DNA from: Halosimplex litoreum | GTDB taxonomy: Archaea; Halobacteriota; Halobacteria; Halobacteriales; Haloarculaceae | DNA: 64,000 nucleotides | Direction: 5' to 3' | Assembly (NCBI RefSeq): GCF_016065055.1 | Contig: NZ_CP065856.1 | Span: forward strand, 3,719,836 to 3,783,835 | In this document: positions 1-64,000 of the stretch, piece after piece | Numbering within the stretch: the stretch's first letter is position 1 | Layout: each line of letters opens with the position of its first letter | Notes under the pieces: generated by a model | Seen by the model: only the letters and a program-made list of their open reading frames with translations | Databases searched by the model: none | Told to the model about the DNA's origin: nothing | Translations under genes and position numbers: made by a program

Positions 1-1704
1 CCGGACGGCGAACGAGTCGTCGTCTCCGTCAGCGGCTCCCCGCTGTTCGACGAGGACGGCGACCTGAAGCGCGTCGTCGTCAGTATCGCGGATATCACCG
101 AACGACGCGAGCGCGAGCGCGAGCGGAAACAGCGCAACGAACAGCTGCGGACGCTGATCTCGAACCTGCCAGTCGTCGTGTTCACGCTGGACTCCGAGGG
201 GGTCTTCCAGCATTCGGCGGGCAAGGGTCTGGACGCCCTCGGGCTCGAACCCGGCGAACTCGAGGGAAAATCGGTGTTCGACGCCTACGCCGACCAACCC
301 GATATCGTCGGCTCGGCCGAGCGTGCGCTCGCCGGCGAGGAAGTACGGGCGACGCAGACTATCGGCGACCTCACTTTCGAGACCTGGTACCGACCGGTTC
401 GCGACGACGACGGGGAGATCGAACTCGTCGTGGGCGTCGGCCGCGACGTGTCGGCACTCAAAGACCGTGAGAATCGGATGCAGGACCTGGCCCAGGCGTC
501 CCAGGAGCTCCCGCACGCCCGGACAGAGCGAGAAGCGGCGAGCGTCGTCGTGGACATCGCCGACGCTATCGTCGGCTACCCGGTCACCGTCTACTGGTCC
601 CACGACGCCGAGGACGACCGGCTCGAACCGCTGGTCGCCTCCGACCGCGCGCTGGAACTCGTCGAGGCGTCCGAGGCCACCGGGATCCCCGATATCGGCC
701 ACGATTCCGACGAGATGGGCCGGTTCGAGGCGGGCGACCTCGCGATCGTCGAAAACTACAACGACCTGGCGAACCCCGCGGCGCCGGAGGCCGACTTCGG
801 CACCGTCGTTCTGGTCCCCATCGGTGATCACGGGCTGTTGAGCGTCGGCGCGCTCGAAGAGACCGTCTTCGACGAGTACGACAGGAATCTCACGGAGATC
901 CTGGCGCGGTCGGCCGTCGACGCGCTCGACAGGATCGAACGTGAGCGCGAGCTTGAAGCCAGCAAGCGCGAGCTCGAACGCTCGAACGAGAGCCTCCAGC
1001 AGTTCGCCTACGTCGCCTCACACGATTTGCAGGAACCCCTGCGGATGGTGTCGAGCTACGTCTCGCTGCTGGAGGCGGAGTACGGCGAGCACTTCGACGA
1101 AGAGGCAGAGGAGTACATGGACTTCGCCGTCGACGGCGCGACGCGAATGCAGGAGATGATCGACGCGCTCCTGCAGTACTCACGGGTCCACACCCAGGGC
1201 GAGGAGTTCGTCGAGGTCGACACCGAGGCGGTGGTGGCGGAGACGCGCAAGAGCCTCGAACTGCTGGTCGACGACCACTCGGCGACCGTCGAGGTCGGCG
1301 AGCTGCCGCCGGTGCGGGCCGACCGGAGCCAGCTGGGACAGATATTCCAGAACCTCCTCAAGAACGCGGTCCAGCACGGCGGGGCCGAGCCGACCGTCGC
1401 GGTCGACGGGGCCCGCGAGGACGACCGGGTGCGCTTCGCGGTGTCCGACGACGGCGAGGGGATCCCCGAGTCCCAGCACGAGCGCATCTTCGAGATCTTC
1501 AAACAGAGCAGCGACAGGGACGACAGCACCGGGATCGGGCTGGCGATGTGCGAGCGCATCGCCCACCGTCACGACGGGGAGATCTGGGTCGAATCGGCGC
1601 CGGGCGAGGGCGCGACGTTTCACTTCACGATGCCGGCGGTCGGCGAGGAGAACGCCGACGACGACGTATCACGAGTCACCACGACCGGCGGAGCAAACCA
1701 ATGA
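1..1704 (+). CDS. PAS-GAF sensor histidine kinase (5' end outside window)
   Basis: The frame is open from base 1, so the gene begins upstream and 567 residues are visible. In order there is the tail of one PAS domain (ending DITERRERE), a second PAS domain (about residues 45-155, ending [10 protein letters not shown]), a GAF-like domain (about 165-305), a HisKA dimerisation domain with the phosphoacceptor in [11 protein letters not shown] (His 341 of the visible part), and a HATPase_c domain with N box [11 protein letters not shown]1 box DDGEGIPE and G2 box [10 protein letters not shown]. It has no transmembrane segment in the visible part, so it is probably a cytoplasmic sensor. The stop codon overlaps the ATG of the next gene, a receiver protein and the likely phosphorylation partner. 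The input signal is unknown. Confidence 0.93.
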
Positions 1705-2144
1705 GCGACCAACAGGGACAGCCGGTCGAGATCCTCCTCGCGGAGGACAACCCCGGCGACGCCAAACTCACGCGCAAAGCACTCGAACAGGGCAACGTGA
1801 TCAACAACCTCCACGTCGTCACCGACGGCGTCGAGGCCGTCGAGTATCTCCGACAGGAAGGCGAGCACGCCGAGAAGCCGCGGCCGGACCTGATACTACT
1901 CGACCTGAACATGCCCCGTAAAGACGGCCGGGAGGTCCTCGCCGAGATCAAAGACGACGAGGACCTCAGACGGATCCCGGTGGTCGTGATGACGAGTTCC
2001 GAGGCCGAAGAGGACATCGTCCAGTCCTACGACCTCCACGCCAACGCCTACCTGACGAAGCCCATCGACTTCGACGGGTTCATCGACGTGGTCCAGCGCA
2101 TCGAGGACTTCTGGTTGACCGTCGTCAAGATGCCGCCCGAGTGA
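1701..2144 (+). CDS. stand-alone response regulator receiver
   Basis: This 147-aa protein is a single CheY-like receiver domain with no output domain. The acidic pocket is in LLAEDNPGD (Glu15/Asp16), the phosphoacceptor is Asp68 in [13 protein letters not shown], and the conserved Thr/Ser and Lys lie in VVMTSS and YLTKPID. The start is the ATG that overlaps the upstream kinase stop (ATGA), giving an N-terminus of normal length. A longer in-frame opening runs back to 1548 but only reads through kinase coding sequence. It most likely receives phosphate from the upstream kinase and relays it by protein contact rather than by DNA binding. Confidence 0.93.
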
Positions 2145-2145
2145 G

Positions 2146-3213
2146 ATGGCCGGAGCAGTCGACACCCTCCTGATCGAGGACAACCCGGGCGACGCGAAGC
2201 TGGTCGAACACTACCTCGACAACCCATCGGTCGCCGCGTTCTTCGACGAGATCAGCCTGACGCACGTCGAGACGCTGACCGACGGGCGAGACCGCCTCCG
2301 GTCGGCCCAGTACGACGTGGTCCTGCTCGACCTGGGCCTGCCCGAGTCCGACGGTATCGAGACGCTCCACGCGGTGACCGACATGGACCCCGAGGTGCCG
2401 ATAATCGTGCTGACGGGCCTGGAGAAGACCGAGATCGCCGTCGAAGCGATCCAGTCGGGCGCGCAGGACTACCTCGAGAAAGGCGACATCGACGCCGACA
2501 GACTGGTCCGGTCGCTGCGCTACGCCATCGAGCGTCACGAACACGAGCGGGCGCTCGCCCGGCGCAACGAGCAACTGGACTTTTTCAACAGCCTGCTCCG
2601 GCACGACCTGATGAACGCGCTGAACGTCATGATGGCGCGGGCAGACATGCTCGAATCGGAGGTCGACGACCCCGAACTGACCGACTACGCGCACAGTATC
2701 GGCGAGTGGGGTCGCAACATCGTCGATCTCACCGACAAGATCCGGTCGATCCTCGACACCGTGACCGACGACGGCGACGACTCGCTGGAACCGACCTCGA
2801 TCTCGCGGGTGGTCGACGAGGAGGTGGCCCGCGTCAGCTCGCTCAGCGACCGCGTCGATATCGTCGTGGACGTGCCTAACGCTGAGGTGCTGGCGAACGA
2901 CCTGCTGTCGGACGTGGTCGGGAATCTCCTCACCAACGCCGTCGAGCACACCGACGGTCGGACGACCGTCAGGGTCGACGGCGAAGTCACGGGGCCCCAC
3001 GCCACGCTGACCGTCGCCGACGACGGCACCGGCGTGCCCGAACCGCGCCGCGACGACCTCTTCGAACGCGGCCAGAAAGGGACCGCCTCCTCGGGGACCG
3101 GCTTCGGCCTCTTTTTCGTCTCCTCGATGGTCGAGTCCTACGGCGGGTCCGTCTGCGCCGAGGAGAGCGAGCGCGGCGGCGCCGCCTTCGTTCTCGAACT
3201 GCCGCGGGCCTGA
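2146..3213 (+). CDS. hybrid response regulator-histidine kinase
   Basis: The 355-aa protein has an N-terminal receiver (residues 5-120, acidic pair in LLIEDNPGD, phosphoacceptor Asp62 in VVLLDLGLPESDG). A kinase core follows, with His153 in LLRHDLMNALN and an ATPase domain (NLLTNAVEHTDG, DDGTGVPEP, GTGFGLFFV). The start ATG is one base after the stop of the preceding receiver gene, so the three genes form one operon. The receiver-first order suggests it is controlled by phosphorylation from another kinase, plausibly the gene at the start of the window. There is no membrane segment. Confidence 0.92.
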   Translation: MAGAVDTLLIEDNPGDAKLVEHYLDNPSVAAFFDEISLTHVETLTDGRDRLRSAQYDVVLLDLGLPESDGIETLHAVTDMDPEVPIIVLTGLEKTEIAVEAIQSGAQDYLEKGDIDADRLVRSLRYAIERHEHERALARRNEQLDFFNSLLRHDLMNALNVMMARADMLESEVDDPELTDYAHSIGEWGRNIVDLTDKIRSILDTVTDDGDDSLEPTSISRVVDEEVARVSSLSDRVDIVVDVPNAEVLANDLLSDVVGNLLTNAVEHTDGRTTVRVDGEVTGPHATLTVADDGTGVPEPRRDDLFERGQKGTASSGTGFGLFFVSSMVESYGGSVCAEESERGGAAFVLELPRA

Positions 3214-3349
3214 CGCCGCCGCGAGTGCGACTCGACCGGATATTACTTTCGGGCATTCACAAACGTTTTTGCATACGCCCGAGAAATTTAGGAGGGATGA
3301 CCGACACGGCGCGGCGCGCGGACGATCGGGAGCATCGCGAGGTGAGAGC
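3214..3349. other. intergenic spacer upstream of METTL5-like gene
   Basis: This 136-nt spacer contains an AT-richer stretch (about 3240-3297) that may hold the promoter of the methyltransferase gene. No RNA gene or small ORF could be supported. Confidence 0.4.
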
Positions 3350-4009
3350 GTGAGTACGAAGACCCGTCTCGCACAGCAGCTCGGGGTCGTCGCGGGCTTC
3401 GAGGACCCGCGGGTGGACCTGGAGCAGTACCGGACGCCGCCGGAGATCGCGGCGCACCTGATCCACACCGCGGACCTGCAAGGCGACATCGAGGACCGGA
3501 CGGTCGTGGACCTGGGCACCGGGACGGGGATGCTGGCGCTCGGTGCCGTGTTGCGCGGGCCGAACCGTGTCGTCGGCGTCGACCTGGACCCCGGGCCGCT
3601 GGCGACCGCGCGGGCCAACGAACGGCGCGTCGCGGCCGCCGCGGACGTCGAGTGGGTGCGGGCCGACGCGACCGCGCTCCCGCTCGCCCCGGACGGACCG
3701 ACGACCGTGGTCATGAACCCGCCGTTCGGCGCCCAGTCGGGCAACGAACACGCCGACCGGGGCTTCCTCGCGACGGCCGCCGCGGTCGGCGACGTGTCCT
3801 ATTCCGTCCACAACGCCGGCAGCGAGGCGTTCGTCGAGTCGTTCGCCGCCGACAACGGCGGCCGCGTCACCCACGCCTTCGCCGCGGAACTCGACTTGCC
3901 CCACCAGTTCGACTTCCACGAGGACGAATCGCGGACGGTCGACGTCGAGGTCTTCCGGATCGCGTGGGACGCCGAAGACGCCCACGACGTTGAGGCCGAC
4001 ACGGAGTGA
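3350..4009 (+). CDS. METTL5-like RNA N6-adenine methyltransferase
   Basis: This 219-aa class I methyltransferase has the SAM motif VVDLGTGTGMLALGA and the N6-adenine catalytic tetrad NPPF (residues 123-126, in VMNPPFGAQ). The N-terminal LEQYRTPPEIAAHLI block is typical of the METTL5 family, which methylates small-subunit rRNA in eukaryotes; the archaeal target is inferred. I chose the GTG at 3350 (VSTKTRLAQQL). The open frame extends upstream to 3269, but that extension is Arg-rich and unlike the family. The gene is convergent with the rhomboid gene that follows. Confidence 0.88.
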   Translation: MSTKTRLAQQLGVVAGFEDPRVDLEQYRTPPEIAAHLIHTADLQGDIEDRTVVDLGTGTGMLALGAVLRGPNRVVGVDLDPGPLATARANERRVAAAADVEWVRADATALPLAPDGPTTVVMNPPFGAQSGNEHADRGFLATAAAVGDVSYSVHNAGSEAFVESFAADNGGRVTHAFAAELDLPHQFDFHEDESRTVDVEVFRIAWDAEDAHDVEADTE

Positions 4010-4036
4010 CCACGGAGGCGTCGCAGCCGCCGCCGT

Positions 4037-5737
4037 TCAGCCCCGTTGTGCCTGCGGGACGGACTTGCTCGCGACCTGCACTCTCGTCCGGTTGCTCGTG
4101 GCGATCAGGTCGCGACCGGTCCGGTTCAGCGTCAGCCCGCCGACGGTCGTCGCGTTGGAGCGCGCGGGCAGCGGTGCCCGACCGAGGACCGACCCGTTCG
4201 TCGAGACGACCGCCTCGAACCCGCCGTCGACGGGCGCGATCGAGACGTTGCGGCCGTCGATGGTCGGTCGGGCGCGCCGCGCGTCGCTCACGTAGGCGAG
4301 CCGCGCCCGTTCGCCGGCCTCGCGGAGCGACACCTTGTACACCGAGCCGTTCCCGACCAGTGACCACCCCTCGCGGTCGGCGTACACCGTCTCGCGCCAG
4401 CCCAGTCCGCCGACGCGGACGCGCCCCCAGCCTCGGAACGCCAGTCGACTCTTCGAGACCGCTTCGAGCCAGATCCGCCGGTCCTCGCTGAAGACGACCA
4501 CGCCGCTGGAGCGGATCGTCGCCGCGTCGCCGTAGAGGTACTCGTTGACCAGCGAGACGTACTGGTTGGGCTCGTCCTCGACGTACGTGACCGTGTAGTC
4601 GCGGACCTCCACGGTCGCCGTGTCGGCCGGCAACTCCCCGGAGACGGTCGAGAAGCCGAACGGCACCGCGAACGACGAGAGCACGACCAGCGCGACCGCG
4701 AGGACGGCGACCGACCCGTCGGGCCCGGGCACGCGGAGCGACCGCCCGTCCAGTTTCGGGACGAGCGACCGGTCCGACGACGAGACGGCGACCGCGATGA
4801 GCGCCGCGGCGAGGAAGATCGTACCGACGCCGATCGCGCGAAAGAGGGCGTAGCTGTTGGCCCCCAGCGGCGCGTAGATCGCCCACAGCGACTGTCGGAT
4901 ACCGAGCACCAGCGCCGCGAACCACAGGTACAGCGGGTTCGGATACTCCTCGCGGACGGCGAGGACGGCGATCCCGACGAGCACGCCGGCGAGGATCCCG
5001 ATCGCGTGACCCTGGATAGCGATGTCGGCCCACCACGGGGAGGTAAATCCCGGACCGGGCTCACGGGTGATGTAGGGGTTGCGCAGGCTCCGGTAGACCA
5101 GGTCGACGACCCGTTCCGAGACCAGCACGAGCACCGCCAGCATCGGCCGGGTCACCATCGCGAAGCCGACGTAGGCGTAGACGACGCCCGAGAAGCCGAT
5201 GACCGGCCCCATCGAGAAGGCGCCGGTGAACACGCCGATCGCGACGGATCCGGCGGGGACGGCGAGCAGGCGGACGAACGGGTTCGTGCGCAGCGAGGCG
5301 AACGACTCCGACCCGCGGTCGGTAGGGTAGTGGCTGAGGTAGTACTCGACGACCGGGGCGAACACGACCGTGGCCAACAAGTTCCCGGTGATGTGGCCGA
5401 CGCCGTTGTGGGCGAAGCCGGCGACGAGCACACCGAGCGGGTAGAAGTACGACCACGACCGGAACGGGATCACCAGCGGACTGTTGGGCCGTGCCCACCC
5501 GCCCTGGACGACCCAGTAGACGAGCAGGACGCCGAAGACGGTCAGCAGCGTCCCCCAGGGCACCCCGAGGACGAACCGGGCGCGCAGGCGGTCGCCCCAG
5601 CGCTCGCCGGGGACGAGCCGGCGGAGGACGGCGAAGGAGGTCGCCACGGCGACGACGAGGAAGAGCTGTTGCCAGGGGGCGAGCGCGCGGACGACCTCCA
5701 CGACTCCGGCGACCGTCGCGGGCGACGACTGCGACAT
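4037..5737 (-). CDS. rhomboid family intramembrane serine protease with large C-terminal domain
   Basis: The 566-aa polytopic membrane protein carries the rhomboid signatures. There is an HxxxxHxxxN motif (HNGVGHITGN) in an early helix, the catalytic serine in GFSGVVYAY, and the partner histidine in IQGHAIGILAG. After about seven to nine membrane segments, the last ~200 residues form a soluble beta-rich domain with several Asn-X-Ser/Thr sites (NGS, NVS, NAT, NRT), which suggests it lies outside the cell and is glycosylated. I preferred the ATG at 5737 (MSQSSPAT) over a GTG three codons upstream. Substrates are unknown. The family cleaves single-span membrane proteins within the bilayer. Confidence 0.88.
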   Translation of the reverse strand: MSQSSPATVAGVVEVVRALAPWQQLFLVVAVATSFAVLRRLVPGERWGDRLRARFVLGVPWGTLLTVFGVLLVYWVVQGGWARPNSPLVIPFRSWSYFYPLGVLVAGFAHNGVGHITGNLLATVVFAPVVEYYLSHYPTDRGSESFASLRTNPFVRLLAVPAGSVAIGVFTGAFSMGPVIGFSGVVYAYVGFAMVTRPMLAVLVLVSERVVDLVYRSLRNPYITREPGPGFTSPWWADIAIQGHAIGILAGVLVGIAVLAVREEYPNPLYLWFAALVLGIRQSLWAIYAPLGANSYALFRAIGVGTIFLAAALIAVAVSSSDRSLVPKLDGRSLRVPGPDGSVAVLAVALVVLSSFAVPFGFSTVSGELPADTATVEVRDYTVTYVEDEPNQYVSLVNEYLYGDAATIRSSGVVVFSEDRRIWLEAVSKSRLAFRGWGRVRVGGLGWRETVYADREGWSLVGNGSVYKVSLREAGERARLAYVSDARRARPTIDGRNVSIAPVDGGFEAVVSTNGSVLGRAPLPARSNATTVGGLTLNRTGRDLIATSNRTRVQVASKSVPQAQRG

Positions 5738-5897
5738 GACCGCCACAAAGGGGGCCGGTTAGTTATCCTTGGTGGCGAGGCGGTCCCGTCGGGCGGTCAC
5801 GCGGACCGAAGCCCGCACCCGGTCGTGTCGCGGGCCCGCTGCCATCCACGAACGGGCTGCTCGCGGAGGGGGCGAGCCGCAGGATTTTCGGAGGTCG

Positions 5898-6245
5898 ATG
5901 CCGATGTGTCGGGTGATGGGAGTTCGGCCACCGTCGAACGACGTGGACGAGGAACCGGACGTCGTCGAGTTCGGGATCGCGGCACTCGACGCGCGACTGG
6001 CCGACGCGGACGCGAGGTTCCCCGCGACAGCGGCGGAGCTACGCGAGTACTTCGGCGACGCGACCGTCCCGTACGACGCCGCCGGCAACGAGATGCCCGT
6101 CGCCGAAGCGCTGGCCGAGACGGACCGGGAGTCGTTCGACTCCGAAGACGACCTGCTCAACGCCTTACACCCCGTCTTCGAGCGCAAGCGCCAGGCCGCG
6201 TCGACGAGCATCTTCAAACAACTGCGCGGGCTCGTCCCCTTCTGA
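5898..6245 (+). CDS. conserved haloarchaeal protein, DUF5789-like
   Basis: This ~115-aa acidic protein begins with MGVRPPSNDVDEEP and runs through VVEFGIAALDARL and a C-terminal LLNALHPVFERKR..LRGLVPF. That layout matches a small conserved haloarchaeal family of unknown function (DUF5789, from memory). It has no membrane segments or catalytic motifs. Three in-frame ATGs lie close together (5898, 5904, 5916). I gave the outermost, but the true start may be the second or third. The open frame upstream of 5898 is Arg-rich and unlikely to be translated. It is convergent with aglJ. Confidence 0.7.
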   Translation: MPMCRVMGVRPPSNDVDEEPDVVEFGIAALDARLADADARFPATAAELREYFGDATVPYDAAGNEMPVAEALAETDRESFDSEDDLLNALHPVFERKRQAASTSIFKQLRGLVPF

Positions 6246-6280
6246 GGCGGGCCGTCCGCTGCGGTCTGTTCCGCCCGCGT

Positions 6281-7351
6281 TCACCCTCGGCGCTCGGGAG
6301 CCGACGCCTCCTGCCCGGCCGGGGATTCCTGGGGACGGTCACCCGTGGCCCCGTCGGCACCGTTCGCGCTCTCGGCTGCGTTGGCGCTCTCGGACCCGTC
6401 GACGCGGGCCCTGGCACGGGCGTCGTCAGCGGTCAGCCGCTCGGTGAGGTCTTCGAGCTGGCGAGTCTGCTCGCGGTTGACCGTGACGATCATGTCCGAG
6501 AGCACGCCGAACATCAGCAGCTGTACGCCGAAGATGATCGCCAGGCCGCCGAGGAAGGCGATCACCTCGTGGGAGGTGTTGGCCGTGATCCACTCGACGG
6601 CGACGTACGTGCCGAGGACGAGGCCGACGACCAGGCTGACGGTGCCGACGCTCCCGAAGTAAAATAGGGGGTTGTTCGTCTTCGCCATCTTGTACAGCGT
6701 CAGGATGATGTCGGCGCCGTCGCGGAACGGTCGGAGGTTCGTCTCCGAGTCGTCCGGACGAGCGAGATAACGGATCGGAACGACCTCCGTCCGGACGTTG
6801 TGTTTGACGCACTCGACGGCCATCTCCGTCTCGACGCCGAAGTAGTCCTCGGTCAGCGAGATGCGACTGATGCTCTCGCGAGTCAGCGCTCGGTAGCCGC
6901 TGAGGATGTCCTGGTAATCCCGGCCGTGGATGATCGAGAACGCCCGGTTGATGACGCCGTTGCCGAACTCGTTGAGTCGGGTCATCGCACCCTCCTCCAT
7001 GTCGGCGAAGCGGTCACCGATGACGTGGTCTGCCCGCCCCTCGAAGATCGGTTCGAGCATCGCCGCGGCGTCCTCGGCGCGATACGTCTGGTCGCCGTCG
7101 AGCATGAGGACGACCGGCGCGTCGGTCCGCTCGAAGCCTTCCTGCAGCGCCTGGCCTTTCCCCTTCGAACCGCGTTGCTGGACGACGCGCGCACCTTTCT
7201 CCTCGGCGATCGACTGCGTGCCGTCGGTCGACCCCCCGTCGATTACGAGAATGTCGTCGAACCCCTCGGCTGCGAACGACTCGACGACCGGCCCGATCGT
7301 CTCGGACTCGTTCAGCGTGGGAACCAGCACGCAGACGTCGTCGTACTCCAT
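6281..7351 (-). CDS. aglJ: dolichyl-phosphate hexosyltransferase AglJ-like (GT2)
   Basis: This 356-aa family 2 glycosyltransferase has nucleotide-sugar motifs VPTLNESETIG and VIDGGSTDGT, and the DxD-type motif LMLDGDQTY. Acceptor-side motifs DILSGYRALTR and ETEMAVEC follow, then two C-terminal membrane helices (about residues 235-300) and a low-complexity acidic/Ala tail. This layout matches AglJ of Haloferax volcanii, which adds the first hexose to dolichyl phosphate in S-layer N-glycosylation. A T-rich TATA-like box (about 7374-7383) lies ~28 nt before the ATG. It sits at the edge of a glycosylation island that also includes aglG and aglB. Confidence 0.82.
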   Translation of the reverse strand: MEYDDVCVLVPTLNESETIGPVVESFAAEGFDDILVIDGGSTDGTQSIAEEKGARVVQQRGSKGKGQALQEGFERTDAPVVLMLDGDQTYRAEDAAAMLEPIFEGRADHVIGDRFADMEEGAMTRLNEFGNGVINRAFSIIHGRDYQDILSGYRALTRESISRISLTEDYFGVETEMAVECVKHNVRTEVVPIRYLARPDDSETNLRPFRDGADIILTLYKMAKTNNPLFYFGSVGTVSLVVGLVLGTYVAVEWITANTSHEVIAFLGGLAIIFGVQLLMFGVLSDMIVTVNREQTRQLEDLTERLTADDARARARVDGSESANAAESANGADGATGDRPQESPAGQEASAPERRG

Positions 7352-7373
7352 CGTCCCCGCTTTGACGCTGCGG

Positions 7374-7383
7374 GAGAAAAAGG
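7374..7383 (-). promoter_or_regulatory. TATA-like element for aglJ
   Basis: A T-rich box (read CCTTTTTCTC on the minus strand) is centred about 28 nt before the aglJ ATG, consistent with a leaderless transcript. Confidence 0.45.
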
Positions 7384-7486
7384 TTCCCCGTTGGGCTCGC
7401 CGGGACCGCGGGACGATCCCGTCACCACGACAGGGCGGTCGGTTCGAGCCGACCGGCGCCCCCGGGGACGGCCAGCCGCCGGACGG

Positions 7487-7663
7487 TCAGTCGTCGGCCC
7501 GCTCCTCGCTGAGGTGCTCCCAGATCTCGGTGCAGCCACAGCCGTCGGCCACGTCGTCGAGGTGGGCGTCAGCGCGGGCAGCCCCGTCGGCCGGTTCCTC
7601 TTCGGCCCGGTCGCCGTCCGTCACATCGGCCGCGTCGCCGTCCGCGTTGTCGAGTTCGACCAT
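7487..7663 (-). CDS. 58-aa acidic small protein with DGCGCTEIWEHLSE motif
   Basis: Reading the minus strand from the ATG at 7663 gives a 58-residue protein ending in TGA at 7487. It is strongly acidic, with a disordered-looking N-terminal half (MVELDNADGDAADV), and ends with a Cys-X-Cys motif within DGCGCTEIWEHLSEERADD. The start codon follows directly after a perfect 9-bp inverted repeat (7664-7686), and the gene is divergent from the TrmB-type regulator. The two cysteines could bind metal or be redox-active. I do not recognise a characterised homologue. Its placement suggests control by the neighbouring regulator. Confidence 0.72.
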   Translation of the reverse strand: MVELDNADGDAADVTDGDRAEEEPADGAARADAHLDDVADGCGCTEIWEHLSEERADD

Positions 7664-7686
7664 AGTTACTCAGCTTGTGAGTAACT
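7664..7686. promoter_or_regulatory. TrmB-type operator palindrome
   Basis: A perfect inverted repeat with 9-bp arms (AGTTACTCA / TGAGTAACT) is separated by 5 nt. It contains TACT-N8-GAGTA, matching the TACT-N(7-8)-GAGTA binding motif reported for the Halobacterium salinarum TrmB regulator. It lies between the divergent small gene (ATG immediately adjacent) and the trmB-like gene (65 nt away), so it could control both. Confidence 0.78.
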
Positions 7687-7751
7687 CACGACAGCGACAG
7701 GTAAGTACCTTTCGGGGCCGTTTTAAGCCCGCGCGGCGAACGAGGGGGTGA

Positions 7752-8612
7752 ATGAGTGGCGACGGGAGCGCGGTCTTCGATCGACTGGGGCTGACCGAGT
7801 ACGAGGAGACGGCGTTGCGGGAGTTGCTCTCGCTCGGGAAGACGACGGCGCCGAACCTCGCGGAGGCGACCGATATCCCGAAGGCCCGCATCTACGGCGT
7901 CCTCGAGTCGCTGTCGGACCGGGGGTTCGTCGAGGTCATCCCCGGACGTCCCAAGGAGTACCAGCCCAAACCCCCCGAGGCGATCCTCGACCGCGCCGTC
8001 GAGAACCACCGTCAGGACTACGAGACCTTCGCCGCCGCGATCGACGACCTGCGCGAGGAGTTCCTCGCCGAGTTTCGGCCCCGGTACGAGCGGGCGAGCG
8101 AGGACGTGACTCCCACAGAAGAGCTGTTCCACGTCGTCGACGTGGGCGAACCCAGCGAGCGCGAGACGCGCCGGCTCTACCACGAGGCGGTCGACGAGGT
8201 ACACGTCGTCACCAAGAGCTTCGAATACTTCGATTCGGTCGAGCCCGCGTTCGCCGACGCCCTGGACCGGGGCGTCGACATCTCCGTCCTGCTGCTCGTC
8301 CCCGAGTTCCTCTCGACGGACCCGCGCGACGAGCCCGCCATCCAGCGGGCGATCGTCGAGCGGATCCGCGAGGACTACCCTTCGGTCGAGATCCGCTTTT
8401 CCACCGGGAAGCTCCCCTTCCGCGGCCACGTCGCGGATCCGAGCCCCGACTACGAGACCGGTTCGGCGATCCTCCTCGTCGAGGAGGAAGACGTGCCCAA
8501 CCACATGCGCCAGGCCGCCATCACCGACAACGGCGCGTTCGTCGCCGGGCTAAAGCGGTACTTCGACCTCATCTGGGAGCACGAGAGCGTCGCGACCTAC
8601 CCCGAGGAGTGA
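7752..8612 (+). CDS. trmB: TrmB-family transcriptional regulator
   Basis: The 286-aa protein has an N-terminal winged helix (LGLTEYEETALRELLSL..IPKARIYGVLESLSDRGFVEV, residues 10-65). A coiled region and a C-terminal TrmB-type effector domain (ETRRLYHEAVDEVHVVTKSFEYF onward) follow. Its length resembles the short haloarchaeal TrmB proteins, which lack the long maltose-binding extension of Pyrococcus TrmB. In Halobacterium the homologue coordinates glycolytic and gluconeogenic gene expression. The start ATG follows a G-rich stretch (GAGGGGGTGA) resembling a ribosome-binding site. A matching operator lies upstream, so autoregulation is likely. Confidence 0.85.
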   Translation: MSGDGSAVFDRLGLTEYEETALRELLSLGKTTAPNLAEATDIPKARIYGVLESLSDRGFVEVIPGRPKEYQPKPPEAILDRAVENHRQDYETFAAAIDDLREEFLAEFRPRYERASEDVTPTEELFHVVDVGEPSERETRRLYHEAVDEVHVVTKSFEYFDSVEPAFADALDRGVDISVLLLVPEFLSTDPRDEPAIQRAIVERIREDYPSVEIRFSTGKLPFRGHVADPSPDYETGSAILLVEEEDVPNHMRQAAITDNGAFVAGLKRYFDLIWEHESVATYPEE

Positions 8613-8682
8613 GCCGGGCCGCCCGCGTGCAACTCGCTTGAGGCGGTCGGCAGGTACCACGACGGCCCGCCAGGCCACCCCG

Positions 8683-10101
8683 TCACCCCGGCGACCGGCC
8701 CACGAGCGAGGCGGCCTTTGTCCGAATACGCTCGGAGACGACGAACAGTGCGGCCGTGTAGACGACACTCGCGCTCACGACGAGCGCGAGCGTAGCGACT
8801 GGCCCGCCGGGAGCGTACTTCAGAACCGCTGCGAGGTACCCGACCATCACGAGCGTGGCGAGTGACTGCGCTCCGAAGGCGCGCCAGGGGACCGCCGGTC
8901 GACCGATCAGGCGCGCCAGCGAGGCGTAGCCCAGCACGAGTAGGCCGACGCCCGCTAGCAGCGTCGCGACTGCCGCACCCATCCAGCCGAACTGCCAGAC
9001 GAGGATGACGTTGAGCACGACGTTCACCCCGATGAACAGGCCGCTGATGCGGAACGCGACGTCCGGGCGGTCGATGGCGTTGATCGCGGAGATAAATTGC
9101 TCGCCGAACGCCGCGAACAGCCGCGCGAGGATCAACAGCAGGAGGATCTGCGCCCCTTGGCGGAATTCGGTGCTGTAGACGGCGAGCACCCGCGGTCCGA
9201 CCATCGCCGCCCCCGCGAGGCCCGGGATCGAGAACACCGCCGCGAAGACGAGCCCCTCGTTGAGGTAGTGGTGGATCTGCTCGTAGTCGTCCTCAACACT
9301 GAGCTCGCTGAACTCCGGGAACAGTGTCTGCTCGATGGAGTTGCTGACCAGGATGAGCGTCGACGCCAGCGTCCAGGCGACCTCGTAGATGCCGATCAGC
9401 GACGACGAGACGAAAAATCCCAGGACGATGGTGTCGGTCCAGCCGAACGTCCGGCCCTTGAGCTTGCCCATCCAGGAGTAGCGGACGAACTCGCCGAGGT
9501 GACGGACGTGGTGAGCGTCGGGCATCCGCGGCCACGAACGGGCGACGAACAGCCCGACGAGCGAGCCGACGAACAGCGAGAGCGCGTGCCCGAGCACCAG
9601 TCCCGTGACGACGAACCCCAGCAGGAGCAGGGCGACCTGCGTGACGGTGCGGAAGATGCGTTCGAACCCCTGGACCGACCCGGAGCGCGCGACCTGCTTC
9701 TCGCCCTTGAGGACGCCCTTGACGAGCCGGAACGTGCCAGCCGCGGCCAGCAGGAGCGCGAACTCGACGGCGACGGGGGCCCCGACGTAGCGGTCAAGGT
9801 GTGGGCCGACCAGCAGCGTCACCGCGACCAGGCCGGCGATGGCGCCGCCCATGAGGACAACCCCGGCCCCGAAGTACTGCTCGGGCGCGCGCCCCTCGCT
9901 CATCCGCTTGGTCACCGCCGCCCCGATGGCCGCCGCGGGGATAATTACCATGAACAGCACCGCGACGGCCTTCGAGTACCGGCCCAGCGGCGCCGAACCG
10001 AGGACCGAGGCGATGGCGTAGGTGGCGAAGAACCCGGACAGCGAGACGACTGCCTGCGAGGCGAAGTGCAGGGCGGCTTCCTTCCCGAGCTTCGGGGCCA
10101 T
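8683..10101 (-). CDS. polysaccharide/lipid-linked glycan flippase (Wzx/AglR-like)
   Basis: The 472-aa integral membrane protein has about 12-14 hydrophobic helices and the oligosaccharide-flippase (MATE/MOP superfamily) layout: an N-terminal HFASQAVVSLSGFFATYAIASVLG and paired six-helix halves. Haloarchaeal members such as AglR are implicated in moving dolichol-phosphate-linked sugars across the membrane. Its position between glycosyltransferases and AlkP-fold enzymes supports a role in surface glycan export. A TATA-like box (about 10121-10131, minus strand) lies ~25 nt upstream of the ATG. Substrate is unknown. Confidence 0.85.
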   Translation of the reverse strand: MAPKLGKEAALHFASQAVVSLSGFFATYAIASVLGSAPLGRYSKAVAVLFMVIIPAAAIGAAVTKRMSEGRAPEQYFGAGVVLMGGAIAGLVAVTLLVGPHLDRYVGAPVAVEFALLLAAAGTFRLVKGVLKGEKQVARSGSVQGFERIFRTVTQVALLLLGFVVTGLVLGHALSLFVGSLVGLFVARSWPRMPDAHHVRHLGEFVRYSWMGKLKGRTFGWTDTIVLGFFVSSSLIGIYEVAWTLASTLILVSNSIEQTLFPEFSELSVEDDYEQIHHYLNEGLVFAAVFSIPGLAGAAMVGPRVLAVYSTEFRQGAQILLLLILARLFAAFGEQFISAINAIDRPDVAFRISGLFIGVNVVLNVILVWQFGWMGAAVATLLAGVGLLVLGYASLARLIGRPAVPWRAFGAQSLATLVMVGYLAAVLKYAPGGPVATLALVVSASVVYTAALFVVSERIRTKAASLVGRSPG

Positions 10102-10202
10102 TCGGCGTAGGGTTGCTCGGGGGTATTTGTGTATTCTTCTATTCGCTGGAGCCGGCGCCCGTCCCGCGGGCGGGGAGCGCCGTGCGACACCGAAGGGGGT
10201 CG

Positions 10203-10209
10203 CTTATTA
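10203..10209 (+). promoter_or_regulatory. TATA-like box for AlkP-fold gene
   Basis: CTTATTA is centred ~29 nt before the ATG at 10235. This supports that ATG over the ATG at 10223. Confidence 0.5.
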
Positions 10210-10234
10210 CAGCCCACGACGCATGGACGGTCAA

Positions 10235-11128
10235 ATGTATTCGCTCGATCAGGTGCGCAAGGGGCTGACCGACCCCGGGATGGCACTTCAGGAGCTGAAC
10301 CGCTGGTACTACGCCGCCCGCAACGACGGCGGGTACCACGACCGGGGGGTCGACATCTTCGGCGCCGACTGGGACAACCTTGTCATCCTTGACGCCTGTC
10401 GCTACGACGAGTTCGCCGCCCGTGCGGACCTGCCGGGCACGCTCGAAAAGCGCCGCTCGCGAGCGAGTATGACTCACGAGTGGGTCCGAGCCAACTTTGA
10501 GGGCAAACAGCTCCACGACGTGGTTTACGTCTCCGCGAGCGGCCGGTTTCTCCACGCACAGCAGGATCTTAACGCCGAGGTCCACGAGTTCGTCAGCCTG
10601 ATCGACCAGAGCGAGGCCTACGGCGAGGCGAAGGTCTGCCCCCCCGACGTCGTCACCGATCGCGCTCTCGAAGCCGCCCACGAGCACCCTGACAAACGGC
10701 TCATCGTTCACTACCTCCAGCCCCACATGCCGTATCTCGGCCCCTCCGGCGAGACCTTCGAGTACCACTCGTCACTCGACGAATCGGTCAGGCGCAGTAG
10801 CGTCAGCGACGAGGCGCTCCGGCGGGCCTACCGGGAGAATCTGGACATGGTGCTCGACGACGTGTCTAAACTATTCGAGCAGTTACAGGGCAAGACGGCC
10901 GTCACGTCTGACCATGGGGAGCTGCTCGGCGAACGCGAGCGACCGCTCCCGGTCAAACGTTACGGCCATCCCTCGGGCATCTATGTCCCCGAACTGGTCG
11001 AGGTGCCCTGGCATATCTACACGAACGGTGGCCGCAAGGAGGTTGTAGCCGAGCCGCCCGAGGCGGAACTGGAGTACGACGAGGAGGCGATCAAGGACCA
11101 TCTCAAGGACATCGGCTACGCCGTTTAG
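10235..11128 (+). CDS. AlkP-superfamily (sulfatase-like) protein, short form
   Basis: This 297-aa protein has alkaline-phosphatase superfamily metal sites: an early Asp in NLVILDACRYDEF and a late AVTSDHGELLGER. HYLQPHMPY is the conserved core strand. The putative nucleophile region reads SRASMTHEWVR, with Thr/Ser and no Cys-X-Pro-X-Arg sulfatase signature. No signal peptide is present, so it is probably cytoplasmic. It ends HLKDIGYAV, a variant of a C-terminal motif shared with four other genes in this island. It could be a phosphotransferase or esterase acting on nucleotide-sugar or lipid-linked glycans; this is inference. Its 3' end overlaps the convergent gene by 4 nt. Confidence 0.82.
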   Translation: MYSLDQVRKGLTDPGMALQELNRWYYAARNDGGYHDRGVDIFGADWDNLVILDACRYDEFAARADLPGTLEKRRSRASMTHEWVRANFEGKQLHDVVYVSASGRFLHAQQDLNAEVHEFVSLIDQSEAYGEAKVCPPDVVTDRALEAAHEHPDKRLIVHYLQPHMPYLGPSGETFEYHSSLDESVRRSSVSDEALRRAYRENLDMVLDDVSKLFEQLQGKTAVTSDHGELLGERERPLPVKRYGHPSGIYVPELVEVPWHIYTNGGRKEVVAEPPEAELEYDEEAIKDHLKDIGYAV

Positions 11129-12504
11129 ACGTAGCCCAAGTCCTCTAGCTGGCGCTCCATCGCGTCGGTAAACTCCCCCTCTACTCCCTCGGTCACGGGC
11201 TTCGCGGTCGTGTCGAGCCACTCCTCGGCGACCGCCGCCAGGTCCCCGTCGACCTCAGGGTAGTCCTCGGCCATGTCGGTCTCCTCGTCGGGTAGCTCGA
11301 ACAGCTCCGATTTCCTCTCGCTGGTCAGGTGTTTAAATTCCTGCGTTCGCACCGCCGTGAGCATCGTCTCGTGGTACCGCTCGGTGTCGAAGTCGGGGTT
11401 GTGTCCGAGGTATGGCTCGAACTGGCCGGCCTCGCGCTGGGAGAAGGCGTGGTCGCGCTCGCCGCTCCGCAGGTCGATCCCGTCGGTAGAGACGGTGTCG
11501 GCGTCAGCGATCTCCAGCAGCGTCCGCATCACGTCGATGTGCTGGATGAGATCGTCGGACTCGACGGTCGTGTCAAGCCCGTGGGTGATCATCGGGACGT
11601 TGACCAGCCCGTCGTGGAGCGCGAGGTTATGCCCCAGCAGTCCCAGTTCGCCGAACAGCTCGCCGTGGTCGGCGGTCACGACGAATATCGTCTCACCGAT
11701 GTCGAGCGACCGGACGAACTCGAACAGCCGCCCGATCATCTCGTCCGTGTAGGCGATCTCGGCGTCGTACATCGCTTTCAGGACCGCGAGATCCTCGCCG
11801 GTGAAGTCACCGAAAGCGATCCTCTCTTTCTGCGAGTAGTGCAGCTCCATCGCCCGCTCGCTAGCCTCGGCTGGCGAGACGTCCAGATCGTCGGTGTATC
11901 GGTCGAGATACGGCAGCGGCGGGTAGTACGGTCGATGGGGCTCGTTGTAGTGGAGATAAAAGAACGAGGGGTCGGAGCGGTCCGCGGCCGATTGGAGCCA
12001 CCGCTTGGCCACCTCGTTCATCAGGAACGGTGTGGCGTGTTTCGCGGTGTTGGTCGTCAACCCCGCCGAGTGGCGCCGCAGGTTGAAGAAATACTTCAGC
12101 AGCGTTCGTGGCCCGGCCCGGTGGATCGTCGAGGCGGCGAGCCACTGGAACTGGTCGAACCCGCGGTCGAGGTCGGTCGCGGAGCTGACGAAGGAGTTCC
12201 GGGAGAGACAGGCCGTGTGATAGCCGGCGTCGGAGAGCAGTTCGGCGACCGTGGGTATCGAGCCGGGCACCGTCTCGCCCGTGATCCCGACGGTATTGTG
12301 CGATGGCGGCGTGCAGGTGAGGATCGCACCGCTGGCCGGCAGCGTCGACTTCGAGTGGCCGATGCAGTTGCGGTAGGCCTGTCCGTCGGGTTCGTCGGCG
12401 ATCCGCTGGATCCGCGGCGTCGTGTCGCGGCTGTAGCCCGCCATTGACGTGTGGTCTTGCCGGACGCTGTCCAGCGTCACCCAGACGATGTTCGGGCGAT
12501 TCAC
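11125..12504 (-). CDS. AlkP-superfamily (sulfatase-like) protein
   Basis: This 459-aa sulfatase-fold protein has metal-binding Asp12 in NIVWVTLDSVRQDH and the late motif VVTADHGELFGELG..GH. The signature position reads STLPASGAILTC. The residue aligned with the sulfatase formylglycine Cys is Thr, and the following Arg is missing, so formylglycine chemistry is doubtful. FFYLHYNEPHRPYYPP is the substrate-side loop typical of the family. The GTG at 12504 is preferred because the TATA-like box (12531-12537) lies 29 nt upstream; another GTG at 12516 would be too close. There is no signal peptide. It ends QLEDLGYV. Confidence 0.85.
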   Translation of the reverse strand: MNRPNIVWVTLDSVRQDHTSMAGYSRDTTPRIQRIADEPDGQAYRNCIGHSKSTLPASGAILTCTPPSHNTVGITGETVPGSIPTVAELLSDAGYHTACLSRNSFVSSATDLDRGFDQFQWLAASTIHRAGPRTLLKYFFNLRRHSAGLTTNTAKHATPFLMNEVAKRWLQSAADRSDPSFFYLHYNEPHRPYYPPLPYLDRYTDDLDVSPAEASERAMELHYSQKERIAFGDFTGEDLAVLKAMYDAEIAYTDEMIGRLFEFVRSLDIGETIFVVTADHGELFGELGLLGHNLALHDGLVNVPMITHGLDTTVESDDLIQHIDVMRTLLEIADADTVSTDGIDLRSGERDHAFSQREAGQFEPYLGHNPDFDTERYHETMLTAVRTQEFKHLTSERKSELFELPDEETDMAEDYPEVDGDLAAVAEEWLDTTAKPVTEGVEGEFTDAMERQLEDLGYV

Positions 12505-12530
12505 ACCCGAGCCCACTCCGCGGAGAATGG

Positions 12531-12537
12531 TATAGTT
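12531..12537 (-). promoter_or_regulatory. TATA-like box deciding the start of the 11125-12504 gene
   Basis: AACTATA (minus strand) is 29 nt from the GTG at 12504 and only 17 nt from the GTG at 12516, so it favours the shorter product. Confidence 0.5.
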
Positions 12538-12554
12538 GTTGCTTCGCCGCCCGG

Positions 12555-13559
12555 TCAGTCACCGCTCGCCGCCCCCGAGGACCCGCCCCGGAGCGCCCGC
12601 AGCCCGGACTGCTGGACCCGCTCCAGCAGCCGGAACGCCCGCCGGTTGCCCGCCGGGAGCAGCGACAGCCCGAACAGCGCCAGCGTCTGCGCGTCGCGCT
12701 TGCCGGACCGCAACACGTCGAGGAAGACGCGGCGCGCCTCCGCGGTCCGCCCCGCCTGGAACAGGTGTTTGCCGTACCGGTAGGCGGCCATCCGCTCGCG
12801 CTCGACCCGATAGGACCGCAATTCGGGGATGCGCTCGACCAGATCGTCGATGGCCGCCAGTTCGTTCTCGTACATCATGTCGGGGTCGGCGGTCAGCGAA
12901 TCCGCCCGGCGGCGCTTGAACGCCAGCGACTCCAAGATCATCGCGGGGATTCCGTTCCGGAACAGCCGCACCCACAGGTGGGGGTCCTCCCTGGCCTGAA
13001 GACGCTCGTCGAAACGCTCGTCCTCGAAGCACTCGCGGCGAGCCGCGACGGTGACCGTCGGCACGCCGTGGCCGGACCGGAAGAACGCCACGTGGTGGCG
13101 GTCGGGGTCCTCGACGGGGAGCGCCGATAGCTCCGTCCGCGAGCCGTCGGGTTCGATCACGGTGACGTTCGAGTAGACCACGTCGGCCTCGCCGTCGAGC
13201 GCGGCCACCTGCCGTTCGAGCTTCGCGGGCGCGTAGAAGTCGTCCGCGTCGAGGAAGGCGATAACCTCCCCTTCGGCCTCGTCGAGGCCTCGGTTGCGCG
13301 CCGCCGCGACGCCGTTCGGCGGCTCGTAGACGTACCGCGCCCACTCCAGCGGGTCGAGCAGGGTCTCGAGCCACTCGACCCCGGAGCTGTCGACGACGAC
13401 CACTTCGAGGTTCGCGTAGGTCTGCTCGCTCAGGCTCTCCAGCGCCCGTTCGATGTACCGGGCGTCCTCGTAGGTCGGCGTGACGACCGAAACGAGCGGC
13501 CCCTCGGTCTCCTGCAGCGTCGTCGGCAGCGAGATCTCGGGTGGATCGCCGTCGTCCAT
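12555..13559 (-). CDS. family 2 glycosyltransferase
   Basis: The 334-aa GT-A protein has LVSVVTPTYEDARYIERALES at its nucleotide-binding N-terminus and VIAFLDADDFYAP as the DxD metal site. Acceptor-side EDPHLWVRLFRN follows, and then a C-terminal helical region (YRYGKHLFQAGRTAEARRVF..) resembling TPR-like repeats. No membrane segment is visible. I used the ATG at 13559 (MDDGDPPEI). An in-frame TTG at 13613 would add 18 residues with no family support. It probably transfers a sugar during surface glycan assembly on the cytoplasmic face. Donor and acceptor are unknown. Confidence 0.86.
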   Translation of the reverse strand: MDDGDPPEISLPTTLQETEGPLVSVVTPTYEDARYIERALESLSEQTYANLEVVVVDSSGVEWLETLLDPLEWARYVYEPPNGVAAARNRGLDEAEGEVIAFLDADDFYAPAKLERQVAALDGEADVVYSNVTVIEPDGSRTELSALPVEDPDRHHVAFFRSGHGVPTVTVAARRECFEDERFDERLQAREDPHLWVRLFRNGIPAMILESLAFKRRRADSLTADPDMMYENELAAIDDLVERIPELRSYRVERERMAAYRYGKHLFQAGRTAEARRVFLDVLRSGKRDAQTLALFGLSLLPAGNRRAFRLLERVQQSGLRALRGGSSGAASGD

Positions 13560-13710
13560 GTCCGTTCGTTCAAGCGGGTCGGCTTCACTCTTGTGGTCCG
13601 TGGAAATGCGCAATTACGTCGGTTTCAGGCTCGGACGCGTCGATCGAACGCCCGACAAGGTTCGGACAGATCCAAAAGCGGTAGATAGGTGGCCCGCTTT
13701 GCCGAGCACA

Positions 13711-15117
13711 ATGGACCGTAACGTCGTACTGCTCGTGTTGGACACGGTCCGGAAGGACTATTTCGACGAGCACGCGCCGCGACTGCGGGCGAAGTCGGAC
13801 CTCTCGTTCGAGCAGTGCCGAGCCGCGAGTTCGTGGAGCACGCCCAGTCACGCGTCGATGATGACCGGGACGCTCCCGTCGGAACACGGTATCCACGCGC
13901 GCAACGTGGACTTCACCGGGCTGCGTCGGGAGGACACCTTCCTCGCGGATCTCCCCGGATACACTGCGAGCGGCGCCAGTACCAACATCTTCGCCGGGAC
14001 TCCGTTTGGCTTCGACGGCGTCTTCGACTCCTTCGCCAGCATGTCCCGCCACGCCCTGTTCCCCGACGGGCTGGACATCGACAAGTTCCTCAGCGAGACC
14101 GACCGCGATAGCAGCGGACGCTACGTGGAGTTCTTGCGGGCGGTCGCCGGCCACGAACACCCCGTAAAAAGCGTCCTGAACGGCGTCTTCCTGAAGCTCA
14201 ACGACGTGCTCGAACCGCTCCCACTCCCGCGGCTGTACGACTACGGCACGGCGACCGTCTCCCGCGAAGTACTCAGCCAAGTCGACGACAGCGAGGGTCC
14301 TCGGTTCGTCTTTGCCAACTACATGGAGGCACACACGCCGCTGCAGGCCACCCGCGTCTACGACGGGTCGCTGCACGGCGTGCCGACCGACTGGTCGTCG
14401 AACGAGGTCGACATCTTCGGCATCAACAACGCCGACGACATGGCGCAGTTCGACGAATATTTCAGGAACTTCCGGCAGCTGTACGGGACCGCCATCGACT
14501 ACCTCGACCGACGGCTGGTCGCGCTCGTCGACGAGATACACGAACGGACCGACCGGGAGACGACCGTCGTCGTCACCGCCGACCACGGCGAGAACCTCGG
14601 GACCGAGGCCGACGACCACCTGCTCGGCCACGTCAGCACGCTTACCGACGCGACCCTCCACGTGCCCCTCGAAGTGTTCAATCCGCCCGAGGGCTACGAC
14701 GAGACTGTCGACAACTACGTCTCACACCTCGACCTCCCCGAACTGCTCGTCGCGCTGGCCGAGGGAGAGGTCGCAAACATTCGGCGCGAGACCGTTCCAG
14801 CCGAGCGGATCGGACTCGGCCTCTCCCACGACCCCTCCAACTACGAATACTGGGATCGGATGATCCGCTGTGCCTACCGGGACGAGGAGAAGTTCGAATG
14901 GGACTCGCTTGGCAATCGCTACCGCCACCGCATCGATTACGATCGGGCGTCCTGGCAGGAGCGCGTTGAGACCGATGTCGAGGTGCCCTCGTGGGCGCTG
15001 TCGCCGTTCCCCGAAGACCTCGAGAGCTACGACAAGCGGGCCCGAGGCGGCGGCACTGACGCCGAGGAGATGGACGAACACACCCGCGACCAGCTCGAAG
15101 AACTCGGCTACCTCTGA
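13711..15117 (+). CDS. AlkP-superfamily (sulfatase-like) protein
   Basis: The 468-aa protein has the sulfatase fold: Asp11 in NVVLLVLDTVRKDYF, VFANYMEAHTPLQ, and VVTADHGENLGTE..LLGH. The signature region reads SSWSTPSHASMMTG. It keeps the Ser-Thr-Pro-Ser order but has His where sulfatases have Arg, and Ser in place of Cys. It has no signal peptide and ends QLEELGYL. The open frame extends ~230 nt further upstream, but the ATG at 13711 puts the catalytic strand at the normal distance from the N-terminus. It probably modifies or hydrolyses phospho- or sulfo-esters in the surface glycan pathway. Confidence 0.85.
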   Translation: MDRNVVLLVLDTVRKDYFDEHAPRLRAKSDLSFEQCRAASSWSTPSHASMMTGTLPSEHGIHARNVDFTGLRREDTFLADLPGYTASGASTNIFAGTPFGFDGVFDSFASMSRHALFPDGLDIDKFLSETDRDSSGRYVEFLRAVAGHEHPVKSVLNGVFLKLNDVLEPLPLPRLYDYGTATVSREVLSQVDDSEGPRFVFANYMEAHTPLQATRVYDGSLHGVPTDWSSNEVDIFGINNADDMAQFDEYFRNFRQLYGTAIDYLDRRLVALVDEIHERTDRETTVVVTADHGENLGTEADDHLLGHVSTLTDATLHVPLEVFNPPEGYDETVDNYVSHLDLPELLVALAEGEVANIRRETVPAERIGLGLSHDPSNYEYWDRMIRCAYRDEEKFEWDSLGNRYRHRIDYDRASWQERVETDVEVPSWALSPFPEDLESYDKRARGGGTDAEEMDEHTRDQLEELGYL

Positions 15118-15185
15118 CCGGCGGTCGGTCGTCCCGGAAGACCGAACTCGACCGATCGCGACCTCGGCCGACCGCGCTCCGCTCG

Positions 15186-16286
15186 CTACTCCACGTAGCC
15201 AAGGTCGCGCAACTGCCCCTGCAGTTCTTCGGGCACCTCGTCCTCGACTTCGGTCTTGTCGCCGCGGTGTTCGAAGGTCACGTCGGCGTCGCGGCTGACG
15301 AGCCGGCGCTCGAAGTCCTGCCAGAGGACGGTCGCCTGTTCGTGCCACGGCGCGATCGTGATCGTGTAGTCGGTCTCGGTTTCCAGCAGATCGTTGCCGT
15401 CCCAGCGGTCGGCCACTTCGGCGCCGGCGCTGGCGGCGATGGTCGGCGTCAGGTCCAGCAGGCTGCACGGGCCCTCGGCGTCGATCCCGTCGAAGACGAC
15501 CGGCACCTGGACCAGGCAGTCGTCGACGCGACGCAGTTGTGGCTGGTGGAAGTAGTAGCCCTCGTCGCCGAATCCCTCGCCGTGGTCGGCGGTGAAGACG
15601 AATTTGGGGTCGTCGCTGTCGATCCCGTCGAGGAGGTGGCGGACGTTCTCGTCGGCCCGTTCCAGCGAGTCGCAGTACTTGCGCTCGATCTCCGCCTCCT
15701 CGGCGTCGGTCAGTTGCTCGGGCTTGAAGAAGGCTTTCTGGTCGAGTTGCTCGGAGACGGCGTCGTCGCCGGCGCCGTAGGGCCGGTGGGTCTCCATGAG
15801 GTGGACCCACAGAAAGCGGGGCCCGTCGGCGGCGTTGAACCACTCGATGGCCTGGTCGACGACCTCGCGGTCGCGCGGTCGGTTCTCGCTTTTGGCGTGG
15901 GGCGGGTAGAACTTGTAGTAGATCCGCCGCAAGAGGTCGAAGTTAGCGAGGTACTGTCGGAGGCCGCTGCCGCGGTTGCCGGGCTCGATGAAGCTGTCGT
16001 AGCGGTCGAACCCCTCCGCGAAGCCGAACGTGGCGTCGGTGTTGGGGTTCGGAGAGCACCCCAGGCAGGTGTAGCCGGCCGCCGAGAGTGTCTCGGCGAG
16101 CGTCGGCTCGTTCACCCGCCCCGTCAGAACCGACTCGTAACTGGACGCGTGGATGCTCGCCAGACTCGGCCGCGTGTACTGGGCGGCCGTCATGCCGGTC
16201 TCGACGTCGAACGAGGAGACGAACTCCATCTCGTCGACGTAGTCGGCGCGCACCGAGTCGGCGGTGACGAAGACGATGTCGTCCAT
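15186..16286 (-). CDS. AlkP-superfamily (sulfatase-like) protein
   Basis: This compact 366-aa member starts directly with the metal-binding strand (MDDIVFVTADSVRADY, Asp10). The nucleophile region reads YTRPSLASIHAS, which points to Thr rather than formylglycine-Cys. FLWVHLMETHRPYG and FVFTADHGEGFGDEGYYFH complete the active site. It has no signal peptide and ends QLRDLGYVE. It is tandem on the minus strand with the downstream GT2-DUF2304 gene (about 80 nt apart), suggesting cotranscription. Function in glycan modification is inferred from context. Confidence 0.84.
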   Translation of the reverse strand: MDDIVFVTADSVRADYVDEMEFVSSFDVETGMTAAQYTRPSLASIHASSYESVLTGRVNEPTLAETLSAAGYTCLGCSPNPNTDATFGFAEGFDRYDSFIEPGNRGSGLRQYLANFDLLRRIYYKFYPPHAKSENRPRDREVVDQAIEWFNAADGPRFLWVHLMETHRPYGAGDDAVSEQLDQKAFFKPEQLTDAEEAEIERKYCDSLERADENVRHLLDGIDSDDPKFVFTADHGEGFGDEGYYFHQPQLRRVDDCLVQVPVVFDGIDAEGPCSLLDLTPTIAASAGAEVADRWDGNDLLETETDYTITIAPWHEQATVLWQDFERRLVSRDADVTFEHRGDKTEVEDEVPEELQGQLRDLGYVE

Positions 16287-16367
16287 TCGTTCGCGTACTC
16301 TCCCAGCGTCGGGATGACGTTTTTGGTCGGTGGCATCGGCGCCGATGGATCCGCGGACGGTGGACGC

Positions 16368-17441
16368 TCAGCGGATCCAGGTGACGACGATGGTCCGCGC
16401 GAGCCCGACGGCGTAGCCCAGCCCCGGCTTCTTCGTCTCGCCGGCCTCGCGCTCGCGGATTGTGACCGGCACCTCGCGGATCCGGAACCCGTTCTTGCGG
16501 GCCTCGATGATGAGCTCCGGGGCCGAGAACCGCTCTTCGGTGAGCGTCAGTTCGTCGAGCCGCGACCCGCGGATGGCCCGGTAGCCGTTCGTGCAGTCGG
16601 TGATCTCCGCCTTGGTGAGGCGGTTGATGAGCCACGTGAACGCGCGGATGCCGCCGCGGCGCGTCATCGAGTTGCCCGAGCGGTCGCGGCCGCGGTAGCG
16701 CGACCCCATCACGTACTCGGCCTCGCCGTCGACGACCGGCGAGACGAGCGCGTCGAGCTGGCCGACGGGGTGTTGCCCATCGGCGTCCATCGTCACGACC
16801 ACGTCAGCGCCGTGTTTGCGGGCGATCTCGAAGCCGGTCTTCAGGGCGCCGCCCTGGCCCTGGTTGAGCGGGTGTTCGACGACGATGGCGTCGTGGGCCT
16901 CGGCCGTCCGGCGAGTCCGGTCGTCGGAGCCGTCGGAGACGACGACGGCCCGCACGTCGTGGTCGCGGACGGCGTCGGGTAGCGACGCCAGCACGTCGCC
17001 GACGGTGTCGGCCTCGTTGTACGCCGGGATCACGACGTAGACCGTCCGACTGTCCGGGGGCTCCTCCAGCGGCGCTTGCTCGACCGCCAGCTCGCGCGTG
17101 AGTTCGTTGACGACCGACCGCGTCGCACCGATCCGCCCGATCAGGTAGAGGATCAGGAACAGAAACGCGGCGTTGGTGAAGATCTGAACGAGCAGGAAGC
17201 GACTCTCCAGATTGAACGCAGTCGCCAGCGCACCGTACAAGCCCGGTGCCAGACCGATGGTCAGCAAGCCGACCGCGAGAGCGATGGCGAGGCCGAACTC
17301 CGCCTTCGAGAAGGTCGTCCGGTAGCGGTCGAACCCCCACAGGAGCGCGACCGCCGCCAGAGCGACGAACAACAGCGTCAAGGCCTCGTTGTCCAGCCCC
17401 GGGAGGGCACCGAGAGCGAACCCGACGGGAACCACTGCCAT
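16368..17441 (-). CDS. DUF2304-GT2 fusion glycosyltransferase
   Basis: The 357-aa protein begins with three to four membrane helices resembling DUF2304 (residues 5-105, including RFLLVQIFTNAAFLFLILYL). A family 2 glycosyltransferase domain follows: VYVVIPAYNEADTVGDVL, VVSDGSDDRT, VVVTMDADGQHP, and GSRYRGRDRSGNSMTRRGG, then a DCTNGYRAIR acceptor motif. The catalytic half resembles dolichyl-phosphate mannosyl/glucosyltransferases. In most genomes DUF2304 is a separate partner gene, so the fusion ties the two functionally. A clear TATA box (17469-17477) lies just upstream, making a leaderless message likely. Confidence 0.87.
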   Translation of the reverse strand: MAVVPVGFALGALPGLDNEALTLLFVALAAVALLWGFDRYRTTFSKAEFGLAIALAVGLLTIGLAPGLYGALATAFNLESRFLLVQIFTNAAFLFLILYLIGRIGATRSVVNELTRELAVEQAPLEEPPDSRTVYVVIPAYNEADTVGDVLASLPDAVRDHDVRAVVVSDGSDDRTRRTAEAHDAIVVEHPLNQGQGGALKTGFEIARKHGADVVVTMDADGQHPVGQLDALVSPVVDGEAEYVMGSRYRGRDRSGNSMTRRGGIRAFTWLINRLTKAEITDCTNGYRAIRGSRLDELTLTEERFSAPELIIEARKNGFRIREVPVTIREREAGETKKPGLGYAVGLARTIVVTWIR

Positions 17442-17451
17442 ACGTGCTAGT

Positions 17452-17461
17452 ACTCGCGAGT
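17452..17461. promoter_or_regulatory. 10-bp palindrome at the DUF2304-GT2 promoter
   Basis: ACTCGCGAGT is a perfect palindrome between the TATA box and the start codon, overlapping the predicted transcription start. It could be an operator. The regulator is unknown. Confidence 0.35.
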
Positions 17462-17468
17462 GTGTGCC

Positions 17469-17477
17469 GTTTATATT
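17469..17477 (-). promoter_or_regulatory. TATA box for DUF2304-GT2 gene
   Basis: AATATAAAC on the minus strand is about 32 nt before the ATG at 17441, giving a leader of only a few bases. Confidence 0.6.
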
Positions 17478-17607
17478 CCTCGATCCGTGTTCATATCTCT
17501 ACTGATATGTCCGCGACTCAGACGGTCGCTCGGATTATCGGACGTCGACCGCTACCCGCATCACCCAAGTGGGACGGGAGTGAAGCGGGAGGTGAGTCGA
17601 GCCGCCG

Positions 17608-18486
17608 ATGTCCCAGCCACAGGCCGCCCTCTCGGTCGACTTCGAGCACTTCACCCACCTGCCGGCCTACCGCGGCGCGAGTGGAACGACCGACCGGCCG
17701 GCGGTGGGGCTCGGAGGCGTCACGGCCCTCCTCGACGCCCTCGACGAGGCGATCGGGGCGGCGACGTTCTTTACCGTGGGCGAGCTGGCCGACGAGCACC
17801 CGCGCGTGATCGAGCGCATCGCGGCGGCCGGTCACGAGGTCGCCTCGCACACTCACACCCACCGGCACCTCTCTGAACTCGACGAAGGTGAGCGCCGCGA
17901 CGAACTCGCGCGTTCGAGAGAGCGCCTCGAAGCCGTCACCGGCGAGTCGGTCACCGGCTTCCGCGCCCCCTCGTTCGACATGGGGCCGGACCACTTCGAG
18001 GCGCTGGCCGACGCGGGCTACGACTACGACTCCAGCGTCGTCGCCTGTCGGTCGATCCCGGGCTGGTACGGCGGCGAGTTCGACGCCGAGCGCCCGACGG
18101 CCGCGAGGGCGGTCGAACCGACGGCGCCGGACGGACTCGTCGAAGTTCCCGTCTCGGTGATGCCGCGCCTGCGCCTCCCGCTGACGGGCACCTGGATCCG
18201 GTTTTTCGGCGTCTCCTACACGATACTGGGGATGCGACTGCTCGCGCGCCGGGGGATCGCGCCGGTGCTGTACGTCCACCCCTGGGAACTCGTCGACCTC
18301 CCCGCCGTCGAGGGCGTGCCCAGTCGTGTATACGTCCGGACGGGCGCGTACATGCGGCGAGCGGTCCGGCGGATCCTCGCCGAACCGTTCGAGTTCGTCA
18401 CCGTTCGGGAACTGGCGGACGGGGCCGAGTCGCGTGCACGGACGACCAGTGACGGGACGCGGACAGTGCGGAGTGACCGAGCGTGA
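17608..18486 (+). CDS. polysaccharide deacetylase family protein
   Basis: The 292-aa protein has the NodB-type deacetylase motifs. Catalytic/metal Asp is in ALSVDFEHFTH. HTHTHRHLSEL gives the His-X3-His zinc pair, and GFRAPSFDMG is the conserved motif 3. A late YVHPWELVD supplies the C-terminal His. It probably removes acetyl groups from a GlcNAc-containing surface glycan or a lipid-linked sugar. There is no signal peptide, so it would act in the cytoplasm. The stop overlaps the GTG of the next gene (GTGA), which indicates translational coupling. Confidence 0.87.
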   Translation: MSQPQAALSVDFEHFTHLPAYRGASGTTDRPAVGLGGVTALLDALDEAIGAATFFTVGELADEHPRVIERIAAAGHEVASHTHTHRHLSELDEGERRDELARSRERLEAVTGESVTGFRAPSFDMGPDHFEALADAGYDYDSSVVACRSIPGWYGGEFDAERPTAARAVEPTAPDGLVEVPVSVMPRLRLPLTGTWIRFFGVSYTILGMRLLARRGIAPVLYVHPWELVDLPAVEGVPSRVYVRTGAYMRRAVRRILAEPFEFVTVRELADGAESRARTTSDGTRTVRSDRA

Positions 18487-19547
18487 GCGATGGCGAGGGC
18501 GACCTGGACGGCGGGTCCTGGCGCCGCCGCGGGCTCTCGCTCGTCCAGTGGACCCTCGCGGTCGGCGCCTTCTGGTACGTCGCCAACGGCGTTGACTGGT
18601 CGACGACGCGCGCCGAACTGGTGACGCTCGACGCCGCCGTGATCGCGGGCGTCCTCGCGATTACCGCCGCCGAGTTCGGCTCGCGCTTCGCGATGTGGTA
18701 CGCGCTGTTGAACGGGCTCGCGCCGACGGGCCTGCGGACGACCGCCAGCGTCGATCTGGTAATCAAGTTCGTCAACCACGTCGTCCCATCCAAGGCGTCG
18801 GGCCACTCCGTCGCGCCGCTGGTCGTCCGCCACTACACCGAGGCCGACTGGGCGGAGGCGGTGAGCGTCTCGGGCCTCAACACAGGCCTCTACGCCGCCC
18901 TCTACGGACTCGTGGCGCTGGCAGGGCTCGGCCTCTTCGCCCCCAGACTCGGCGACGGGTGGCTCCTCGTCATCCTCCTGTCGACGGGTGTCTACCTCGT
19001 CGCGGGTGCGCTCGTCCTGCTGGCCGGCCGTCGGATGGACGCCGCCGGCCGTCTGGCGAGTCACCTCGGGGGTCTCCTGCGTCGGGTTCCCCGCGTAGGT
19101 GCCCGACTCGCCGGTGTCGCTGGCGCGCTCCCGTCGTTCACTGCCGATTCTGCGGGCGTGTTCCGCCGACTCTCCGCGACGCCGTCGGTCGTCGGCACGT
19201 ACGCGCTGGGCTGGGCGGGGACGCTGCTGGTCTTCCCCGGACTCCGGGTGTGGCTGTTGCTCACCGCCCTCGGCGGCGAGTTCTCGCCGGCCGCGCTCCT
19301 GCCGGTCGTGCTCGTCACGGCTTACAGCGTGACCGTCCTGCCGCTGACCCCTGGCGGCGTCGGCGTCGCGGAGGCCTCGGCGACTGCCGTCCTCGTCGCC
19401 CTCGGCGTCGCCCCCGAGCTCGCACCGATCGTCGTCCTGCTCGATCGGACCTTCGGCGTCTACCTCCCCGCCGTACTGGGCTGGCTCCCGGCGGCGAGCC
19501 TCGATTTCGGGGACCTGTTCGCCCGTAGCGACGGGGACAGCGAGTAG
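18483..19547 (+). CDS. lysylphosphatidylglycerol synthase TM / UPF0104 family membrane protein
   Basis: This 354-aa protein has about eight membrane helices. It carries the conserved FVNHVVPSKASGHSVAPLVVRHY block near the start and the C-terminal LPLTPGGVGVAEASATAVLVALG signature of the UPF0104/LPG-synthase membrane domain. In Haloferax AglD a related membrane domain is fused to a GT2 domain. Here the GT2 is encoded separately by the neighbouring minus-strand gene. It may help a glycosyltransferase use a lipid-linked donor; this is inference. The GTG start overlaps the previous stop. Confidence 0.85.
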   Translation: MSDGEGDLDGGSWRRRGLSLVQWTLAVGAFWYVANGVDWSTTRAELVTLDAAVIAGVLAITAAEFGSRFAMWYALLNGLAPTGLRTTASVDLVIKFVNHVVPSKASGHSVAPLVVRHYTEADWAEAVSVSGLNTGLYAALYGLVALAGLGLFAPRLGDGWLLVILLSTGVYLVAGALVLLAGRRMDAAGRLASHLGGLLRRVPRVGARLAGVAGALPSFTADSAGVFRRLSATPSVVGTYALGWAGTLLVFPGLRVWLLLTALGGEFSPAALLPVVLVTAYSVTVLPLTPGGVGVAEASATAVLVALGVAPELAPIVVLLDRTFGVYLPAVLGWLPAASLDFGDLFARSDGDSE

Positions 19548-19622
19548 CGAGCACCGGCTCGTCCGGGTACCGCGGTCGACCCCGGAGACCGCCCTATACA
19601 GCGCCTACCGTTCGCACGAACG

Positions 19623-19632
19623 AAATGTATTT
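19623..19632 (+). promoter_or_regulatory. TATA-like box, AlkP/phosphodiesterase gene
   Basis: AAATGTATTT is centred ~29 nt before the ATG at 19658. This supports that ATG over the in-frame ATG at 19625, which lies inside the box. Confidence 0.55.
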
Positions 19633-19657
19633 CCGCCCGCCTCGCGGGATTCCGACA

Positions 19658-21205
19658 ATGACGCGGACCTTCGCCGTCGGGCTCGACGGCGCCAGCTGGC
19701 TGCTCACCGAGCCCTGGATCGAAGAGGGCGTCCTTCCCAACCTCGCCGCCCTCCGCGAGTCGGGCACGTATGCCACCAGCCGCAGCTGCCTCCCGCCGGT
19801 CACCTACCCCAACTGGAAGTGCTACGCCTCGGGGAAAAATCCAGGCAAGCACAGCGTCTACTGGTGGGAGCGAATCGACCTGGCGGACGAGCGCATCGAC
19901 ATCATGAGCGGGAGCGACTACGAGACCGCCGAGCTGTGGGACTACCTCGACGCCGAGGACCAGCGGGCGGCCGTCGTCAACATGCCGTCGATGTACCCGC
20001 CCCGCGAGATCGGCGGCTACGTCGTCTCGGGCGGCCCGGACGCCGTCGAGGGCGAGTACCGCTCGCTCGACACCGGCTACACCTACCCGCCCGAGTTCGA
20101 GGAGACACTCGCCGAGCGCTACGACTACCAGGTCCATCCCGACCCGTTGCTGTCCTCGAACGACGAGCGCGGCGCCGAAGTCGACGAGATCCTGCGACTG
20201 TTCGAGCTCCGATTGCAGGTCGCGAAGGACCTCTTTCTGGAGGAGGACCTGGCGTTCACCCACGTCACCCTCTTTTACCTGAACGTCCTCCACCACTTCT
20301 TCTGGGACGAGGAGCCGACCAGGCGGGCGTGGCAACTGGTCGACGAGTGGCTCGGCGAACTCGCGGCGCTGGAGGACACCAACCTCGTGGTCATGTCCGA
20401 CCACGGCGCCGCGGCGACGACGACGGAGTTCTACGTCAACGAGTGGCTCGCCGAGAACGGCTATCTCACCCGTGCCGGCGGCGTCGAGGACTACTTCCAG
20501 CGCGTGGGGCTGACCCGCGAGAACGCGCTCGCTGTCGCCAAGCGGTTCGGCCTCGTCGACGTCCTCGCCGAAACGGTCCCCGAGAGCGTCCAGCAACTCG
20601 TCCCCCAGAGCGCCGGCGCCAAGCGCGAACGCAAGATGGAGCTGATCGTCCCCGAGCAGACGAAGGCACTCGCCAGCGGCCAGGGACCGGTCTACGTCAA
20701 CCCGCGCTTCGACGTGGAGTCCGTGCGCGAGGAGCTCATCGCCGACCTCGAAGCGGTCACGGACGAGAACGGCGAGGCGCTGTTCACCGGCGTCTACCGG
20801 GCCGAAGAGGTGTACGACGGCCCCTACGTCGACATCGGTCCGGACGTGGTCGTCGACCAGCGGCCGGGCGTCCACGTCAACGACGGGATGGGCGGCGACG
20901 CCGTCCAGACCGAGCCCGACCGCTGGGCCGCCGAGAACACGCCGACGGGCATCTTCGTCGCCGACGGGCCGGACTTCCGAAATCGCGGCGAGATCCCCGA
21001 GATCGACATCCGCGACATCGCGCCGACGATTCTCGCCGCTCATGGCGTCGACATCCCGAGCGATATGGACGGGGAGGTGCTCGATATCTTCGCCGACGAC
21101 CCCGACGTGGGCACGCAGGAGCCGATCGACCACGAAGACGCCCGCGCGGGCGGGCCGTCCGACGAGGTGGCCGACCGGCTGACCGAACTCGGCTATATGG
21201 AGTGA
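19658..21205 (+). CDS. type I phosphodiesterase/nucleotide pyrophosphatase-like AlkP protein
   Basis: The 515-aa protein belongs to the phosphodiesterase branch of the AlkP superfamily. Asp10 is in TFAVGLDGASW, and the nucleophile Thr lies in PPVTYPNWKCYASGKNPGKHS. HVTLFYLNVLHHFFWD, NLVVMSDHGAAATT and the C-terminal GPYVDIGPDVVVDQRPGVHV block complete the metal site. It has no signal peptide and ends DRLTELGYME, the C-terminal motif shared with the other four AlkP-fold genes. It could hydrolyse or transfer a phosphodiester-linked group in surface glycolipids. It lies in a five-gene same-strand run. Confidence 0.86.
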   Translation: MTRTFAVGLDGASWLLTEPWIEEGVLPNLAALRESGTYATSRSCLPPVTYPNWKCYASGKNPGKHSVYWWERIDLADERIDIMSGSDYETAELWDYLDAEDQRAAVVNMPSMYPPREIGGYVVSGGPDAVEGEYRSLDTGYTYPPEFEETLAERYDYQVHPDPLLSSNDERGAEVDEILRLFELRLQVAKDLFLEEDLAFTHVTLFYLNVLHHFFWDEEPTRRAWQLVDEWLGELAALEDTNLVVMSDHGAAATTTEFYVNEWLAENGYLTRAGGVEDYFQRVGLTRENALAVAKRFGLVDVLAETVPESVQQLVPQSAGAKRERKMELIVPEQTKALASGQGPVYVNPRFDVESVREELIADLEAVTDENGEALFTGVYRAEEVYDGPYVDIGPDVVVDQRPGVHVNDGMGGDAVQTEPDRWAAENTPTGIFVADGPDFRNRGEIPEIDIRDIAPTILAAHGVDIPSDMDGEVLDIFADDPDVGTQEPIDHEDARAGGPSDEVADRLTELGYME

Positions 21206-21284
21206 GTTCGCCGCGGGCTTTGACTGGCCCGGCGCTTCCGGCGGCCGGCGAAATGTTTTGAGACCGCACTGAGAACACGACCGC

Positions 21285-22625
21285 GTGAAGCTCTTCGAGT
21301 ACGTCCGTCGGGGAGCCTGGCCCGAGGTGGTCGGCTACGGGCTGTTCGTGACTCTGCTGGCCGCGGGCTACTACTACAACATCACGTTCGTCCAGCTGGG
21401 CCTCATCGACCTGGGGACGCGACTCGTGGGGCTCCCCGCCACGACGGTCTCGGCGTGGATGGGCGCGCTCGCGCTGGTCACGTTCGCCGCCGCGGTGGGA
21501 TTCGGTATCCTGATGGACCGACGGGGCTGGTCGAGGGAGCTGCGGACGAAGCTCCGCGCGCTGTTCGCCGTCCTCTGCGTGCAGTTCGTGCTGACGATGG
21601 CGGCGCCGCACGTCCGCGACCCGGCGGCGTTCGGCGCGTGGATCGTCGCCGCGTCCGTTTCGATGGGCGTCGGCTTCCCGGTGACGTTCTCGCTGACGAT
21701 CGATTTCGTCCCCGTCCGCGACCGGGGGTACGTCGCCGCCGCCGCGACCGCGGTTGCCTACTTCGCCGGCAACGTCTACCCGCTGGAGTGGTCGATCGGC
21801 GCGTTCAGCCGCGTTATGGCGGTCGCGATGGTTCCCGGTCTGGTCGTCCTCGGCGCCCTCGCCCTCCGCGACCTCGGCTTCGTCGACGCCGTCGCGGACA
21901 ATCACCGCGAGTTCGGCGTCGGCCGCTTCTGCCGACCGGACACAGTCCAACTCCGCAGCTTCGCCTTCCTCGGGCCGCTCGCGCTGATGTTCGGCGTCTT
22001 CTTCGTCGACAGCCTGGGCTTCCTTCGGATCGTCGAGACGCCCGCGCTCGTGCGCTCGGCCTGGCAGTCACCCGACTTCTCGGTCCACCTGCTCATCGGC
22101 GCCGTCCACGTCGTCGGCGCGGTCGCCGCGGGCGTCCTCTACACGAACTTCGACCGGAACTGGCTGTTCGCGTGGGTGTTCGGGCTGTTCGCGCTGACGC
22201 ACCTGCTGTACACGTTCGACCTGCGACTCGCGTCCGCCGTCCCGGGACTGGCTGGCGGCGCGCCGCCGCTGGTGAACCCGATCTTTTACGCATTGACGGT
22301 CAGCTTCTACACGACGCTCAACTTCGCGCTGTGGCCCGACCTCTCGACGCCGGCGACGATCGGCACCCACTCGGCGGTCGGCGTCGGCTTCGCCGGCTTC
22401 CTCTCCACGTTCCTCAGCACCGCCGTCGCGCTGTACTTCGAGCACGCCGAGGTCACGCTGATCTCGCATCTCTCGCTCGTGAACGCGCTCGCGCTCCTGT
22501 TGTTCGTGGCGCTCGGGCTCTCGCTGTACGGGCGAGCAGTGTACCGACACGCGCGGGCCGGACCGGTGACGACCGGTCGGGCGGAGCGGGGCGCGCACGA
22601 CGACGCGCCCGGAGGTGAGCCGTGA
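21285..22625 (+). CDS. MFS-like multi-pass membrane transporter
   Basis: This 446-aa protein has about 12 hydrophobic helices. A LMDRRGWSRELRTKLRAL loop between helices 2 and 3 resembles the major facilitator superfamily signature. The order of helices and the long central loop fit an MFS protein, but I do not recognise the substrate class. The GTG start at 21285 follows an AAATGTTTTG TATA-like box (21251-21260). Its stop overlaps the next gene's GTG, so the two are coupled. Context suggests export of a glycan, lipid or precursor. Confidence 0.7.
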   Translation: MKLFEYVRRGAWPEVVGYGLFVTLLAAGYYYNITFVQLGLIDLGTRLVGLPATTVSAWMGALALVTFAAAVGFGILMDRRGWSRELRTKLRALFAVLCVQFVLTMAAPHVRDPAAFGAWIVAASVSMGVGFPVTFSLTIDFVPVRDRGYVAAAATAVAYFAGNVYPLEWSIGAFSRVMAVAMVPGLVVLGALALRDLGFVDAVADNHREFGVGRFCRPDTVQLRSFAFLGPLALMFGVFFVDSLGFLRIVETPALVRSAWQSPDFSVHLLIGAVHVVGAVAAGVLYTNFDRNWLFAWVFGLFALTHLLYTFDLRLASAVPGLAGGAPPLVNPIFYALTVSFYTTLNFALWPDLSTPATIGTHSAVGVGFAGFLSTFLSTAVALYFEHAEVTLISHLSLVNALALLLFVALGLSLYGRAVYRHARAGPVTTGRAERGAHDDAPGGEP

Positions 22626-23488
22626 ATCCGATCGAACTCGCGCTCTCGCTCGTGCTCGCCGTCCTGCTGATCGGGGCGTTCGGCGGCGAGCCGGCGACGC
22701 TACAGGTGGTCGCCGACGGGAGCCACGAGTTCGAGTCGGCGCCCGACGCGCTCGTGGTGGCGGGCGGGACGGCTACCGTCCCCGCGAACGAAAGCGTCGA
22801 CGGGTCGGTGTACGCCGTCGGCGGGAGTCTCGCCGTGGACGGCACCGTGGAGGGCGACGTGGTCCAGGTCGGCGCCAACGTCTCGGTGGGGAGCGGCGGC
22901 GCCGTAGTCGGCACGCTCCGAGTGCTCGCAGGCGACCCGACGGTCGCCGACGGCGCGAGCGTGGAGCGGGTCGAACGACTGGAGCCGACGGCGACCGACC
23001 GCTCGCCGGTCACCGCCCTGACGGTGCGACTCGTCCAGTGGCTCTTCGTCGCGGCGCTGGCCGCCGGGTTCGCCCGTCGCCGGCCGGACCTCCTCGACAA
23101 CGTGGCCGCGGCGGCGACCGACCACCCCATCGTCAGCGGCGTCGTCGGCGCGCTCACCGGCGCGACCGCCCTCGCGCTCGTCGTCTTCATGGCGTTGACG
23201 CTCGTGTTGATCCCCGTGAGCCTCCTCGGTGTCCTCGCCGGAATCGTCTGCGTCGCCTACGCCTACGCGGTGTTCGGCTACCTGCTCGGCCGCCGGCTCC
23301 CCGTCGACCGGCCGGACCTGGCCGCGGCCGCCGGGAGCGTCCTCTTCGTGGCCGCGCTCGACCTGCTCGGCCGTGTCCCTCTGCTTGGAGGGACGCTCCA
23401 GCTCGCCCTCACGGCCGTCGGCGTCGGGGCGGTTCTGGTCTCCTATCTGGGATTCAGCCGCTTCGAACCCGTCGAACTGCCGGCGTAG
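22622..23488 (+). CDS. membrane protein with bactofilin-like repeat domain
   Basis: The 288-aa protein has an N-terminal membrane segment or signal (LALSLVLAVLLIGAFGG). A beta-helical polymer-forming segment follows, with short repeats such as DGSVYAVGGSLAVDGTVEGDVVQVGANVSV (split across residues 65-95), and then three to four C-terminal helices. Bacterial bactofilins self-assemble near the envelope. The archaeal role is unknown. Asn-X-Ser sites in the repeat domain fit an exterior, glycosylated location. The GTGA overlap with the preceding transporter implies joint function. Confidence 0.75.
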   Translation: MNPIELALSLVLAVLLIGAFGGEPATLQVVADGSHEFESAPDALVVAGGTATVPANESVDGSVYAVGGSLAVDGTVEGDVVQVGANVSVGSGGAVVGTLRVLAGDPTVADGASVERVERLEPTATDRSPVTALTVRLVQWLFVAALAAGFARRRPDLLDNVAAAATDHPIVSGVVGALTGATALALVVFMALTLVLIPVSLLGVLAGIVCVAYAYAVFGYLLGRRLPVDRPDLAAAAGSVLFVAALDLLGRVPLLGGTLQLALTAVGVGAVLVSYLGFSRFEPVELPA

Positions 23489-23547
23489 GGGAGTGATCCG
23501 CGCGATCCCTGGAGTAATGGGCAACCAGTCCGTAGTTTCCGATACCG

Positions 23548-24330
23548 ATGTCCCTCCGGTCGCTGCTCGACTTGCCGGTCGAGATGGGCTGGCGCCACGT
23601 CCTGTTCGCCAACTGGCCGGTCGACCCCGCGGTCGTCCAGGCCCATCTCCCGGAGTCGCTGACCGTCGACACCCACGACGGGCAGGCCTGGCTCTCGGTC
23701 GTCCCGTTCACCAACGTCGGGGTCCGTCCGCACGGCGTTCCGGAGTGGACCGGCTTCCGACTCCCGGAGCTGAACCTGCGGACCTACGTCAGCCACGAGG
23801 GCGAACGCGAGCGAGCGGACGGCCGTGGCGGGTCGGGCGACGACACCGGCCCGACCGACGACGGCCCCGCCGCCGACCGCGGTGTCTACTTCTTCAGCCT
23901 CGACGCCGACGGGATCCTGGGGGTGACCGGTGCGCGCGTCTTCCACCACCTGCCGTACTACTTCGCGAGCATCTCGATGACGGACGACGGCTCGCGGGTC
24001 GCCTTCGAGAGCGAGCGCTGGCACCCCGGCGCCCGCCCCTGTGACTTCGACGCCCGTTACGGCCCAGCAGGCGACCAGTTCAGGTTCGAACCGGGGTCGC
24101 TCGACGAATTCCTCACCGAGCGCTACCGCTACTACACCGAGACGCCGGGCGGTGAGTTGCGCTACGCACAGATCCGTCACCGGCCGTGGCCGCTCTACGA
24201 GGCCGACGTCGATATCGATGACAACGAGGTCTTCGAGACCAACGGTTTCGCGATGCCCGAGAGCGACCCGGTCTTTCGCTACAGCCCCGGCGTCGACGTG
24301 ACCGCGTCGGGGAGCCGACGGCCGGAGTAG
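23548..24330 (+). CDS. DUF2071 (YqjF-like) protein
   Basis: This 260-aa protein fits the DUF2071/YqjF family. GWRHVLFANWPVDPAVVQAHLPESLTVDTHDGQAWLSVVPF sits near the start (residues 14-54), with VYFFSLDADGILGVTGAR and FRYSPGVDV later. An acidic/Gly-rich insertion around residues 88-110 is specific to this protein. The family folds like acetoacetate decarboxylase. Its biochemical role is not established. It has no membrane segment. It follows the membrane-protein run by 59 nt, so it may be in the same transcript. Confidence 0.83.
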   Translation: MSLRSLLDLPVEMGWRHVLFANWPVDPAVVQAHLPESLTVDTHDGQAWLSVVPFTNVGVRPHGVPEWTGFRLPELNLRTYVSHEGERERADGRGGSGDDTGPTDDGPAADRGVYFFSLDADGILGVTGARVFHHLPYYFASISMTDDGSRVAFESERWHPGARPCDFDARYGPAGDQFRFEPGSLDEFLTERYRYYTETPGGELRYAQIRHRPWPLYEADVDIDDNEVFETNGFAMPESDPVFRYSPGVDVTASGSRRPE

Positions 24331-24638
24331 CCGGCCCAGCGAAGCCCGGGTTTCGCTCGGATCCGTCGCCCATTCGCCCGTCGTGCCCGGAGTGTCGGGC
24401 GATATGACGTCGGAGATGACCGCCTACGTCGCCGACGAGTACGGCGACCCGGACGTGTTCACCGAGTGGACCGTCGAGGATCCTGCGGGTGCAGGGGGGG
24501 CCGGGTCGCCCCTCGACCCGCGAAACGGGACCGTCGTCCGGCCGTAGCGCCTTCGGAGCCGTCGGACGGACCGGATCGCCACGACGAGCCGTGAACGAAC
24601 ACAAAACACTTGTCGCGGTAGGCGGTCTCTCGGCAGTG
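24331..24638. other. mostly non-coding spacer
   Basis: Apart from the possible oxidoreductase remnant (24404-24547) and the promoter-like A-rich stretch near 24600, nothing was recognised here. Confidence 0.4.
24404..24547 (+). pseudogene. probable remnant of a zinc/quinone oxidoreductase N-terminus
   Basis: A 47-codon open frame starts MTSEMTAYVADEYGDPDVFTEWTVEDP. The DEYGDPDV..VEDP pattern is the usual N-terminus of MDR-family quinone/NADPH oxidoreductases (about 320-340 aa). The match stops after ~25 residues, and the frame then runs into a Gly-rich unrelated stretch and a TAG. No catalytic or Rossmann part follows. It is best read as a truncated remnant. It could also be a chance similarity or a translated microprotein. 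Confidence 0.42.
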
Positions 24639-24869
24639 ATGCCCTCCACGATACCGTCCACAGTACCGTTACAGTCCGCCGAGCTAGGTCTCGTTCTCCT
24701 GTTCGGGCTGGTGCTGTTCGCCGTCGGAATCGCGCTGATATTCTGGACGTACAACGACGCCCAGAAGAACAGCAGCCACCCCGCGTTCCTCTGGGCAATC
24801 GTGGTCTTTTTCGCCCCGTTCCTGGGACTGGTGCTGTACTTCCTGCTCGGTCGCGACCGGAAGTACTGA
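24639..24869 (+). CDS. small two-helix membrane protein, PLD-nuclease N-terminal-like
   Basis: The 76-aa protein has two hydrophobic helices (LGLVLLFGLVLFAVGIALIF and FLWAIVVFFAPFLGLVLYFL) joined by WTYNDAQKNSSHPA, and ends LLGRDRKY. This matches the small PLDc_N-type membrane domain found alone in many archaea. The ATG at 24639 is chosen because the upstream in-frame stretch is low-complexity and Arg-rich. An A-rich element (24599-24609) about 30 nt upstream could serve as the promoter. Confidence 0.78.
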   Translation: MPSTIPSTVPLQSAELGLVLLFGLVLFAVGIALIFWTYNDAQKNSSHPAFLWAIVVFFAPFLGLVLYFLLGRDRKY

Positions 24870-24921
24870 GCCGGCGGCCCGGTATCGGCCCGGTAGCCAC
24901 CCGGTCGGCCGCTCCCCGTCG

Positions 24922-26073
24922 CTACCGGCGACGACGCCGGACGACCCGCTGTAGAATATCTCGATACCGTTCCTGGGAAGCCTCGAAACTGTATTCGTCC
25001 TCGATCAGTTCGCGCCCGTTGCGGCTGATCGCGGGCAGGTCCTCGCGCTCCAGAACCGCCAGCAGTTCCCGGCGGATGTCCGCGGGGTCGGTGCTGTCCA
25101 TCAGGAAGCCGGTCTCCCCGTCGCGGACCACGTCCGGGACGCCCGAGACGGGCGTCGCGTAGACGGGCGTCCCGCAAGCGAGCGCTTCGAGGATCGTCGT
25201 CGGCAGCCCCTCCGTCGGCTCGGAGGGGAGGACGACCAGTCGCAACCGGTCGAGTTCGGCGGGCACGTCGTCGTGGTCGACCCACCCGCGCATCTCGACC
25301 TGGCCGGCCTCGATCTCCGCGGCGAGTTCCGTCTCCAGCCACTCCCGTAAGTCGCCGTCGCCGACGAAGGTGAAGGTCACGTCGTCGGGCAGCTCCTTCG
25401 CCGCGGCGGCGAGTTCGCGGACGTTCTTCTCCTCGTCGAGGCGACCGAGGAAACCGACACGACGGCCCCGCTCTTCCAGGGGCGTCCGCACGCGGAAGTC
25501 GTCCGTCCGGACGTAGCGCGCGCCGGTGGGGTACACGTCCGTGTCGTCGGGGTCGAGATCGAGTTGCTCGGCCATCGACGGCGTGTAGGTCACGACCCCG
25601 TGGGCTGCCGCGAAACCCGCGCGTTCGAGCGCGCTGACGAGCCCCGCCAGCGTCCGCGCGACCGGCGAGGGAAGCGACTCCTCCCAGGCGATGCGCAGGG
25701 TCAGCGGCACGTCGCCGCGCGGTTCAACGAGGACCGTCTTCCCGATAGCGCGGGCGAACAGGATGGGGAGCAGGTACGAAGTCGCACCGTAGAAGAGGAC
25801 GACCGCCTCCTCGCGACCGGCGACCACCTGGCACATCCGGAGCTGGTTCAGGAGGAAGCGGACGGCGGCCACGGCGATGGAGTCGCCGGCCCCCTTCCGG
25901 GTGAGTTCGACCAGCTCGTGTCGGTCGCGGATCTCCGAGTCGGCGGGCAGATCCAGGGTGACCAGCGCGACGCCGGTCACCGCCGAGAGGATGTCGAGCA
26001 GGCTCCGCGTCGCGTTCTCGCCGGCCGCCGCCAGCGGGTGGGTGACGACGCACACGTCGGGGAGGTCCGCCAT
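24922..26073 (-). CDS. family 4 (GT-B) glycosyltransferase
   Basis: The 383-aa protein has an N-terminal acceptor domain (VCVVTHPLAAAGENATRSLLDIL). Its C-terminal GT-B donor domain shows RRVGFLGRLDEEKNVRELAAAAKELP, TFVGDGDLREWLE and the E-X7-E motif region EPTEGLPTTILEALACGTPVYATPVSG. Members transfer sugars from nucleotide donors. It has no signal peptide. A TATA-like CGTTAAGC (about 26098-26105) lies ~29 nt before the ATG. It sits immediately after aglG on the same strand, consistent with a role in the N-glycan or another surface glycan. Confidence 0.9.
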   Translation of the reverse strand: MADLPDVCVVTHPLAAAGENATRSLLDILSAVTGVALVTLDLPADSEIRDRHELVELTRKGAGDSIAVAAVRFLLNQLRMCQVVAGREEAVVLFYGATSYLLPILFARAIGKTVLVEPRGDVPLTLRIAWEESLPSPVARTLAGLVSALERAGFAAAHGVVTYTPSMAEQLDLDPDDTDVYPTGARYVRTDDFRVRTPLEERGRRVGFLGRLDEEKNVRELAAAAKELPDDVTFTFVGDGDLREWLETELAAEIEAGQVEMRGWVDHDDVPAELDRLRLVVLPSEPTEGLPTTILEALACGTPVYATPVSGVPDVVRDGETGFLMDSTDPADIRRELLAVLEREDLPAISRNGRELIEDEYSFEASQERYRDILQRVVRRRRR

Positions 26074-26170
26074 TACCGATGGGGTGGCTCCGGCAGTCGC
26101 TTAACGCTGGTCATCCCGAGTCGGACGGTCTCCGGTCGTACGGTCCGCTCGCGTACGTCCTCACCGCCGG

Positions 26171-27100
26171 TCAGCGCCACTTGTATATCCCGTAGAGGTA
26201 GCCGAAACCGACGACGCCCGTCAGGACGAGGAGCCAGACGAGTTGTTTGGCGGCCGTGAGGTCGGGGTCGCGGACGAGGCCCCCGAACCGTCCGGGGAGA
26301 TACTCGCCGAGGATCTTCCCGAGGAAGTCGCCCTCCTCCGCCGCCGAACCGGGGACGAACTGCTGCATACCGCGCTTGGAGTAACCCTGCCAGAACGCCC
26401 GGTCGAGCAGCCACTTCGGTTCGGTGCGGTAGGCGAACACCTTGTGGCCGACCTCGGCGTCGGGAACGTACCGGACGCCCTCGCCGTACTCCTCGCGTAA
26501 CCGGGCGCAGACCTCCGTCTCACCGCCCTGGAGGTTCTTGTCTCCCTTCCGCCCGCCGATCCCGTCGTCGAACCCGCCCAGGTCGAGGAACACTTCCCGC
26601 CGGAAGGAGATGTTCGATCCGTTCGTGTTGCGGACCTCCGCGGGAGTGTCGCGGCCGTCGCCGAACCCGCGGTAGGTGGCGCCGACGAGAAAGTAGAACT
26701 CCGCCGGGAGGAAGTCCACGGGGTCGTCGACCCAGATGGGGTCCATCCGGCCGCCGGCCGCAACCGCGTCGTGCTCGTCGTAGGCGGTGACGAGCCGTTC
26801 GATCCACTCCGGATGGGCCACGGCGTCGTCGTCGAGGAACGCGACCACGTCGCCGCTGGCGGCCTCCGCGCCGTTGTTCCGGCTGACGAGCAGGCCGCGG
26901 TTCTCGTCGTTGCAGCGAGTGAAGACGTTCTCTCGGTGGCCGAAATCCGCTTCGAACCGCTCGAAGACCTCGGGGTTGCCGTCGCTGACGAAGACCAGTT
27001 CCACGTCGTCGTAGGTCTGGCCGAGGACGCTACGAGCGGCCTCGACGACCGCGTCGTAGCGGTCCATCGTGTGCTCGCAGAGCACGACGGAGACGCGCAT
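26171..27100 (-). CDS. aglG: AglG-like glucuronosyltransferase (GT2)
   Basis: The 309-aa protein has a GT-A domain (VSVVLCEHTMDRYDAVVEAARSVLGQTYDDVELVFVSDG across residues 3-41). AFLDDDAVAHPEWIERL is the DxD motif, NTNGSNISFRREVFLDLGGFD the acceptor motif, and GGETEVCARL the catalytic motif. One C-terminal helix (LVWLLVLTGVVGFGYLYGIY) is present. The pattern matches AglG, which adds glucuronic acid to the dolichyl-phosphate-linked glycan in Haloferax. Its divergent position beside aglB supports this. A TATA-like GGATAGG (27123-27131, minus reading CCTATCC) lies 27 nt upstream. Sugar specificity here is inferred. Confidence 0.78.
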   Translation of the reverse strand: MRVSVVLCEHTMDRYDAVVEAARSVLGQTYDDVELVFVSDGNPEVFERFEADFGHRENVFTRCNDENRGLLVSRNNGAEAASGDVVAFLDDDAVAHPEWIERLVTAYDEHDAVAAGGRMDPIWVDDPVDFLPAEFYFLVGATYRGFGDGRDTPAEVRNTNGSNISFRREVFLDLGGFDDGIGGRKGDKNLQGGETEVCARLREEYGEGVRYVPDAEVGHKVFAYRTEPKWLLDRAFWQGYSKRGMQQFVPGSAAEEGDFLGKILGEYLPGRFGGLVRDPDLTAAKQLVWLLVLTGVVGFGYLYGIYKWR

Positions 27101-27280
27101 GTCGATTCATGGACCGGGGTCCGGGATAGGCTTTCCGTCTGGCCGTCCGCGACAGGCCGCGTTTCGAAGCTGTTCGGAGAATCGAGAACCGCAAGACCGC
27201 GGTTGAATCGGGGGTCGACGGGGAGTCCGATTTATCGGAAGATGACAAGGCTTATGCGCGCGATGGGACTGGTTCCGTCA

Positions 27281-30200
27281 ATGAGTCAGTGGCGTGGTCA
27301 GATCCAAAATATCGACGAACCCGGTGATCTCGCCGAGGTTGTGGGTGAGTACTACCACATCCCGGCGATCGTCGCCCTCCTCGGGTTCATGCTGTGGAGT
27401 CGCGTTCGCGATTGGCAAGAGTTCCTGATAGACGGAACGGTGTTCTTCAGCGGGAACGACCCGTGGTACCACTACCGGATGGTCAAGTACACGGTCCAGC
27501 ACTGGCCGGAGACCAGTCCGTTCGACCCCTGGACACAGTTCCCGCTGGGGACCCACTCCAGCCAGTTCGGTACCGTGATGGACCAGCTGGTCGCTACGGC
27601 CGCGCTCGTGGTCGGGCTCGGGAACCCGAGCGACCACACCGTCCGGCTGGTCGTCCTGTTCGCACCGGCCGTCTTCGGCACGCTGGTGGCGATCCCGACG
27701 TACTTCCTGGGGAAGCGACTGGCCGGGAAGTTCGCCGGTGTGTTCGCCGTCGCGGTCCTCGCGCTCGCGGGGAGCACGTTCGCCCAGCGCGGAACCGTCG
27801 GCTTCTACGACCACCACGTCGCCGAGGCGCTGTTCATGACCACGGCGGTCCTCGCGACGATGGTCGCCGTCTCCGTCGCCGAGGAGGAGAAGCCGGTCTG
27901 GGAGCTGTTCCGGGCGCGTGACGTCGCCGCCCTGCGCCGCCCCGTCGGCTGGTCGCTGGTCGCCGGCGCCGCCGTCGCCATCTATCTCTGGACCTGGGCA
28001 CCGGGCGTCTTCCTCGTCGGGATCCTCGGTGTGTTCTTCATGGTCGAGATCTGCTCGGAGTACGCGCACGGCGAGAGTCCGGAGCACGTCGCCATCACCG
28101 GCGCGCTGACGCTGTCGACTGCAGGCGTCCTGAGCCTCGCCGTCATGGAGAACGCCGGTATCGGCGCGACGAGCTACAGTCTGTTGCAGCCGATGCTCGC
28201 CTTCGGCGTCGCCGCGGGCTGTGTCTTCCTCGCGTGGTTCGCACGCGAGTGGGAGTCCCGGGACCTGGCCAACTACCAGTACCCCGCCGCGGTCGGCGGC
28301 ATCCTCGTCGTGCTGGCCGGTGCGATGGCGCTCCTGCTTCCCGACCTGTGGGGCTTCTTGACCAACCAGATCACCCGCGTCGTCGGGCTCACGGTCACCG
28401 ATACCGCACAGACCGTCGGTGAGGCCCAGTCGCTGCCGTTCGGCGAACTGTTCCCCCGGTACGGCTTCACGGTGTTCATCGCGCTGCTCGGCGTCGCTTA
28501 CGTCGCGGTTCGGCAGTTCTACGACAGGCCCCGCGCCGAGATGACGCTCGTCTCCGTCTGGACCGTCTTCCTGCTGCTGGCGACGCTGACCCAGCAGCGT
28601 TTCGACTACTACCTCGCCATCGCCGTCGCGACGATGTCGGCGATGGTCCTCGGCGAACTCGCGCGGTTCTCCGGGCTCTCGGCGCCCGACACGGACATCG
28701 AGACGTATCAGCTGTTGACGATAGGCGCCATCGTCCTCGTGGTGTTCGCCCCGCTGGTCTACCCGACGCCCCTCGCGATGCAGATGACATCCGCGCCGAA
28801 CGGGCCCGGGCAGGCCCAGCCGGCCTGGAACGAGACGCTCGGCTGGATGCAGACGAACGCGCCCGACCAGGGTACCTACGGCGGCGCCGACAACGCCGAG
28901 GAGGTCCCCTACTACGGCACCTTCGAGAACACCGAGGACTTCGACTACCCCGAGGGGTACTACGGGACGCTCTCGTGGTGGGACTACGGCCACTGGATCA
29001 CGGTGATGGGCGAGCAGATGCCGACCGCCAACCCGTTCCAGCAGGGGGCCAACCAGGCGGCGAACTTCCTGCTATCGACCGACGAATCACACGCCAGCGA
29101 GGTCATGACCGACCTCAGCGAGGACGACGCCCAGAGCCGCTTCGTCACGGTCGACTGGAAGATGGCCGAGACCACGACCTCCTACCAGCGTGCCGGCGCG
29201 GGCCCGCTTCGGATCGGCGGGAAGTACTTCGCGCCGTTCGCGTTCTACTCCGACGGGAACATCTCTCAGAACGACTACTACCGCCCGCTCTACTACCAGA
29301 CGGGCCAGCAGGACCGCGTGCAGTACCGGATCTTCCAGCGCCACCAGCAGGCGTACTACAACTCCACGGCGGTCCGGCTGTACCGGTTCCACGGCAGCGC
29401 GAGCGAGCCGGCGCCGGTCGTCCTCGACTGGGAAATCGAGGATATTCAGGGACAGCAGGTCCCGATCAGCAACGGAACCCGCCGCTTCGGTTCGATGGCC
29501 GAGGCCCGCGAGTACGTCGAGAGCGACCCGACCTCGCAGATCGGCGGGTTCGGGAGCTACCCCGAGGAACGCGTCCCGGCGCTCGAACACTACCGGATGG
29601 TTCAGGGCAGTAACACGACTTCGACCGAGTCGGTCCGCAAACAGCTGGCACTCCGGAAAGAGGCCGAGGGCGCCTTCCAGACCTCGCTCCGCCAGCCCGG
29701 CGTGCTCGGCGCGCTCCAGCCGAAGAGCTCGAATTGGGTGAAGGCCTTCGAGCGCGTCCCCGGTGGGACCATCGAGGGCGAGGGGCCCGCGAACGCGACG
29801 GTCACCGCGGCCGTCGAGATGCAGGTCCCCTCGACGAACTCGACGTTCGTCTACCGCCAGGAGGCCCGGACCGGCGACGACGGGACGTTCGAGATGACGG
29901 TCCCGTACTCGACGACCGGCTACGGCGAGTGGACCACCGAGGAGGGGTACACGGAGCCGAGCGTCACCGCGAACACCTCCTACCAGCTCCGGACCGACGC
30001 GGTCACTAACGACACGCACGCGTTCCGCTACCGCGGAACGGTCGACGTGACCGAGGGACAGGTCCTCGGTGAAGACGAGTCCGCGTCGACGGTAACGCTC
30101 GAGAAGGGCCAGGAGCAGGCGCTCCAGAACGGCCAGTCCGACGACGAGACGACTGGCAACGAGACGACTGACGACGGGAGCGCCGACGACGGCACCGCGA

Positions 30201-30448
30201 ACGACGGGACGAGCGGCGACACGTCCACCTCCGACACTGCGACCGCCACTGCGACTCCGTCGGATACCGGGACTGCGACCGACACCGGCACCGACACTGC
30301 GACTGACACCGGCACCGCGACCGGCACCGATAGCGCGACGAACGGCTCGACCGGCTCCGCACTCGTCGACCCCTCGGCGCCGGCGACGCTTATCGCGTTG
30401 CTGGGCGGCGGATTGCTCTCGGTCGTCGGCCTGACGAAGCGCGACTGA
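27281..30448 (+). CDS. aglB: AglB/STT3-type oligosaccharyltransferase
   Basis: This ~1055-aa catalytic subunit transfers lipid-linked glycans to Asn in secreted proteins. The first DxD-type site is in FSGNDPWYHYRM, the second in VGFYDHHVAEAL. About 13 membrane helices follow, then the WWDYG catalytic motif (SWWDYGHWITVMGEQ). A long exterior C-terminal domain leads to an acidic Thr-rich tract (30140-30350) and a final membrane helix ending TKRD. ATGs at 27254, 27263 and 27281 are in frame. I chose 27281 because it gives a length close to Haloferax AglB and sits 27 nt after a TATA-like GCTTATG. The Thr-rich repeat tail is unusual for STT3. Confidence 0.93.
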   Translation: MSQWRGQIQNIDEPGDLAEVVGEYYHIPAIVALLGFMLWSRVRDWQEFLIDGTVFFSGNDPWYHYRMVKYTVQHWPETSPFDPWTQFPLGTHSSQFGTVMDQLVATAALVVGLGNPSDHTVRLVVLFAPAVFGTLVAIPTYFLGKRLAGKFAGVFAVAVLALAGSTFAQRGTVGFYDHHVAEALFMTTAVLATMVAVSVAEEEKPVWELFRARDVAALRRPVGWSLVAGAAVAIYLWTWAPGVFLVGILGVFFMVEICSEYAHGESPEHVAITGALTLSTAGVLSLAVMENAGIGATSYSLLQPMLAFGVAAGCVFLAWFAREWESRDLANYQYPAAVGGILVVLAGAMALLLPDLWGFLTNQITRVVGLTVTDTAQTVGEAQSLPFGELFPRYGFTVFIALLGVAYVAVRQFYDRPRAEMTLVSVWTVFLLLATLTQQRFDYYLAIAVATMSAMVLGELARFSGLSAPDTDIETYQLLTIGAIVLVVFAPLVYPTPLAMQMTSAPNGPGQAQPAWNETLGWMQTNAPDQGTYGGADNAEEVPYYGTFENTEDFDYPEGYYGTLSWWDYGHWITVMGEQMPTANPFQQGANQAANFLLSTDESHASEVMTDLSEDDAQSRFVTVDWKMAETTTSYQRAGAGPLRIGGKYFAPFAFYSDGNISQNDYYRPLYYQTGQQDRVQYRIFQRHQQAYYNSTAVRLYRFHGSASEPAPVVLDWEIEDIQGQQVPISNGTRRFGSMAEAREYVESDPTSQIGGFGSYPEERVPALEHYRMVQGSNTTSTESVRKQLALRKEAEGAFQTSLRQPGVLGALQPKSSNWVKAFERVPGGTIEGEGPANATVTAAVEMQVPSTNSTFVYRQEARTGDDGTFEMTVPYSTTGYGEWTTEEGYTEPSVTANTSYQLRTDAVTNDTHAFRYRGTVDVTEGQVLGEDESASTVTLEKGQEQALQNGQSDDETTGNETTDDGSADDGTANDGTSGDTSTSDTATATATPSDTGTATDTGTDTATDTGTATGTDSATNGSTGSALVDPSAPATLIALLGGGLLSVVGLTKRD

Positions 30449-30470
30449 CGCTCGTACCGAACGACGCGCA

Positions 30471-30480
30471 CTTTTCTCTG
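30471..30480 (+). terminator. possible T-rich terminator after aglB
   Basis: CTTTTCTCTG lies 22 nt beyond the aglB stop. Short T-rich tracts commonly end archaeal transcripts. No supporting hairpin is seen. Confidence 0.3.
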
Positions 30481-30597
30481 TCACCCGCCGGCTATCCGCC
30501 AGTACTAACTACCGGCTCCGACTTCCGTCCCCTATGACACGACAGTGCGGCCGGCCGATCGACGGCCGTCGACCGGGCGTGCCCGCGGGTGAGACCG

Positions 30598-31650
30598 ATG
30601 GCAGTTGACGGCGGCCTGCTCGCGGTCGACCTGTTGCTCGTGGCGTTCGCGGGCGGCGCCGTGGGCGCGGCGGTCGGCGGCTACGCGGCGTACGGCCTCG
30701 CCGGTCTCGTGATCACGGTCGGCGAGATCGCGCGCGTCACGAGCGGCGCGGGCGGGACCCCGCTGGTCGCCGGTTCGACCGACCTCGGGACGGCCGGCGT
30801 GACTGGGTTGGTCGGCTACGGCCCGGTTCTGGGTCCGCACGTCGCGTTCGCCGGCGCCGCCGCCGCCGCGGCCTACGCCGGCCGGAAGGGGCACCTCGAC
30901 ACCGACTTTCCCTACCACGAGGCCAAGCACCTCGCAGCACCGCTCGGCCCGCGGCCCGGCGCGCTGGCGGTCGGCGGCGTCTTCGGCGTCCTCGGCTACT
31001 GGCTCGCGCAGCTGTCGCTCCGGCTGGGACTGCCCTGGGACCCGGTCGCCGCCAGCGTCGTCGCCTCCGCGCTGCTCCACCGCGCCGTCTTCGGCTACCC
31101 CCTCCTCGGCCGTCTCGACACCGACCTGCTCGACATGTCGCCGTACCGCGACGGCGACCGGCGGATGGCCGCCGACGGCGACGGTGCGCAGTCGCTGGCC
31201 GGCCGGTACGTCGTCGAGCCGTGGCTCCCCTACCAGTCCGAGTGGCTCTCGGTCGGCGTCCTGGGACTCGTCGTCGGCGTCTTCGGCGGCTTTCTCGCCG
31301 TCGCGACGGGGAGTTACTTCCTGGCGTTCGGGATCGCCGCCACCGGACTGCTCTTCCTGACCGCCGGCGTCGACCGGTTCCCCGTCACCCACCACATGGC
31401 GCTGCCCGCCGGCATCGCCGCGCTGGCGCTCCCGAGTGCCGGCCCGACCGTCGCGGTTCTGGTCGGCGGTGCCTTCGGCGTCCTCGCCGGCCTGGTCGGC
31501 GAACTCGCCCAGCGCGTCCTGTACGCCCACGCCGACACCCACCTCGACCCACCAGCCGTGGCTATCGTCGTCACCACCCTGCTCGTCGCGTTGCTGGACC
31601 TGGCGGGCGTGTTCCAACAGACCGCTGTGCCGACCATCGGGCTCGTCTGA
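30598..31650 (+). CDS. unknown multi-pass membrane protein
   Basis: The ~350-aa protein has roughly nine to ten hydrophobic helices, rich in Ala, Gly and Val. Conserved-looking soluble motifs are DTDFPYHEAKHLAAPLGPRPG and LLDMSPYRDGDRRMAADG on one side, and FPVTHHMALPAG late. I do not recognise a named family. The His-rich positions (HEAKHL, THHMALP) could be functional. GTG 30589 and ATG 30598 are both possible starts. A 24-codon open frame at 30534-30608 overlaps this start but is not supported. It follows aglB on the same strand by ~150 nt. Confidence 0.7.
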   Translation: MAVDGGLLAVDLLLVAFAGGAVGAAVGGYAAYGLAGLVITVGEIARVTSGAGGTPLVAGSTDLGTAGVTGLVGYGPVLGPHVAFAGAAAAAAYAGRKGHLDTDFPYHEAKHLAAPLGPRPGALAVGGVFGVLGYWLAQLSLRLGLPWDPVAASVVASALLHRAVFGYPLLGRLDTDLLDMSPYRDGDRRMAADGDGAQSLAGRYVVEPWLPYQSEWLSVGVLGLVVGVFGGFLAVATGSYFLAFGIAATGLLFLTAGVDRFPVTHHMALPAGIAALALPSAGPTVAVLVGGAFGVLAGLVGELAQRVLYAHADTHLDPPAVAIVVTTLLVALLDLAGVFQQTAVPTIGLV

Positions 31651-31704
31651 CGGCCCGCCTCGCGTCCGGCGATCGACTGGAGAGAAATACACGTATTCAC
31701 AGCG

Positions 31705-31712
31705 TTTTTATA
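31705..31712 (+). promoter_or_regulatory. TATA box, membrane-anchored winged-helix gene
   Basis: TTTTTATA is centred exactly 27 nt before the ATG at 31736, a textbook leaderless arrangement. Confidence 0.65.
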
Positions 31713-31735
31713 CCGACCTCGGCATGTTACGATAG

Positions 31736-32326
31736 ATGCAGCAGTGGCTGGGCGGCGACGCTATCGGGGGAGTACTGGCGGCCGGGGCGGGGACAGCGCG
31801 AGCGACCGACGCGCGCGGATGGCTCCCCGTTTCGGCCGTCGCCAAGCCACCGACGAGCATCCTACAGTCGGCGAGTTCGGGGGACGTCGGCGGTATGATG
31901 GTCGCCGCCGTGGTGCTCGTCGTTCTCGGACTCGGCGGCGTCGCTGCCTGGCACACCGGGATCCCGTCGTTTCCCTCGACCGGCGGCAGCTCGGAAAGCG
32001 AGTCCGCGACCGAGCCCGACGGCCCGGCGACGGCCGAGAGCCCCCCCGAACCGGATCCGGCGGCCGAGCCGAAATCCCAATCTGACGAGCCCGCCGGGAG
32101 GACCGACCGGGAACTCATCATCGACATCCTCGAATCGAACGAGGGGCGGATGAAACAGGCCCGGATCGTCGACGAGACCGGGTGGTCGAAGTCGAAGGTC
32201 AGCATGCTCCTCTCCGAGATGGCGGAAGAAGAAGCGATCAGCAAGCTCCGCGTCGGCCGGGAGAACATCATCAGCCTCAGTGGGAACGAACCGGAAGCGG
32301 CCGGCTCGCCGTTCGACGACGAGTGA
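31736..32326 (+). CDS. membrane-anchored winged-helix protein
   Basis: The 196-aa protein has one membrane helix (about residues 58-75, VAAVVLVVLGLGGVAAWHTG). A disordered Ser/Pro/Glu-rich linker leads to a C-terminal winged helix (RELIIDILESNEGRMKQARIVDETGWSKSKVSMLLSEMAEE across residues 123-163). The layout matches haloarchaeal helix-turn-helix proteins tethered to the membrane (DUF7343-like, MarR-like). It probably couples an envelope signal to transcription, or is released by proteolysis. A rhomboid protease gene occurs in the same window, but the pairing is only speculation. Confidence 0.8.
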   Translation: MQQWLGGDAIGGVLAAGAGTARATDARGWLPVSAVAKPPTSILQSASSGDVGGMMVAAVVLVVLGLGGVAAWHTGIPSFPSTGGSSESESATEPDGPATAESPPEPDPAAEPKSQSDEPAGRTDRELIIDILESNEGRMKQARIVDETGWSKSKVSMLLSEMAEEEAISKLRVGRENIISLSGNEPEAAGSPFDDE

Positions 32327-32414
32327 GTGTGCGACGGCGTACCGATACGGGTTCGAAGCGCAACCGTTAAACCCGTATCCTCGCTACGATTTGGTACACA
32401 CAGAGGGCGTGTGC
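32327..32414. other. tRNA leader region
   Basis: CGTTAAAC (32364-32371) is a TATA-like element about 45 nt before the mature tRNA 5' end. Nothing else was seen. Confidence 0.4.
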
Positions 32415-32489
32415 GCTCCGTTGGTGTAGTCCGGCCAATCATCTTGCCCTCTCACGGCAAGGACCAGGGTTCGAATCCCTGACGGAGCA
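32415..32489 (+). tRNA. tRNA-Glu (anticodon CUC)
   Basis: The 75-nt sequence folds as a cloverleaf. Acceptor stem GCTCCGT pairs with ACGGAGC, followed by discriminator A. The D-arm begins GGTGTAGTCCGG. The anticodon stem TTGCC/GGCAA encloses loop CTCTCAC with anticodon CTC (reads GAG, Glu). The T-arm is CAGGGTTCGAATCCCTG. CCA is not encoded. No intron is present. Confidence 0.95.
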
Positions 32490-32564
32490 TCTCCGATTTC
32501 TCCGACGGGATCTCACCCGTTCGTCCGGGGTACGCTTAATGTCTAGCCGGTCCCAGATCCTGCG

Positions 32565-33431
32565 ATGCGCCTCGTAGACACGCACACGCACGCCTGGGGG
32601 CAGGACACGGCAGACCTCCCGTGGTACAGCGCCGACTTGCCCCCCGAGTGGTCCGGGCCGTACACGCACGCGGATCTGATCGGTGGGATGGACGCGGCAG
32701 CCGTCGACGAGAGCGTCTTGCTTCCGACCTCGATCTACGGTCGGGGTGAGCGAGCGAACGAGTACACGCTCCGTGCGCTCGAAGCTCACCCCGACCGGCT
32801 CTGGGGGGTCGGTGTCGCCGAGTACGACGCCGACGGTGACACGCTCCGGGAGCACGTCCGTCGCGTCACCGGCCACGAGCGGATGCTCGGCCTGCGCTTT
32901 CACGCCTGCTTCGAGTACGGGCAGACGCCGGGGGCGATGGACCGCTCTACCGAGTGGGTCGCGGGCGAGGATCTCGACCCGTTGTACGACGAACTCGCCG
33001 CTCGGGACGCGGCGGCGTTCGTCCTGGCCAAGCCCGACCAGCTGTCGATGCTCGCAGACCTGGTCGAGCGTCATCCGGCGGTGCCGTTCGTCGTCGAGCA
33101 CATGGCGTGGCCCGACGTGGACTCCGAGCCCGACGAGTCGCCGTGGGCCGACTTCGAGGTACTCGCCGAACACGACAACGCGTACGTGAAAGTGAGCTCG
33201 ATCCCGCGCACGTCGGACGAGCCGTGGCCTTACGAGGACGTCGAGGGCTACGTCACCAACTTGCTCTCGTGGTTCGGCCCGGAGCGACTGCTGCTGGGTT
33301 CGGACTACCCGTGGCTGGACGACTGGGGGAGCTACGAGGAGTGTCTCTCGTGGGTCGAGGAAGCCGACTATCTCTCGGCGCGCGACCTGACGTGGCTCTC
33401 TCACCGGACGTTCGACCGGCTTCGAGGGTGA
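32565..33431 (+). CDS. amidohydrolase 2 family metal-dependent hydrolase
   Basis: The 288-aa TIM-barrel protein has the metal-binding DTHTHAW at its start. FHACFEYG and VVEHMAWPD give later His ligands, and LLLGSDYPWLDDWG gives the catalytic Asp. These match the amidohydrolase-2 group (ACMSD/uronate-isomerase-related hydrolases and decarboxylases). The exact substrate cannot be told. GCTTAAT (32534-32540) lies 28 nt upstream of the ATG. A sugar-acid or aromatic lactone substrate is possible given neighbouring genes. Confidence 0.85.
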   Translation: MRLVDTHTHAWGQDTADLPWYSADLPPEWSGPYTHADLIGGMDAAAVDESVLLPTSIYGRGERANEYTLRALEAHPDRLWGVGVAEYDADGDTLREHVRRVTGHERMLGLRFHACFEYGQTPGAMDRSTEWVAGEDLDPLYDELAARDAAAFVLAKPDQLSMLADLVERHPAVPFVVEHMAWPDVDSEPDESPWADFEVLAEHDNAYVKVSSIPRTSDEPWPYEDVEGYVTNLLSWFGPERLLLGSDYPWLDDWGSYEECLSWVEEADYLSARDLTWLSHRTFDRLRG

Positions 33432-33504
33432 GCCGCGGCGCCGCTCCGTTCCGTGGTCCGGCCTGCGCCTTCATGATCCACCAACCATCGCCTGTATCCC
33501 ACAT

Positions 33505-33510
33505 CTTTAC
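33505..33510 (+). promoter_or_regulatory. TATA-like box for malic enzyme gene
   Basis: CTTTAC is centred 27 nt before the ATG at 33534. Confidence 0.45.
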
Positions 33511-33533
33511 CGGGACGATGGCGTATCCGGGGT

Positions 33534-35789
33534 ATGACTCTCGAAGAGGATTCGCTGGAGTACCACGAGGCCGACCCGCCGGGGAAGGTCGAGATCCGGA
33601 CGACGAAGTCGACGAGCACACAGCGCGATCTCAGCCTGGCGTACTCCCCGGGGGTCGCCGGCCCCTGTCGGGCGATCGACGAGGACCCCGAAGCGGCCTA
33701 CGAGTACACGTCGAAGGGGAACCTCGTCGGCGTCGTCTCCGACGGGTCTGCCGTGTTGGGGCTGGGCGATATCGGCCCGCAGGCCTCGAAGCCGGTGATG
33801 GAAGGCAAGGGGGTGTTGTTCAAGCGCTTCGCCGACATCGACGTGTTCGACATCGAGGTCGACCACACCGATCCCGAGGAGTTCGTCGGCGCGGTGGCGG
33901 GGATGGAGTCGACGTTCGGCGGGATCAACCTGGAAGACATCGCGGCACCGAAGTGTTTCGTCATCGAGGAGCGGTTGCGCGAGCGAATGGATATCCCGGT
34001 CTTCCACGACGACCAGCACGGTACGGCCATCATCTCGGGGGCAGCGCTGCTCAACGCCGCGGAGATCGGCGACAAGGATCTGGCGTCGCTCGAAGTCACG
34101 TTCGCGGGCGCGGGCGCCGCGGCCATCGCGACGGCGGAGTTCTACGTCTCGCTGGGCGTCCGGACGGAGAACGTCACGATGGTCGATATCGACGGGATCT
34201 TGACGACCGAGCGGGCCGAGGCGGGCGACCTCAACGAGCACAACCGCGAGTTCGCCAGCGACGTGCCCGAGGGCGACCTGGCCGACGCGATGGCCGGCGC
34301 GGACATGCTCGTCGGCCTCTCGGCGGGCGGGATCGTCGACGGGGAGATGGTGCGGTCGATGGCCGAGAACCCGATCGTCTTCGCGATGGCCAACCCCGAG
34401 CCGGAGATCGGCTACGAGGAAGCGAAAACCGCCCGCGACGACACCGTCATCATGGCGACGGGGCGGTCGGACTACCCGAACCAGGTCAACAACGTACTGG
34501 GCTTTCCGTTCCTGTTCCGCGGTGCTCTGGACGTGCGGGCGACGGAGATCGACGAGGCGATGAAGGTCGCGGCGGCGGAGGCGCTGGCCGACCTGGCCAA
34601 ACGGGACGTGCCAGACGCGGTCCGGCGGGCCTACGGCGACCAGCCGCTGCAGTTCGGCCCGGAGTACATCATCCCGAAGCCGCTGGATACGCGCGTGCTC
34701 TTCGAGGTGGCGCCCGCCGTCGCGGAGGCGGCCGTCGAGTCGGGGGCCGCGCGCGACGCGCTCGACCCCGACGCCTACGTCGAGCGGCTGGAGGCCAGGC
34801 TGGGCAAGTCCCGCGAGATGATGCGCATCGTCCTGAACAAGGCCAAGAGCGACCCCAAGCGGGTCGCGCTGGCGGAGGGGGCCAACGAGAAGATCATCCG
34901 CGCCGCCCACCAGATGGAAGAGGAGGGGATCGCCGAGCCGGTGCTGATCGGTAACCGGACCACGATCGAGCGGAAGGTCGAGGGGCTGAACCTGGCGTTC
35001 GAGCCGGCGGTCGTCGACCCGGCGGCGGGCGAGTACGAGGAGTACGTCGACCGGCTCTACGAGCTGCGCCAGCGGAAGGGGATGACCCGCCGGGAGGCCG
35101 CCGAGACCGTCCGCGACGGCGACCACTTCGCGTCGGTGATGGTCGAGCGCGGCGACGCCGACGCGATGCTGACCGGACTCACCCATCACTACCCCTCCGC
35201 GCTGCGCCCGCCGCTGCGAGTCATCGGCACCGAAGACGGCGTCGACCACGCCGCGGGGGTGTACATGCTCTCCTTCGAGAACCGCGTCGTCTTCGTCGCG
35301 GACGCGACGGTCAACCAGGACCCCGACGAGGCGACGCTGGCGGAAGTGACGCGCCACGCTGCAGGGGTCGCCCGCCGGTTCGACGTGGAGCCGCGGGCGG
35401 CGCTGCTGTCGTACTCGGACTTCGGGAGCGTCGACAACGAGGGCACCCGCAAACCGCGGAACGCGGCGCGGCGGCTCCGCGAGGATCCCGCCGTGGACTT
35501 CCCGGTCGACGGAGAGATGCAGGCCGACACCGCGGTCGTCGAGGATCTGTTGGTCGGCGACTACGAGTTCGCCGACGTCGACGAGCCGGCGAACGTGCTC
35601 GTCCTCCCGAACCTCGAAGCGGGGAACATCGTCTACAAGCTCCTCCAGCGCCTCGGCGGCGCGGAGGCCGTCGGGCCGATGCTCGCCGGGATGGCCGACC
35701 CCGTCCACGTCCTCCAGCGCGACGACGAGGTGAAAGACATCGTGAATCTGGCCGCTGTCGCGACGATCGACGCGCAGGGGTCGGAGTAG
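33534..35789 (+). CDS. maeB: NADP-dependent malic enzyme with phosphotransacetylase-like domain
   Basis: This 751-aa MaeB-type enzyme oxidatively decarboxylates malate to pyruvate. The N-terminal malic domain (about 1-160) has [35 protein letters not shown] and [17 protein letters not shown]. The NAD(P)-binding domain (about 165-390) has [14 protein letters not shown]. The C-terminal ~320 residues form a phosphate acetyltransferase-like domain ([25 protein letters not shown]), which is regulatory in bacterial MaeB. Full length is normal for the family. It supplies pyruvate and NADPH when TCA intermediates are in excess. Confidence 0.95.
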
Positions 35790-35834
35790 GCGGCGGTCGC
35801 CGGGAGCGTCGGACCGTTCGTCGCCGACTCGAAC

Positions 35835-35840
35835 GTTTAT
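35835..35840 (+). promoter_or_regulatory. TATA-like box for the 6PGDH-like gene
   Basis: GTTTAT is centred 28 nt before the ATG at 35866. This supports that start over the in-frame start at 35848. Confidence 0.5.
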
Positions 35841-35865
35841 CCGCTCGGTGGCCGTCCATGGTCCC

Positions 35866-36756
35866 ATGCCCACAGTCGGAGTGATCGGCGTCGGCTACAT
35901 CGGCAAGAGGTTTCTCGACCGGCTGGCCGACACCGACTACGACACAGTCGCCTACGACGTGGACGCATCGCAGGTCGAAGCCGCCCAGGAACGTGGAGCG
36001 GCCGCGGCCGAGAGCCCCGCGGACGCGACGCGTCGCTCGGAGTTCGTCGTCCTCGCGCTCCCCGGGACGCCGGAAGTCGAGGCCGTGATGGAGGCCGAAG
36101 ACGGCGTCCTCGGCGCGCTCTCGGCGGGCCAGACCGTCGTCGATGTCACGACGACGCACCCGGACACGTCGAGGGAGTGCGAACAGTGGTGCGAGGACCG
36201 GGGCGTCGCGTTCGTCGAGGCGCCGATCACCCGCGCGGCGCCGCGCGACGGCGCGCACATGATGGTCGGCGGGACGGAGGCGGCCTACGGGTCGGCCCGC
36301 GACCTGATCGAGTCCCTGAGCGACGACCACCTCCACGTGGGCGCGGTCGGACGGGCGACTATCCTGAAGCTCGCCCTCCAGATGCGCTACGCTGGCCGGA
36401 CCGCGCTGGACGCGGAGATCGTCGAGTTCACGCGGGACAACGGCGTCGACCCCGCGCACCTCCGCGACTTCTTCGGTATGGACGTCTCCGAACGCCTCCT
36501 CGACAGGGAGTTCGAACAGGGGATCGAGGGGCTGGGCGGACTCGCGATCTGGGACAAGGACCTCGGCTACGCCCGCGACGTGGCCCGCGAAACCGGGACC
36601 GCGCTCCCGATCAACGCGGCCGTTCACGAGGCCTACAAGGCGACCGTCCGCCGGGCCGGTTCCGACGAGGCCCACGCGGCGACGCTCCTGCGGTACTGGG
36701 AACTGCTCAACGACGCCGGCGAACGGGCGTTCCAGCCCGCCGAAGACGAGGGGTGA
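35866..36756 (+). CDS. 6PGDH/3-hydroxyisobutyrate-dehydrogenase-like NAD(P) oxidoreductase
   Basis: The 296-aa protein starts with a Rossmann motif (VGVIGVGYIGKRFLDRL). The beta-hydroxyacid dehydrogenase signature region follows (VDVTTTHPDTSRECEQWC, VEAPITRAAPRDGAHMMVGG), with the catalytic Lys in GRATILKLALQMRYAG. Substrates in this family are 3-hydroxyacids such as tartronate semialdehyde or 3-hydroxyisobutyrate. The exact one cannot be assigned. It is convergent with a TIM-barrel isomerase gene 39 nt away. Confidence 0.87.
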   Translation: MPTVGVIGVGYIGKRFLDRLADTDYDTVAYDVDASQVEAAQERGAAAAESPADATRRSEFVVLALPGTPEVEAVMEAEDGVLGALSAGQTVVDVTTTHPDTSRECEQWCEDRGVAFVEAPITRAAPRDGAHMMVGGTEAAYGSARDLIESLSDDHLHVGAVGRATILKLALQMRYAGRTALDAEIVEFTRDNGVDPAHLRDFFGMDVSERLLDREFEQGIEGLGGLAIWDKDLGYARDVARETGTALPINAAVHEAYKATVRRAGSDEAHAATLLRYWELLNDAGERAFQPAEDEG

Positions 36757-36795
36757 CGACGGGGGCGGTGAGTGACGAGCCGGTCGGCCCCCGTC

Positions 36796-37632
36796 TCAGA
36801 CCGACACGCCGACTTCGTCGGCCACGCGCCGGACGTGCTCGGCCGCCCGTTCGTACTCCTCGGGACCGTCGAGGTGTTCGAGCATCACCGGCAGGTCGTC
36901 GTCGAGGCCGTCGAGCGTTCGCAGCAGCGCGTGGTAGTCCAGATTCCCCTCGCCGGGGGGAACCTCCGAGAGGTGGACGAGCGGGTCGCTCCCCATCGCC
37001 ACGTCCTTCAGGTGGACGCACTGGATCGCCTCACCGAACGCATCGACGAACCGCTCGATCAGGCCCGCGGTATCGGCGTACCTGCGGGGGGAGGCGACCA
37101 GGTTCACCGGGTCGAAGTGAACGGCGAAGGCCTCGCGGTCGACCGCGTCCAGCAGACGGCGGTAGCTCTCGACGGAGTCGGGCACCATCGCCGGCATCGC
37201 TTCGAGCGCGTAGCTGGCGCCGTCGGGGTCGGCGGTGTCGACGATCTCCCGTACCGATTCGACGACCAGCTCGAACGTCCGCTCGTCGAAGTTCTCGGGA
37301 TGGGGACCGGCCCACGAGTCGCCGCGGGAGCCGGCGACGTTGACCGCGCAGTTCGCGCCCACGTCGTCGGCGAGTTCGAGGTGGCGAGCACAGTGTGCGA
37401 TCGCCGCCTCGCGCTCGTCGGGGTCGGGGGCGACCGGATTCACGCCCCAGGCGCCGACCTCGGCGATCACCACGTCCGCGGCAGCGGCCGCCTCGCGGTA
37501 GCCGCGGACGGTCTCGGGGTCTGCGCCCGGGTCGACGGGAGAATACGCCGCCCCGTAGCCGAGGTCGTCCAACGCGTCGATCCACTCCTCCGGTGTCTCG
37601 TAGTCGGCGAAGACCGGTCCTCCGAGTCGCAT
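36796..37632 (-). CDS. sugar phosphate isomerase/epimerase family (xylose-isomerase-like TIM barrel)
   Basis: The 278-aa protein has AP-endonuclease-2-type metal ligands: ALEAMPAMVPDS (Glu), FAVHFDPVNLV (Asp/His), CVHLKDV and PVMLEHLDGPEEY (Glu). These fit hexulose epimerases, inosose dehydratases or isomerases. The ATG at 37632 (MRLGGPVF) is preferred over an in-frame TTG nine codons upstream. The sugar substrate is unknown. Proximity to mannonate dehydratase and an SMP-30 lactonase suggests sugar-acid metabolism. Confidence 0.84.
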   Translation of the reverse strand: MRLGGPVFADYETPEEWIDALDDLGYGAAYSPVDPGADPETVRGYREAAAAADVVIAEVGAWGVNPVAPDPDEREAAIAHCARHLELADDVGANCAVNVAGSRGDSWAGPHPENFDERTFELVVESVREIVDTADPDGASYALEAMPAMVPDSVESYRRLLDAVDREAFAVHFDPVNLVASPRRYADTAGLIERFVDAFGEAIQCVHLKDVAMGSDPLVHLSEVPPGEGNLDYHALLRTLDGLDDDLPVMLEHLDGPEEYERAAEHVRRVADEVGVSV

Positions 37633-37749
37633 GTGAGCGTGTACCGCGACGAGACGCAAACCCCTGCCGGAGCGGGCAGCGCCGACCGGTTTCGCACGTC
37701 CCCCTCCCGAACTGCGTTCGACTCACGGATCGACTTCGAGTCGAACTGG

Positions 37750-37763
37750 CCGAACATGTTCGG
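37750..37763. promoter_or_regulatory. perfect 14-bp palindrome upstream of the HTH-10 gene
   Basis: CCGAACATGTTCGG is fully self-complementary. It ends 37 nt before the ATG at 37801, just upstream of the expected TATA position. This is the right spot for an activator or repressor site, perhaps for the HTH-10 protein itself. Confidence 0.5.
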
Positions 37764-37800
37764 AAACACTGATAGCCGTCGTGCCGGGTAAGATCGACAC

Positions 37801-38463
37801 ATGCCGCGGGCCACCCTTGAGATCACCGTGCCGGACTCGGTGTGGATCGGCGAGTTGTCGCGCGAGTACCCGGACGCACAGTTCGAGATCCTCACCGTCT
37901 TCCCGAAGGCCGAGGGCGGCGTCGCCCTGGCGGAGATCGCCGCCGACGCCGTCGAGGAGGTCGTGCTGGCGATGGACGACTACGAGGCGGTGACGAACAC
38001 GGACTTCCTCCAGCGGACGGCGGAGACGGCGCTGGTGCAGTTCGAGACCTCCAACCCGGTCCTCCTGCTGCCGGTGCGCAACGCCGGGACGCCGCTGGAA
38101 CTCCCCTTCACCGTCGTCGACGGGCGGGTCGAGTGGGAGGTCACCGCGCCTCGGGACCGCCTGTCCTCGCTGGGTGACCAGCTCCGGCAGTTCGGGATCG
38201 AGTTCGAGGTGTTGGCCGTCCGCCAGAAGATGGCGACCGATCGACTGCTCACGCCCAAACAGCTCCGGCTCGTCCGGACCGCGGTGGAGGAGGGGTACTA
38301 CGACACGCCCCGGGAGTGTACGCTCACCGAGCTGGCCGACGAGTCCGACATCGCCAAGTCGACCTGCAGCGAGACGCTCCACCGCGCCGAGGAGAAGATC
38401 GTCAAGGAGTTCGTCGACGAGACCGCCCCCGCCGATGAGCGCACGCCCGCGATGCGGGCCTGA
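37801..38463 (+). CDS. HTH-10 (Bat-type) transcriptional regulator
   Basis: The 220-aa protein has a C-terminal HTH-10 domain typical of haloarchaeal bacterio-opsin-activator-like regulators: LTPKQLRLVRTAVEEGYYDTPRECTLTELADESDIAKSTCSETLHRAEEKIV (residues 149-200). The N-terminal ~145 residues form a small sensor-like domain with no GAF or PAS signature that I recognise. The ATG lies 37 nt downstream of a perfect palindrome, so autoregulation is possible. Target genes are unknown; adjacent metabolic genes are candidates. Confidence 0.87.
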   Translation: MPRATLEITVPDSVWIGELSREYPDAQFEILTVFPKAEGGVALAEIAADAVEEVVLAMDDYEAVTNTDFLQRTAETALVQFETSNPVLLLPVRNAGTPLELPFTVVDGRVEWEVTAPRDRLSSLGDQLRQFGIEFEVLAVRQKMATDRLLTPKQLRLVRTAVEEGYYDTPRECTLTELADESDIAKSTCSETLHRAEEKIVKEFVDETAPADERTPAMRA

Positions 38464-38524
38464 GGCCGTCGCGCACGCGACGTTCCCGGACGACGGCGGG
38501 TGCCACCGGGCGAGCGGCCGGTCG

Positions 38525-38530
38525 CTTTAA
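38525..38530 (+). promoter_or_regulatory. TATA-like box for aminotransferase gene
   Basis: CTTTAA is centred 29 nt before the ATG at 38557. Confidence 0.5.
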
Positions 38531-38556
38531 CGCGGTGTCCGCCGTACCCGTCGGGT

Positions 38557-39699
38557 ATGGTCTCCGAACGCGCCCGGTCGGTGGACTCGTTTCTCGCCAT
38601 GGACGTGCTCGAACGGGCGGGCGAGCGCGACGACGTGGTCCATCTGGAGGTGGGCGAACCGGACTTCGACCCGCCCGAAGCGGTGTTCGACGCCGCCGTC
38701 GACTCGCTGCGCGGCGGCAACACCGGCTACACGGTCGCCCGCGGCAAGCCCGAACTCCGCGAAGCGATCGCCGCCCGCTACGAGCGCGACTACGGCGTCG
38801 CCGTCGACCCCGACCGGATCGTCGTCACCCCCGGTTCCTCGCCGGGGCTGTTGCTCGCGCTCGCGGCGCTGGTCGACCCCGGTGACGAGGTCGTCCTCAC
38901 CGACCCTCACTACGCTTCCTACCCGAAGTTCGTCCGTTTCCTGAACGGTGTCGTCCGCACGGTCCCGCTTCGCGCGAGCGAGGGGTTTCGGCCGCGAGCC
39001 GGCGACTACGAACGGGCCGTCGGCTCCGAAACGAGCGCGCTCGTGGTCAACTCCCCGGCCAACCCGACCGGGGCCGTCCTCGACGGCGGGACGCTCGGGG
39101 AAATCGCGGCGGTCGCCGACGCGGCCGACGCGACGGTGGTGTCGGACGAGATCTACCACGGCCTCTCCTACGGGGCGGCCGAGCACACGATGCTGGAGTT
39201 CACCGACGACGCGTTCGTGCTGGACGGGTTCTCGAAGCGCTACGGGATGACGGGCTGGCGGCTCGGCTGGGTCGTCGCCCCGCCTGGGTACGCCGAGGCC
39301 CTCAACCGACTCGCCCAGCACGTCCTCATCTCCGCGCCGAACTTCGTGCAGGACGCGGGCGTAGCCGCCCTGGAGACCGACGAGTCGTGGCTGGCCGAGG
39401 TACGCGACACGTATCGGCGCCGCCGCGACCGGTTGCTCGACGCGGTTCAAGCGTGGGGACTGGACCCCGGATACACGCCCGAGGGGGCGTACTACGTCCT
39501 CGCGGACGTGAGCGACCTTCCGGGGTCGAGCGTCGAAGTGGCCGACCTGTTCCTGAACGAGGCCGGCGTCGCCGTCACGCCCGGTGCCGACTTCGGCGAG
39601 CGGGCGAGCGACTACGTCCGGCTCTCGTACGCCACCGACGTGGTGGCCATCGACGAAGCAGCGACACGGGTCGACCGGCTGCTCGACCGCCTCGGGTGA
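38557..39699 (+). CDS. class I/II pyridoxal-phosphate aminotransferase
   Basis: This 380-aa fold-type I enzyme has VHLEVGEPDFDPP near the start and the substrate-side NTGYTVARGKPELREAIA. VVNSPANPTGAVL (Asn-Pro-Thr-Gly), VVSDEIYHGLSYG (Asp and Tyr to the cofactor) and VLDGFSKRYGMTGWRLGW (catalytic Lys) follow. It moves an amino group between an amino acid and 2-oxoglutarate. It resembles aspartate/alanine/aromatic aminotransferases but specificity is unclear. The ATG is supported by a TATA-like box 29 nt upstream; the open frame before it has no family support. Confidence 0.92.
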   Translation: MVSERARSVDSFLAMDVLERAGERDDVVHLEVGEPDFDPPEAVFDAAVDSLRGGNTGYTVARGKPELREAIAARYERDYGVAVDPDRIVVTPGSSPGLLLALAALVDPGDEVVLTDPHYASYPKFVRFLNGVVRTVPLRASEGFRPRAGDYERAVGSETSALVVNSPANPTGAVLDGGTLGEIAAVADAADATVVSDEIYHGLSYGAAEHTMLEFTDDAFVLDGFSKRYGMTGWRLGWVVAPPGYAEALNRLAQHVLISAPNFVQDAGVAALETDESWLAEVRDTYRRRRDRLLDAVQAWGLDPGYTPEGAYYVLADVSDLPGSSVEVADLFLNEAGVAVTPGADFGERASDYVRLSYATDVVAIDEAATRVDRLLDRLG

Positions 39700-39735
39700 C
39701 GTACGACGTATCAACGGGCAGTAGTGTATTGGGAA

Positions 39736-39743
39736 GATTTAAG
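39736..39743 (+). promoter_or_regulatory. TATA box for CAP-domain gene
   Basis: GATTTAAG is centred 27 nt before the ATG at 39767. Confidence 0.58.
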
Positions 39744-39766
39744 TCTCGACTCGGGCACCGAACGGT

Positions 39767-40651
39767 ATGGTCGATCGGAAGGTGGTCGTCGGGGGCGCCG
39801 TCGCCGTGGTCGCCGTGCTCGTCGTCGGGGGGATCGCGGGCGCGATGGTCCTCGGTGGCGGTGGCGGCGGCGACACGCCGACACCCGACGAGCCGGACGA
39901 CTCGGACGACGGAAGTGACGGCGGATCCGCGGCCACGCCGACCCGGGCCGCGACGACTGCCGGGAACGGGACCGCGACGAACGGAACCGCGACGAACGGA
40001 ACCGCCAACGGGACCGCGGGCCCGACGGTGACGCCCACGTCGGTCGCGACGCCGACCGCCACGGGAACGCCGACGGTCACGCCGACACCGACGGCGGTCC
40101 CGACGCGGACGCCGATCCTGCCCCGGACCTTCGAGGAGCGCGAGGTCGAGCTAGAGCTCCGGCGGTTGATAAACGACTGGCGGACGGCCAACGGGCTGGA
40201 CCCGTACACGAACGACAACGGCTCGCTCGTCGTGCGGCTCAACGAGATGTCGCTGAACCACAGCGTCGGCATGGCCCAGCGGGGCGAACTCGTCTACGAG
40301 ACGTACGGCCTGTCGGTCCCCCAGCGCTACGAGGCCTTTCAGGTCAAGGAGACCTGCCAGTTCAAGCGCCAGGGCAAACAGTTCATCGTCTCACCGGACA
40401 ACTACCAGTTCCAGGTTATCGCCCAGAGCTACGTCGGGCGCAACTTCCAGGACGGCGGCGAGACGGTCTTCCACGAGAACGAGACCGCGGTCGCCCGCGA
40501 CATCTTCGAGGCCTGGACGGAGAACCCCGTGTACGCCGACGTGCTCGAGTATCCGAACGCGAACCGTCTCGGTGTCGGTATCGAAATAACCGACAACAAC
40601 GAGGTCTGGGCGACCGGCAGCATCTGCGGCTCCGGCGACACCTCGTACTGA
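39767..40651 (+). CDS. secreted/membrane-anchored CAP-domain (SCP/PR1) protein
   Basis: The 294-aa protein has an N-terminal hydrophobic helix (VVVGGAVAVVAVLVVGGIAGAMVLG). A long Thr/Pro/Asn-rich linker (about residues 35-118) has many NGT sites, indicating exterior glycosylation. A CAP-like domain follows (VELELRRLINDWRTANGLDPY, LNEMSLNHSVGMAQRGELVYE, ending VWATGSICGSG). The CAP family is widespread in secreted proteins; catalytic activity is not established. The helix is probably a membrane anchor. The linker repeats (ATNGTATNGTANGT) are likely N-glycosylation substrates of AglB. Confidence 0.83.
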   Translation: MVDRKVVVGGAVAVVAVLVVGGIAGAMVLGGGGGGDTPTPDEPDDSDDGSDGGSAATPTRAATTAGNGTATNGTATNGTANGTAGPTVTPTSVATPTATGTPTVTPTPTAVPTRTPILPRTFEEREVELELRRLINDWRTANGLDPYTNDNGSLVVRLNEMSLNHSVGMAQRGELVYETYGLSVPQRYEAFQVKETCQFKRQGKQFIVSPDNYQFQVIAQSYVGRNFQDGGETVFHENETAVARDIFEAWTENPVYADVLEYPNANRLGVGIEITDNNEVWATGSICGSGDTSY

Positions 40652-40729
40652 CCGGCCGGCGGGCCGACCGCGTCGGCTGCTCGCTTCCGCGACCGGAACG
40701 CCGATTACGTGGACGTTCGACGGACGAGT

Positions 40730-41737
40730 ATGGTTCAGCTATCGCTCGTGTTACCCCGCCAGCCCGACGAACGCTGGCAGCTCGCGAAGCAGATGGGCGT
40801 CGAGCAGGCCGTCGTCCACCCGCTGGAGGTCGGCGACGACAAGACTCGTTGGTCGTACGACGACCTGCTCGGGACGAAAAACTGGCTCGAAGACGCCGGC
40901 CTCGAGTTCGGCGTGCTGGAGGGGAGCGTCCCCATCAGCGACCGCATCCGGCTGGGGCTCGACGGCCGCGACGAAGACATCGCGGAGTTCAAGCAGTTCG
41001 TCCGGGACTGCGGCGATCTGGGGATCCCGGTCGTCTGCTACGACTGGATGGCCGGCGTCCGCTGGGCGCGCACCGAGGCTCACCTCGAATCCCGTGGCGG
41101 GTCCTACACGACCGGCTACGACAACGCGAAGATGGACACTGGCCCCGGCACCGAGGCCGCCGACGTGACGCGTGAACAGGTCTGGGAGGCCATCGAGTAC
41201 TTCCTGAACGAGGTCGTCCCCGTCGCGGAGGAGGCGGGGGTCAAGCTCGGCCTCCACCCCGACGACCCGCCGCGCGAATCCGTGGGGGAGATCCCGCGGA
41301 TCGCAAACAGCGTCGAGAACTACGACCGCGTGCTCGACATCTACGATAGCGAGTACAACGGCGTCACGTTCTGCCAGGGTAACTTCGCCGCGATGGGCGT
41401 CGACGTCCCCGAGACGATACGCCACTTCGGCGAGAAGATCAACTTCGCGCACTTCCGCGACGTCGAGGGTGACGCCGACCGCTTCGTCGAGACCTGGCAC
41501 GACGACGGCCCGACCGACATGCAGGCGGCGATGGACGCCTTCGTCGACGCCGGCTTCGACGGCCCGATGCGCCCCGACCACGTCCCGACGATGGCCGGCG
41601 AGGACAACTCCAACCCCGGCTATCACACCAAGGGTCGCCTGTTCGCGATCGGGTACATGCGCGGCTTGCTCGAATCCGCGGAGGGGACGGGCGAAACGGT
41701 GGGGGAGACCACCGAAGCGACGGAGGAAGGTGCCTGA
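40730..41737 (+). CDS. uxuA: mannonate dehydratase
   Basis: This 335-aa TIM-barrel enzyme converts D-mannonate to 2-keto-3-deoxygluconate in hexuronate breakdown. It carries the family blocks CYDWMAGVRWARTEAHLES, KLGLHPDDPPRESVG, TFCQGNFAAMGVDVPE, NFAHFRDVEGDADRFVET and the C-terminal MRPDHVPTMAGED. His, Cys and Asp residues in these blocks bind the metal. The ATG at 40730 (MVQLSLVLPRQPDERWQ) matches the family start. One base separates it from the downstream lactonase gene, so they form an operon. Confidence 0.93.
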   Translation: MVQLSLVLPRQPDERWQLAKQMGVEQAVVHPLEVGDDKTRWSYDDLLGTKNWLEDAGLEFGVLEGSVPISDRIRLGLDGRDEDIAEFKQFVRDCGDLGIPVVCYDWMAGVRWARTEAHLESRGGSYTTGYDNAKMDTGPGTEAADVTREQVWEAIEYFLNEVVPVAEEAGVKLGLHPDDPPRESVGEIPRIANSVENYDRVLDIYDSEYNGVTFCQGNFAAMGVDVPETIRHFGEKINFAHFRDVEGDADRFVETWHDDGPTDMQAAMDAFVDAGFDGPMRPDHVPTMAGEDNSNPGYHTKGRLFAIGYMRGLLESAEGTGETVGETTEATEEGA

Positions 41738-41738
41738 G

Positions 41739-42641
41739 ATGACCGGCGAATCGCCGACGCCCGACGTCGTCGCAGACACGCGCTGTCACACCGGCGAGGG
41801 GCCGCTCTACCACCCCGACGAGGCGGTCGTCTACTTCCTCGACATCCCCGAAGCCGACCTCTATCGGTACGACCCCGCCGAGGGGTCCCACGAGCGCGTC
41901 CTCGACAGCGAGGGCGCCATCGGCGGGTTCACGATCCAGGACTCGGGCGAGCTACTGCTGTTCTGTGACGGAGGACGGATCCAGCCGTGGCGCCCCGAAT
42001 CGGGACTCGGCGAGCCAGTCGTCGACGCCGTCGACGGCGAGGCGGAGTCGCGGTTCAACGACGTGATCGCCGACCCGCGCGGGCGGGTCTTCTGCGGGAC
42101 GATGCCGACACCCGAGGGCGAGCCCGGCACTCTCTACCGACTGGAGACGGACGGCTCGCTGTCGGTCGCGGTCGAGGACGTACGGCTCTCGAACGGGCTC
42201 GGATTCGCGCCCGACCGGCGCTCGCTCTACTTCGCGGAGACGGAGGCCGACCGGATATCCCGGTACCGCTACGATCAGGCGACCGGCGGCCTCTCCGACC
42301 GGGAGACGTTCCTCGACGCGAGCGACCTGGCGGGCCACCCGGACGGGATGACCGTCGACGCGGAGGGCTGTGTCTGGCCGGCCTTCTGGGACGGCGGCCG
42401 GATCGCCCGCTACGACCCCGACGGTACCGAACTGGCGCAGGTCGAGTTCCCGGCGAAGAAGGTGTCTGCGGTCACCTTCGGCGGCCCCGACTACGACACC
42501 GCCTACGTGACGACCGCGCTCGGTCCCGGTGAGGGGCCGAAGGGCACCCGAGAGGAGGAGGGCGACGGGGCGGGCGCCCTGTTCGCGGTCGACCTCGGCG
42601 TCGGCGGCGTCCCCGAGTTCCGGTCGCGAATCGAGTGCTGA
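41739..42641 (+). CDS. SMP-30/gluconolactonase-like sugar lactonase
   Basis: The 300-aa six-bladed beta-propeller has the metal-binding Glu in HTGEGPLYHPDE. Asn is in SRFNDVIADPRGRVF and LSNGLGFAPDRRSLYF, and the catalytic Asp in LAGHPDGMTVDAEG. The family opens aldonolactones, including gluconolactone and galactonolactone. The enzyme probably feeds aldonates into the mannonate/2-keto-3-deoxygluconate route with the uxuA product. The ATG starts 1 nt after the uxuA stop. Confidence 0.9.
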   Translation: MTGESPTPDVVADTRCHTGEGPLYHPDEAVVYFLDIPEADLYRYDPAEGSHERVLDSEGAIGGFTIQDSGELLLFCDGGRIQPWRPESGLGEPVVDAVDGEAESRFNDVIADPRGRVFCGTMPTPEGEPGTLYRLETDGSLSVAVEDVRLSNGLGFAPDRRSLYFAETEADRISRYRYDQATGGLSDRETFLDASDLAGHPDGMTVDAEGCVWPAFWDGGRIARYDPDGTELAQVEFPAKKVSAVTFGGPDYDTAYVTTALGPGEGPKGTREEEGDGAGALFAVDLGVGGVPEFRSRIEC

Positions 42642-42683
42642 CCCGGACGCTCGCGCCGCCCGGAGCCGGCCACGCGGCTCCGC

Positions 42684-43208
42684 TCAGTGCAGTGTCCCGT
42701 CGCGCTCGTCGACGTCGTAGGCGAACAGCGCGTAGCCCACGTCGTCGACGGAGTAGCCGGTCTCGGCGGCGATCTCGCGTATCGGCTCGATCATCGTTAC
42801 GTAGTCGGCCGCGTCGAACGACTCCTTGCGCCCGTCGAGGTAGCCCAGGCGCTCGAGCGACGCCCACACGCGGGTGTCGACGACGGCGTGGCGCTCGGGG
42901 TCCAGTGCGGTCAGGACGCAGGAGGCCGTCGCCGCTTTGAACCCCGAGAGGCCGGTCAACAGCTGTAGCTTCGAGAAGTCGCCGTCGACGGCGCGAACGT
43001 TCGCGGTCACCTCCCGACACCGCTCGGGCGGGTTCGTTTCGACGTGATAGGCGCTCCGGGTGGAGCTCTCGTAGGCGATCTCGTAGAGCTGGTCGCGCGT
43101 CAAGTGTCCCTGCGTCCGGTACGCTCGGCCAAACTCGTCGAGGCGGGCGGGGTCGAGCCCCCGGGTCTCCTCGTAGGCGGCCAGCGCGTCACCGAGCAAC
43201 GCTTCCAT
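42684..43208 (-). CDS. unknown protein with HhH/DNA-glycosylase-like core
   Basis: The 174-aa protein includes LTGLSGFKAATASCVLTALDPERHAVVDTRVWASLERLG (residues 81-119). Its hairpin plus VVDTRVW pattern recalls the helix-hairpin-helix and Asp motif of endonuclease-III/HhH-GPD DNA repair enzymes. The usual length (about 210 aa) and the Fe-S cysteines are missing. It might be a small conserved DNA-binding protein rather than a glycosylase. I chose the ATG at 43208 (MEALLGDAL); eleven in-frame codons upstream are not family-like. Confidence 0.68.
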   Translation of the reverse strand: MEALLGDALAAYEETRGLDPARLDEFGRAYRTQGHLTRDQLYEIAYESSTRSAYHVETNPPERCREVTANVRAVDGDFSKLQLLTGLSGFKAATASCVLTALDPERHAVVDTRVWASLERLGYLDGRKESFDAADYVTMIEPIREIAAETGYSVDDVGYALFAYDVDERDGTLH

Positions 43209-43363
43209 ACCGTTCGGAGGGCGGACGCGGACTTCAAGCACACCGGTTCGGTTGTGTTCGTTCGAACCCGACGGCGCCGATCCGAGGGCCTACCGCGGAC
43301 AAACGCTCCCCTACCGTGCGAACCGACGGAGTGTTTTTCTCCCGACGGGCAGTCGGTGAAGCT

Positions 43364-43936
43364 ATGGGCTCGTTTCTGGTCTGCTACGGGTCGAGTGAGG
43401 GACAGACCGCGAAGATCGCCGACCGGATCGCCGCGCGCCTGCGCGACCGCGACCACGAGGCGACGGCCGTCGACGCCGGGGCGCTGGAGACCGACTACCC
43501 GCTGGGCGGGTTCGACGCGGTCGTCGTCGGCTCGTCGATCCACGTCGGGAGCCACCAGGCGTCGGTCCGTTCGTTCGTCGAGGCGAACGCCGAGGCGCTG
43601 GCGGCGTTGCCGACCGCGTTCTTTCAGGTCTCGCTGTCCTCGGTCGCGGACGACCCGGAGTGGCGCGCGGAGGCCGCCCGCTACGTCGAGGAGTTCCTCG
43701 AGGACACCGGTTTCCAACCGGACCGCATCGCCCGGTTCGGCGGCGCGCTCCGCTACTCGAAGTACGGCTTCCTCAAGCGACTCGTCATGAAGCGGAGCGC
43801 GCGCGAGGCGACGGGCGACACCGACACGTCACGCGACTACGAGTACACCGACTGGGCGGAGGTCGAAGGATTCACCGACGACTTCGCCGCGTTCGTCGAG
43901 CGACGGGTCGCCACGGGGTCGAACGAACCGACCTGA
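43364..43936 (+). CDS. HemG-like flavodoxin (menaquinone-dependent protoporphyrinogen oxidase type)
   Basis: The 190-aa flavodoxin-fold protein binds FMN via VCYGSSEGQTAKIADRIA. VVVGSSIHVGSHQASVRSFV and FFQVSLSSVADDP match the HemG branch. Bacterial HemG oxidises protoporphyrinogen IX using quinones. In haloarchaea the exact role is uncertain, and it may serve another flavodoxin function. The ATG at 43364 is preceded by a T-rich GTTTTTC box about 28 nt upstream. Confidence 0.85.
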   Translation: MGSFLVCYGSSEGQTAKIADRIAARLRDRDHEATAVDAGALETDYPLGGFDAVVVGSSIHVGSHQASVRSFVEANAEALAALPTAFFQVSLSSVADDPEWRAEAARYVEEFLEDTGFQPDRIARFGGALRYSKYGFLKRLVMKRSAREATGDTDTSRDYEYTDWAEVEGFTDDFAAFVERRVATGSNEPT

Positions 43937-44001
43937 CGCCTCGACTCGCCCGTGCACGGAGGGAGACGTGTCGACCCCGGTGCGATAGCCCCGAAACGTT
44001 G

Positions 44002-44009
44002 TTCTTAAG
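44002..44009 (+). promoter_or_regulatory. TATA-like box for FKBP gene
   Basis: TTCTTAAG is centred 27 nt before the ATG at 44033. Confidence 0.55.
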
Positions 44010-44032
44010 AGTGCAACGCGAGTCGTGCCGGT

Positions 44033-45037
44033 ATGAGCAACGAGTCCGAGTCCGAGGAGACAGCCCAGGACGCAGCCGACGAGACCGAGGCGGAGACGGA
44101 GTCCGAGGTCGAGGCCGAAGCCGAGGGGCTCCAGCACGGCGACTTCATCGAACTGGACTACACCGCCCGCACCGTCGAGGGCGGCGACCTGGTCGACACG
44201 ACCGACCCCGACGTGGCCGAGGAGGAGGGCGTCGGCGAGGACCAGGAGTTCGCACCGCGAACGATCGTCCTCGGTGAGGGCCACGTCTTCGACGCCGTCG
44301 AGGCGGACATCGTCGGCAGCGAGGTCGGCGACAGCGGCACCGTGACCGTCCCGGCCGCCGACGCGTTCGGCGAGTTCGACGACGAGGAGGTCCGCACCAT
44401 CAGCGCCGACCGCATCCCCGAGGACGACCGCTACCCCGGCGCGCACGTCGACATCGACGGCGAGCACGGTCACATCAACACGATCATCGGCGGCCGCGCC
44501 CGCGTCGACTTCAACCACCCGCTGGCCGGCGAGGACGTCGAGTACGACTGGGAGGTCCTCTCGGAGGTCGAGGACCGCCAGGAGCGCGCTGGCGCGCTGC
44601 TGAACGTCTTCCTCGACATGGATCTCGAGGTCTGGTTCGAGACGGACACCGTCGAGGAAGAGCAGCTCGTCGAGTCCGACGAGGACGGCGAGGCTTCGGA
44701 CGAAGCCTCGGAAGACGACGAGGAGGAGAGCGAGCCCGAGTACGAGACCGTCGAGGTCGAGAAAGAGACGCTGTACATCGAGGCGACGCCCCAGCTGACG
44801 ATGAACCAGCAGTGGATGATGGGCAAACAGCAGATCGCCCAGCAGCTCACGAACCTGCTTGACATCGACCGAATCATCGTCCAGGAGGAGCTGGGCGGCG
44901 GCATGGGTATGATGGGCGGCATGGGCGGCATGATGGGCGGTATGGGCGGCGGCGGTGCCGAACTCGAAGAGGCCCTCGAAGACGAGGACATCGACGCCGA
45001 GGAGATCGTCGACGAACTCGAAGGCGCCGAGGAGTAA
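44033..45037 (+). CDS. FKBP-type peptidyl-prolyl isomerase with GGM-rich tail
   Basis: This 334-aa SlyD/FkpA-like protein has an acidic leader. The FKBP domain (GDFIELDYTARTVEGGDLVDTT, residues 35-56) is interrupted by an insert-in-flap segment (AFGEFDDEEVRTISADRIPED..VDFNHPLAGEDVEYDWEV). A long acidic region and a second small domain (YETVEVEKETLYIEATPQLTMNQQWM) follow. Near residues 287-309 there is a Met/Gly tract (GGMGGMMGGMGG), reminiscent of the GGM tails of chaperonins. An acidic end follows. It probably assists folding of newly made proteins. Archaeal FKBPs usually lack such a tail. Confidence 0.9.
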   Translation: MSNESESEETAQDAADETEAETESEVEAEAEGLQHGDFIELDYTARTVEGGDLVDTTDPDVAEEEGVGEDQEFAPRTIVLGEGHVFDAVEADIVGSEVGDSGTVTVPAADAFGEFDDEEVRTISADRIPEDDRYPGAHVDIDGEHGHINTIIGGRARVDFNHPLAGEDVEYDWEVLSEVEDRQERAGALLNVFLDMDLEVWFETDTVEEEQLVESDEDGEASDEASEDDEEESEPEYETVEVEKETLYIEATPQLTMNQQWMMGKQQIAQQLTNLLDIDRIIVQEELGGGMGMMGGMGGMMGGMGGGGAELEEALEDEDIDAEEIVDELEGAEE

Positions 45038-45041
45038 GCCG

Positions 45042-45053
45042 CTCTTTCTCTCC
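45042..45053 (+). terminator. possible T/C-rich terminator
   Basis: CTCTTTCTCTCC immediately follows the FKBP stop and ends before the convergent gene's stop. Confidence 0.3.
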
Positions 45054-45055
45054 GT

Positions 45056-45460
45056 TCAGCGCAGCCCGCTAGCGCTGCCTCCGGGCTCTCGCCCGTCTAG
45101 CACCGCGTCGCAGCTGTTGACGAACTGGCCGAGTCCCTGGGCCACGTCGCGGTCGAGCGAGACGATGATACCGCCGTGCTCGGACTCCTTGAAGTGGAGG
45201 ACTGCGGCGCGGTCGTGCAGTTCGACGGTCGCCTGTCGTTCCCCCAGCCGGCCGTACTCCTCCGGGGGAACGATCGACTCGTTGGCGCGTGCTCGGTCCG
45301 TGATGGTCGGGAGCGCGTCTTTCAGGTTCTCGGTCGCCACGTCGTCGCGGAGGTACAGCGGCTCCCAGTCGTCGGCGTCGTACCGAACCGCGCCCCGAAA
45401 CGCGTCGCCGGCCCTGTTGTGGATCAGTTGAACGAGCGGCTGATATCGTTCGTCGGGCAT
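45056..45460 (-). CDS. conserved haloarchaeal protein of unknown function
   Basis: The 134-aa soluble protein starts MPDERYQPLVQLIHNRAGDAFRG and continues YDADDWEPLYLRDDV. Later AVLHFKESEHGGIIVSLDRDVAQGLGQFV closes the domain. It resembles a small haloarchaeal family that I cannot name with certainty. The in-frame extension to 45634 is basic and Arg-rich, so I used the ATG at 45460, which is ~27 nt downstream of a TTGAAAC element. No catalytic residues are obvious. Confidence 0.72.
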   Translation of the reverse strand: MPDERYQPLVQLIHNRAGDAFRGAVRYDADDWEPLYLRDDVATENLKDALPTITDRARANESIVPPEEYGRLGERQATVELHDRAAVLHFKESEHGGIIVSLDRDVAQGLGQFVNSCDAVLDGREPGGSASGLR

Positions 45461-45614
45461 AGCCGGCTCGACGTGATAGAGCGGTTTCAATCTACGGGAC
45501 GGTGTCTCGGGTCGACGTGCCCGACGTTTATCTGACCGGCCGCCGATACCCCCGACGACGCCGCTCGACCGCTCGTCCCGAAGAACCGTGCGACCCGCAG
45601 CCTCCCACCAGCAC

Positions 45615-46331
45615 ATGCAACACCGACCGACCACCGACAGGAAGCGCGCGCTCGTGGCGGCGGCCGCCGCGCTCTGTGCGGTCGCGCTCGCGACCGCGGC
45701 GACGGCGCTCGACGGATCGCTCTCGACGGCGGTCCCGTCCGAGGCGGGCGGTTCGACCGCCGGTGGGACGTCGCTGCTGGCGCTTCTGTTCGCGCTCCTC
45801 CGAGCGATCCTCTCCCCGTTCGGGATCTCGCTCGAGGCGGGTGGCGGCGGGCTCGGGGGTGGATCCGTGCTCCCGGTGCTGGTCGGGGCCGTCGCCGCGG
45901 TCTACCGACATCGACTCGCGTTCGTCGCTGCTGTCGTGGTCCCGATGCTCGCGGCGCTCCTGGCTCGGCGGGGCGGCGGTCTCGGTGAGCTGACCCGTCG
46001 CCAGCGAGCGAGCGGGTCGCCGAGCGGGGACGACGGTGGCCGAACGGAAACGGCGTGGCCACGAGGTGACCCCGACGAGGTCGTCGCTCGGGCCTGGGTC
46101 GACCTCGTCGAGCGGGCGGACGTGGCCGAGCCGAGCGCTCGCACGCCCGCGGAAGTCCGCCGAACGGCGGTGAACGCGGGATTGAACCCCGACGCCGTCG
46201 AGACGCTCACGGAGGCGTTCCGCGCGGTCAGGTACGGCGGCGGGTCGCCCACCGAGTCACGCCGAAGCGCCGTTCGGCGGGCCCGTCGCGAACTCGCCGC
46301 CGACGGAGAGAGGGAGGACGAAGCCCGATGA
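45615..46331 (+). CDS. DUF4129 C-terminal domain membrane protein
   Basis: This ~238-aa protein has an N-terminal signal/membrane helix (ALVAAAAALCAVALATAATAL) and two more hydrophobic stretches. A C-terminal DUF4129 domain follows (ARAWVDLVERADVAEPSARTPAEVRRTAVNAGLNPDAVETLTEAFRAVRYGG across residues 158-210). DUF4129 is often fused to or next to transglutaminase-like and DUF58/MoxR systems. The stop overlaps the ATG of the next gene (ATGA). The promoter may be GTTTAT at 45525-45530, implying a longer leader than its neighbours. Confidence 0.82.
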   Translation: MQHRPTTDRKRALVAAAAALCAVALATAATALDGSLSTAVPSEAGGSTAGGTSLLALLFALLRAILSPFGISLEAGGGGLGGGSVLPVLVGAVAAVYRHRLAFVAAVVVPMLAALLARRGGGLGELTRRQRASGSPSGDDGGRTETAWPRGDPDEVVARAWVDLVERADVAEPSARTPAEVRRTAVNAGLNPDAVETLTEAFRAVRYGGGSPTESRRSAVRRARRELAADGEREDEAR

Positions 46332-46927
46332 CGGGGTGGCGGCACCGGGTCCTGCGGGCGGCGACCGCCGTCGGTGCCACCGCGCTCGCGTTCGCGCTCG
46401 CCCTCGACTGGGCGGTGTCCGCGGGGGCCGTTCCGCCCGAGTCGATTCGCCCCGCCTGGGGAGATTCGGCCGTCGTCGCCGGGTTCGCGACGGTGGCGGT
46501 CTGTGCGGTCGCGCTGGTCGTGAACCACCGGTGGCTGCTCGGTCGGTCGTCGACCGCGCCGGCCGAGGCGCCGGAATCGGCGGCGACCGTCCCCCGGTCC
46601 GGCACCGACACCGACGAGATCTTCGGTGGCGTGTTCTCGTCGACCTACCGCACGGACGCGGCGCGCCGGCGGGCGCGCGATCGGCTCCGGAAGGCCGCCG
46701 TTCGGACGGTCGCCCGTCGGCAGTCGGTCCCCCGGGAGCGAGCGGAGCGCCTCGTCGCGAGCGGCCACTGGACCGACGACGACGCGGCCGCCGCGTTCCT
46801 CGGCGACCAGTCCGCCCCCCGCCTCGTCCGTCTGCGGCGGTGGATATCGACCCGACTCGCCTTCCGGTACCAAGCGCGTCGGACCGCTCGCGCCGTCGTC
46901 GCGGCCGACGGGAGCGCCGAGTCGTGA
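46328..46927 (+). CDS. DUF7269-like membrane protein
   Basis: The 199-aa protein has two N-terminal helices (VGATALAFALALDWAVS; VAGFATVAVCAVALVV). A cytoplasmic helical part follows (FSSTYRTDAARRRARDRLRKAAVRTVARR) with RRWISTRLAFRYQARRTARAV near the end. It is conserved next to DUF58 in haloarchaeal operons; the DUF number is from memory. Function is unknown. It overlaps both neighbours by 4 nt, so its dosage is tied to the DUF58 protein. Confidence 0.75.
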   Translation: MTGWRHRVLRAATAVGATALAFALALDWAVSAGAVPPESIRPAWGDSAVVAGFATVAVCAVALVVNHRWLLGRSSTAPAEAPESAATVPRSGTDTDEIFGGVFSSTYRTDAARRRARDRLRKAAVRTVARRQSVPRERAERLVASGHWTDDDAAAAFLGDQSAPRLVRLRRWISTRLAFRYQARRTARAVVAADGSAES

Positions 46928-48309
46928 CCGCCGACGGCGGGGACCACCCCGGCACCGGCAACGGGGGTCCGAGGGCCGAACGGACGGGCCAGTGGCTGAC
47001 GGCCGTGGCGATCACCCTCGCCGTCGGGTCGGTCGGCGTCTACGTCGGCCGTCCGGCCTTGCTCCTCGCGGCCGTCGTCGGCCTCGCTTACACCGCGTAT
47101 CCGCTCGTGACGGCCGACCCGGCGGCCACCCTCGCGCTCACGCGGACGGTGGACGACCCTGCACCCCAACAGGGTGACGCGGTGACCGTCACGGCCACCC
47201 TGACGAACACGGGGTCACGGACGCTGCCGGACGTTCGGTTCGTCGACGGCGTGCCGCCGAAGCTGGCCGTCACGGGCGGGACCCCGCGGCGCGCCGCCGC
47301 GCTCCGACCCGGCGAGTCCGCGACGGTTCGCTACGCGGTCGAGGCTCGGCCCGGAACCCACCGGTTCGAACCGGCGACGGCGACCTGCTACGACCGTAGC
47401 GGCGGCGTTCGCGTCGAGGCCGAACTCGCGGTCGATGCCGGTCCCGGCCGCGGCACCGAGACGAACGGAGCCGACGGGGCGGACGGGGACGACGAGTCGG
47501 GCGACGTCGAAGCCGTGGCGGCGCTGGCGTGTTCGGTCCCGGTCGAGGGGGTGCCGCCGCTCCGACGGACCGCGCGGGCGACGGGACGGACGGTCGTCGA
47601 CGCGAGCGGGTCCGGCGTCGAGTTCGACCGCACCCGGGAGTATCGACCGGGCGACCCAGCCGACCGGATCGACTGGCGGCGGTACGCTCGAACCGGCGCG
47701 CTGACCACCGTCGAGTTCCGCCCGGACCGTCGGCGGTCGGTCGTCGTCTGTCTCGACGCGCGACCGCGGTCGGTCCGCCGGGCCGGTGACGACGACGTCG
47801 ACGCCGTGACCGCCGGCGGTGCCGCGGCGGCCGCCCTGGCGACGACGCTGCTCAACCGCGGAGCCCGAGTGGGCGCCGCCCGCCTCGGCTCTCGGTTCGA
47901 ACTGATCGCTCCCGGCAGTGGCCGTCACCATCGCGAGCGCGTCACCGCGCTGCTGACCGACGCGACCGACACCGTCGACGGACCGGCGGACCCGTCGAGT
48001 TCGGCGGACGGGTTCGCGAGGCAGGTCGACGAATTGCTGGAGCGGACGGGTGAGGACGCCGAGATCGTGGTTGTGACGCCGCTGCTCGACGAGCTGGGTG
48101 TCGACGCGGTGCGGCGCGCCGCCGGACGGGGACGGGGCGTCGCGACGCTCAGTCCGGACGTGACGAACGACGGATCGCTTGGGGGCGAACTCGTCGCCGT
48201 CGAGCGTCGCAACCGCATCGAGGCGTTGCGGGCGACGGGCGTTCCGGTCGGCGACTGGCGACCCGGCGACCCCGTGTGGTGGCCTCGGGGCGACGGAGGT
48301 GTCCAGTGA
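46924..48309 (+). CDS. DUF58 domain protein
   Basis: The 461-aa protein has two membrane helices near the start (WLTAVAITLAVGSVGVYVG; LLLAAVVGLAYTAYPLV). A beta-sandwich follows (VTVTATLTNTGSRTLPDVRFVD), and then the conserved DUF58 motif DRTREYRPGDPADRIDWRRYARTGALTTVEF (residues 236-265). A von Willebrand-A-like C-terminus (VVVCLDARPRSV..) closes the protein. DUF58 proteins accompany MoxR AAA+ ATPases in envelope assembly systems. No moxR lies in this operon, so it may sit elsewhere. GTG overlaps the previous stop. Confidence 0.88.
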   Translation: MTADGGDHPGTGNGGPRAERTGQWLTAVAITLAVGSVGVYVGRPALLLAAVVGLAYTAYPLVTADPAATLALTRTVDDPAPQQGDAVTVTATLTNTGSRTLPDVRFVDGVPPKLAVTGGTPRRAAALRPGESATVRYAVEARPGTHRFEPATATCYDRSGGVRVEAELAVDAGPGRGTETNGADGADGDDESGDVEAVAALACSVPVEGVPPLRRTARATGRTVVDASGSGVEFDRTREYRPGDPADRIDWRRYARTGALTTVEFRPDRRRSVVVCLDARPRSVRRAGDDDVDAVTAGGAAAAALATTLLNRGARVGAARLGSRFELIAPGSGRHHRERVTALLTDATDTVDGPADPSSSADGFARQVDELLERTGEDAEIVVVTPLLDELGVDAVRRAAGRGRGVATLSPDVTNDGSLGGELVAVERRNRIEALRATGVPVGDWRPGDPVWWPRGDGGVQ

Positions 48310-48310
48310 G

Positions 48311-49045
48311 ATGGCCGCCGCTGGGAGGCCCGACAGGAGTCCACCCTTCCCCGGGAGCGCGGTCGCGGTGGTCACAGCGCTGAGCGCGGTGGCGCTGCTC
48401 GCGGCAGACCCGCTGCAGTTCGCCCTCGTGGCCGTCGTCGGGGTCGGGAGCGCCGCGCTCCTGTTCGGTGCGTATCTGCGATTCCGCGGCCGCCGCCTGG
48501 CCGGTTCGATCGCGTTGGTCGTCGGCCTCGGGATCGTCCTCGTCGCGGTCGGACTGGCGGCCGTCTACCCCGCCGGGTGGGTCACGCGGACGGCGCTCGT
48601 CCTCGCGACGGGCGGACCAGCCACACTCGCCCTCGGCCTCGTCCCGTTGCGTCGCTCGTGGACCGGCGGACTGGTCTCCCTCGCCACCGCGCTGCTCGTC
48701 GGTGCCGTCACCGTGCGAGGAGTCCTGGCCGCGACCGATCGGATCTCGCTCCTCGTCGCTCTCGTCGGTGCGTTCGTCGCCTGGGACGCCGCCGACCACG
48801 CGGTCGGACTCGGCGCCGACGTGGGCCGCGGCGCGGCAACCGTGGGGGTGTCTGCGACGCATCTCGTCGGTTCGCTCGCGGTCGGACTGGCCGCCGTCGC
48901 CGTCGCCACCGGTCTGTACGGGGTCGGCCCCTCGTCTGTACCGCTCCTCTCCGTCGTCGCCCTGTTCACCGCGGTCGTCGTCCTGCTCGCGGCCCTGACG
49001 GCGGATCTCCTCCCCACCGGAGACGGCGTGAACTCGAGGCAGTGA
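48311..49045 (+). CDS. multi-pass membrane protein of the DUF58 operon (DUF7519-like)
   Basis: This 244-aa very hydrophobic protein has about seven to eight helices with little soluble sequence. It starts 1 nt after the DUF58 stop. The family naming is from memory and uncertain. It is probably a membrane partner of the DUF58/DUF4129 proteins. No catalytic or transport motifs are evident. Confidence 0.72.
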   Translation: MAAAGRPDRSPPFPGSAVAVVTALSAVALLAADPLQFALVAVVGVGSAALLFGAYLRFRGRRLAGSIALVVGLGIVLVAVGLAAVYPAGWVTRTALVLATGGPATLALGLVPLRRSWTGGLVSLATALLVGAVTVRGVLAATDRISLLVALVGAFVAWDAADHAVGLGADVGRGAATVGVSATHLVGSLAVGLAAVAVATGLYGVGPSSVPLLSVVALFTAVVVLLAALTADLLPTGDGVNSRQ

Positions 49046-49093
49046 TACCGCTCTAGTGACGGACGCCGACGGACAGTGGCGGGACCGGGGCGG

Positions 49094-49723
49094 CTACGCG
49101 ATGTCGCGGCTCGTGTCGATCGACACCTGTTCGACCAGGTCGAGCTTGATGATGTCGGTCGGGGCGCGGCCGCCGCGGAATTTGGGGATCGCGAGACGGT
49201 TCTCCACCTCGTCGGAGGTCGTGGTCGTCTCCAGCTGGAAGATCACGTCGGCGAAGTGTTCTGTGGTGTCGCGCAGCGGGGGGACGCTGCGGCCGTCGAG
49301 GCAGTGGACGATGGCGAGGCTGCCCGTGTTGACGATGTGGTTCTGCAGGTCGTTGAGAAACGATCGGTACCGCGACGGCGGTTCCTGTGCTTCGAGCACG
49401 TCGAGCGGGTCGACGATGAGGTTCGAGGTCTCGGGGAGCGCACTGACGAGTTTGCTGGCGTTGTCCAGCGGCGCCTCGCCCGAGATGTGGCGGACCGTGG
49501 GGTCGCCGGTGCTGGCGGGTGACTGCTCGATGCTGGCGGTGACCGACTGCGCGGTGCGGTCGAGCGAGAGGTACAGCGTGCCGCGGGTCGCGGTCAACTC
49601 GTAGAGGAACAGCTCCGCCTGGCTGGCCGGCTGGGCGCTGAGAGCGACGATGCTCCCCTCCGGGATCCCACCCCCGAGCTTCCGGTCGAGGACATCGATG
49701 CCCGTGTGTAGCCGGTTGACCAT
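49094..49723 (-). CDS. RAD55/KaiC-like protein with degenerate Walker A
   Basis: The 209-aa protein has the RecA/RAD55 N-terminal strand (TGIDVLDRKLGGGIPEGSIVALSAQPASQAELFLYEL, residues 7-42). The GKS/T of a working P-loop is replaced by AQPASQAE, so ATP binding is doubtful. Later motifs are NLIVDPLDVLEAQEP (Walker B-like), LAIVHCLDGR and FQLETTT. Comparable haloarchaeal proteins act as regulators rather than recombinases. The ATG at 49723 follows a TATA box (49752-49760, minus strand). It lies downstream of a MinD-like gene on the same strand. Confidence 0.78.
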   Translation of the reverse strand: MVNRLHTGIDVLDRKLGGGIPEGSIVALSAQPASQAELFLYELTATRGTLYLSLDRTAQSVTASIEQSPASTGDPTVRHISGEAPLDNASKLVSALPETSNLIVDPLDVLEAQEPPSRYRSFLNDLQNHIVNTGSLAIVHCLDGRSVPPLRDTTEHFADVIFQLETTTTSDEVENRLAIPKFRGGRAPTDIIKLDLVEQVSIDTSRDIA

Positions 49724-49751
49724 TCTATTGAAAGGTTCTGATCCCACCAGA

Positions 49752-49760
49752 TTAAATATT
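49752..49760 (-). promoter_or_regulatory. TATA box for RAD55-like gene
   Basis: AATATTTAA (minus strand) is ~33 nt before the ATG at 49723. It overlaps the stop codon of the upstream minD-like gene, so the two genes may have separate promoters. Confidence 0.5.
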
Positions 49761-50402
49761 CCGCCTCACGAGCGCCGTTGCGAGCCGATCGTACGACGCG
49801 CGTCCGACTCGGTCACTCAGCACGTCACCCGCGATCTCCGGGACGGTCGCAACCACCGGTTCGACCGCGCGAGCGAGGGCACGCTCGCGAGCGGCGGCCG
49901 CCGACGGCGGCTCGTCGGTCCGCGTCAGGACGCTCCCGACGACTCGGGCGCCCAGCGTCTCGGCCATCCGTGCGGTCTTGGCCGCGTCGTCGAGGCTCGC
50001 CGGGCGGTCGGTCGAGACGACGAGGGCTGCGTCGGCGTGACGCAGCGGCGCGGCGGCGGAATCCGTCGCGCCCGCGGGACAGTCCAGGATCACTCGCTGA
50101 CGCGCGCGTCCGAGTCGGCGCAGCGCCGTCCGGTCGATCGGCCCCGACGCGCCCCCGGCCGGGAGCACGTCGACGCCCGGGACGGCGGTGCTCCGGTGGG
50201 TCACCGCGGCGATCGAATCGCCGTCGGCGACGGCGTCGACACCGGGTGCGCGGTCCGTATCGGCCATCGTGTGGAGATTGGGCATGTCGCAGTCGGCGTC
50301 GACGACCAGCGGTCGCCCGCCGTCGCGCGCGAGCGCCGCCGCCAGTCCCAGCGCCGTGGTCGTCTTGCCGCAGCCACCCTTCCCCCCTGCGATCGCGAGC
50401 AT
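49752..50402 (-). CDS. MinD/ParA-like P-loop ATPase
   Basis: The 216-aa protein begins MLAIAGGKGGCGKTTTALGLAAAL, a deviant Walker A motif with the signature lysine typical of MinD/ParA. LVVDADCDMPNLHTM is the switch I/A' region, and RVILDCPAGATDSAA is Walker B. The C-terminal amphipathic helix of MinD is not obvious. It could act in positioning, chromosome/plasmid partitioning or regulation. A TATA-like CAAATAC (50425-50431) is 26 nt upstream, which supports the ATG at 50402. The open frame upstream to 50936 runs through the repeat element and is rejected. Confidence 0.85.
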   Translation of the reverse strand: MLAIAGGKGGCGKTTTALGLAAALARDGGRPLVVDADCDMPNLHTMADTDRAPGVDAVADGDSIAAVTHRSTAVPGVDVLPAGGASGPIDRTALRRLGRARQRVILDCPAGATDSAAAPLRHADAALVVSTDRPASLDDAAKTARMAETLGARVVGSVLTRTDEPPSAAAARERALARAVEPVVATVPEIAGDVLSDRVGRASYDRLATALVRRNI

Positions 50403-50482
50403 GGGACGGCGTGGTTGGGCTCTCGTATTTGAACCTTCGTGCGTCCGGGTGGCCTGTTTGAAGATAGGTGGCGGTGCGGTCG

Positions 50483-50720
50483 GCGCGCGCTGTCGCGGGC
50501 TCCGTGGCGCGACGCAGTCGCGCGAGGGATTCGCGACTCGTGTGTCGCGAATCGGCTGGGGAGGCTCGTGGCCGTCTGCGGTGCTGTGCGGGGCGGTAGC
50601 CGTTGGGGTCGCGGCGCTGTGCGGTCCTGGTGGACTGAACGGGCGAGACGCGCGTGGCGGTCGGCAGAGCCGACCGCCCGCTCGCGCTCGTTCGGTCGCC
50701 TGAGCGGGCACTATCCGCGC
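50483..50720 (+). repeat. dispersed non-coding repeat, copy A
   Basis: Shares ordered exact blocks with copy B (61738-61918, opposite strand): GGCGCGCGCTGTCGCG (50482-50497), GTCTGCGGTGCTGTGCGGGG (50574-50593), GGACTGAACGGGCGAG (50632-50647), GTCGCCTGAGCGG (50695-50707) and CTATCCG (50711-50717). The spacing between blocks differs: copy A carries an extra ~20-30 nt before GGACTGAACG and another GC-rich hairpin insertion afterwards. Confidence 0.8.
50656..50678 (+). repeat. perfect hairpin in repeat copy A
   Basis: GGCGGTCGGC / GCCGACCGCC with a 3-nt loop (AGA); 10-bp arms. It is absent from copy B. Confidence 0.8.
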
Positions 50721-50724
50721 GGTG

Positions 50725-50743
50725 CGAGGCGCGTAGCGCCTCG
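50725..50743 (+). repeat. perfect hairpin downstream of repeat copy A
   Basis: CGAGGCGC / GCGCCTCG with loop GTA; 8-bp arms. Confidence 0.75.
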
Positions 50744-51087
50744 AAGCGAACGGCTCCGCCGTGAGCGGGCGGTGCCGAGAGCGCGGATATCCCGCTTGGT
50801 TCGAGAGAGCTCCGCTCTCGCCCGACCCTGAGAATCTCCGATTTTCAGAGACAGCGACCGCGAGAGCGAGGCCGACCGAAGGGAGGCCTCGACAACGCGA
50901 ACGGCGACCGAAGTGAGCCGTGAGCGAGCGCGGCAAGGGCGTTCAACGCTTGTTGTCGTGTGCAGTCGCTCCAACCCGTAGTGAGCGTGTCGAGGGCGCT
51001 GAACGCGTGCCGTGACACCACACCCGACTGCTCCGGTTCGACCCCGTGTCGGGAGATTCAAGACAATCGAGGGCCCGACTCTATTCG

Positions 51088-52002
51088 ATGCGTCACGACC
51101 ACATTATCAGTGCGAAACAACTCTCGCGGGCGGACATCGAGGCGGTGCTCGACCGGGCGGCCGAGGCGGCGGCCGACCCGGAGGCGTTCGCCGACCGCCA
51201 CGAGAACGCCCTGCTCGGGCTCTGTTTCTTCGAGCCGAGCACGCGGACGAAGATGAGCTTCACCGCGGCGGCAAAGCGGCTCGGCGGCGACGTGGTGGAC
51301 ATGGGCCCGGTCGGCTCCTCCAGCGTCAAGAAGGGTGAGAGTCTCGCCGACACGGTCCGGGTGGTCGAGGGCTACGCCGACGCGCTCGTCCTTCGCCACC
51401 CCAGCGAGGGGTCGGCCCAGATGGCCAGCGAGTTCGTCGACGTACCGCTGATCAACGCCGGCGACGGCGCCGGCCAGCACCCCACTCAGACCCTGCTCGA
51501 CCTCTACACGATCCGCGAGTCGGCCGGCTTCGACGACCTGACCATCGGGATCATGGGCGACCTGAAGTACGGTCGGACGGTCCACTCGCTGGCCCACGCG
51601 CTGACGAACTTCGACGCCGACCAGCACTTCGTCAGCCCGGAGAGCCTCAAGCTCCCCCGGAGCGTCCGCTACGACCTCCACGAGGAGGGCGCGTCGATCC
51701 GCGAGCACACGGAACTGGACCCGGTGCTCTCCGAGCTCGACGTGCTGTACGTCACCCGGATCCAGGCCGAGCGGTTCCCCGACGAGAGCGAGTACCGCGC
51801 GATCGCCGGCGAGTACCAGATCGACACCGAGACGCTAGAGGCGGCCCGGGACGACCTGACGGTCATGCATCCGTTGCCCCGCGTCGACGAGATCGCCCAC
51901 GAGATCGACGACACCGACTACGCCCACTACTTTCAGCAGGCCCACAACGGCGTCCCCGTCAGGATGGCGCTGCTGGATCTGGTCCTCGGAGGTGACCGAT
52001 GA
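51088..52002 (+). CDS. pyrB: aspartate carbamoyltransferase catalytic chain
   Basis: The 304-aa enzyme forms N-carbamoylaspartate, the committed step of pyrimidine synthesis. It has carbamoyl-phosphate motif [14 protein letters not shown], the Ser/Lys loop [38 protein letters not shown] and [10 protein letters not shown]. The start ATG gives the expected N-terminus. Its stop overlaps the pyrI ATG (ATGA), so the catalytic and regulatory chains are coupled. The promoter region is the repeat-rich gap upstream. Confidence 0.96.
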
Positions 52003-52460
52003 GCGACCGCGAACTCCGCGTCTCGAAGATCCGCGACGGGACCGTCATCGACCACATCACCGCCGGGCAGGCGCTGAACGTCCTCGCGATCCTCGGCATC
52101 GACGCCGACAGCGGCGACGCCGTCAGCGTCGGCATGCGCGTCCCGAGCGACCGCCTCGGCAGCAAGGACATCGTCAAGGTCGAGGGCCGCGAGCTGAGCC
52201 AGGACGAGGTCGACGTGCTCTCGCTCATCGCCCCCGCCGCGACGATCAACATCGTCCAGGAGTTTGACGTGGTCAAGAAACACCGCGTCGAGCGCCCCGA
52301 AGAGGTCGTCGGCGTCCTCTCCTGTCCCAACCGTCACTGCATCACCACGGAGGACGAACCCGTCGAATCCCGCTTCGACGTGCTTGACGACGGCATCCGC
52401 TGCACCTACTGCGACACCATCGTCCGCGACGCCATCGCCGAGCAGATCGACGTGGCCTGA
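51999..52460 (+). CDS. pyrI: aspartate carbamoyltransferase regulatory chain
   Basis: This 153-aa chain has the nucleotide-binding N-terminal domain ([24 protein letters not shown]). A zinc domain follows with Cys in CPNRHCITT (Cys-X4-Cys) and CTYCD (Cys-X2-Cys). It gives allosteric control by CTP/ATP to the pyrB-encoded chain. The ATG overlaps the pyrB stop by one codon. Confidence 0.96.
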
Positions 52461-52567
52461 CCCCGGTTCCACGGACTTCGATTCTCGGGACTTCGAGCCC
52501 CTCGACCGTACCGCCGTTGTGTTCCGCACGTCGCGACGAGGTCGACGACTCGTTTCGCACCAGAAAC

Positions 52568-52575
52568 ACTTTAAC
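52568..52575 (+). promoter_or_regulatory. TATA-like box for the 25-aa microprotein
   Basis: ACTTTAAC is centred 27 nt before the ATG at 52599, the same spacing as at well-supported genes here. Confidence 0.55.
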
Positions 52576-52598
52576 CGATTGCCACGAACGTACGTTCG

Positions 52599-52676
52599 AT
52601 GTCGAAGAAATCACTGCTCGTGCTGGTCGCCCTGGTCGCCGTCGCCGTCGTCTACAAGACGGCCCTCGGCGAGTAG
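52599..52676 (+). CDS. 25-aa single-pass membrane microprotein
   Basis: ATG at 52599 to TAG at 52676 encodes 25 residues: MSKKSLLVLVALV then AVAVVYKTALGE. A Lys-Lys start, a ~15-residue hydrophobic helix and a charged end suggest a membrane peptide. A TATA-like box lies 27 nt upstream, which argues it is transcribed. No family is recognised. It might be a regulatory or stress membrane peptide. Confidence 0.6.
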   Translation: MSKKSLLVLVALVAVAVVYKTALGE

Positions 52677-52766
52677 GGGGGATCCCAGGCGTACCAGCGC
52701 CGGTGAGGCATCGCTCTCCGACCGCCTTTTCGAACGACTTACACCGCCCGGCCCGTACCCACGGGT

Positions 52767-53594
52767 ATGTACGGTGTCGTCACGCGCAACGAGCCCGAGC
52801 TGGAGTGGGCGGAGTTCGACCGCGATTTCTACGAGGTCAAAGACGTGACGGGACGCGCGGCCGAGCCCGTCGAAAACGGCATCAACATGATATCCTGTTT
52901 CGGCGACAACAAGGCCGCCGCCGACAACCCCGACCTGGTCCCCGAGAGCGACGAGGGCGAACCAGCGACGCGGGACCGACCGTACTTCGACTGGGCCTAC
53001 GTCTGCCCCACACACGAACGCTACCGCGAGGGGCTGCTGGAGATCGTCGCGGACGCCGCCGACGCGAACGACGACGTGCGCCTCGACGACGTAGGCTTCC
53101 CCCGCGAGGAGTACTGCCACTGCGACCGCTGCGAGGCCGCCTTCGAGGCAAGCGACTTCGACGACTGGCGCGCCTGGCGCGCGAACGTCATCACGGAGTT
53201 CGTCGCCGACGCCCGCGAGCGGGTGCCCGGTGACCTCTATCTCACGCTGTATCCCGACCCCTATCCCGGTCACGTCTACGACCGAGCGGGCCTGGACGTC
53301 GACGCGCTGGAAGAACACGTCGACGAGTTCGTCGTTCCGCTGTACGACATGGCCTACTCGACGACCTACTGGTTGGAGATCATCGCGACTGGGTTCGTCG
53401 ACGAACTCGATTCCCCCTTTTCGATCGAACTCTACGCCGTCGACGTGGACATCGACGATCTGGTCCACGCGACGGAGGTCGCAAACGAGTACGCCGAGTC
53501 GGTGCTGTTCGGCTACGACGCCAGCAACGCCCGAGCGACGGTTCGTCGACTGGAGGCCGACGCCCGCGAAGGCGAGCAGTTCGGGCCCGAGTAG
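52767..53594 (+). CDS. TIM-barrel protein, possible glycosyl-hydrolase-like
   Basis: The 275-aa acidic protein contains FDWAYVCPTHERYREGLLEIVADA, and EEYCHCDRCEAAFEASDFDDW with a Cys-X-Cys-X2-Cys set. VPGDLYLTLYPDPYPGHVYDRAGLDVDALEEHVDEFVVPLYDMAYST runs across residues 152-195. The barrel layout and the C-C-C/F motif resemble putative glycosyl hydrolase (GHL/GH42-like) proteins. Catalytic Glu pairs are not certain. It may be a conserved haloarchaeal enzyme of unknown substrate. Confidence 0.68.
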   Translation: MYGVVTRNEPELEWAEFDRDFYEVKDVTGRAAEPVENGINMISCFGDNKAAADNPDLVPESDEGEPATRDRPYFDWAYVCPTHERYREGLLEIVADAADANDDVRLDDVGFPREEYCHCDRCEAAFEASDFDDWRAWRANVITEFVADARERVPGDLYLTLYPDPYPGHVYDRAGLDVDALEEHVDEFVVPLYDMAYSTTYWLEIIATGFVDELDSPFSIELYAVDVDIDDLVHATEVANEYAESVLFGYDASNARATVRRLEADAREGEQFGPE

Positions 53595-53645
53595 CGGCGA
53601 TTTCGGGTCCGGTCCGCGGGTCCGTGTCGGGCACGGCGCGACCGC

Positions 53646-54209
53646 TCACTCGCCGAACCGCTTCTCGCGCCACTCCCGCAGGACCGACCGGTCGCGGGTG
53701 TTCTCGGGCAGTTCGTCGAACCAGCGCGCGTCGGTGATCTCGCCGTCGGGGTCGCACACCTCGGGGTCGGTCGAGTCGGCTTCCCCTTCGAAGATGGGGA
53801 GGACGCCCCACGTCTCGTGGCCGTCGCTGCGGAAGCGGACTTCGCCGAGGATCCCCAGGCCGTCGTAGGTCACGTCCACCCCGGCCTCTTCGCCGAGTTC
53901 GCGTCGGGCGCCCTCGCGGACGGACTCGTCGGGTTCGACCTCGCCGCCGGGGAGCACCCAGGTGTCGATGGCGGCCTGCTCGACGAGCAAGAGCTCGCCG
54001 GAGGGGCGGTAGGCGAGCGTGTGGGCGCCGTAGGGGAGTCCCTGCGCTTCGATACGCTCGGCGACGGTGCGAAAGCGGTCGCGGGAGACGGCTCGGGTGG
54101 TCCGGAACTCGACGAACTCGTCGTAGCGGTCGGTCAAGCGGTGATACACCTGTTCGGCCGCCTGGCGGGCCTCGGTGGCGAGGAACCAGAGGTTGTCGAC
54201 GGCGGTCAT
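53646..54209 (-). CDS. Nudix hydrolase
   Basis: The 187-aa protein has a clear Nudix box: GGEVEPDESVREGARRELGEEAGV (residues 87-110), preceded by a helical N-terminal domain (DNLWFLATEARQAAEQVYHRL) common in haloarchaeal Nudix proteins. It likely hydrolyses a nucleoside diphosphate derivative. The ATG at 54209 is chosen; fourteen in-frame codons upstream lack family similarity. Confidence 0.87.
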   Translation of the reverse strand: MTAVDNLWFLATEARQAAEQVYHRLTDRYDEFVEFRTTRAVSRDRFRTVAERIEAQGLPYGAHTLAYRPSGELLLVEQAAIDTWVLPGGEVEPDESVREGARRELGEEAGVDVTYDGLGILGEVRFRSDGHETWGVLPIFEGEADSTDPEVCDPDGEITDARWFDELPENTRDRSVLREWREKRFGE

Positions 54210-54433
54210 CGCACTCGTGACGGCGGCCGGAGTCGCCTCGGCAAACGCCACCGCCGGTCAGCGCGCGTTCGCTCGATCATGGCCCCTCGTTCGAGCGTCT
54301 CCGTCATAAGCGTTCGACCTCTGTGCCCGCACCACGACGAGACGGCGCTCGCCGCTCGGTCCGTTCCCGAGCTAACGGCGTCTGCCGGGCGTCTGACGGG
54401 TGCTTATGGGCCGTGTCGAGAGATCACGTATCG
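54210..54433. other. divergent intergenic region
   Basis: 224 nt with no supported gene. A GCTTAT TATA-like element (54402-54407) sits 29 nt before the next ATG. Confidence 0.5.
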
Positions 54434-55138
54434 ATGACCGAGGGTGTCAGGCGGGCGACCCAGGGTGAACGAGCGAGCGACGGCGGTGCGAGCGATGCGC
54501 GGACGGGTCGGGACGGGTCGGTCGCGTTAGTGTACGAGCGGGCGTTCACGGCGAACGCTGCGAGCCAGCTCGACCGCGCGCTCGACGTCGGTGCCGAGCG
54601 GAGCGTGCTCGCGATACTGTATCGCCACGACGTGCGGTCGTGGACGACCGCGCTCCGAAGCCACTGTGACCGGGTCGACTCGGCCGCGGCGGTCGCCGTC
54701 GGGCCGACGTCGGCCGGTTGCGGGCGCGACGACGCGGCCGTCCGAACCGTCTCCGATCCGACGGATCTCACGGGTGTCGGCATCGCCGTCGGCGAGTGGT
54801 TGCGGGCCCGCGACACGGACGAAGAGCCCGTCGTCTGTCTGGACTCGCTGTCGACGCTGCTGCAGTACGCCGACCCCGAGCGGGCCTTCCGGTTCCTCCA
54901 CGGTCTGCGGACGCAAGTCCGCTCGGCGGATGCCACGGCGTTCGTCTCCGTCGACCCGGGCGCTCACGACGAGGCGACGCTAGGCACGTTCCGGGCGCTG
55001 TTCGACGCCGTCGTCACGGGCGAGTCGGCGACCGCGGAGACGGACGACGGCGAGTCGGCGACCGCGGACGGTCGGCCGGTGGCGACGGACGGCGGCGCCT
55101 CGGAGGCTCCGGACGGGCCGGTGAGCGGCTCCGAGTGA
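54434..55138 (+). CDS. RecA/RAD55-like fold protein (DUF7504-type)
   Basis: The 234-aa protein has a core resembling haloarchaeal RAD55-like DUF7504 proteins: VALVYERAFTANAASQLDRALDV, RSVLAILYRHDVRSW, EEPVVCLDSLSTLLQYADPERAFRFLHGL (Walker-B-like) and ATAFVSVDPGAHDEATL. A classical P-loop is missing. The acidic Gly/Thr-rich C-terminus is disordered. Family assignment is from pattern and memory. It may be a regulatory partner for signalling proteins. The promoter is a TATA-like box 29 nt upstream. Confidence 0.68.
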   Translation: MTEGVRRATQGERASDGGASDARTGRDGSVALVYERAFTANAASQLDRALDVGAERSVLAILYRHDVRSWTTALRSHCDRVDSAAAVAVGPTSAGCGRDDAAVRTVSDPTDLTGVGIAVGEWLRARDTDEEPVVCLDSLSTLLQYADPERAFRFLHGLRTQVRSADATAFVSVDPGAHDEATLGTFRALFDAVVTGESATAETDDGESATADGRPVATDGGASEAPDGPVSGSE

Positions 55139-55182
55139 GACGGATCAATCCCTTTTTGACGGGCCGTCGAGTACCGCCGTCC

Positions 55183-55365
55183 ATGGCATTCGAAGAGGAC
55201 GACCACGTCATCCTCCGCGACGAGCACAGCGAGTACGACGGCGAAGAAGGCGAGATCACGCAGGTCGTCGAGACGATGTTCGGCGACGAGAACTACACCG
55301 TCTCCTTCGAGGACGGGCAGGAAGCCGGCGTCTCCGAGGACCAGCTCGAAGCCGCCGAGGAGTAA
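55183..55365 (+). CDS. small acidic protein (60 aa), DUF1918-like barrel
   Basis: The 60-aa protein MAFEEDDHVILRDEHSEYDGE continues to EDGQEAGVSEDQLEAAEE. It is acidic, with alternating hydrophobic residues that fit a small beta barrel such as DUF1918. No cysteines are present. A T-rich element (55151-55160) is centred 27 nt before the ATG. It ends 9 nt before the COG1325 gene, so it may be cotranscribed with the RNA-processing cluster. Confidence 0.75.
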   Translation: MAFEEDDHVILRDEHSEYDGEEGEITQVVETMFGDENYTVSFEDGQEAGVSEDQLEAAEE

Positions 55366-55374
55366 CCGCACGCG

Positions 55375-55800
55375 ATGGCCTCCGTCCCGCTGCACTACGT
55401 CGACCTGCGAGCGTTCTGTTACGTCACCGAGGACGAGGAGCGCGTCGAGTCTGCGCTACGCGCCTTGCTCCCCGAGGAGTTCGAGATCGAACGCGCGACC
55501 TCGGAGGGCCACCACGGCGACCGGATCGTCGTCCTCTCGGCGCGGGTCGAACGCGCCGACGAGATCCGCCACGTCCTCGACAGGCTGGGCGAACTCGACG
55601 ATATCGACGCAGTGGTCTCCGAACTCGACGAGCGGGTCGACGACAACTGCGCCTTCTACCTGACGCTGGACAAGCAGGCGGCCTTTTCCGACGAGATCGA
55701 GCGCGGCGACGGCATCACCTTCCGCTCGAAGGTCGAGGCTTACCCGGCCAACAAGCCCGCGGCCGTCGAGAACGCCCGCGAGGTCTTCGAGGCGCTCTGA
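55375..55800 (+). CDS. COG1325-type RNA-binding protein (putative exosome-associated)
   Basis: The 141-aa protein starts MASVPLHYVDLRAFCYVTEDEERVESALRALLP and later has DDNCAFYLTLDKQAAF and GDGITFRSKVEAYPANKPAAV. These match the archaeal family predicted to be exosome- or RNA-processing-associated (COG1325, DUF54). Its place before rnp3 and rnp2 supports a role in tRNA/RNA processing. There are no membrane segments. Confidence 0.82.
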   Translation: MASVPLHYVDLRAFCYVTEDEERVESALRALLPEEFEIERATSEGHHGDRIVVLSARVERADEIRHVLDRLGELDDIDAVVSELDERVDDNCAFYLTLDKQAAFSDEIERGDGITFRSKVEAYPANKPAAVENAREVFEAL

Positions 55801-55807
55801 GCGCGCC

Positions 55808-56569
55808 ATGACCGAGACGGACCCGAACCGGAGGCGCGACGACCGGGACCGGCGCTTCGAGGCCGTCCACGCCCACCCCGACGGTGAGGCGACGGTCGCC
55901 CGCCACGCGTCGACCGCGGCGGAGTACGGCTTCGACGGGATCGTGGTCCGCAACCACGGTGGCGCCCACACCGAGTTCGGCGCCGCGGAGATAGCCGAGA
56001 CGTACGACGTCGACGTCGTCGAGGGCGTCGAGATCCGGGCGACGGACCCTTCGCGGGCGAGCGGGTTCGTCGGCAACCACCGTCGGTCGAAGACGGTCGT
56101 GGCGGTCCACGGCGGGTCGGCGGCGATCAACCGCTTCGCCGTCGAGCAGCCGGCCGTCGACGTGCTCGCTCACCCGATGGCGGGCGACGGGGACGTGAAC
56201 CACGTCCTCGCGAACGCGGCCGCCGACAACGGCGTGCGCTTCGAGTTCTCGCTCGGGCGCGTGTTGCGGACCGACGGCGGACGGCGCGTTCAGGCCATCC
56301 GCGGGCTCCGGAAGCTCCGCGAGATCGTCGAGGACGCCGACGCGCCGTACGTCGTCAGCGCCGACCCGGAGAATCACCTCCAGCTCCGGGCCCCGCGCGA
56401 ACTCGTCGCCGTCGGCGAGGTGCTGGGATTCTCGGCCGAACAGATCCGCGCGGGCCTCTCAGAGTGGGGCCGGATCGTCGACCGCAACCGTCGGCTGGCG
56501 AGCGACGCGTTCGTCGAACCGGGCGTCTTCCGCGAGTCCGTCGCCGAGGACGAAGAGAACGATCGGTAG
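55808..56569 (+). CDS. rnp3: RNase P protein component 3 (Rpp30)
   Basis: This 253-aa TIM-barrel protein of archaeal RNase P has an N-terminal EAVHAHPDGEATVARHASTAAEYGFDGIVVRNH. VVEGVEIRA, DVLAHPMAGDGDVNHVLANAAADNGVRFEFSL and LRKLREIVEDADAPYVVSADPENHLQLR (family-specific) follow. With the rnp2 product it forms part of the protein moiety that helps the RNA subunit cleave tRNA leaders. It begins 7 nt after the preceding stop. Confidence 0.9.
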   Translation: MTETDPNRRRDDRDRRFEAVHAHPDGEATVARHASTAAEYGFDGIVVRNHGGAHTEFGAAEIAETYDVDVVEGVEIRATDPSRASGFVGNHRRSKTVVAVHGGSAAINRFAVEQPAVDVLAHPMAGDGDVNHVLANAAADNGVRFEFSLGRVLRTDGGRRVQAIRGLRKLREIVEDADAPYVVSADPENHLQLRAPRELVAVGEVLGFSAEQIRAGLSEWGRIVDRNRRLASDAFVEPGVFRESVAEDEENDR

Positions 56570-56623
56570 TCCCGCAGGTCGGGGAGCGAGGCGTTCTTTG
56601 TCTCCCGGGTCGAACCCGGTCGC

Positions 56624-57298
56624 ATGAAACACTCACTCGACGAGCACGCCGCCCGGTTCGACGAGATGGCGGCCGAGTACGACGACGAGGAGAGCGACGA
56701 GTACCGCGCCTGCGCGTCGCTGGTCGTCGAACACGCCAGCGCCCGACCGGGTGACACCGTCCTCGACCTGGGAACCGGGACCGGCGCTATCGCCCTGCCG
56801 CTGGCCGAAACGGCCGAACGAGTGGTCGGCCGCGACATCAGTGAAGGGATGCTCGAGGAGGCCCGCGCGAAGGCCGCCGACCGCGGGCTCTCGACCGCCG
56901 AGTTCGGCGAGGGGCGGTTCCGCGATCCGGCGGTTCCCGACGACGCCGACGTGGACGTGGCGACGACGAACTTCGCGATGCACCACCTCGGGGACGCCGA
57001 GAAGCGCGAGGCCATCGAGGTGATCGCCGAGCTGGAACCGCGGCGGATCGTCCTCGGCGACGTGATGCTGTTCGGCGAAGCCGACCCCAGCGAACCGTTC
57101 TACAGCCCCGAGGTCGACGACCCGGCGACTGTCGGAGTGCTGGCCGACGCGATCACCGACGCCGGCTACGCGCTGACGGCGGTCGAACGGGTCCACGACC
57201 AGGTGGGCGTCCTCGTCGCCGAACGCGTGGAGCCCGTCGGGGAGTCAGTCGGGCCAGTCGGCGATTCCGACGACGCCGCGGCGGAGGGCGAGTCGTGA
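56624..57298 (+). CDS. class I SAM-dependent methyltransferase
   Basis: The 224-aa protein has the SAM motif DTVLDLGTGTGAIALPLA, motif II region EFGEGRFRDPAVPDDADVDVATTNFAMHHL, and a small C-terminal tail. The lineage resembles small-molecule and ubiquinone-type methyltransferases. Substrate cannot be read from sequence. It sits between rnp3 and rnp2, and its stop overlaps the GTG of rnp2, suggesting it may modify tRNA or an RNase P substrate. That link is inferred. Confidence 0.85.
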   Translation: MKHSLDEHAARFDEMAAEYDDEESDEYRACASLVVEHASARPGDTVLDLGTGTGAIALPLAETAERVVGRDISEGMLEEARAKAADRGLSTAEFGEGRFRDPAVPDDADVDVATTNFAMHHLGDAEKREAIEVIAELEPRRIVLGDVMLFGEADPSEPFYSPEVDDPATVGVLADAITDAGYALTAVERVHDQVGVLVAERVEPVGESVGPVGDSDDAAAEGES

Positions 57299-57771
57299 AA
57301 CACCTCCCGAAACACCTCCAGCCGCGGTGGCGATACCTCGCGGTCGAACTGGAGTCGTGGCCCGACGCCGAGATCGGTCGTCGAGCGTTCCAGCGGGCGG
57401 TGTGGTTCGCGGCGCAGAACCTCGTGGGCGACGCCGGGAGCGCGGACGTGGACCTGTCGGTGGTCCGGTTCGACTTCGATGAAGGGGCCGGTCACGTCGT
57501 CGTGCGTGCGCGCAGGGGGGAGGTCGACCGCGCGCGGGCGGTGCTGGCGTGTCTGGACGCGGTCGACGGCGCGGAGCTGGGCGTCCGCGTGCGGGGGGTT
57601 AGCGGCACGGTGCAGGCCTGTGAAGAAAAGTATATACGACGCCGACCGGAACCTTTTGACCAGAGAAACGTCGTCTTCGAGAACGCCGAGCGGCGTGCCG
57701 TCGGTCGCGACGGCCGAATCGACGTGCGGGCCGACGACGCGTTCGTCGGGGCGACCGAACTCGATCTATAA
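57295..57771 (+). CDS. rnp2: RNase P protein component 2 (Pop5/Rpp14)
   Basis: The 158-aa protein has the Pop5 domain (KHLQPRWRYLAVELESWPDAEIGRRAFQRAVWFAAQNLVGD, then VVRFDFDEGAGHVVVRARRGEVDRARAVLACL). GTVQACEEKYIRRRP ends the core. It is part of archaeal RNase P with the rnp3 product. It starts GTG overlapping the previous stop and ends 2 nt before psmA. A TATATAC box (57631-57637) lies within it and could drive psmA with a ~110-nt leader. Confidence 0.9.
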   Translation: MKHLPKHLQPRWRYLAVELESWPDAEIGRRAFQRAVWFAAQNLVGDAGSADVDLSVVRFDFDEGAGHVVVRARRGEVDRARAVLACLDAVDGAELGVRVRGVSGTVQACEEKYIRRRPEPFDQRNVVFENAERRAVGRDGRIDVRADDAFVGATELDL

Positions 57772-57773
57772 AT

Positions 57774-58538
57774 ATGCAGGGACAATCGCAACAGCAGGCG
57801 TACGACCGTGGGATCACGATCTTCTCGCCGGACGGTCGGCTCTACCAGGTCGAGTACGCCCGCGAAGCCGTCAAGCGCGGCACGGCGAGTATCGGCGTAC
57901 GAACAGCTGACGGAGTCGTGCTGGCGGTGGACAAGCGCATCCGCTCGCCGCTGATGGAGCGCTCGTCCGTCGAGAAGATCCACAAGGCCGACGACCACAT
58001 CGGCATCGCTAGCGCCGGCCACGTCGCCGACGCACGCCAGCTCATCGACTTCGCCCGCCGCCAGGCCCAGGTCAACCAGCTGCGCTACGGCGAGCCCATC
58101 GGCGTCGAGACGCTCACCAAGGCCGTCACCGACCACATCCAGCAGTACACCCAGGTCGGCGGCGCGCGCCCGTTCGGCGTCGCCCTCATCATCGGGGGCA
58201 TCGCCAACGGCGAGCCCCGCCTCTACGAGACCGACCCCTCCGGGACGCCCTACGAGTGGAAGGCGCTGGCCGTCGGTGCCGACCGGGGCGACATCCGCGA
58301 GTACCTCGAGGACAACTACGACGAGGAGATGGATCTGGACGGCGGTGTCGGCCTCGCGCTGGAGGCGCTCGCGTCGGTCAACGACGGCGAGCTCGCCCCC
58401 GAGGGCATCGGTATCGCCACCATCAGCGTCGACGACGAGCAGTTCACCGAGATGAGCGACGCCGAGAAGGAGTCGCACCTCGACGAGCTCGACCTGCTCG
58501 CCGTCGAGGAAGACGACGACGAGAGCGACGAGGAGTAA
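57774..58538 (+). CDS. psmA: 20S proteasome alpha subunit
   Basis: This 254-aa alpha-type subunit has the N-terminal gating segment QQAYDRGITIFSPDGRLYQVEYAREAVKRGTASIGVR (residues 7-43). GHVADARQLIDFARRQAQVNQLRYGEPI and GARPFGVALIIGG follow, and a family-typical acidic tail DDDESDEE. It makes the outer rings of the proteasome and gates entry of substrates. The strongest A/T element (CTATAAAT) lies directly on the ATG and cannot be its promoter. Confidence 0.95.
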   Translation: MQGQSQQQAYDRGITIFSPDGRLYQVEYAREAVKRGTASIGVRTADGVVLAVDKRIRSPLMERSSVEKIHKADDHIGIASAGHVADARQLIDFARRQAQVNQLRYGEPIGVETLTKAVTDHIQQYTQVGGARPFGVALIIGGIANGEPRLYETDPSGTPYEWKALAVGADRGDIREYLEDNYDEEMDLDGGVGLALEALASVNDGELAPEGIGIATISVDDEQFTEMSDAEKESHLDELDLLAVEEDDDESDEE

Positions 58539-58632
58539 CGTCGCCCGATCGACCCCGATCGGTCTCCCGTCGTGAGACGACCGGTGGGTCGGCCGCCGCG
58601 GGGTCGCCGGTGTGCGGTCGGCGCCCACACAC

Positions 58633-58639
58633 CTTTTTA
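58633..58639 (+). promoter_or_regulatory. TATA-like box for SBDS gene
   Basis: CTTTTTA is centred 27 nt before the ATG at 58663. This gives SBDS its own leaderless promoter although it follows psmA. Confidence 0.55.
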
Positions 58640-58662
58640 CCCACACGGTGTTACCTCCGGGT

Positions 58663-59388
58663 ATGATATCACTCGACGAGGCCGTGACGGCGCGTCTGGA
58701 GTCCCACGGCGAGCGCTTCGAAGTGCTCGTCGAACCCGACGCCGCCCTCGCGATGAAGCGCGGCGAGTTCGACGGGGAACTGGAGGACGTGATCGCCGCC
58801 GAGGACGTCTTCGAGAACGCCTCTCGCGGGGATCGCCCGCCGGAGAACGCGCTCGAAGAGGTGTTCGGGACGACCGACCCGCTGGAGATCATCCCCGAAG
58901 TCGTCGACCGCGGGGAGATCCAGATCACCGCCGAGCAGCGCAAGGAGATGCAAGAGCGCAAGTACCGGGACCTGGTCAACCGCATCACGCGCAACGCGGT
59001 CAACCCGCAGATGGACGACGCGCCTCACCCGCCCGACCGCATCGAGAGCGCCCTGGAGCAGGCCGACTTCAAAGTCGACCCGATGGAACCCGTCGAGAAT
59101 CAGGTCGACGACGCCCTCGACGCGCTGCGACCCGTGATCCCCATCCGCTTCGACACGGTGAAAGTCGCCGCCCAGTTGCCAGCCGACTACGCCGGCAGCG
59201 GCCAGGCGCAGGTCCGGGAGTTCGGCGACCTCGAACGCGAGGAGTGGCAGCCCGACGGCTCCTGGGTCGGCGTCGTCGAGTTCCCCGCCGGCATGCAAAA
59301 CGAGTTCTACGATCTGGTCAACGAGGTCTCCAGCGGCGAGGCCGAGACCCGAATCCTCAAAGACGAGGACGATCTCGACACGCGGTAG
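58663..59388 (+). CDS. SBDS ribosome maturation factor
   Basis: The 241-aa protein has the three SBDS domains: FEVLVEPDAALAMKRGEFDGELEDVIAAEDVFENASRGD (N-terminal FYSH domain), TAEQRKEMQERKYRDLVNRITRNAVNP (helical domain) and VIPIRFDTVKVAAQLPADYAGSG (RRM-like domain). The family helps release the anti-association factor from the large ribosomal subunit. The order psmA-SBDS is common in archaea. The ATG is supported by the box 27 nt upstream. Confidence 0.93.
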   Translation: MISLDEAVTARLESHGERFEVLVEPDAALAMKRGEFDGELEDVIAAEDVFENASRGDRPPENALEEVFGTTDPLEIIPEVVDRGEIQITAEQRKEMQERKYRDLVNRITRNAVNPQMDDAPHPPDRIESALEQADFKVDPMEPVENQVDDALDALRPVIPIRFDTVKVAAQLPADYAGSGQAQVREFGDLEREEWQPDGSWVGVVEFPAGMQNEFYDLVNEVSSGEAETRILKDEDDLDTR

Positions 59389-59542
59389 CCCGGCGACCGC
59401 CGTCTCCGGCCGAGGCGTGCGATCGCCGGACGGCGACCGTTCTGTGGAGTTGATCAGTTCGGTTGTGGGAGATTACCGGCCGCAGTCGTGCGGTCTCGGC
59501 GGCCGTGCGAGCGGTTCCCGGGGACGTGAACGTTCCGGTGTT

Positions 59543-59549
59543 GATATAT
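59543..59549 (+). promoter_or_regulatory. TATA box for zinc-finger microprotein
   Basis: GATATAT is centred exactly 27 nt before the ATG at 59573. Confidence 0.62.
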
Positions 59550-59572
59550 GGGGTGCTGTCGAACTTCCGAAT

Positions 59573-59812
59573 ATGACTAACGTCTGCCGCAACTGCAAAC
59601 GCACGTTCAGTACGGAACTCGAACTCGAACTCCACCGTGACACGTGCTCGCAGGGCGATCTGTTCTGCGACGAGTGCGGCGAGCGGTTCGCGGAGCGAAC
59701 GGCCACGGAGGACGGCTGGCACTATCGATGCCCCAACGAGGACTGCGACGGCGAGGGGATGGGCGAGGACATCCACAACGTCAGCGACGTACGCATCGAG
59801 AAATCGGTCTGA
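59573..59812 (+). CDS. 79-aa zinc-ribbon/zinc-finger protein
   Basis: The small protein has two metal sites: CRNCKRTFSTELELELHRDTC (Cys-X2-Cys..His-X3-Cys, residues 5-26), and a second ribbon CDECGERF..YRCPNEDCDGEG (Cys-X2-Cys and Cys-X4-Cys). The acidic tail ends DVRIEKSV. This layout suggests an RNA- or protein-binding zinc finger. I do not recognise a named family. The leaderless promoter 27 nt upstream is among the strongest in the window, which supports that the gene is real. Confidence 0.8.
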   Translation: MTNVCRNCKRTFSTELELELHRDTCSQGDLFCDECGERFAERTATEDGWHYRCPNEDCDGEGMGEDIHNVSDVRIEKSV

Positions 59813-59843
59813 CGACCACGACCACCCATTTTCCCACGAGCGG

Positions 59844-60272
59844 TTACCCGGTCGATAGCTCGTCGCTCTCCGCGATGGTCGCGATCCGGTCGAGCGCGCG
59901 GTGGCAGACGATAGCGTACCCGCCCGCGAGTAGCGGGATCTCGAACGCGGCCCGCGAGCGGTCGTCGCCCAGTGGCGTGACCGCGTGGCCGGTCGCCGGG
60001 ATCTCCGCGACGCGCCACGTCCAGCGGTAGTCCCCGCAGGTCTCGACCTCGAAGGGGATCCACGGGCCGCCGGCGACCTGCACCTCGCCCCGCGACCCGG
60101 GCTCGATGTATCGGTCGCGCGAGCGGACCGCGCTGACGCTCGGGCCCCACTCGGGCCACTGCTCGGTGTCGGTCAGAACCGTCCAGACGGCGTCGGCATC
60201 GGCGGCGACGACGCGGTCGACCACGAGGCGACGACCGTCGGGCGTCCGCTCGATCTGCGGCAGCGAAGCCAT
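59844..60272 (-). CDS. SRPBCC (polyketide-cyclase-like) protein
   Basis: The 142-aa protein has the START/SRPBCC fold pattern: RLVVDRVVAADADAVWTVLTDTEQWPEWGPSVSAV, PFEVETCGDYRWTWRVAEIP and a C-terminal helix YAIVCHRALDRIATIAE. The fold binds hydrophobic ligands. Substrate is unknown. The ATG at 60272 fits the family. It is probably cotranscribed with the upstream unknown gene on the same strand (78 nt away). Confidence 0.82.
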   Translation of the reverse strand: MASLPQIERTPDGRRLVVDRVVAADADAVWTVLTDTEQWPEWGPSVSAVRSRDRYIEPGSRGEVQVAGGPWIPFEVETCGDYRWTWRVAEIPATGHAVTPLGDDRSRAAFEIPLLAGGYAIVCHRALDRIATIAESDELSTG

Positions 60273-60349
60273 GTGCGCCAGTTGGGGCTGCCCGGTCTTG
60301 GATGTCCGGGCGAGGTCGGCCGGGGTCGTCCCGGGGCTCGACCCGGCCG

Positions 60350-61051
60350 TCAGGGGATCTCCTCGACCGCCCGCCGGAGGTCTCCCTCGCCATCCCAGCG
60401 GACGACGCGGTCGTCCGCGACGCGTTCGAGCGCGGCCAGGTGAGAGGCGGCCATCCCGTTGTCGTAGCGCTCGCGTCGCCGCTCGTCGCTCTCGTAGGTC
60501 CGTTTCAGCAGCCAGAGCGCGTCCCGGACGCGACTCTGTTCGTGATAGAGATAGCCGAGTTCCCAGACGTGGCCGCCGTCGTAGTCTTCGAGGACGCCGA
60601 CGACGTGGCTCGCCTGCTCGCAGAGTATCTCGAAGCCGGGCGCCCACAGGTCTATCTCCTCGCCCGAGAGGCCGAAATCCTCCAGCATGAACGCCGTGGC
60701 CTCGCGGCGGTCGTCCAACTGGTCGCGGACCCGTCTGCGGCGCCGACCGGGGCCGTCGTCGCCGCCGCGACCGACGACCAGATATCGGCGGTCGCTGTAC
60801 TGGATGTCGCTCAACCGGTCGCCGTGGACGTGCGTCTTCAGCCGTTCGTGCTGCTCGGGCGTCAGCGTCAGCGAGTCCGGACTCGCGTCGACGAGTTCCG
60901 CGCCCTCGACGCCGTCGACGTAGTCGGGGCCGCCGCCCGTTTCCGCGGCCCGGTTGTCTCCCGCTCGTTCGCCATCGTCCCCCGCTCGTTCGCCGTCGTC
61001 CCCCGGTCGCTCGCCGTCGTCCCCCGACGCCCCTTCGTCGCTATCGACCAT
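60350..61051 (-). CDS. conserved protein with GDDGERA repeats
   Basis: The 233-aa protein begins with three imperfect 7-residue repeats (GDDGERP/GDDGERA) made by a 21-bp DNA tandem repeat (60964-61026). A helical C-terminal domain follows (REATAFMLEDFGLSGEEIDLWAPGFEILCEQASHVVGVLEDY, DGGHVWELGYLYHEQSRVRDALWLLKRTYE). I do not recognise a family. The repeats are acidic and disordered and probably vary between strains. ATG 61051 (MVDSDEGA) is preferred over a start at 61078. Confidence 0.65.
   Translation of the reverse strand: MVDSDEGASGDDGERPGDDGERAGDDGERAGDNRAAETGGGPDYVDGVEGAELVDASPDSLTLTPEQHERLKTHVHGDRLSDIQYSDRRYLVVGRGGDDGPGRRRRRVRDQLDDRREATAFMLEDFGLSGEEIDLWAPGFEILCEQASHVVGVLEDYDGGHVWELGYLYHEQSRVRDALWLLKRTYESDERRRERYDNGMAASHLAALERVADDRVVRWDGEGDLRRAVEEIP
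60964..61026 (-). repeat. three-copy 21-bp coding tandem repeat
   Basis: Units 60964-60984, 60985-61005 and 61006-61026 differ at only a few positions, and encode GDDGERA-type peptides in frame. Copy-number changes in 21-bp steps would keep the frame. Confidence 0.8.
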
Positions 61052-61157
61052 GCCGGCCCCGATGCCCGGGTGTGACAAGTGTCTTCCGACTGTCGGAGAA
61101 CCGGTTAGACGATCGTTCGACGAACAGTCGAAGACCGGTAGAACTCAGCGTCCAAGT

Positions 61158-61164
61158 GTTTATT
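61158..61164 (+). promoter_or_regulatory. TATA-like box for ArsR-like regulator
   Basis: GTTTATT is centred 28 nt before the ATG at 61189. This supports that start over an upstream in-frame one at 61072. Confidence 0.55.
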
Positions 61165-61188
61165 GTGCCGGACGGCGTACGGCGACGT

Positions 61189-61611
61189 ATGCGACCCGAT
61201 ACGGCCGAACCGAGCGGGGACGAGGCGGGAGACGGGTTCGACGCCTGGCTCGCGCTCCAGCGCGTCACCGACGGGACCCGGGCGAACATCGTCGCTGACC
61301 TCGTGGGTCACCCGAAGGGCGCGCCCAGCGTCGACGAACTCGACTACACCAATCCGAGCCTCGAAGCCGACACGATCAGGAATCACCTGAAGGTCCTCGC
61401 CGAGGCGGGGGTCGTCGAAGAGCTGACCGTGCCGGCTGGCCAGCGGACGCGGGGCTACCCCTACAAGTTCTACCGGGTGACCGAGGCGGCCCAGGAGTTG
61501 TTCGACCGCAACGGCCTGTTCCCCGCCGACGCCTGGCGACGACAGTACGAGCGCGTCGAGAAGACCACCGAGATCAGAGAACTCGAAGCGATGCCCCGAC
61601 CCGAGGCGTGA
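61189..61611 (+). CDS. ArsR-like winged-helix regulator
   Basis: The 140-aa protein has a winged-helix core: WLALQRVTDGTRANIVADLVGHPKGAPSVDELDYTNPSLEADTIRNHLKVLAEAGVVEELTVPAGQRTRGYPYKFYRVTE (residues 21-100), then DRNGLFPADAWRRQYERVEKT. No metal-binding cysteines are seen, so it is probably not a classic metal-responsive ArsR. The target may be its own operon or nearby genes. A TATA-like box lies 28 nt upstream. Confidence 0.83.
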   Translation: MRPDTAEPSGDEAGDGFDAWLALQRVTDGTRANIVADLVGHPKGAPSVDELDYTNPSLEADTIRNHLKVLAEAGVVEELTVPAGQRTRGYPYKFYRVTEAAQELFDRNGLFPADAWRRQYERVEKTTEIRELEAMPRPEA

Positions 61612-61737
61612 GAGGGAGTTGCGTCGGTGATTCGGTCCGCTCGCTCTGAACCAGATCGGCTGAACTCGACAGTACGCGCTGAAAGCCCTCGGCCCGCTCG
61701 CGGTCGCTGAGCGACGTATCCTCGCTCGCAGGCTCGC

Positions 61738-61918
61738 TCGGATAGGGGCCGCTCAGGCGACTGAACTGCACGCGAGCGCGCCTCGCCCGTTCAGTCCTCC
61801 AGGACGGCCCCGCACAGCACCGCAGACTGCCACACACCTCCCCAACCGATTCGCTCACTCTGTTCGCTCATCCCTCGCACGGTACCGTCGCGCGACGAGA
61901 CGCGCGACAGCGCGCGCC
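61738..61918 (-). repeat. dispersed non-coding repeat, copy B (inverted)
   Basis: On the minus strand this carries, in the same order as copy A, GGCGCGCGCTGTCGCG (61903-61918), GTCTGCGGTGCTGTGCGGGG (61808-61827), GGACTGAACGGGCGAG (61782-61797), GTCGCCTGAGCGG (61749-61761) and CTATCCG (61739-61745). It lacks the copy A insertions. It lies about 11 kb from copy A in the opposite orientation. Confidence 0.8.
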
Positions 61919-61988
61919 AGCCCGTCTGTCCGGTAGCTATCGGTGCAGACTGGCCGACCGATACCCAGATCCGATAACGGGGGACGAA

Positions 61989-61996
61989 CCTATACA
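61989..61996 (+). promoter_or_regulatory. TATA box for the ABC exporter
   Basis: CCTATACA is centred 30 nt before the ATG at 62023. Confidence 0.55.
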
Positions 61997-62022
61997 ATCC
62001 CCCGCCCGCAAGCGACGGTCGA

Positions 62023-62922
62023 ATGATCACGGCCCGCGACCTGCGCAAGGAGTACGGCGGCTTCGTCGCGGTGGAAGGGAGCACGTTCACGGTCGAGGAA
62101 GGCGAGGTATTCGGCATCATCGGCCCGAACGGGGCCGGCAAGACGACGACGCTGAAGATGCTCGCCGGCCTCGTCGAACCGACCGACGGCGAGGTCTCGG
62201 TCGCCGGATACGACGCCGGCGAGACGGAGATGCGAAAGCGCCTGGGCTTTCTCCCCGAGGAGTCGCCGCTGTACGAGGAGATGACGCCCGTCTCCTACCT
62301 GCACTTCTTCGCGGATCTGTACGACGTGCCCGAGGGCGTCGCGGACCGGCGTATCCACGACACGCTCGAACGGCTCGAACTCGACCACCGCGACCGCCCG
62401 CTGGGTGACATGTCCAAGGGGATGAAGCGGAAGGTCGCCATCGCGCGCTCGCTCATCAACGACCCCGACGTGCTGATCTACGACGAGCCGGGCAGCGGAC
62501 TGGACCCGCTGACGACCAACTACATCATCGACTTCACGCGCGAACTCGGCGAGCAGGGCAAGACCATCGTCTTCAGCGCGCACAACCTCTATCACGTCGA
62601 GAGCATCTGCGACCGCGTCGCTATCATGAACGAGGGCCGCGTCGTGGCGAAAGGGGACCTCGACGAACTCCAGGCGGAGTACGGCCGGACGGAGTACCAC
62701 GTCTACGCGACCGTCGAGGTCCCCGAGAGCGCCCGTGAGAACGGGTACCACAAACGGGTCGTCGAGAGCATGGACGCCGTCGACGATACGCGGGCTGACG
62801 CCCGGGCTGCCGGCGGCGAGGTCGTCGACATCCGGACCGAGGAGTCGAGTCTCGAAGAGGTGTTCCTCGACGTCGCCGAGTCCGACCCCGAGGCCGAGCG
62901 GACCTCGGGGTCGCGAGCGTGA
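62023..62922 (+). CDS. ABC transporter ATP-binding protein
   Basis: The 299-aa ATPase has Walker A GPNGAGKTTTLKMLAGL, Q-loop region EESPLYEEMTPVSYLHF, signature LGDMSKGMKRKVAIARSL (a variant of LSGGQ), Walker B VLIYDEPGSGLDP and a His switch in VFSAHNLYHV. The C-terminal ~70 residues form a regulatory extension. It is the CcmA/NatA exporter class. The stop overlaps the GTG of the membrane partner, so the two make one exporter. Substrate is unknown. Confidence 0.94.
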   Translation: MITARDLRKEYGGFVAVEGSTFTVEEGEVFGIIGPNGAGKTTTLKMLAGLVEPTDGEVSVAGYDAGETEMRKRLGFLPEESPLYEEMTPVSYLHFFADLYDVPEGVADRRIHDTLERLELDHRDRPLGDMSKGMKRKVAIARSLINDPDVLIYDEPGSGLDPLTTNYIIDFTRELGEQGKTIVFSAHNLYHVESICDRVAIMNEGRVVAKGDLDELQAEYGRTEYHVYATVEVPESARENGYHKRVVESMDAVDDTRADARAAGGEVVDIRTEESSLEEVFLDVAESDPEAERTSGSRA

Positions 62923-64000
62923 GCGGCCCGCCGCCGGTCGGCGGTGACGACCGCTCCGGTGGCGAGTCGGGGACGGCGAGCGGAGCGTCCGCCGCCCAGC
63001 GGTTCGCTCGCTGGCTCCGCACGCGCGTCGAGAACGTCGCCCGGATCGCCCGGTGGGAGGTGACGAAAAACGCCGGGGGCGTCGACCGGCGGACGGTCGC
63101 AATCGCGTTGCTGGCGGTCCTCGGACTCGGTGCGATGGCGCCCGTCGCGGTGAGCCAGGGGGTCGCGCTCGACCAGGGCATCTACCGGGTCGGCGTCGTC
63201 GAGGAGGACCCGCTGTACGGCCCGGCCTCGCTCGACCAGACCTTCCGGGTGCAGGACCCCAGCCAGGCGGCCGTCGAGGCGGGCGATCAGGAGGTCGTGG
63301 TCGTCGGACCGCGGGTCCGCTCGACCGACTCGACGAAGGGGCGGGCCGCGGTCGCGGAGTTGCGGTCGACCACCAAGCGGTACAACGACGGGATCATGGA
63401 CGACGAGCGCAACCAGTCGGCGGCGTTCCCGGTGGTCGTGAACCTGACTTACGTCGAGCGCGAGTCGTCGCGAGTCGCGGTTTCACAGACCAGAACGCTA
63501 CCGGTCCAGACCGACGACGGCGAGGCCGGAGACGGCGACGGGACCGCCGGTGACGGCGGAGGCGGCGGTAGCGGTGAAGGGGCCGGTAGTGGGACCGGAG
63601 GCGACGGTGGCGTCGGTGACGGTTCGAGCGGTGGGTCCAGCGACGGAGCGGGCAGCGGGAGCGAGAGCACTGGGAGTGGCGGCGAAACAAGTACCGGAGC
63701 CGGGAGCGACGGTGGCGCCGGTGACGGTTCGAGTGACGGATCCGGCGACGGAGCGAGCGGTGGCGACGAGAGCGCCGACGTGACGACACCGAGCGAGGGG
63801 TCCGGCGTCGCCGGGTCGAGCATCGGCGCGCGCCTGACCGGCGGGAGCTCGACCGGCGCGCCCTCGGACATCGCGCCGCCGTTCCCGTTCCAGTCGCTCG
63901 TGCTCGCGTTCGTGTTCGTCCTGCCGCTGAACTTCGTCATCCAGGCCTACGGCTCGACGATCCTGAGCGAGCGGATCAACCGTCGCGGGGAACTCCTGCT
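62919..64000 (+). CDS. ABC transporter permease (3' end outside window)
   Basis: Open from the GTG at 62919 to the window end (360 residues visible). An Arg-rich cytoplasmic N-terminus (RVENVARIARWEVTKNAGG) leads to a first membrane helix (TVAIALLAVLGLGAMAPVAVS, residues 53-73). An exterior region (VALDQGIYRVGVVEEDPLYGPASL) follows, then a ~97-residue Gly/Ser/Asp-rich tract (residues 198-295) and a second helix (FQSLVLAFVFVLPLNFVIQ, 327-345). ILSERINRRGELLL begins a cytoplasmic loop typical of ABC-2 permeases. Expected length is about 550-650 aa. The low-complexity insertion is unusual. Confidence 0.88.
   Translation, partial: MSGPPPVGGDDRSGGESGTASGASAAQRFARWLRTRVENVARIARWEVTKNAGGVDRRTVAIALLAVLGLGAMAPVAVSQGVALDQGIYRVGVVEEDPLYGPASLDQTFRVQDPSQAAVEAGDQEVVVVGPRVRSTDSTKGRAAVAELRSTTKRYNDGIMDDERNQSAAFPVVVNLTYVERESSRVAVSQTRTLPVQTDDGEAGDGDGTAGDGGGGGSGEGAGSGTGGDGGVGDGSSGGSSDGAGSGSESTGSGGETSTGAGSDGGAGDGSSDGSGDGASGGDESADVTTPSEGSGVAGSSIGARLTGGSSTGAPSDIAPPFPFQSLVLAFVFVLPLNFVIQAYGSTILSERINRRGELL

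Follow-up and report, generated by a model that had tools for sequence, protein, structure and literature searches.

Five AlkP-fold proteins of a Halosimplex litoreum N-glycosylation island are probable cytoplasmic sulfotransferases and share a C-terminal tail with sulfate-activating enzymes

Within the window analysed here (64,000 nucleotides of Halosimplex litoreum contig NZ_CP065856.1, positions 3,719,836 to 3,783,835), profile scores and Pfam matches delineate an N-glycosylation island with five AlkP-superfamily genes, A to E, between aglJ and aglG/aglB (Table 1). Their most likely role is the sulfation of surface sugars, as opposed to sulfate removal. New here is a common C-terminal tail, L-x-x-[LI]-G-Y, found on all five AlkP proteins and also on sulfate-activating enzymes. 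Overall, we consider it probable that the five are cytoplasmic AlkP-fold sulfotransferases that act on dolichol-linked N-glycans, are supplied with activated sulfate by a CysD-like protein and are recruited through the tail.

Table 1. Features of the N-glycosylation island, with positions in the window (nucleophiles are predicted)
Feature	Position	Strand	Basis
aglJ, S-layer glycoprotein N-glycosyltransferase	6281..7351	-	TIGR04182 449.7 bits, cut-off 325
MOP/Wzx-like flippase candidate, hydrophobic, 472 aa	8683..10101	-	hydropathy 2.6
A, family A AlkP-fold protein, 297 aa	10235..11128	+	AF2 pLDDT 94; fold comparison; alignment
A, nucleophile Thr80 (SM-T-HEW)	codon 10472-10474	+	model and alignment
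A, tail LKDIGYAV	11102..11125	+	sequence; tail statistics
B, PF00884-type, 459 aa, nucleophile Thr54 (TLPASG)	11125..12504	-	Pfam E 8e-37; alignment
B, tail QLEDLGYV	11128..11151	-	sequence; tail statistics
GT2 glycosyltransferase	12555..13613	-	PF00535 E 2e-27
C, PF00884-type, 468 aa, nucleophile Ser43 (STPSH)	13711..15117	+	Pfam E 1e-20
C, tail QLEELGYL	15091..15114	+	sequence; tail statistics
D, PF00884-type, 366 aa, nucleophile Thr38 (TRPSL)	15186..16286	-	Pfam E 7e-20; alignment
D, tail QLRDLGYVE	15189..15215	-	sequence; tail statistics
GT2 glycosyltransferase + DUF2304 region	16368..17441	-	PF00535 E 8e-25
Polysaccharide deacetylase	17608..18486	+	PF01522 E 1e-22
LPG_synthase_TM / flippase-like membrane protein	18483..19547	+	PF03706 E 2e-23; TIGR00374
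E, PF01663 (NPP/type I phosphodiesterase) AlkP, 515 aa, nucleophile Thr49 (TYPNW)	19658..21205	+	Pfam E 5e-32
E, tail RLTELGYME	21176..21202	+	sequence; tail statistics
GT4 glycosyltransferase	24922..26073	-	NCBIfam GT4 matches
aglG	26171..27100	-	NF041394 465.8 bits, cut-off 440
aglB oligosaccharyltransferase (archaeo_STT3), approximate start	27242..30448	+	TIGR04154 841 bits, cut-off 450

All five open reading frames of the preliminary description are present at the coordinates given, and their placement among glycosyltransferases, a flippase candidate and a deacetylase held up in the profile and Pfam searches. By our own estimate, which assumes ~20 such genes among ~4200, the chance of finding five AlkP genes within ~12 consecutive genes is ~1e-9, so that the clustering lies far above random. 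The arrangement recurs in the genus Halobacterium. One locus (L174) has the order aglJ, MOP flippase, family A, AlkP, C-like gene, glycosyltransferase and aglB, and its flippase is 28% identical over 198 aa to the candidate of H. litoreum. In a second one (L166), which belongs to the genome with the closest S-layer peptide, a family A gene adjoins aglG and C- and B-like genes are present as well. Protein C shows 48% and 39% identity to two proteins of Halobacterium-genus agl loci. Queries with gene C against viral contigs and with gene A against phages gave no match.

The AlkP fold proposed earlier was recovered throughout: B, C and D match PF00884, E matches PF01663, and A, whose PF00884 score stays below threshold (23.5 vs 25 bits), was placed by its AlphaFold2 model, which returned EptA/MCR-1 and S1 sulfatases as fold matches. 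EptA/MCR-1 are the best solved-structure matches of A (VIA Z 16.1 against 4kav, 202 aligned, 2.9 A), with sulfatases only 1-2 Z units behind, and the model of B (AF2 pLDDT 94.9) adopts a choline sulfatase/PMH fold. The label "sulfatase-like", applied before to all five, fits B, C and D by family and A by fold. E falls, by its family profile and Thr nucleophile, into the phosphodiesterase/NPP branch, whose members normally have a Thr nucleophile and no Arg. Relatives of family A are present in 335/392 haloarchaeal genomes; they are mostly annotated as hypothetical, and some carry the annotation "LTA synthase family".

The active-site strings SMTHEW, TLPASG, STPSH, TRPSL and TYPNW read as previously given, and Thr80, the predicted nucleophile of A, marks the start of a helix in the model. 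Asp53, Asp226 and His227, predicted as metal ligands of A from model and alignment, are invariant in the alignment together with His164 (A numbering), in keeping with the early Asp and late Asp-His described before; the late Asp-His is also found in B, C and D. Among complete aligned rows, the nucleophile column holds Thr or Ser in 71/71 family-A and 31/31 PF00884-type sequences and never Cys. The C/S-x-P-x-R formylglycine signature is absent from all five proteins and from all complete aligned relatives, which have Thr/Ser without the Arg. Because the genome encodes, elsewhere, one formylglycine-generating enzyme (FGE) and three true CxPxR sulfatases, the five genes form a distinct class. Nor do they show the P-loop PAPS-binding fold of canonical PF00685 sulfotransferases, given their AlkP families in Pfam and the AlkP fold of the A and B models. 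They had been said to start directly at the catalytic strand and to lack signal peptides. The latter is correct, as we found neither a signal peptide nor a transmembrane segment in any of the five (maximal 19-residue mean hydropathy within the first 60 residues, 0.19-0.59 vs 2.6 in the flippase); the former does not apply to A, in which 44 residues precede the strand.

The C-terminal tail was counted over 2,384 distinct genes from a sample of haloarchaeal loci. It ends 193/209 AlkP proteins, all 15 CysD-like ATP-sulfurylase homologues and 8/9 Sat-linked APS kinases, and occurs in just one of the 2115 other genes, which encodes a PF00685 sulfotransferase. In the same set it was found in none of 12 Sat proteins and in none of 24 members of a second APS-kinase-like family that served as negative control. 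Beyond the AlkP proteins, the tail is therefore almost only found on sulfate-activating or -transferring enzymes. We rejected the notion of a general AlkP feature because the tail is missing from CxPxR sulfatases whose gene neighbourhood is catabolic (0/8 complete sequences). Besides, bacterial CysD and CysD-like proteins have GYF, GYM or GYL C-termini.

Sat was found in 12/392 haloarchaeal genomes, and that of H. litoreum is not among them; neither a Sat nor a canonical APS kinase was detected in it. Its PF01583 matches were rejected as APS kinases, being an FtsY/SRP-receptor-like protein and a small P-loop kinase. The second ApsK-like family (~285 aa) was likewise dismissed as the missing kinase, since it lacks the tail and nearly all of its loci have no AlkP neighbour; one member contains a cytidylyltransferase-like domain. 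The genome does encode, at about 3145.0-3146.1 kb of contig C1, a tailed, stand-alone CysD-like PP-loop protein related to CysD (PDB 1ZUN, E 6e-11), the haloarchaeal version scoring below the CysD cut-off, and no adjoining cysN was seen in the annotated loci examined. A second PF01507 match in the genome proved to be NcsA, the tRNA thiolase. In other genomes, the CysD-like gene is surrounded by sulfatases, PF01663 proteins and glycosyltransferases (Halopiger pHALXA01), adjoins aglM/aglF, a flippase and glycosyltransferases (Natrinema pellirubrum), or lies within ~3 kb of a family-A gene, both products being tailed (L217, a metagenomic contig labelled viral). Tailed AlkP genes adjoin Sat-apsK operons in four loci (L260, L262, L263 and L266).

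Sulfotransfer by such proteins is established in Halobacterium salinarum. There, deletions combined with mass spectrometry identified the AlkP-superfamily "sulfatase-like" proteins VNG1056C and VNG1057C (Agl30/Agl31) of the aglB cluster as N-glycan sulfotransferases (PMC11980604). Loss of VNG1056C lowered the disulfated glycopeptide 250-fold and loss of VNG1057C >50-fold, and either gene, put in Haloferax, led to sulfation of the host's own glycan. VNG1057C is cytosolic, the other sulfotransferase is membrane-associated, and sulfation precedes transfer to protein. Counting against the present reading, a third such gene, VNG1063H, had no glycan-sulfation phenotype. Judged by congener synteny and published descriptions, the H. 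litoreum proteins may be orthologous to Agl30/Agl31. Among whole genomes, the best match of the H. salinarum S-layer peptide (PMC11980604) reached 83%, and the genome contigs yielded no exact one. These data support, in its essentials, the earlier reading of cytoplasmic phospho- or sulfo-transferases or esterases acting on nucleotide- or lipid-linked glycans instead of secreted sulfatases, which we sharpen to sulfo-transfer.

Mechanistically, the early Asp and the late Asp-His would bind a metal that activates the Thr/Ser nucleophile. The nucleophile may then accept a sulfo group from APS or, in those few species that have Sat and ApsK, from PAPS as adenylyl-sulfate donor, and hand it on, in an EptA-like ping-pong reaction, to hydroxyls on the sugars of the dolichol-phosphate-linked glycan before this is flipped and transferred by AglB. 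Activated sulfate would come from the stand-alone CysD-like protein encoded elsewhere in the genome, and the tail could bring the enzymes together, either directly or through a shared partner. With several paralogues in one island, different sugars or positions might each be served; E may be a further transferase or may turn over APS. More broadly, and with less confidence than we have in a role in sulfation itself, we tentatively suggest that haloarchaea and some bacteria and phages possess a tail-marked sulfation pathway, not yet described as a unit, in which the CysD-like protein, APS kinase where present, and AlkP or PF00685 sulfotransferases are assembled by the common tail, and in which, for want of Sat and APS kinase in some species, the AlkP enzymes would draw on APS itself. 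To our knowledge, there is no record of direct APS use by an AlkP fold.

Two other activities could be hidden behind the same folds. The proteins might be phospho-group transferases that decorate the lipid-linked glycan with phosphoglycerol- or phosphoethanolamine-like groups, comparable to the extracellular EptA/LtaS of bacteria. The EptA/MCR-1 matches of A with their Thr nucleophile and Asp-Asp-His metal site, the "LTA synthase family" annotations, the missing Sat and ApsK and the PF01663 assignment of E would all suit this; yet published members of the superfamily encoded in a haloarchaeal agl cluster are glycan sulfotransferases (PMC11980604), and the tail is not shared with the phospholipid or nucleotide-sugar genes of the same loci. 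We favour sulfo-transfer because the five share their tail with CysD-like proteins, with Sat-linked APS kinases and with one PF00685 sulfotransferase, and because genes for sulfate activation neighbour such AlkP genes in some clusters. Phospho-transfer thus appears unlikely for the set, and is possible for the PF01663-type E. Quite improbable, in our view, is a role as cytoplasmic hydrolases, with sulfo- or phosphoesterase activity used for trimming or proofreading lipid- or nucleotide-linked intermediates. Such a role would match the proximity of the PF00884-type proteins, in sequence and fold, to the hydrolytic choline sulfatase and phosphonate monoester hydrolases, and cleavage of a nucleotide anhydride would come naturally to an NPP-type E. 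However, sulfation was diminished upon loss of the Halobacterium proteins and gained upon their addition to Haloferax (PMC11980604), and the formylglycine Cys is absent even though the genome encodes FGE.

A further objection concerns the tail only and leaves the sulfotransferase assignment untouched, namely that it only caps and stabilises a C-terminal helix, or was inherited from an AlkP ancestor, and is unlinked to sulfation. L-x-x-L-G-Y suits a helix C-cap, a short terminal helix precedes it in both models (A and B), and untailed relatives of phage type exist. We nonetheless find this rather doubtful, as the tail also ends the unrelated folds of the CysD-like PP-loop protein, APS kinase and the PF00685 sulfotransferase, whereas 2114/2115 other genes and the CxPxR sulfatases are devoid of it.

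If sulfotransfer and recruitment apply, the tailed CysD-like protein becomes a concrete candidate donor source for archaea with sulfated glycans in which no Sat or APS kinase was found. A Thr/Ser nucleophile plus tail would provide a simple sequence rule to separate sulfate adders from removers among the many "sulfatase-like hydrolase/transferase" annotations, and the widespread family A would gain a function. That proteins of unrelated fold end alike suggests that the tail is a docking signal of a small-molecule pathway; for prokaryotes, this would be uncommon.

Compared with known systems, the island resembles that of Agl30/Agl31 in having AlkP-superfamily proteins in an aglB/aglJ cluster and, probably, in N-glycan sulfation before transfer to protein, for which one of the two known enzymes is soluble and cytosolic; it differs in its number of AlkP genes, five, one of which is of PF01663 type. 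The accessible text on Agl30/Agl31 (PMC11980604) does not discuss the donor or the tail. Agl7 of Haloferax volcanii takes part in sulfating a lipid-linked sugar (PMC3871713) and is comparable in this role. The CysD-like protein has its relative in CysD, the small subunit of ATP sulfurylase. S1 sulfatases, choline sulfatase and phosphonate monoester hydrolases (PF00884) share the fold and the late Asp-His with B, C and D; in contrast to the five proteins, they derive formylglycine from the Cys of C-x-P-x-R. Closest in fold to family A are the phosphoethanolamine transferases EptA/MCR-1, which have the Thr nucleophile and Asp/His metal site of EptA/LtaS-type enzymes in common with it, and which, unlike the anchorless H. 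litoreum proteins, are membrane-anchored, extracytoplasmic transferases that use a phosphoethanolamine donor.

The five AlkP-superfamily 'sulfatase-like' genes A-E (listed below) are present as the preliminary description had reported, and the N-glycosylation island claimed around them is indeed delimited by AglJ on one side and AglG/AglB on the other, each of the three proteins scoring above its curated profile cut-off. Between these bounds, Pfam identified glycosyltransferases, a deacetylase and membrane proteins. None of the five proteins has a hydrophobic N-terminus by hydropathy, in keeping with the proposed lack of signal peptides. A TrmB-like gene inside the island is a possible regulator of it.

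Coordinates of the genes and loci discussed
Feature	Location	Strand	Remark
TrmB-like sugar-sensing regulator	window 7752-8609	+	between aglJ and flippase candidate
A	window 10235-11128	+	Pfam sub-threshold
B	window 11125-12504	-	PF00884
C	window 13711-15117	+	PF00884
D	window 15186-16286	-	PF00884
E	window 19658-21205	+	PF01663
Stand-alone CysD-like PP-loop protein with tail	L225:9037-10077 (G000:C1 about 3145.0-3146.1 kb)		this genome
Tail-less family-A member	L168:9754-10608		ends directly after VPW motif
Tail-less family-A member	L169:9701-10549		ends directly after VPW motif
Catabolic cluster	L284:1125-32607		Halocatena marina plasmid; several CxPxR sulfatases, FGE, GH78 enzyme

The view that A-E are not ordinary sulfatases held up: they lack the formylglycine cysteine, though the cell has this modification available, since the genome encodes a formylglycine-generating enzyme (FGE) with the expected Cys motif and, outside the window, three sulfatases with the CxPxR signature (L001 CTPSR, L004 CLPSR, L005 CAPSR). 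No CxPxR was found in AlkP neighbours of family-A copies (relatives of A). Across 71 aligned family-A sequences the nucleophile column holds 49 Thr, 22 Ser and no Cys, and that of PF00884-type proteins 22 Thr, 9 Ser and no Cys, with one further row truncated. AlphaFold2 models of A and B, built from alignments including related loci, were confident (pLDDT 94.0 and 94.9), less so at the tail end (about 80) than in the core. In each model a helix begins at the predicted nucleophile, Thr80 in A and Thr54 in B, as is usual in the superfamily. The best matches of the A model were EptA/MCR-1 (VIA Z 16.1 over 202 residues at 2.9 A), S1 sulfatases following at a Z lower by one to two; the B model matched choline sulfatases and phosphonate monoester hydrolases.

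Each of the five proteins has L-x-x-[LI]-G-Y at its C-terminus, followed only by one or two further residues. We counted this tail, after removal of duplicates, in haloarchaeal loci chosen around AlkP, CysD-like (PP-loop relatives of the ATP-sulfurylase small subunit) and APS kinase/ATP sulfurylase (ApsK/Sat) genes. Of 209 AlkP proteins 193 carried it (the 16 exceptions include several cut short by a locus end), as did 15/15 CysD-like proteins and 8/9 Sat-linked APS kinases; it was absent from all 12 Sat and all 24 members of a second ApsK-like family. Among 2115 other genes, which given this choice of loci are neighbours and not a random proteome, one had it, a PF00685 sulfotransferase. Comparing CysD-like proteins plus Sat-linked ApsK with these other genes gave a Fisher p of about 4e-52, an indication and not a strict probability because the sequences are related. 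The tail was missing from 8/8 complete CxPxR sulfatases examined; on two haloarchaeal plasmids, tail-less CxPxR sulfatases have catabolic surroundings, one set lying near an FGE gene. The L284 cluster has the look of an archaeal locus for degrading sulfated polysaccharides. The alignment with bacterial APS kinases stops at residue 177 of the 205, which makes the tailed end of the haloarchaeal enzyme look like an addition. Three bacterial CysD proteins end in GYF, GYM and GYF and a bacterial CysD-like protein in LGYL; judged by these sequences, such an ending is thus widespread in the CysD family.

Profile searches found Sat (PF01747) in 12/392 genomes and APS kinase above cut-off in 31/384; Sat was not found in this genome, nor APS kinase above cut-off here or in Halobacterium-genus genomes. 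CysD exceeded its cut-off in 0/14 genomes tested, all 14 of which encode a ~323-aa protein whose sole solved relative is CysD and which shares the C-terminal ending KEDLMERLRDLGYM. On Halopiger xanaduensis pHALXA01 this CysD-like gene is surrounded by PF01663 proteins, sulfatases and GT4 genes and adjoins a PF01384 transporter; on Natrinema pellirubrum pNATPE01 it is next to aglM, aglF, a flippase and glycosyltransferases. Such neighbours were not seen at other plasmid copies or at this genome's copy. In two Halobacterium-genus loci (L226, L227) it adjoins phosphate-type (Pst/PhoU) ABC transporter genes. In genomes with both enzymes, four Sat/ApsK loci (L260, L262, L263, L266) also contain tailed AlkP genes, and a metagenomic contig labelled viral (L217) carries tailed CysD-like and family-A genes within about 3 kb. 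The second ApsK-like family (about 285 aa; L239-L258, L269-L271) occurs in haloarchaea mostly without Sat; one member has a cytidylyltransferase-like domain, and a 407-aa gene ending ELGYTEESEWI adjoins it in L246 and L251, the one in L246 being a PF13469 sulfotransferase.

On the simplest account, A-E act as sulfotransferases, and the tail is a mark of the enzymes belonging to a single sulfation pathway. They would work by a ping-pong mechanism with APS as sulfo donor, and the tail may serve docking. E may differ from A-D: nucleotide anhydrides are the substrates of NPP-type enzymes, and E could be either a transferase or a remover of APS/PAPS.

Family A occurs in 335/392 haloarchaeal genomes, including 13/13 Halobacterium-genus genomes tested. 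The 79 named copies neighbour mainly GT4 and GT2 glycosyltransferases, flippases, sugar epimerases and deacetylases, and two further loci of this genome (L175, L176) pair family A with PF00884-type genes. Relatives (25-35% identity) lie on 22 contigs labelled viral (L203-L224), some with the LGY tail; PF01507/CysD-type genes are also found on three such contigs (L217, L205, L218). The tail-less members in L168 and L169 may form a subfamily with another role.

In Halobacterium salinarum, one study describes three aglB-cluster genes annotated as encoding alkaline-phosphatase-domain proteins: deletion of VNG1056C or VNG1057C (Agl30/Agl31) mostly abolished N-glycan sulfation, expression of either led to sulfation of the Haloferax volcanii glycan, VNG1056C was membrane-associated and VNG1057C cytosolic, VNG1063H showed no glycan phenotype, and sulfation was placed at the dolichol-phosphate stage (PMC11980604). 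In the low-salt pathway of Haloferax, Agl7 has a part in sulfation (PMC3871713). AlkP-superfamily proteins acting as glycan sulfotransferases are therefore already known as a general idea. A congener of H. salinarum (L174) keeps aglJ, a MOP flippase, family A, an AlkP gene, a C-like gene (48% to C), a glycosyltransferase and aglB, the AlkP gene adjoining family A sharing only about 25% identity with B and D; in the congener with the closest S-layer peptide (L166), family A adjoins aglG, and genes resembling C and B lie close by.
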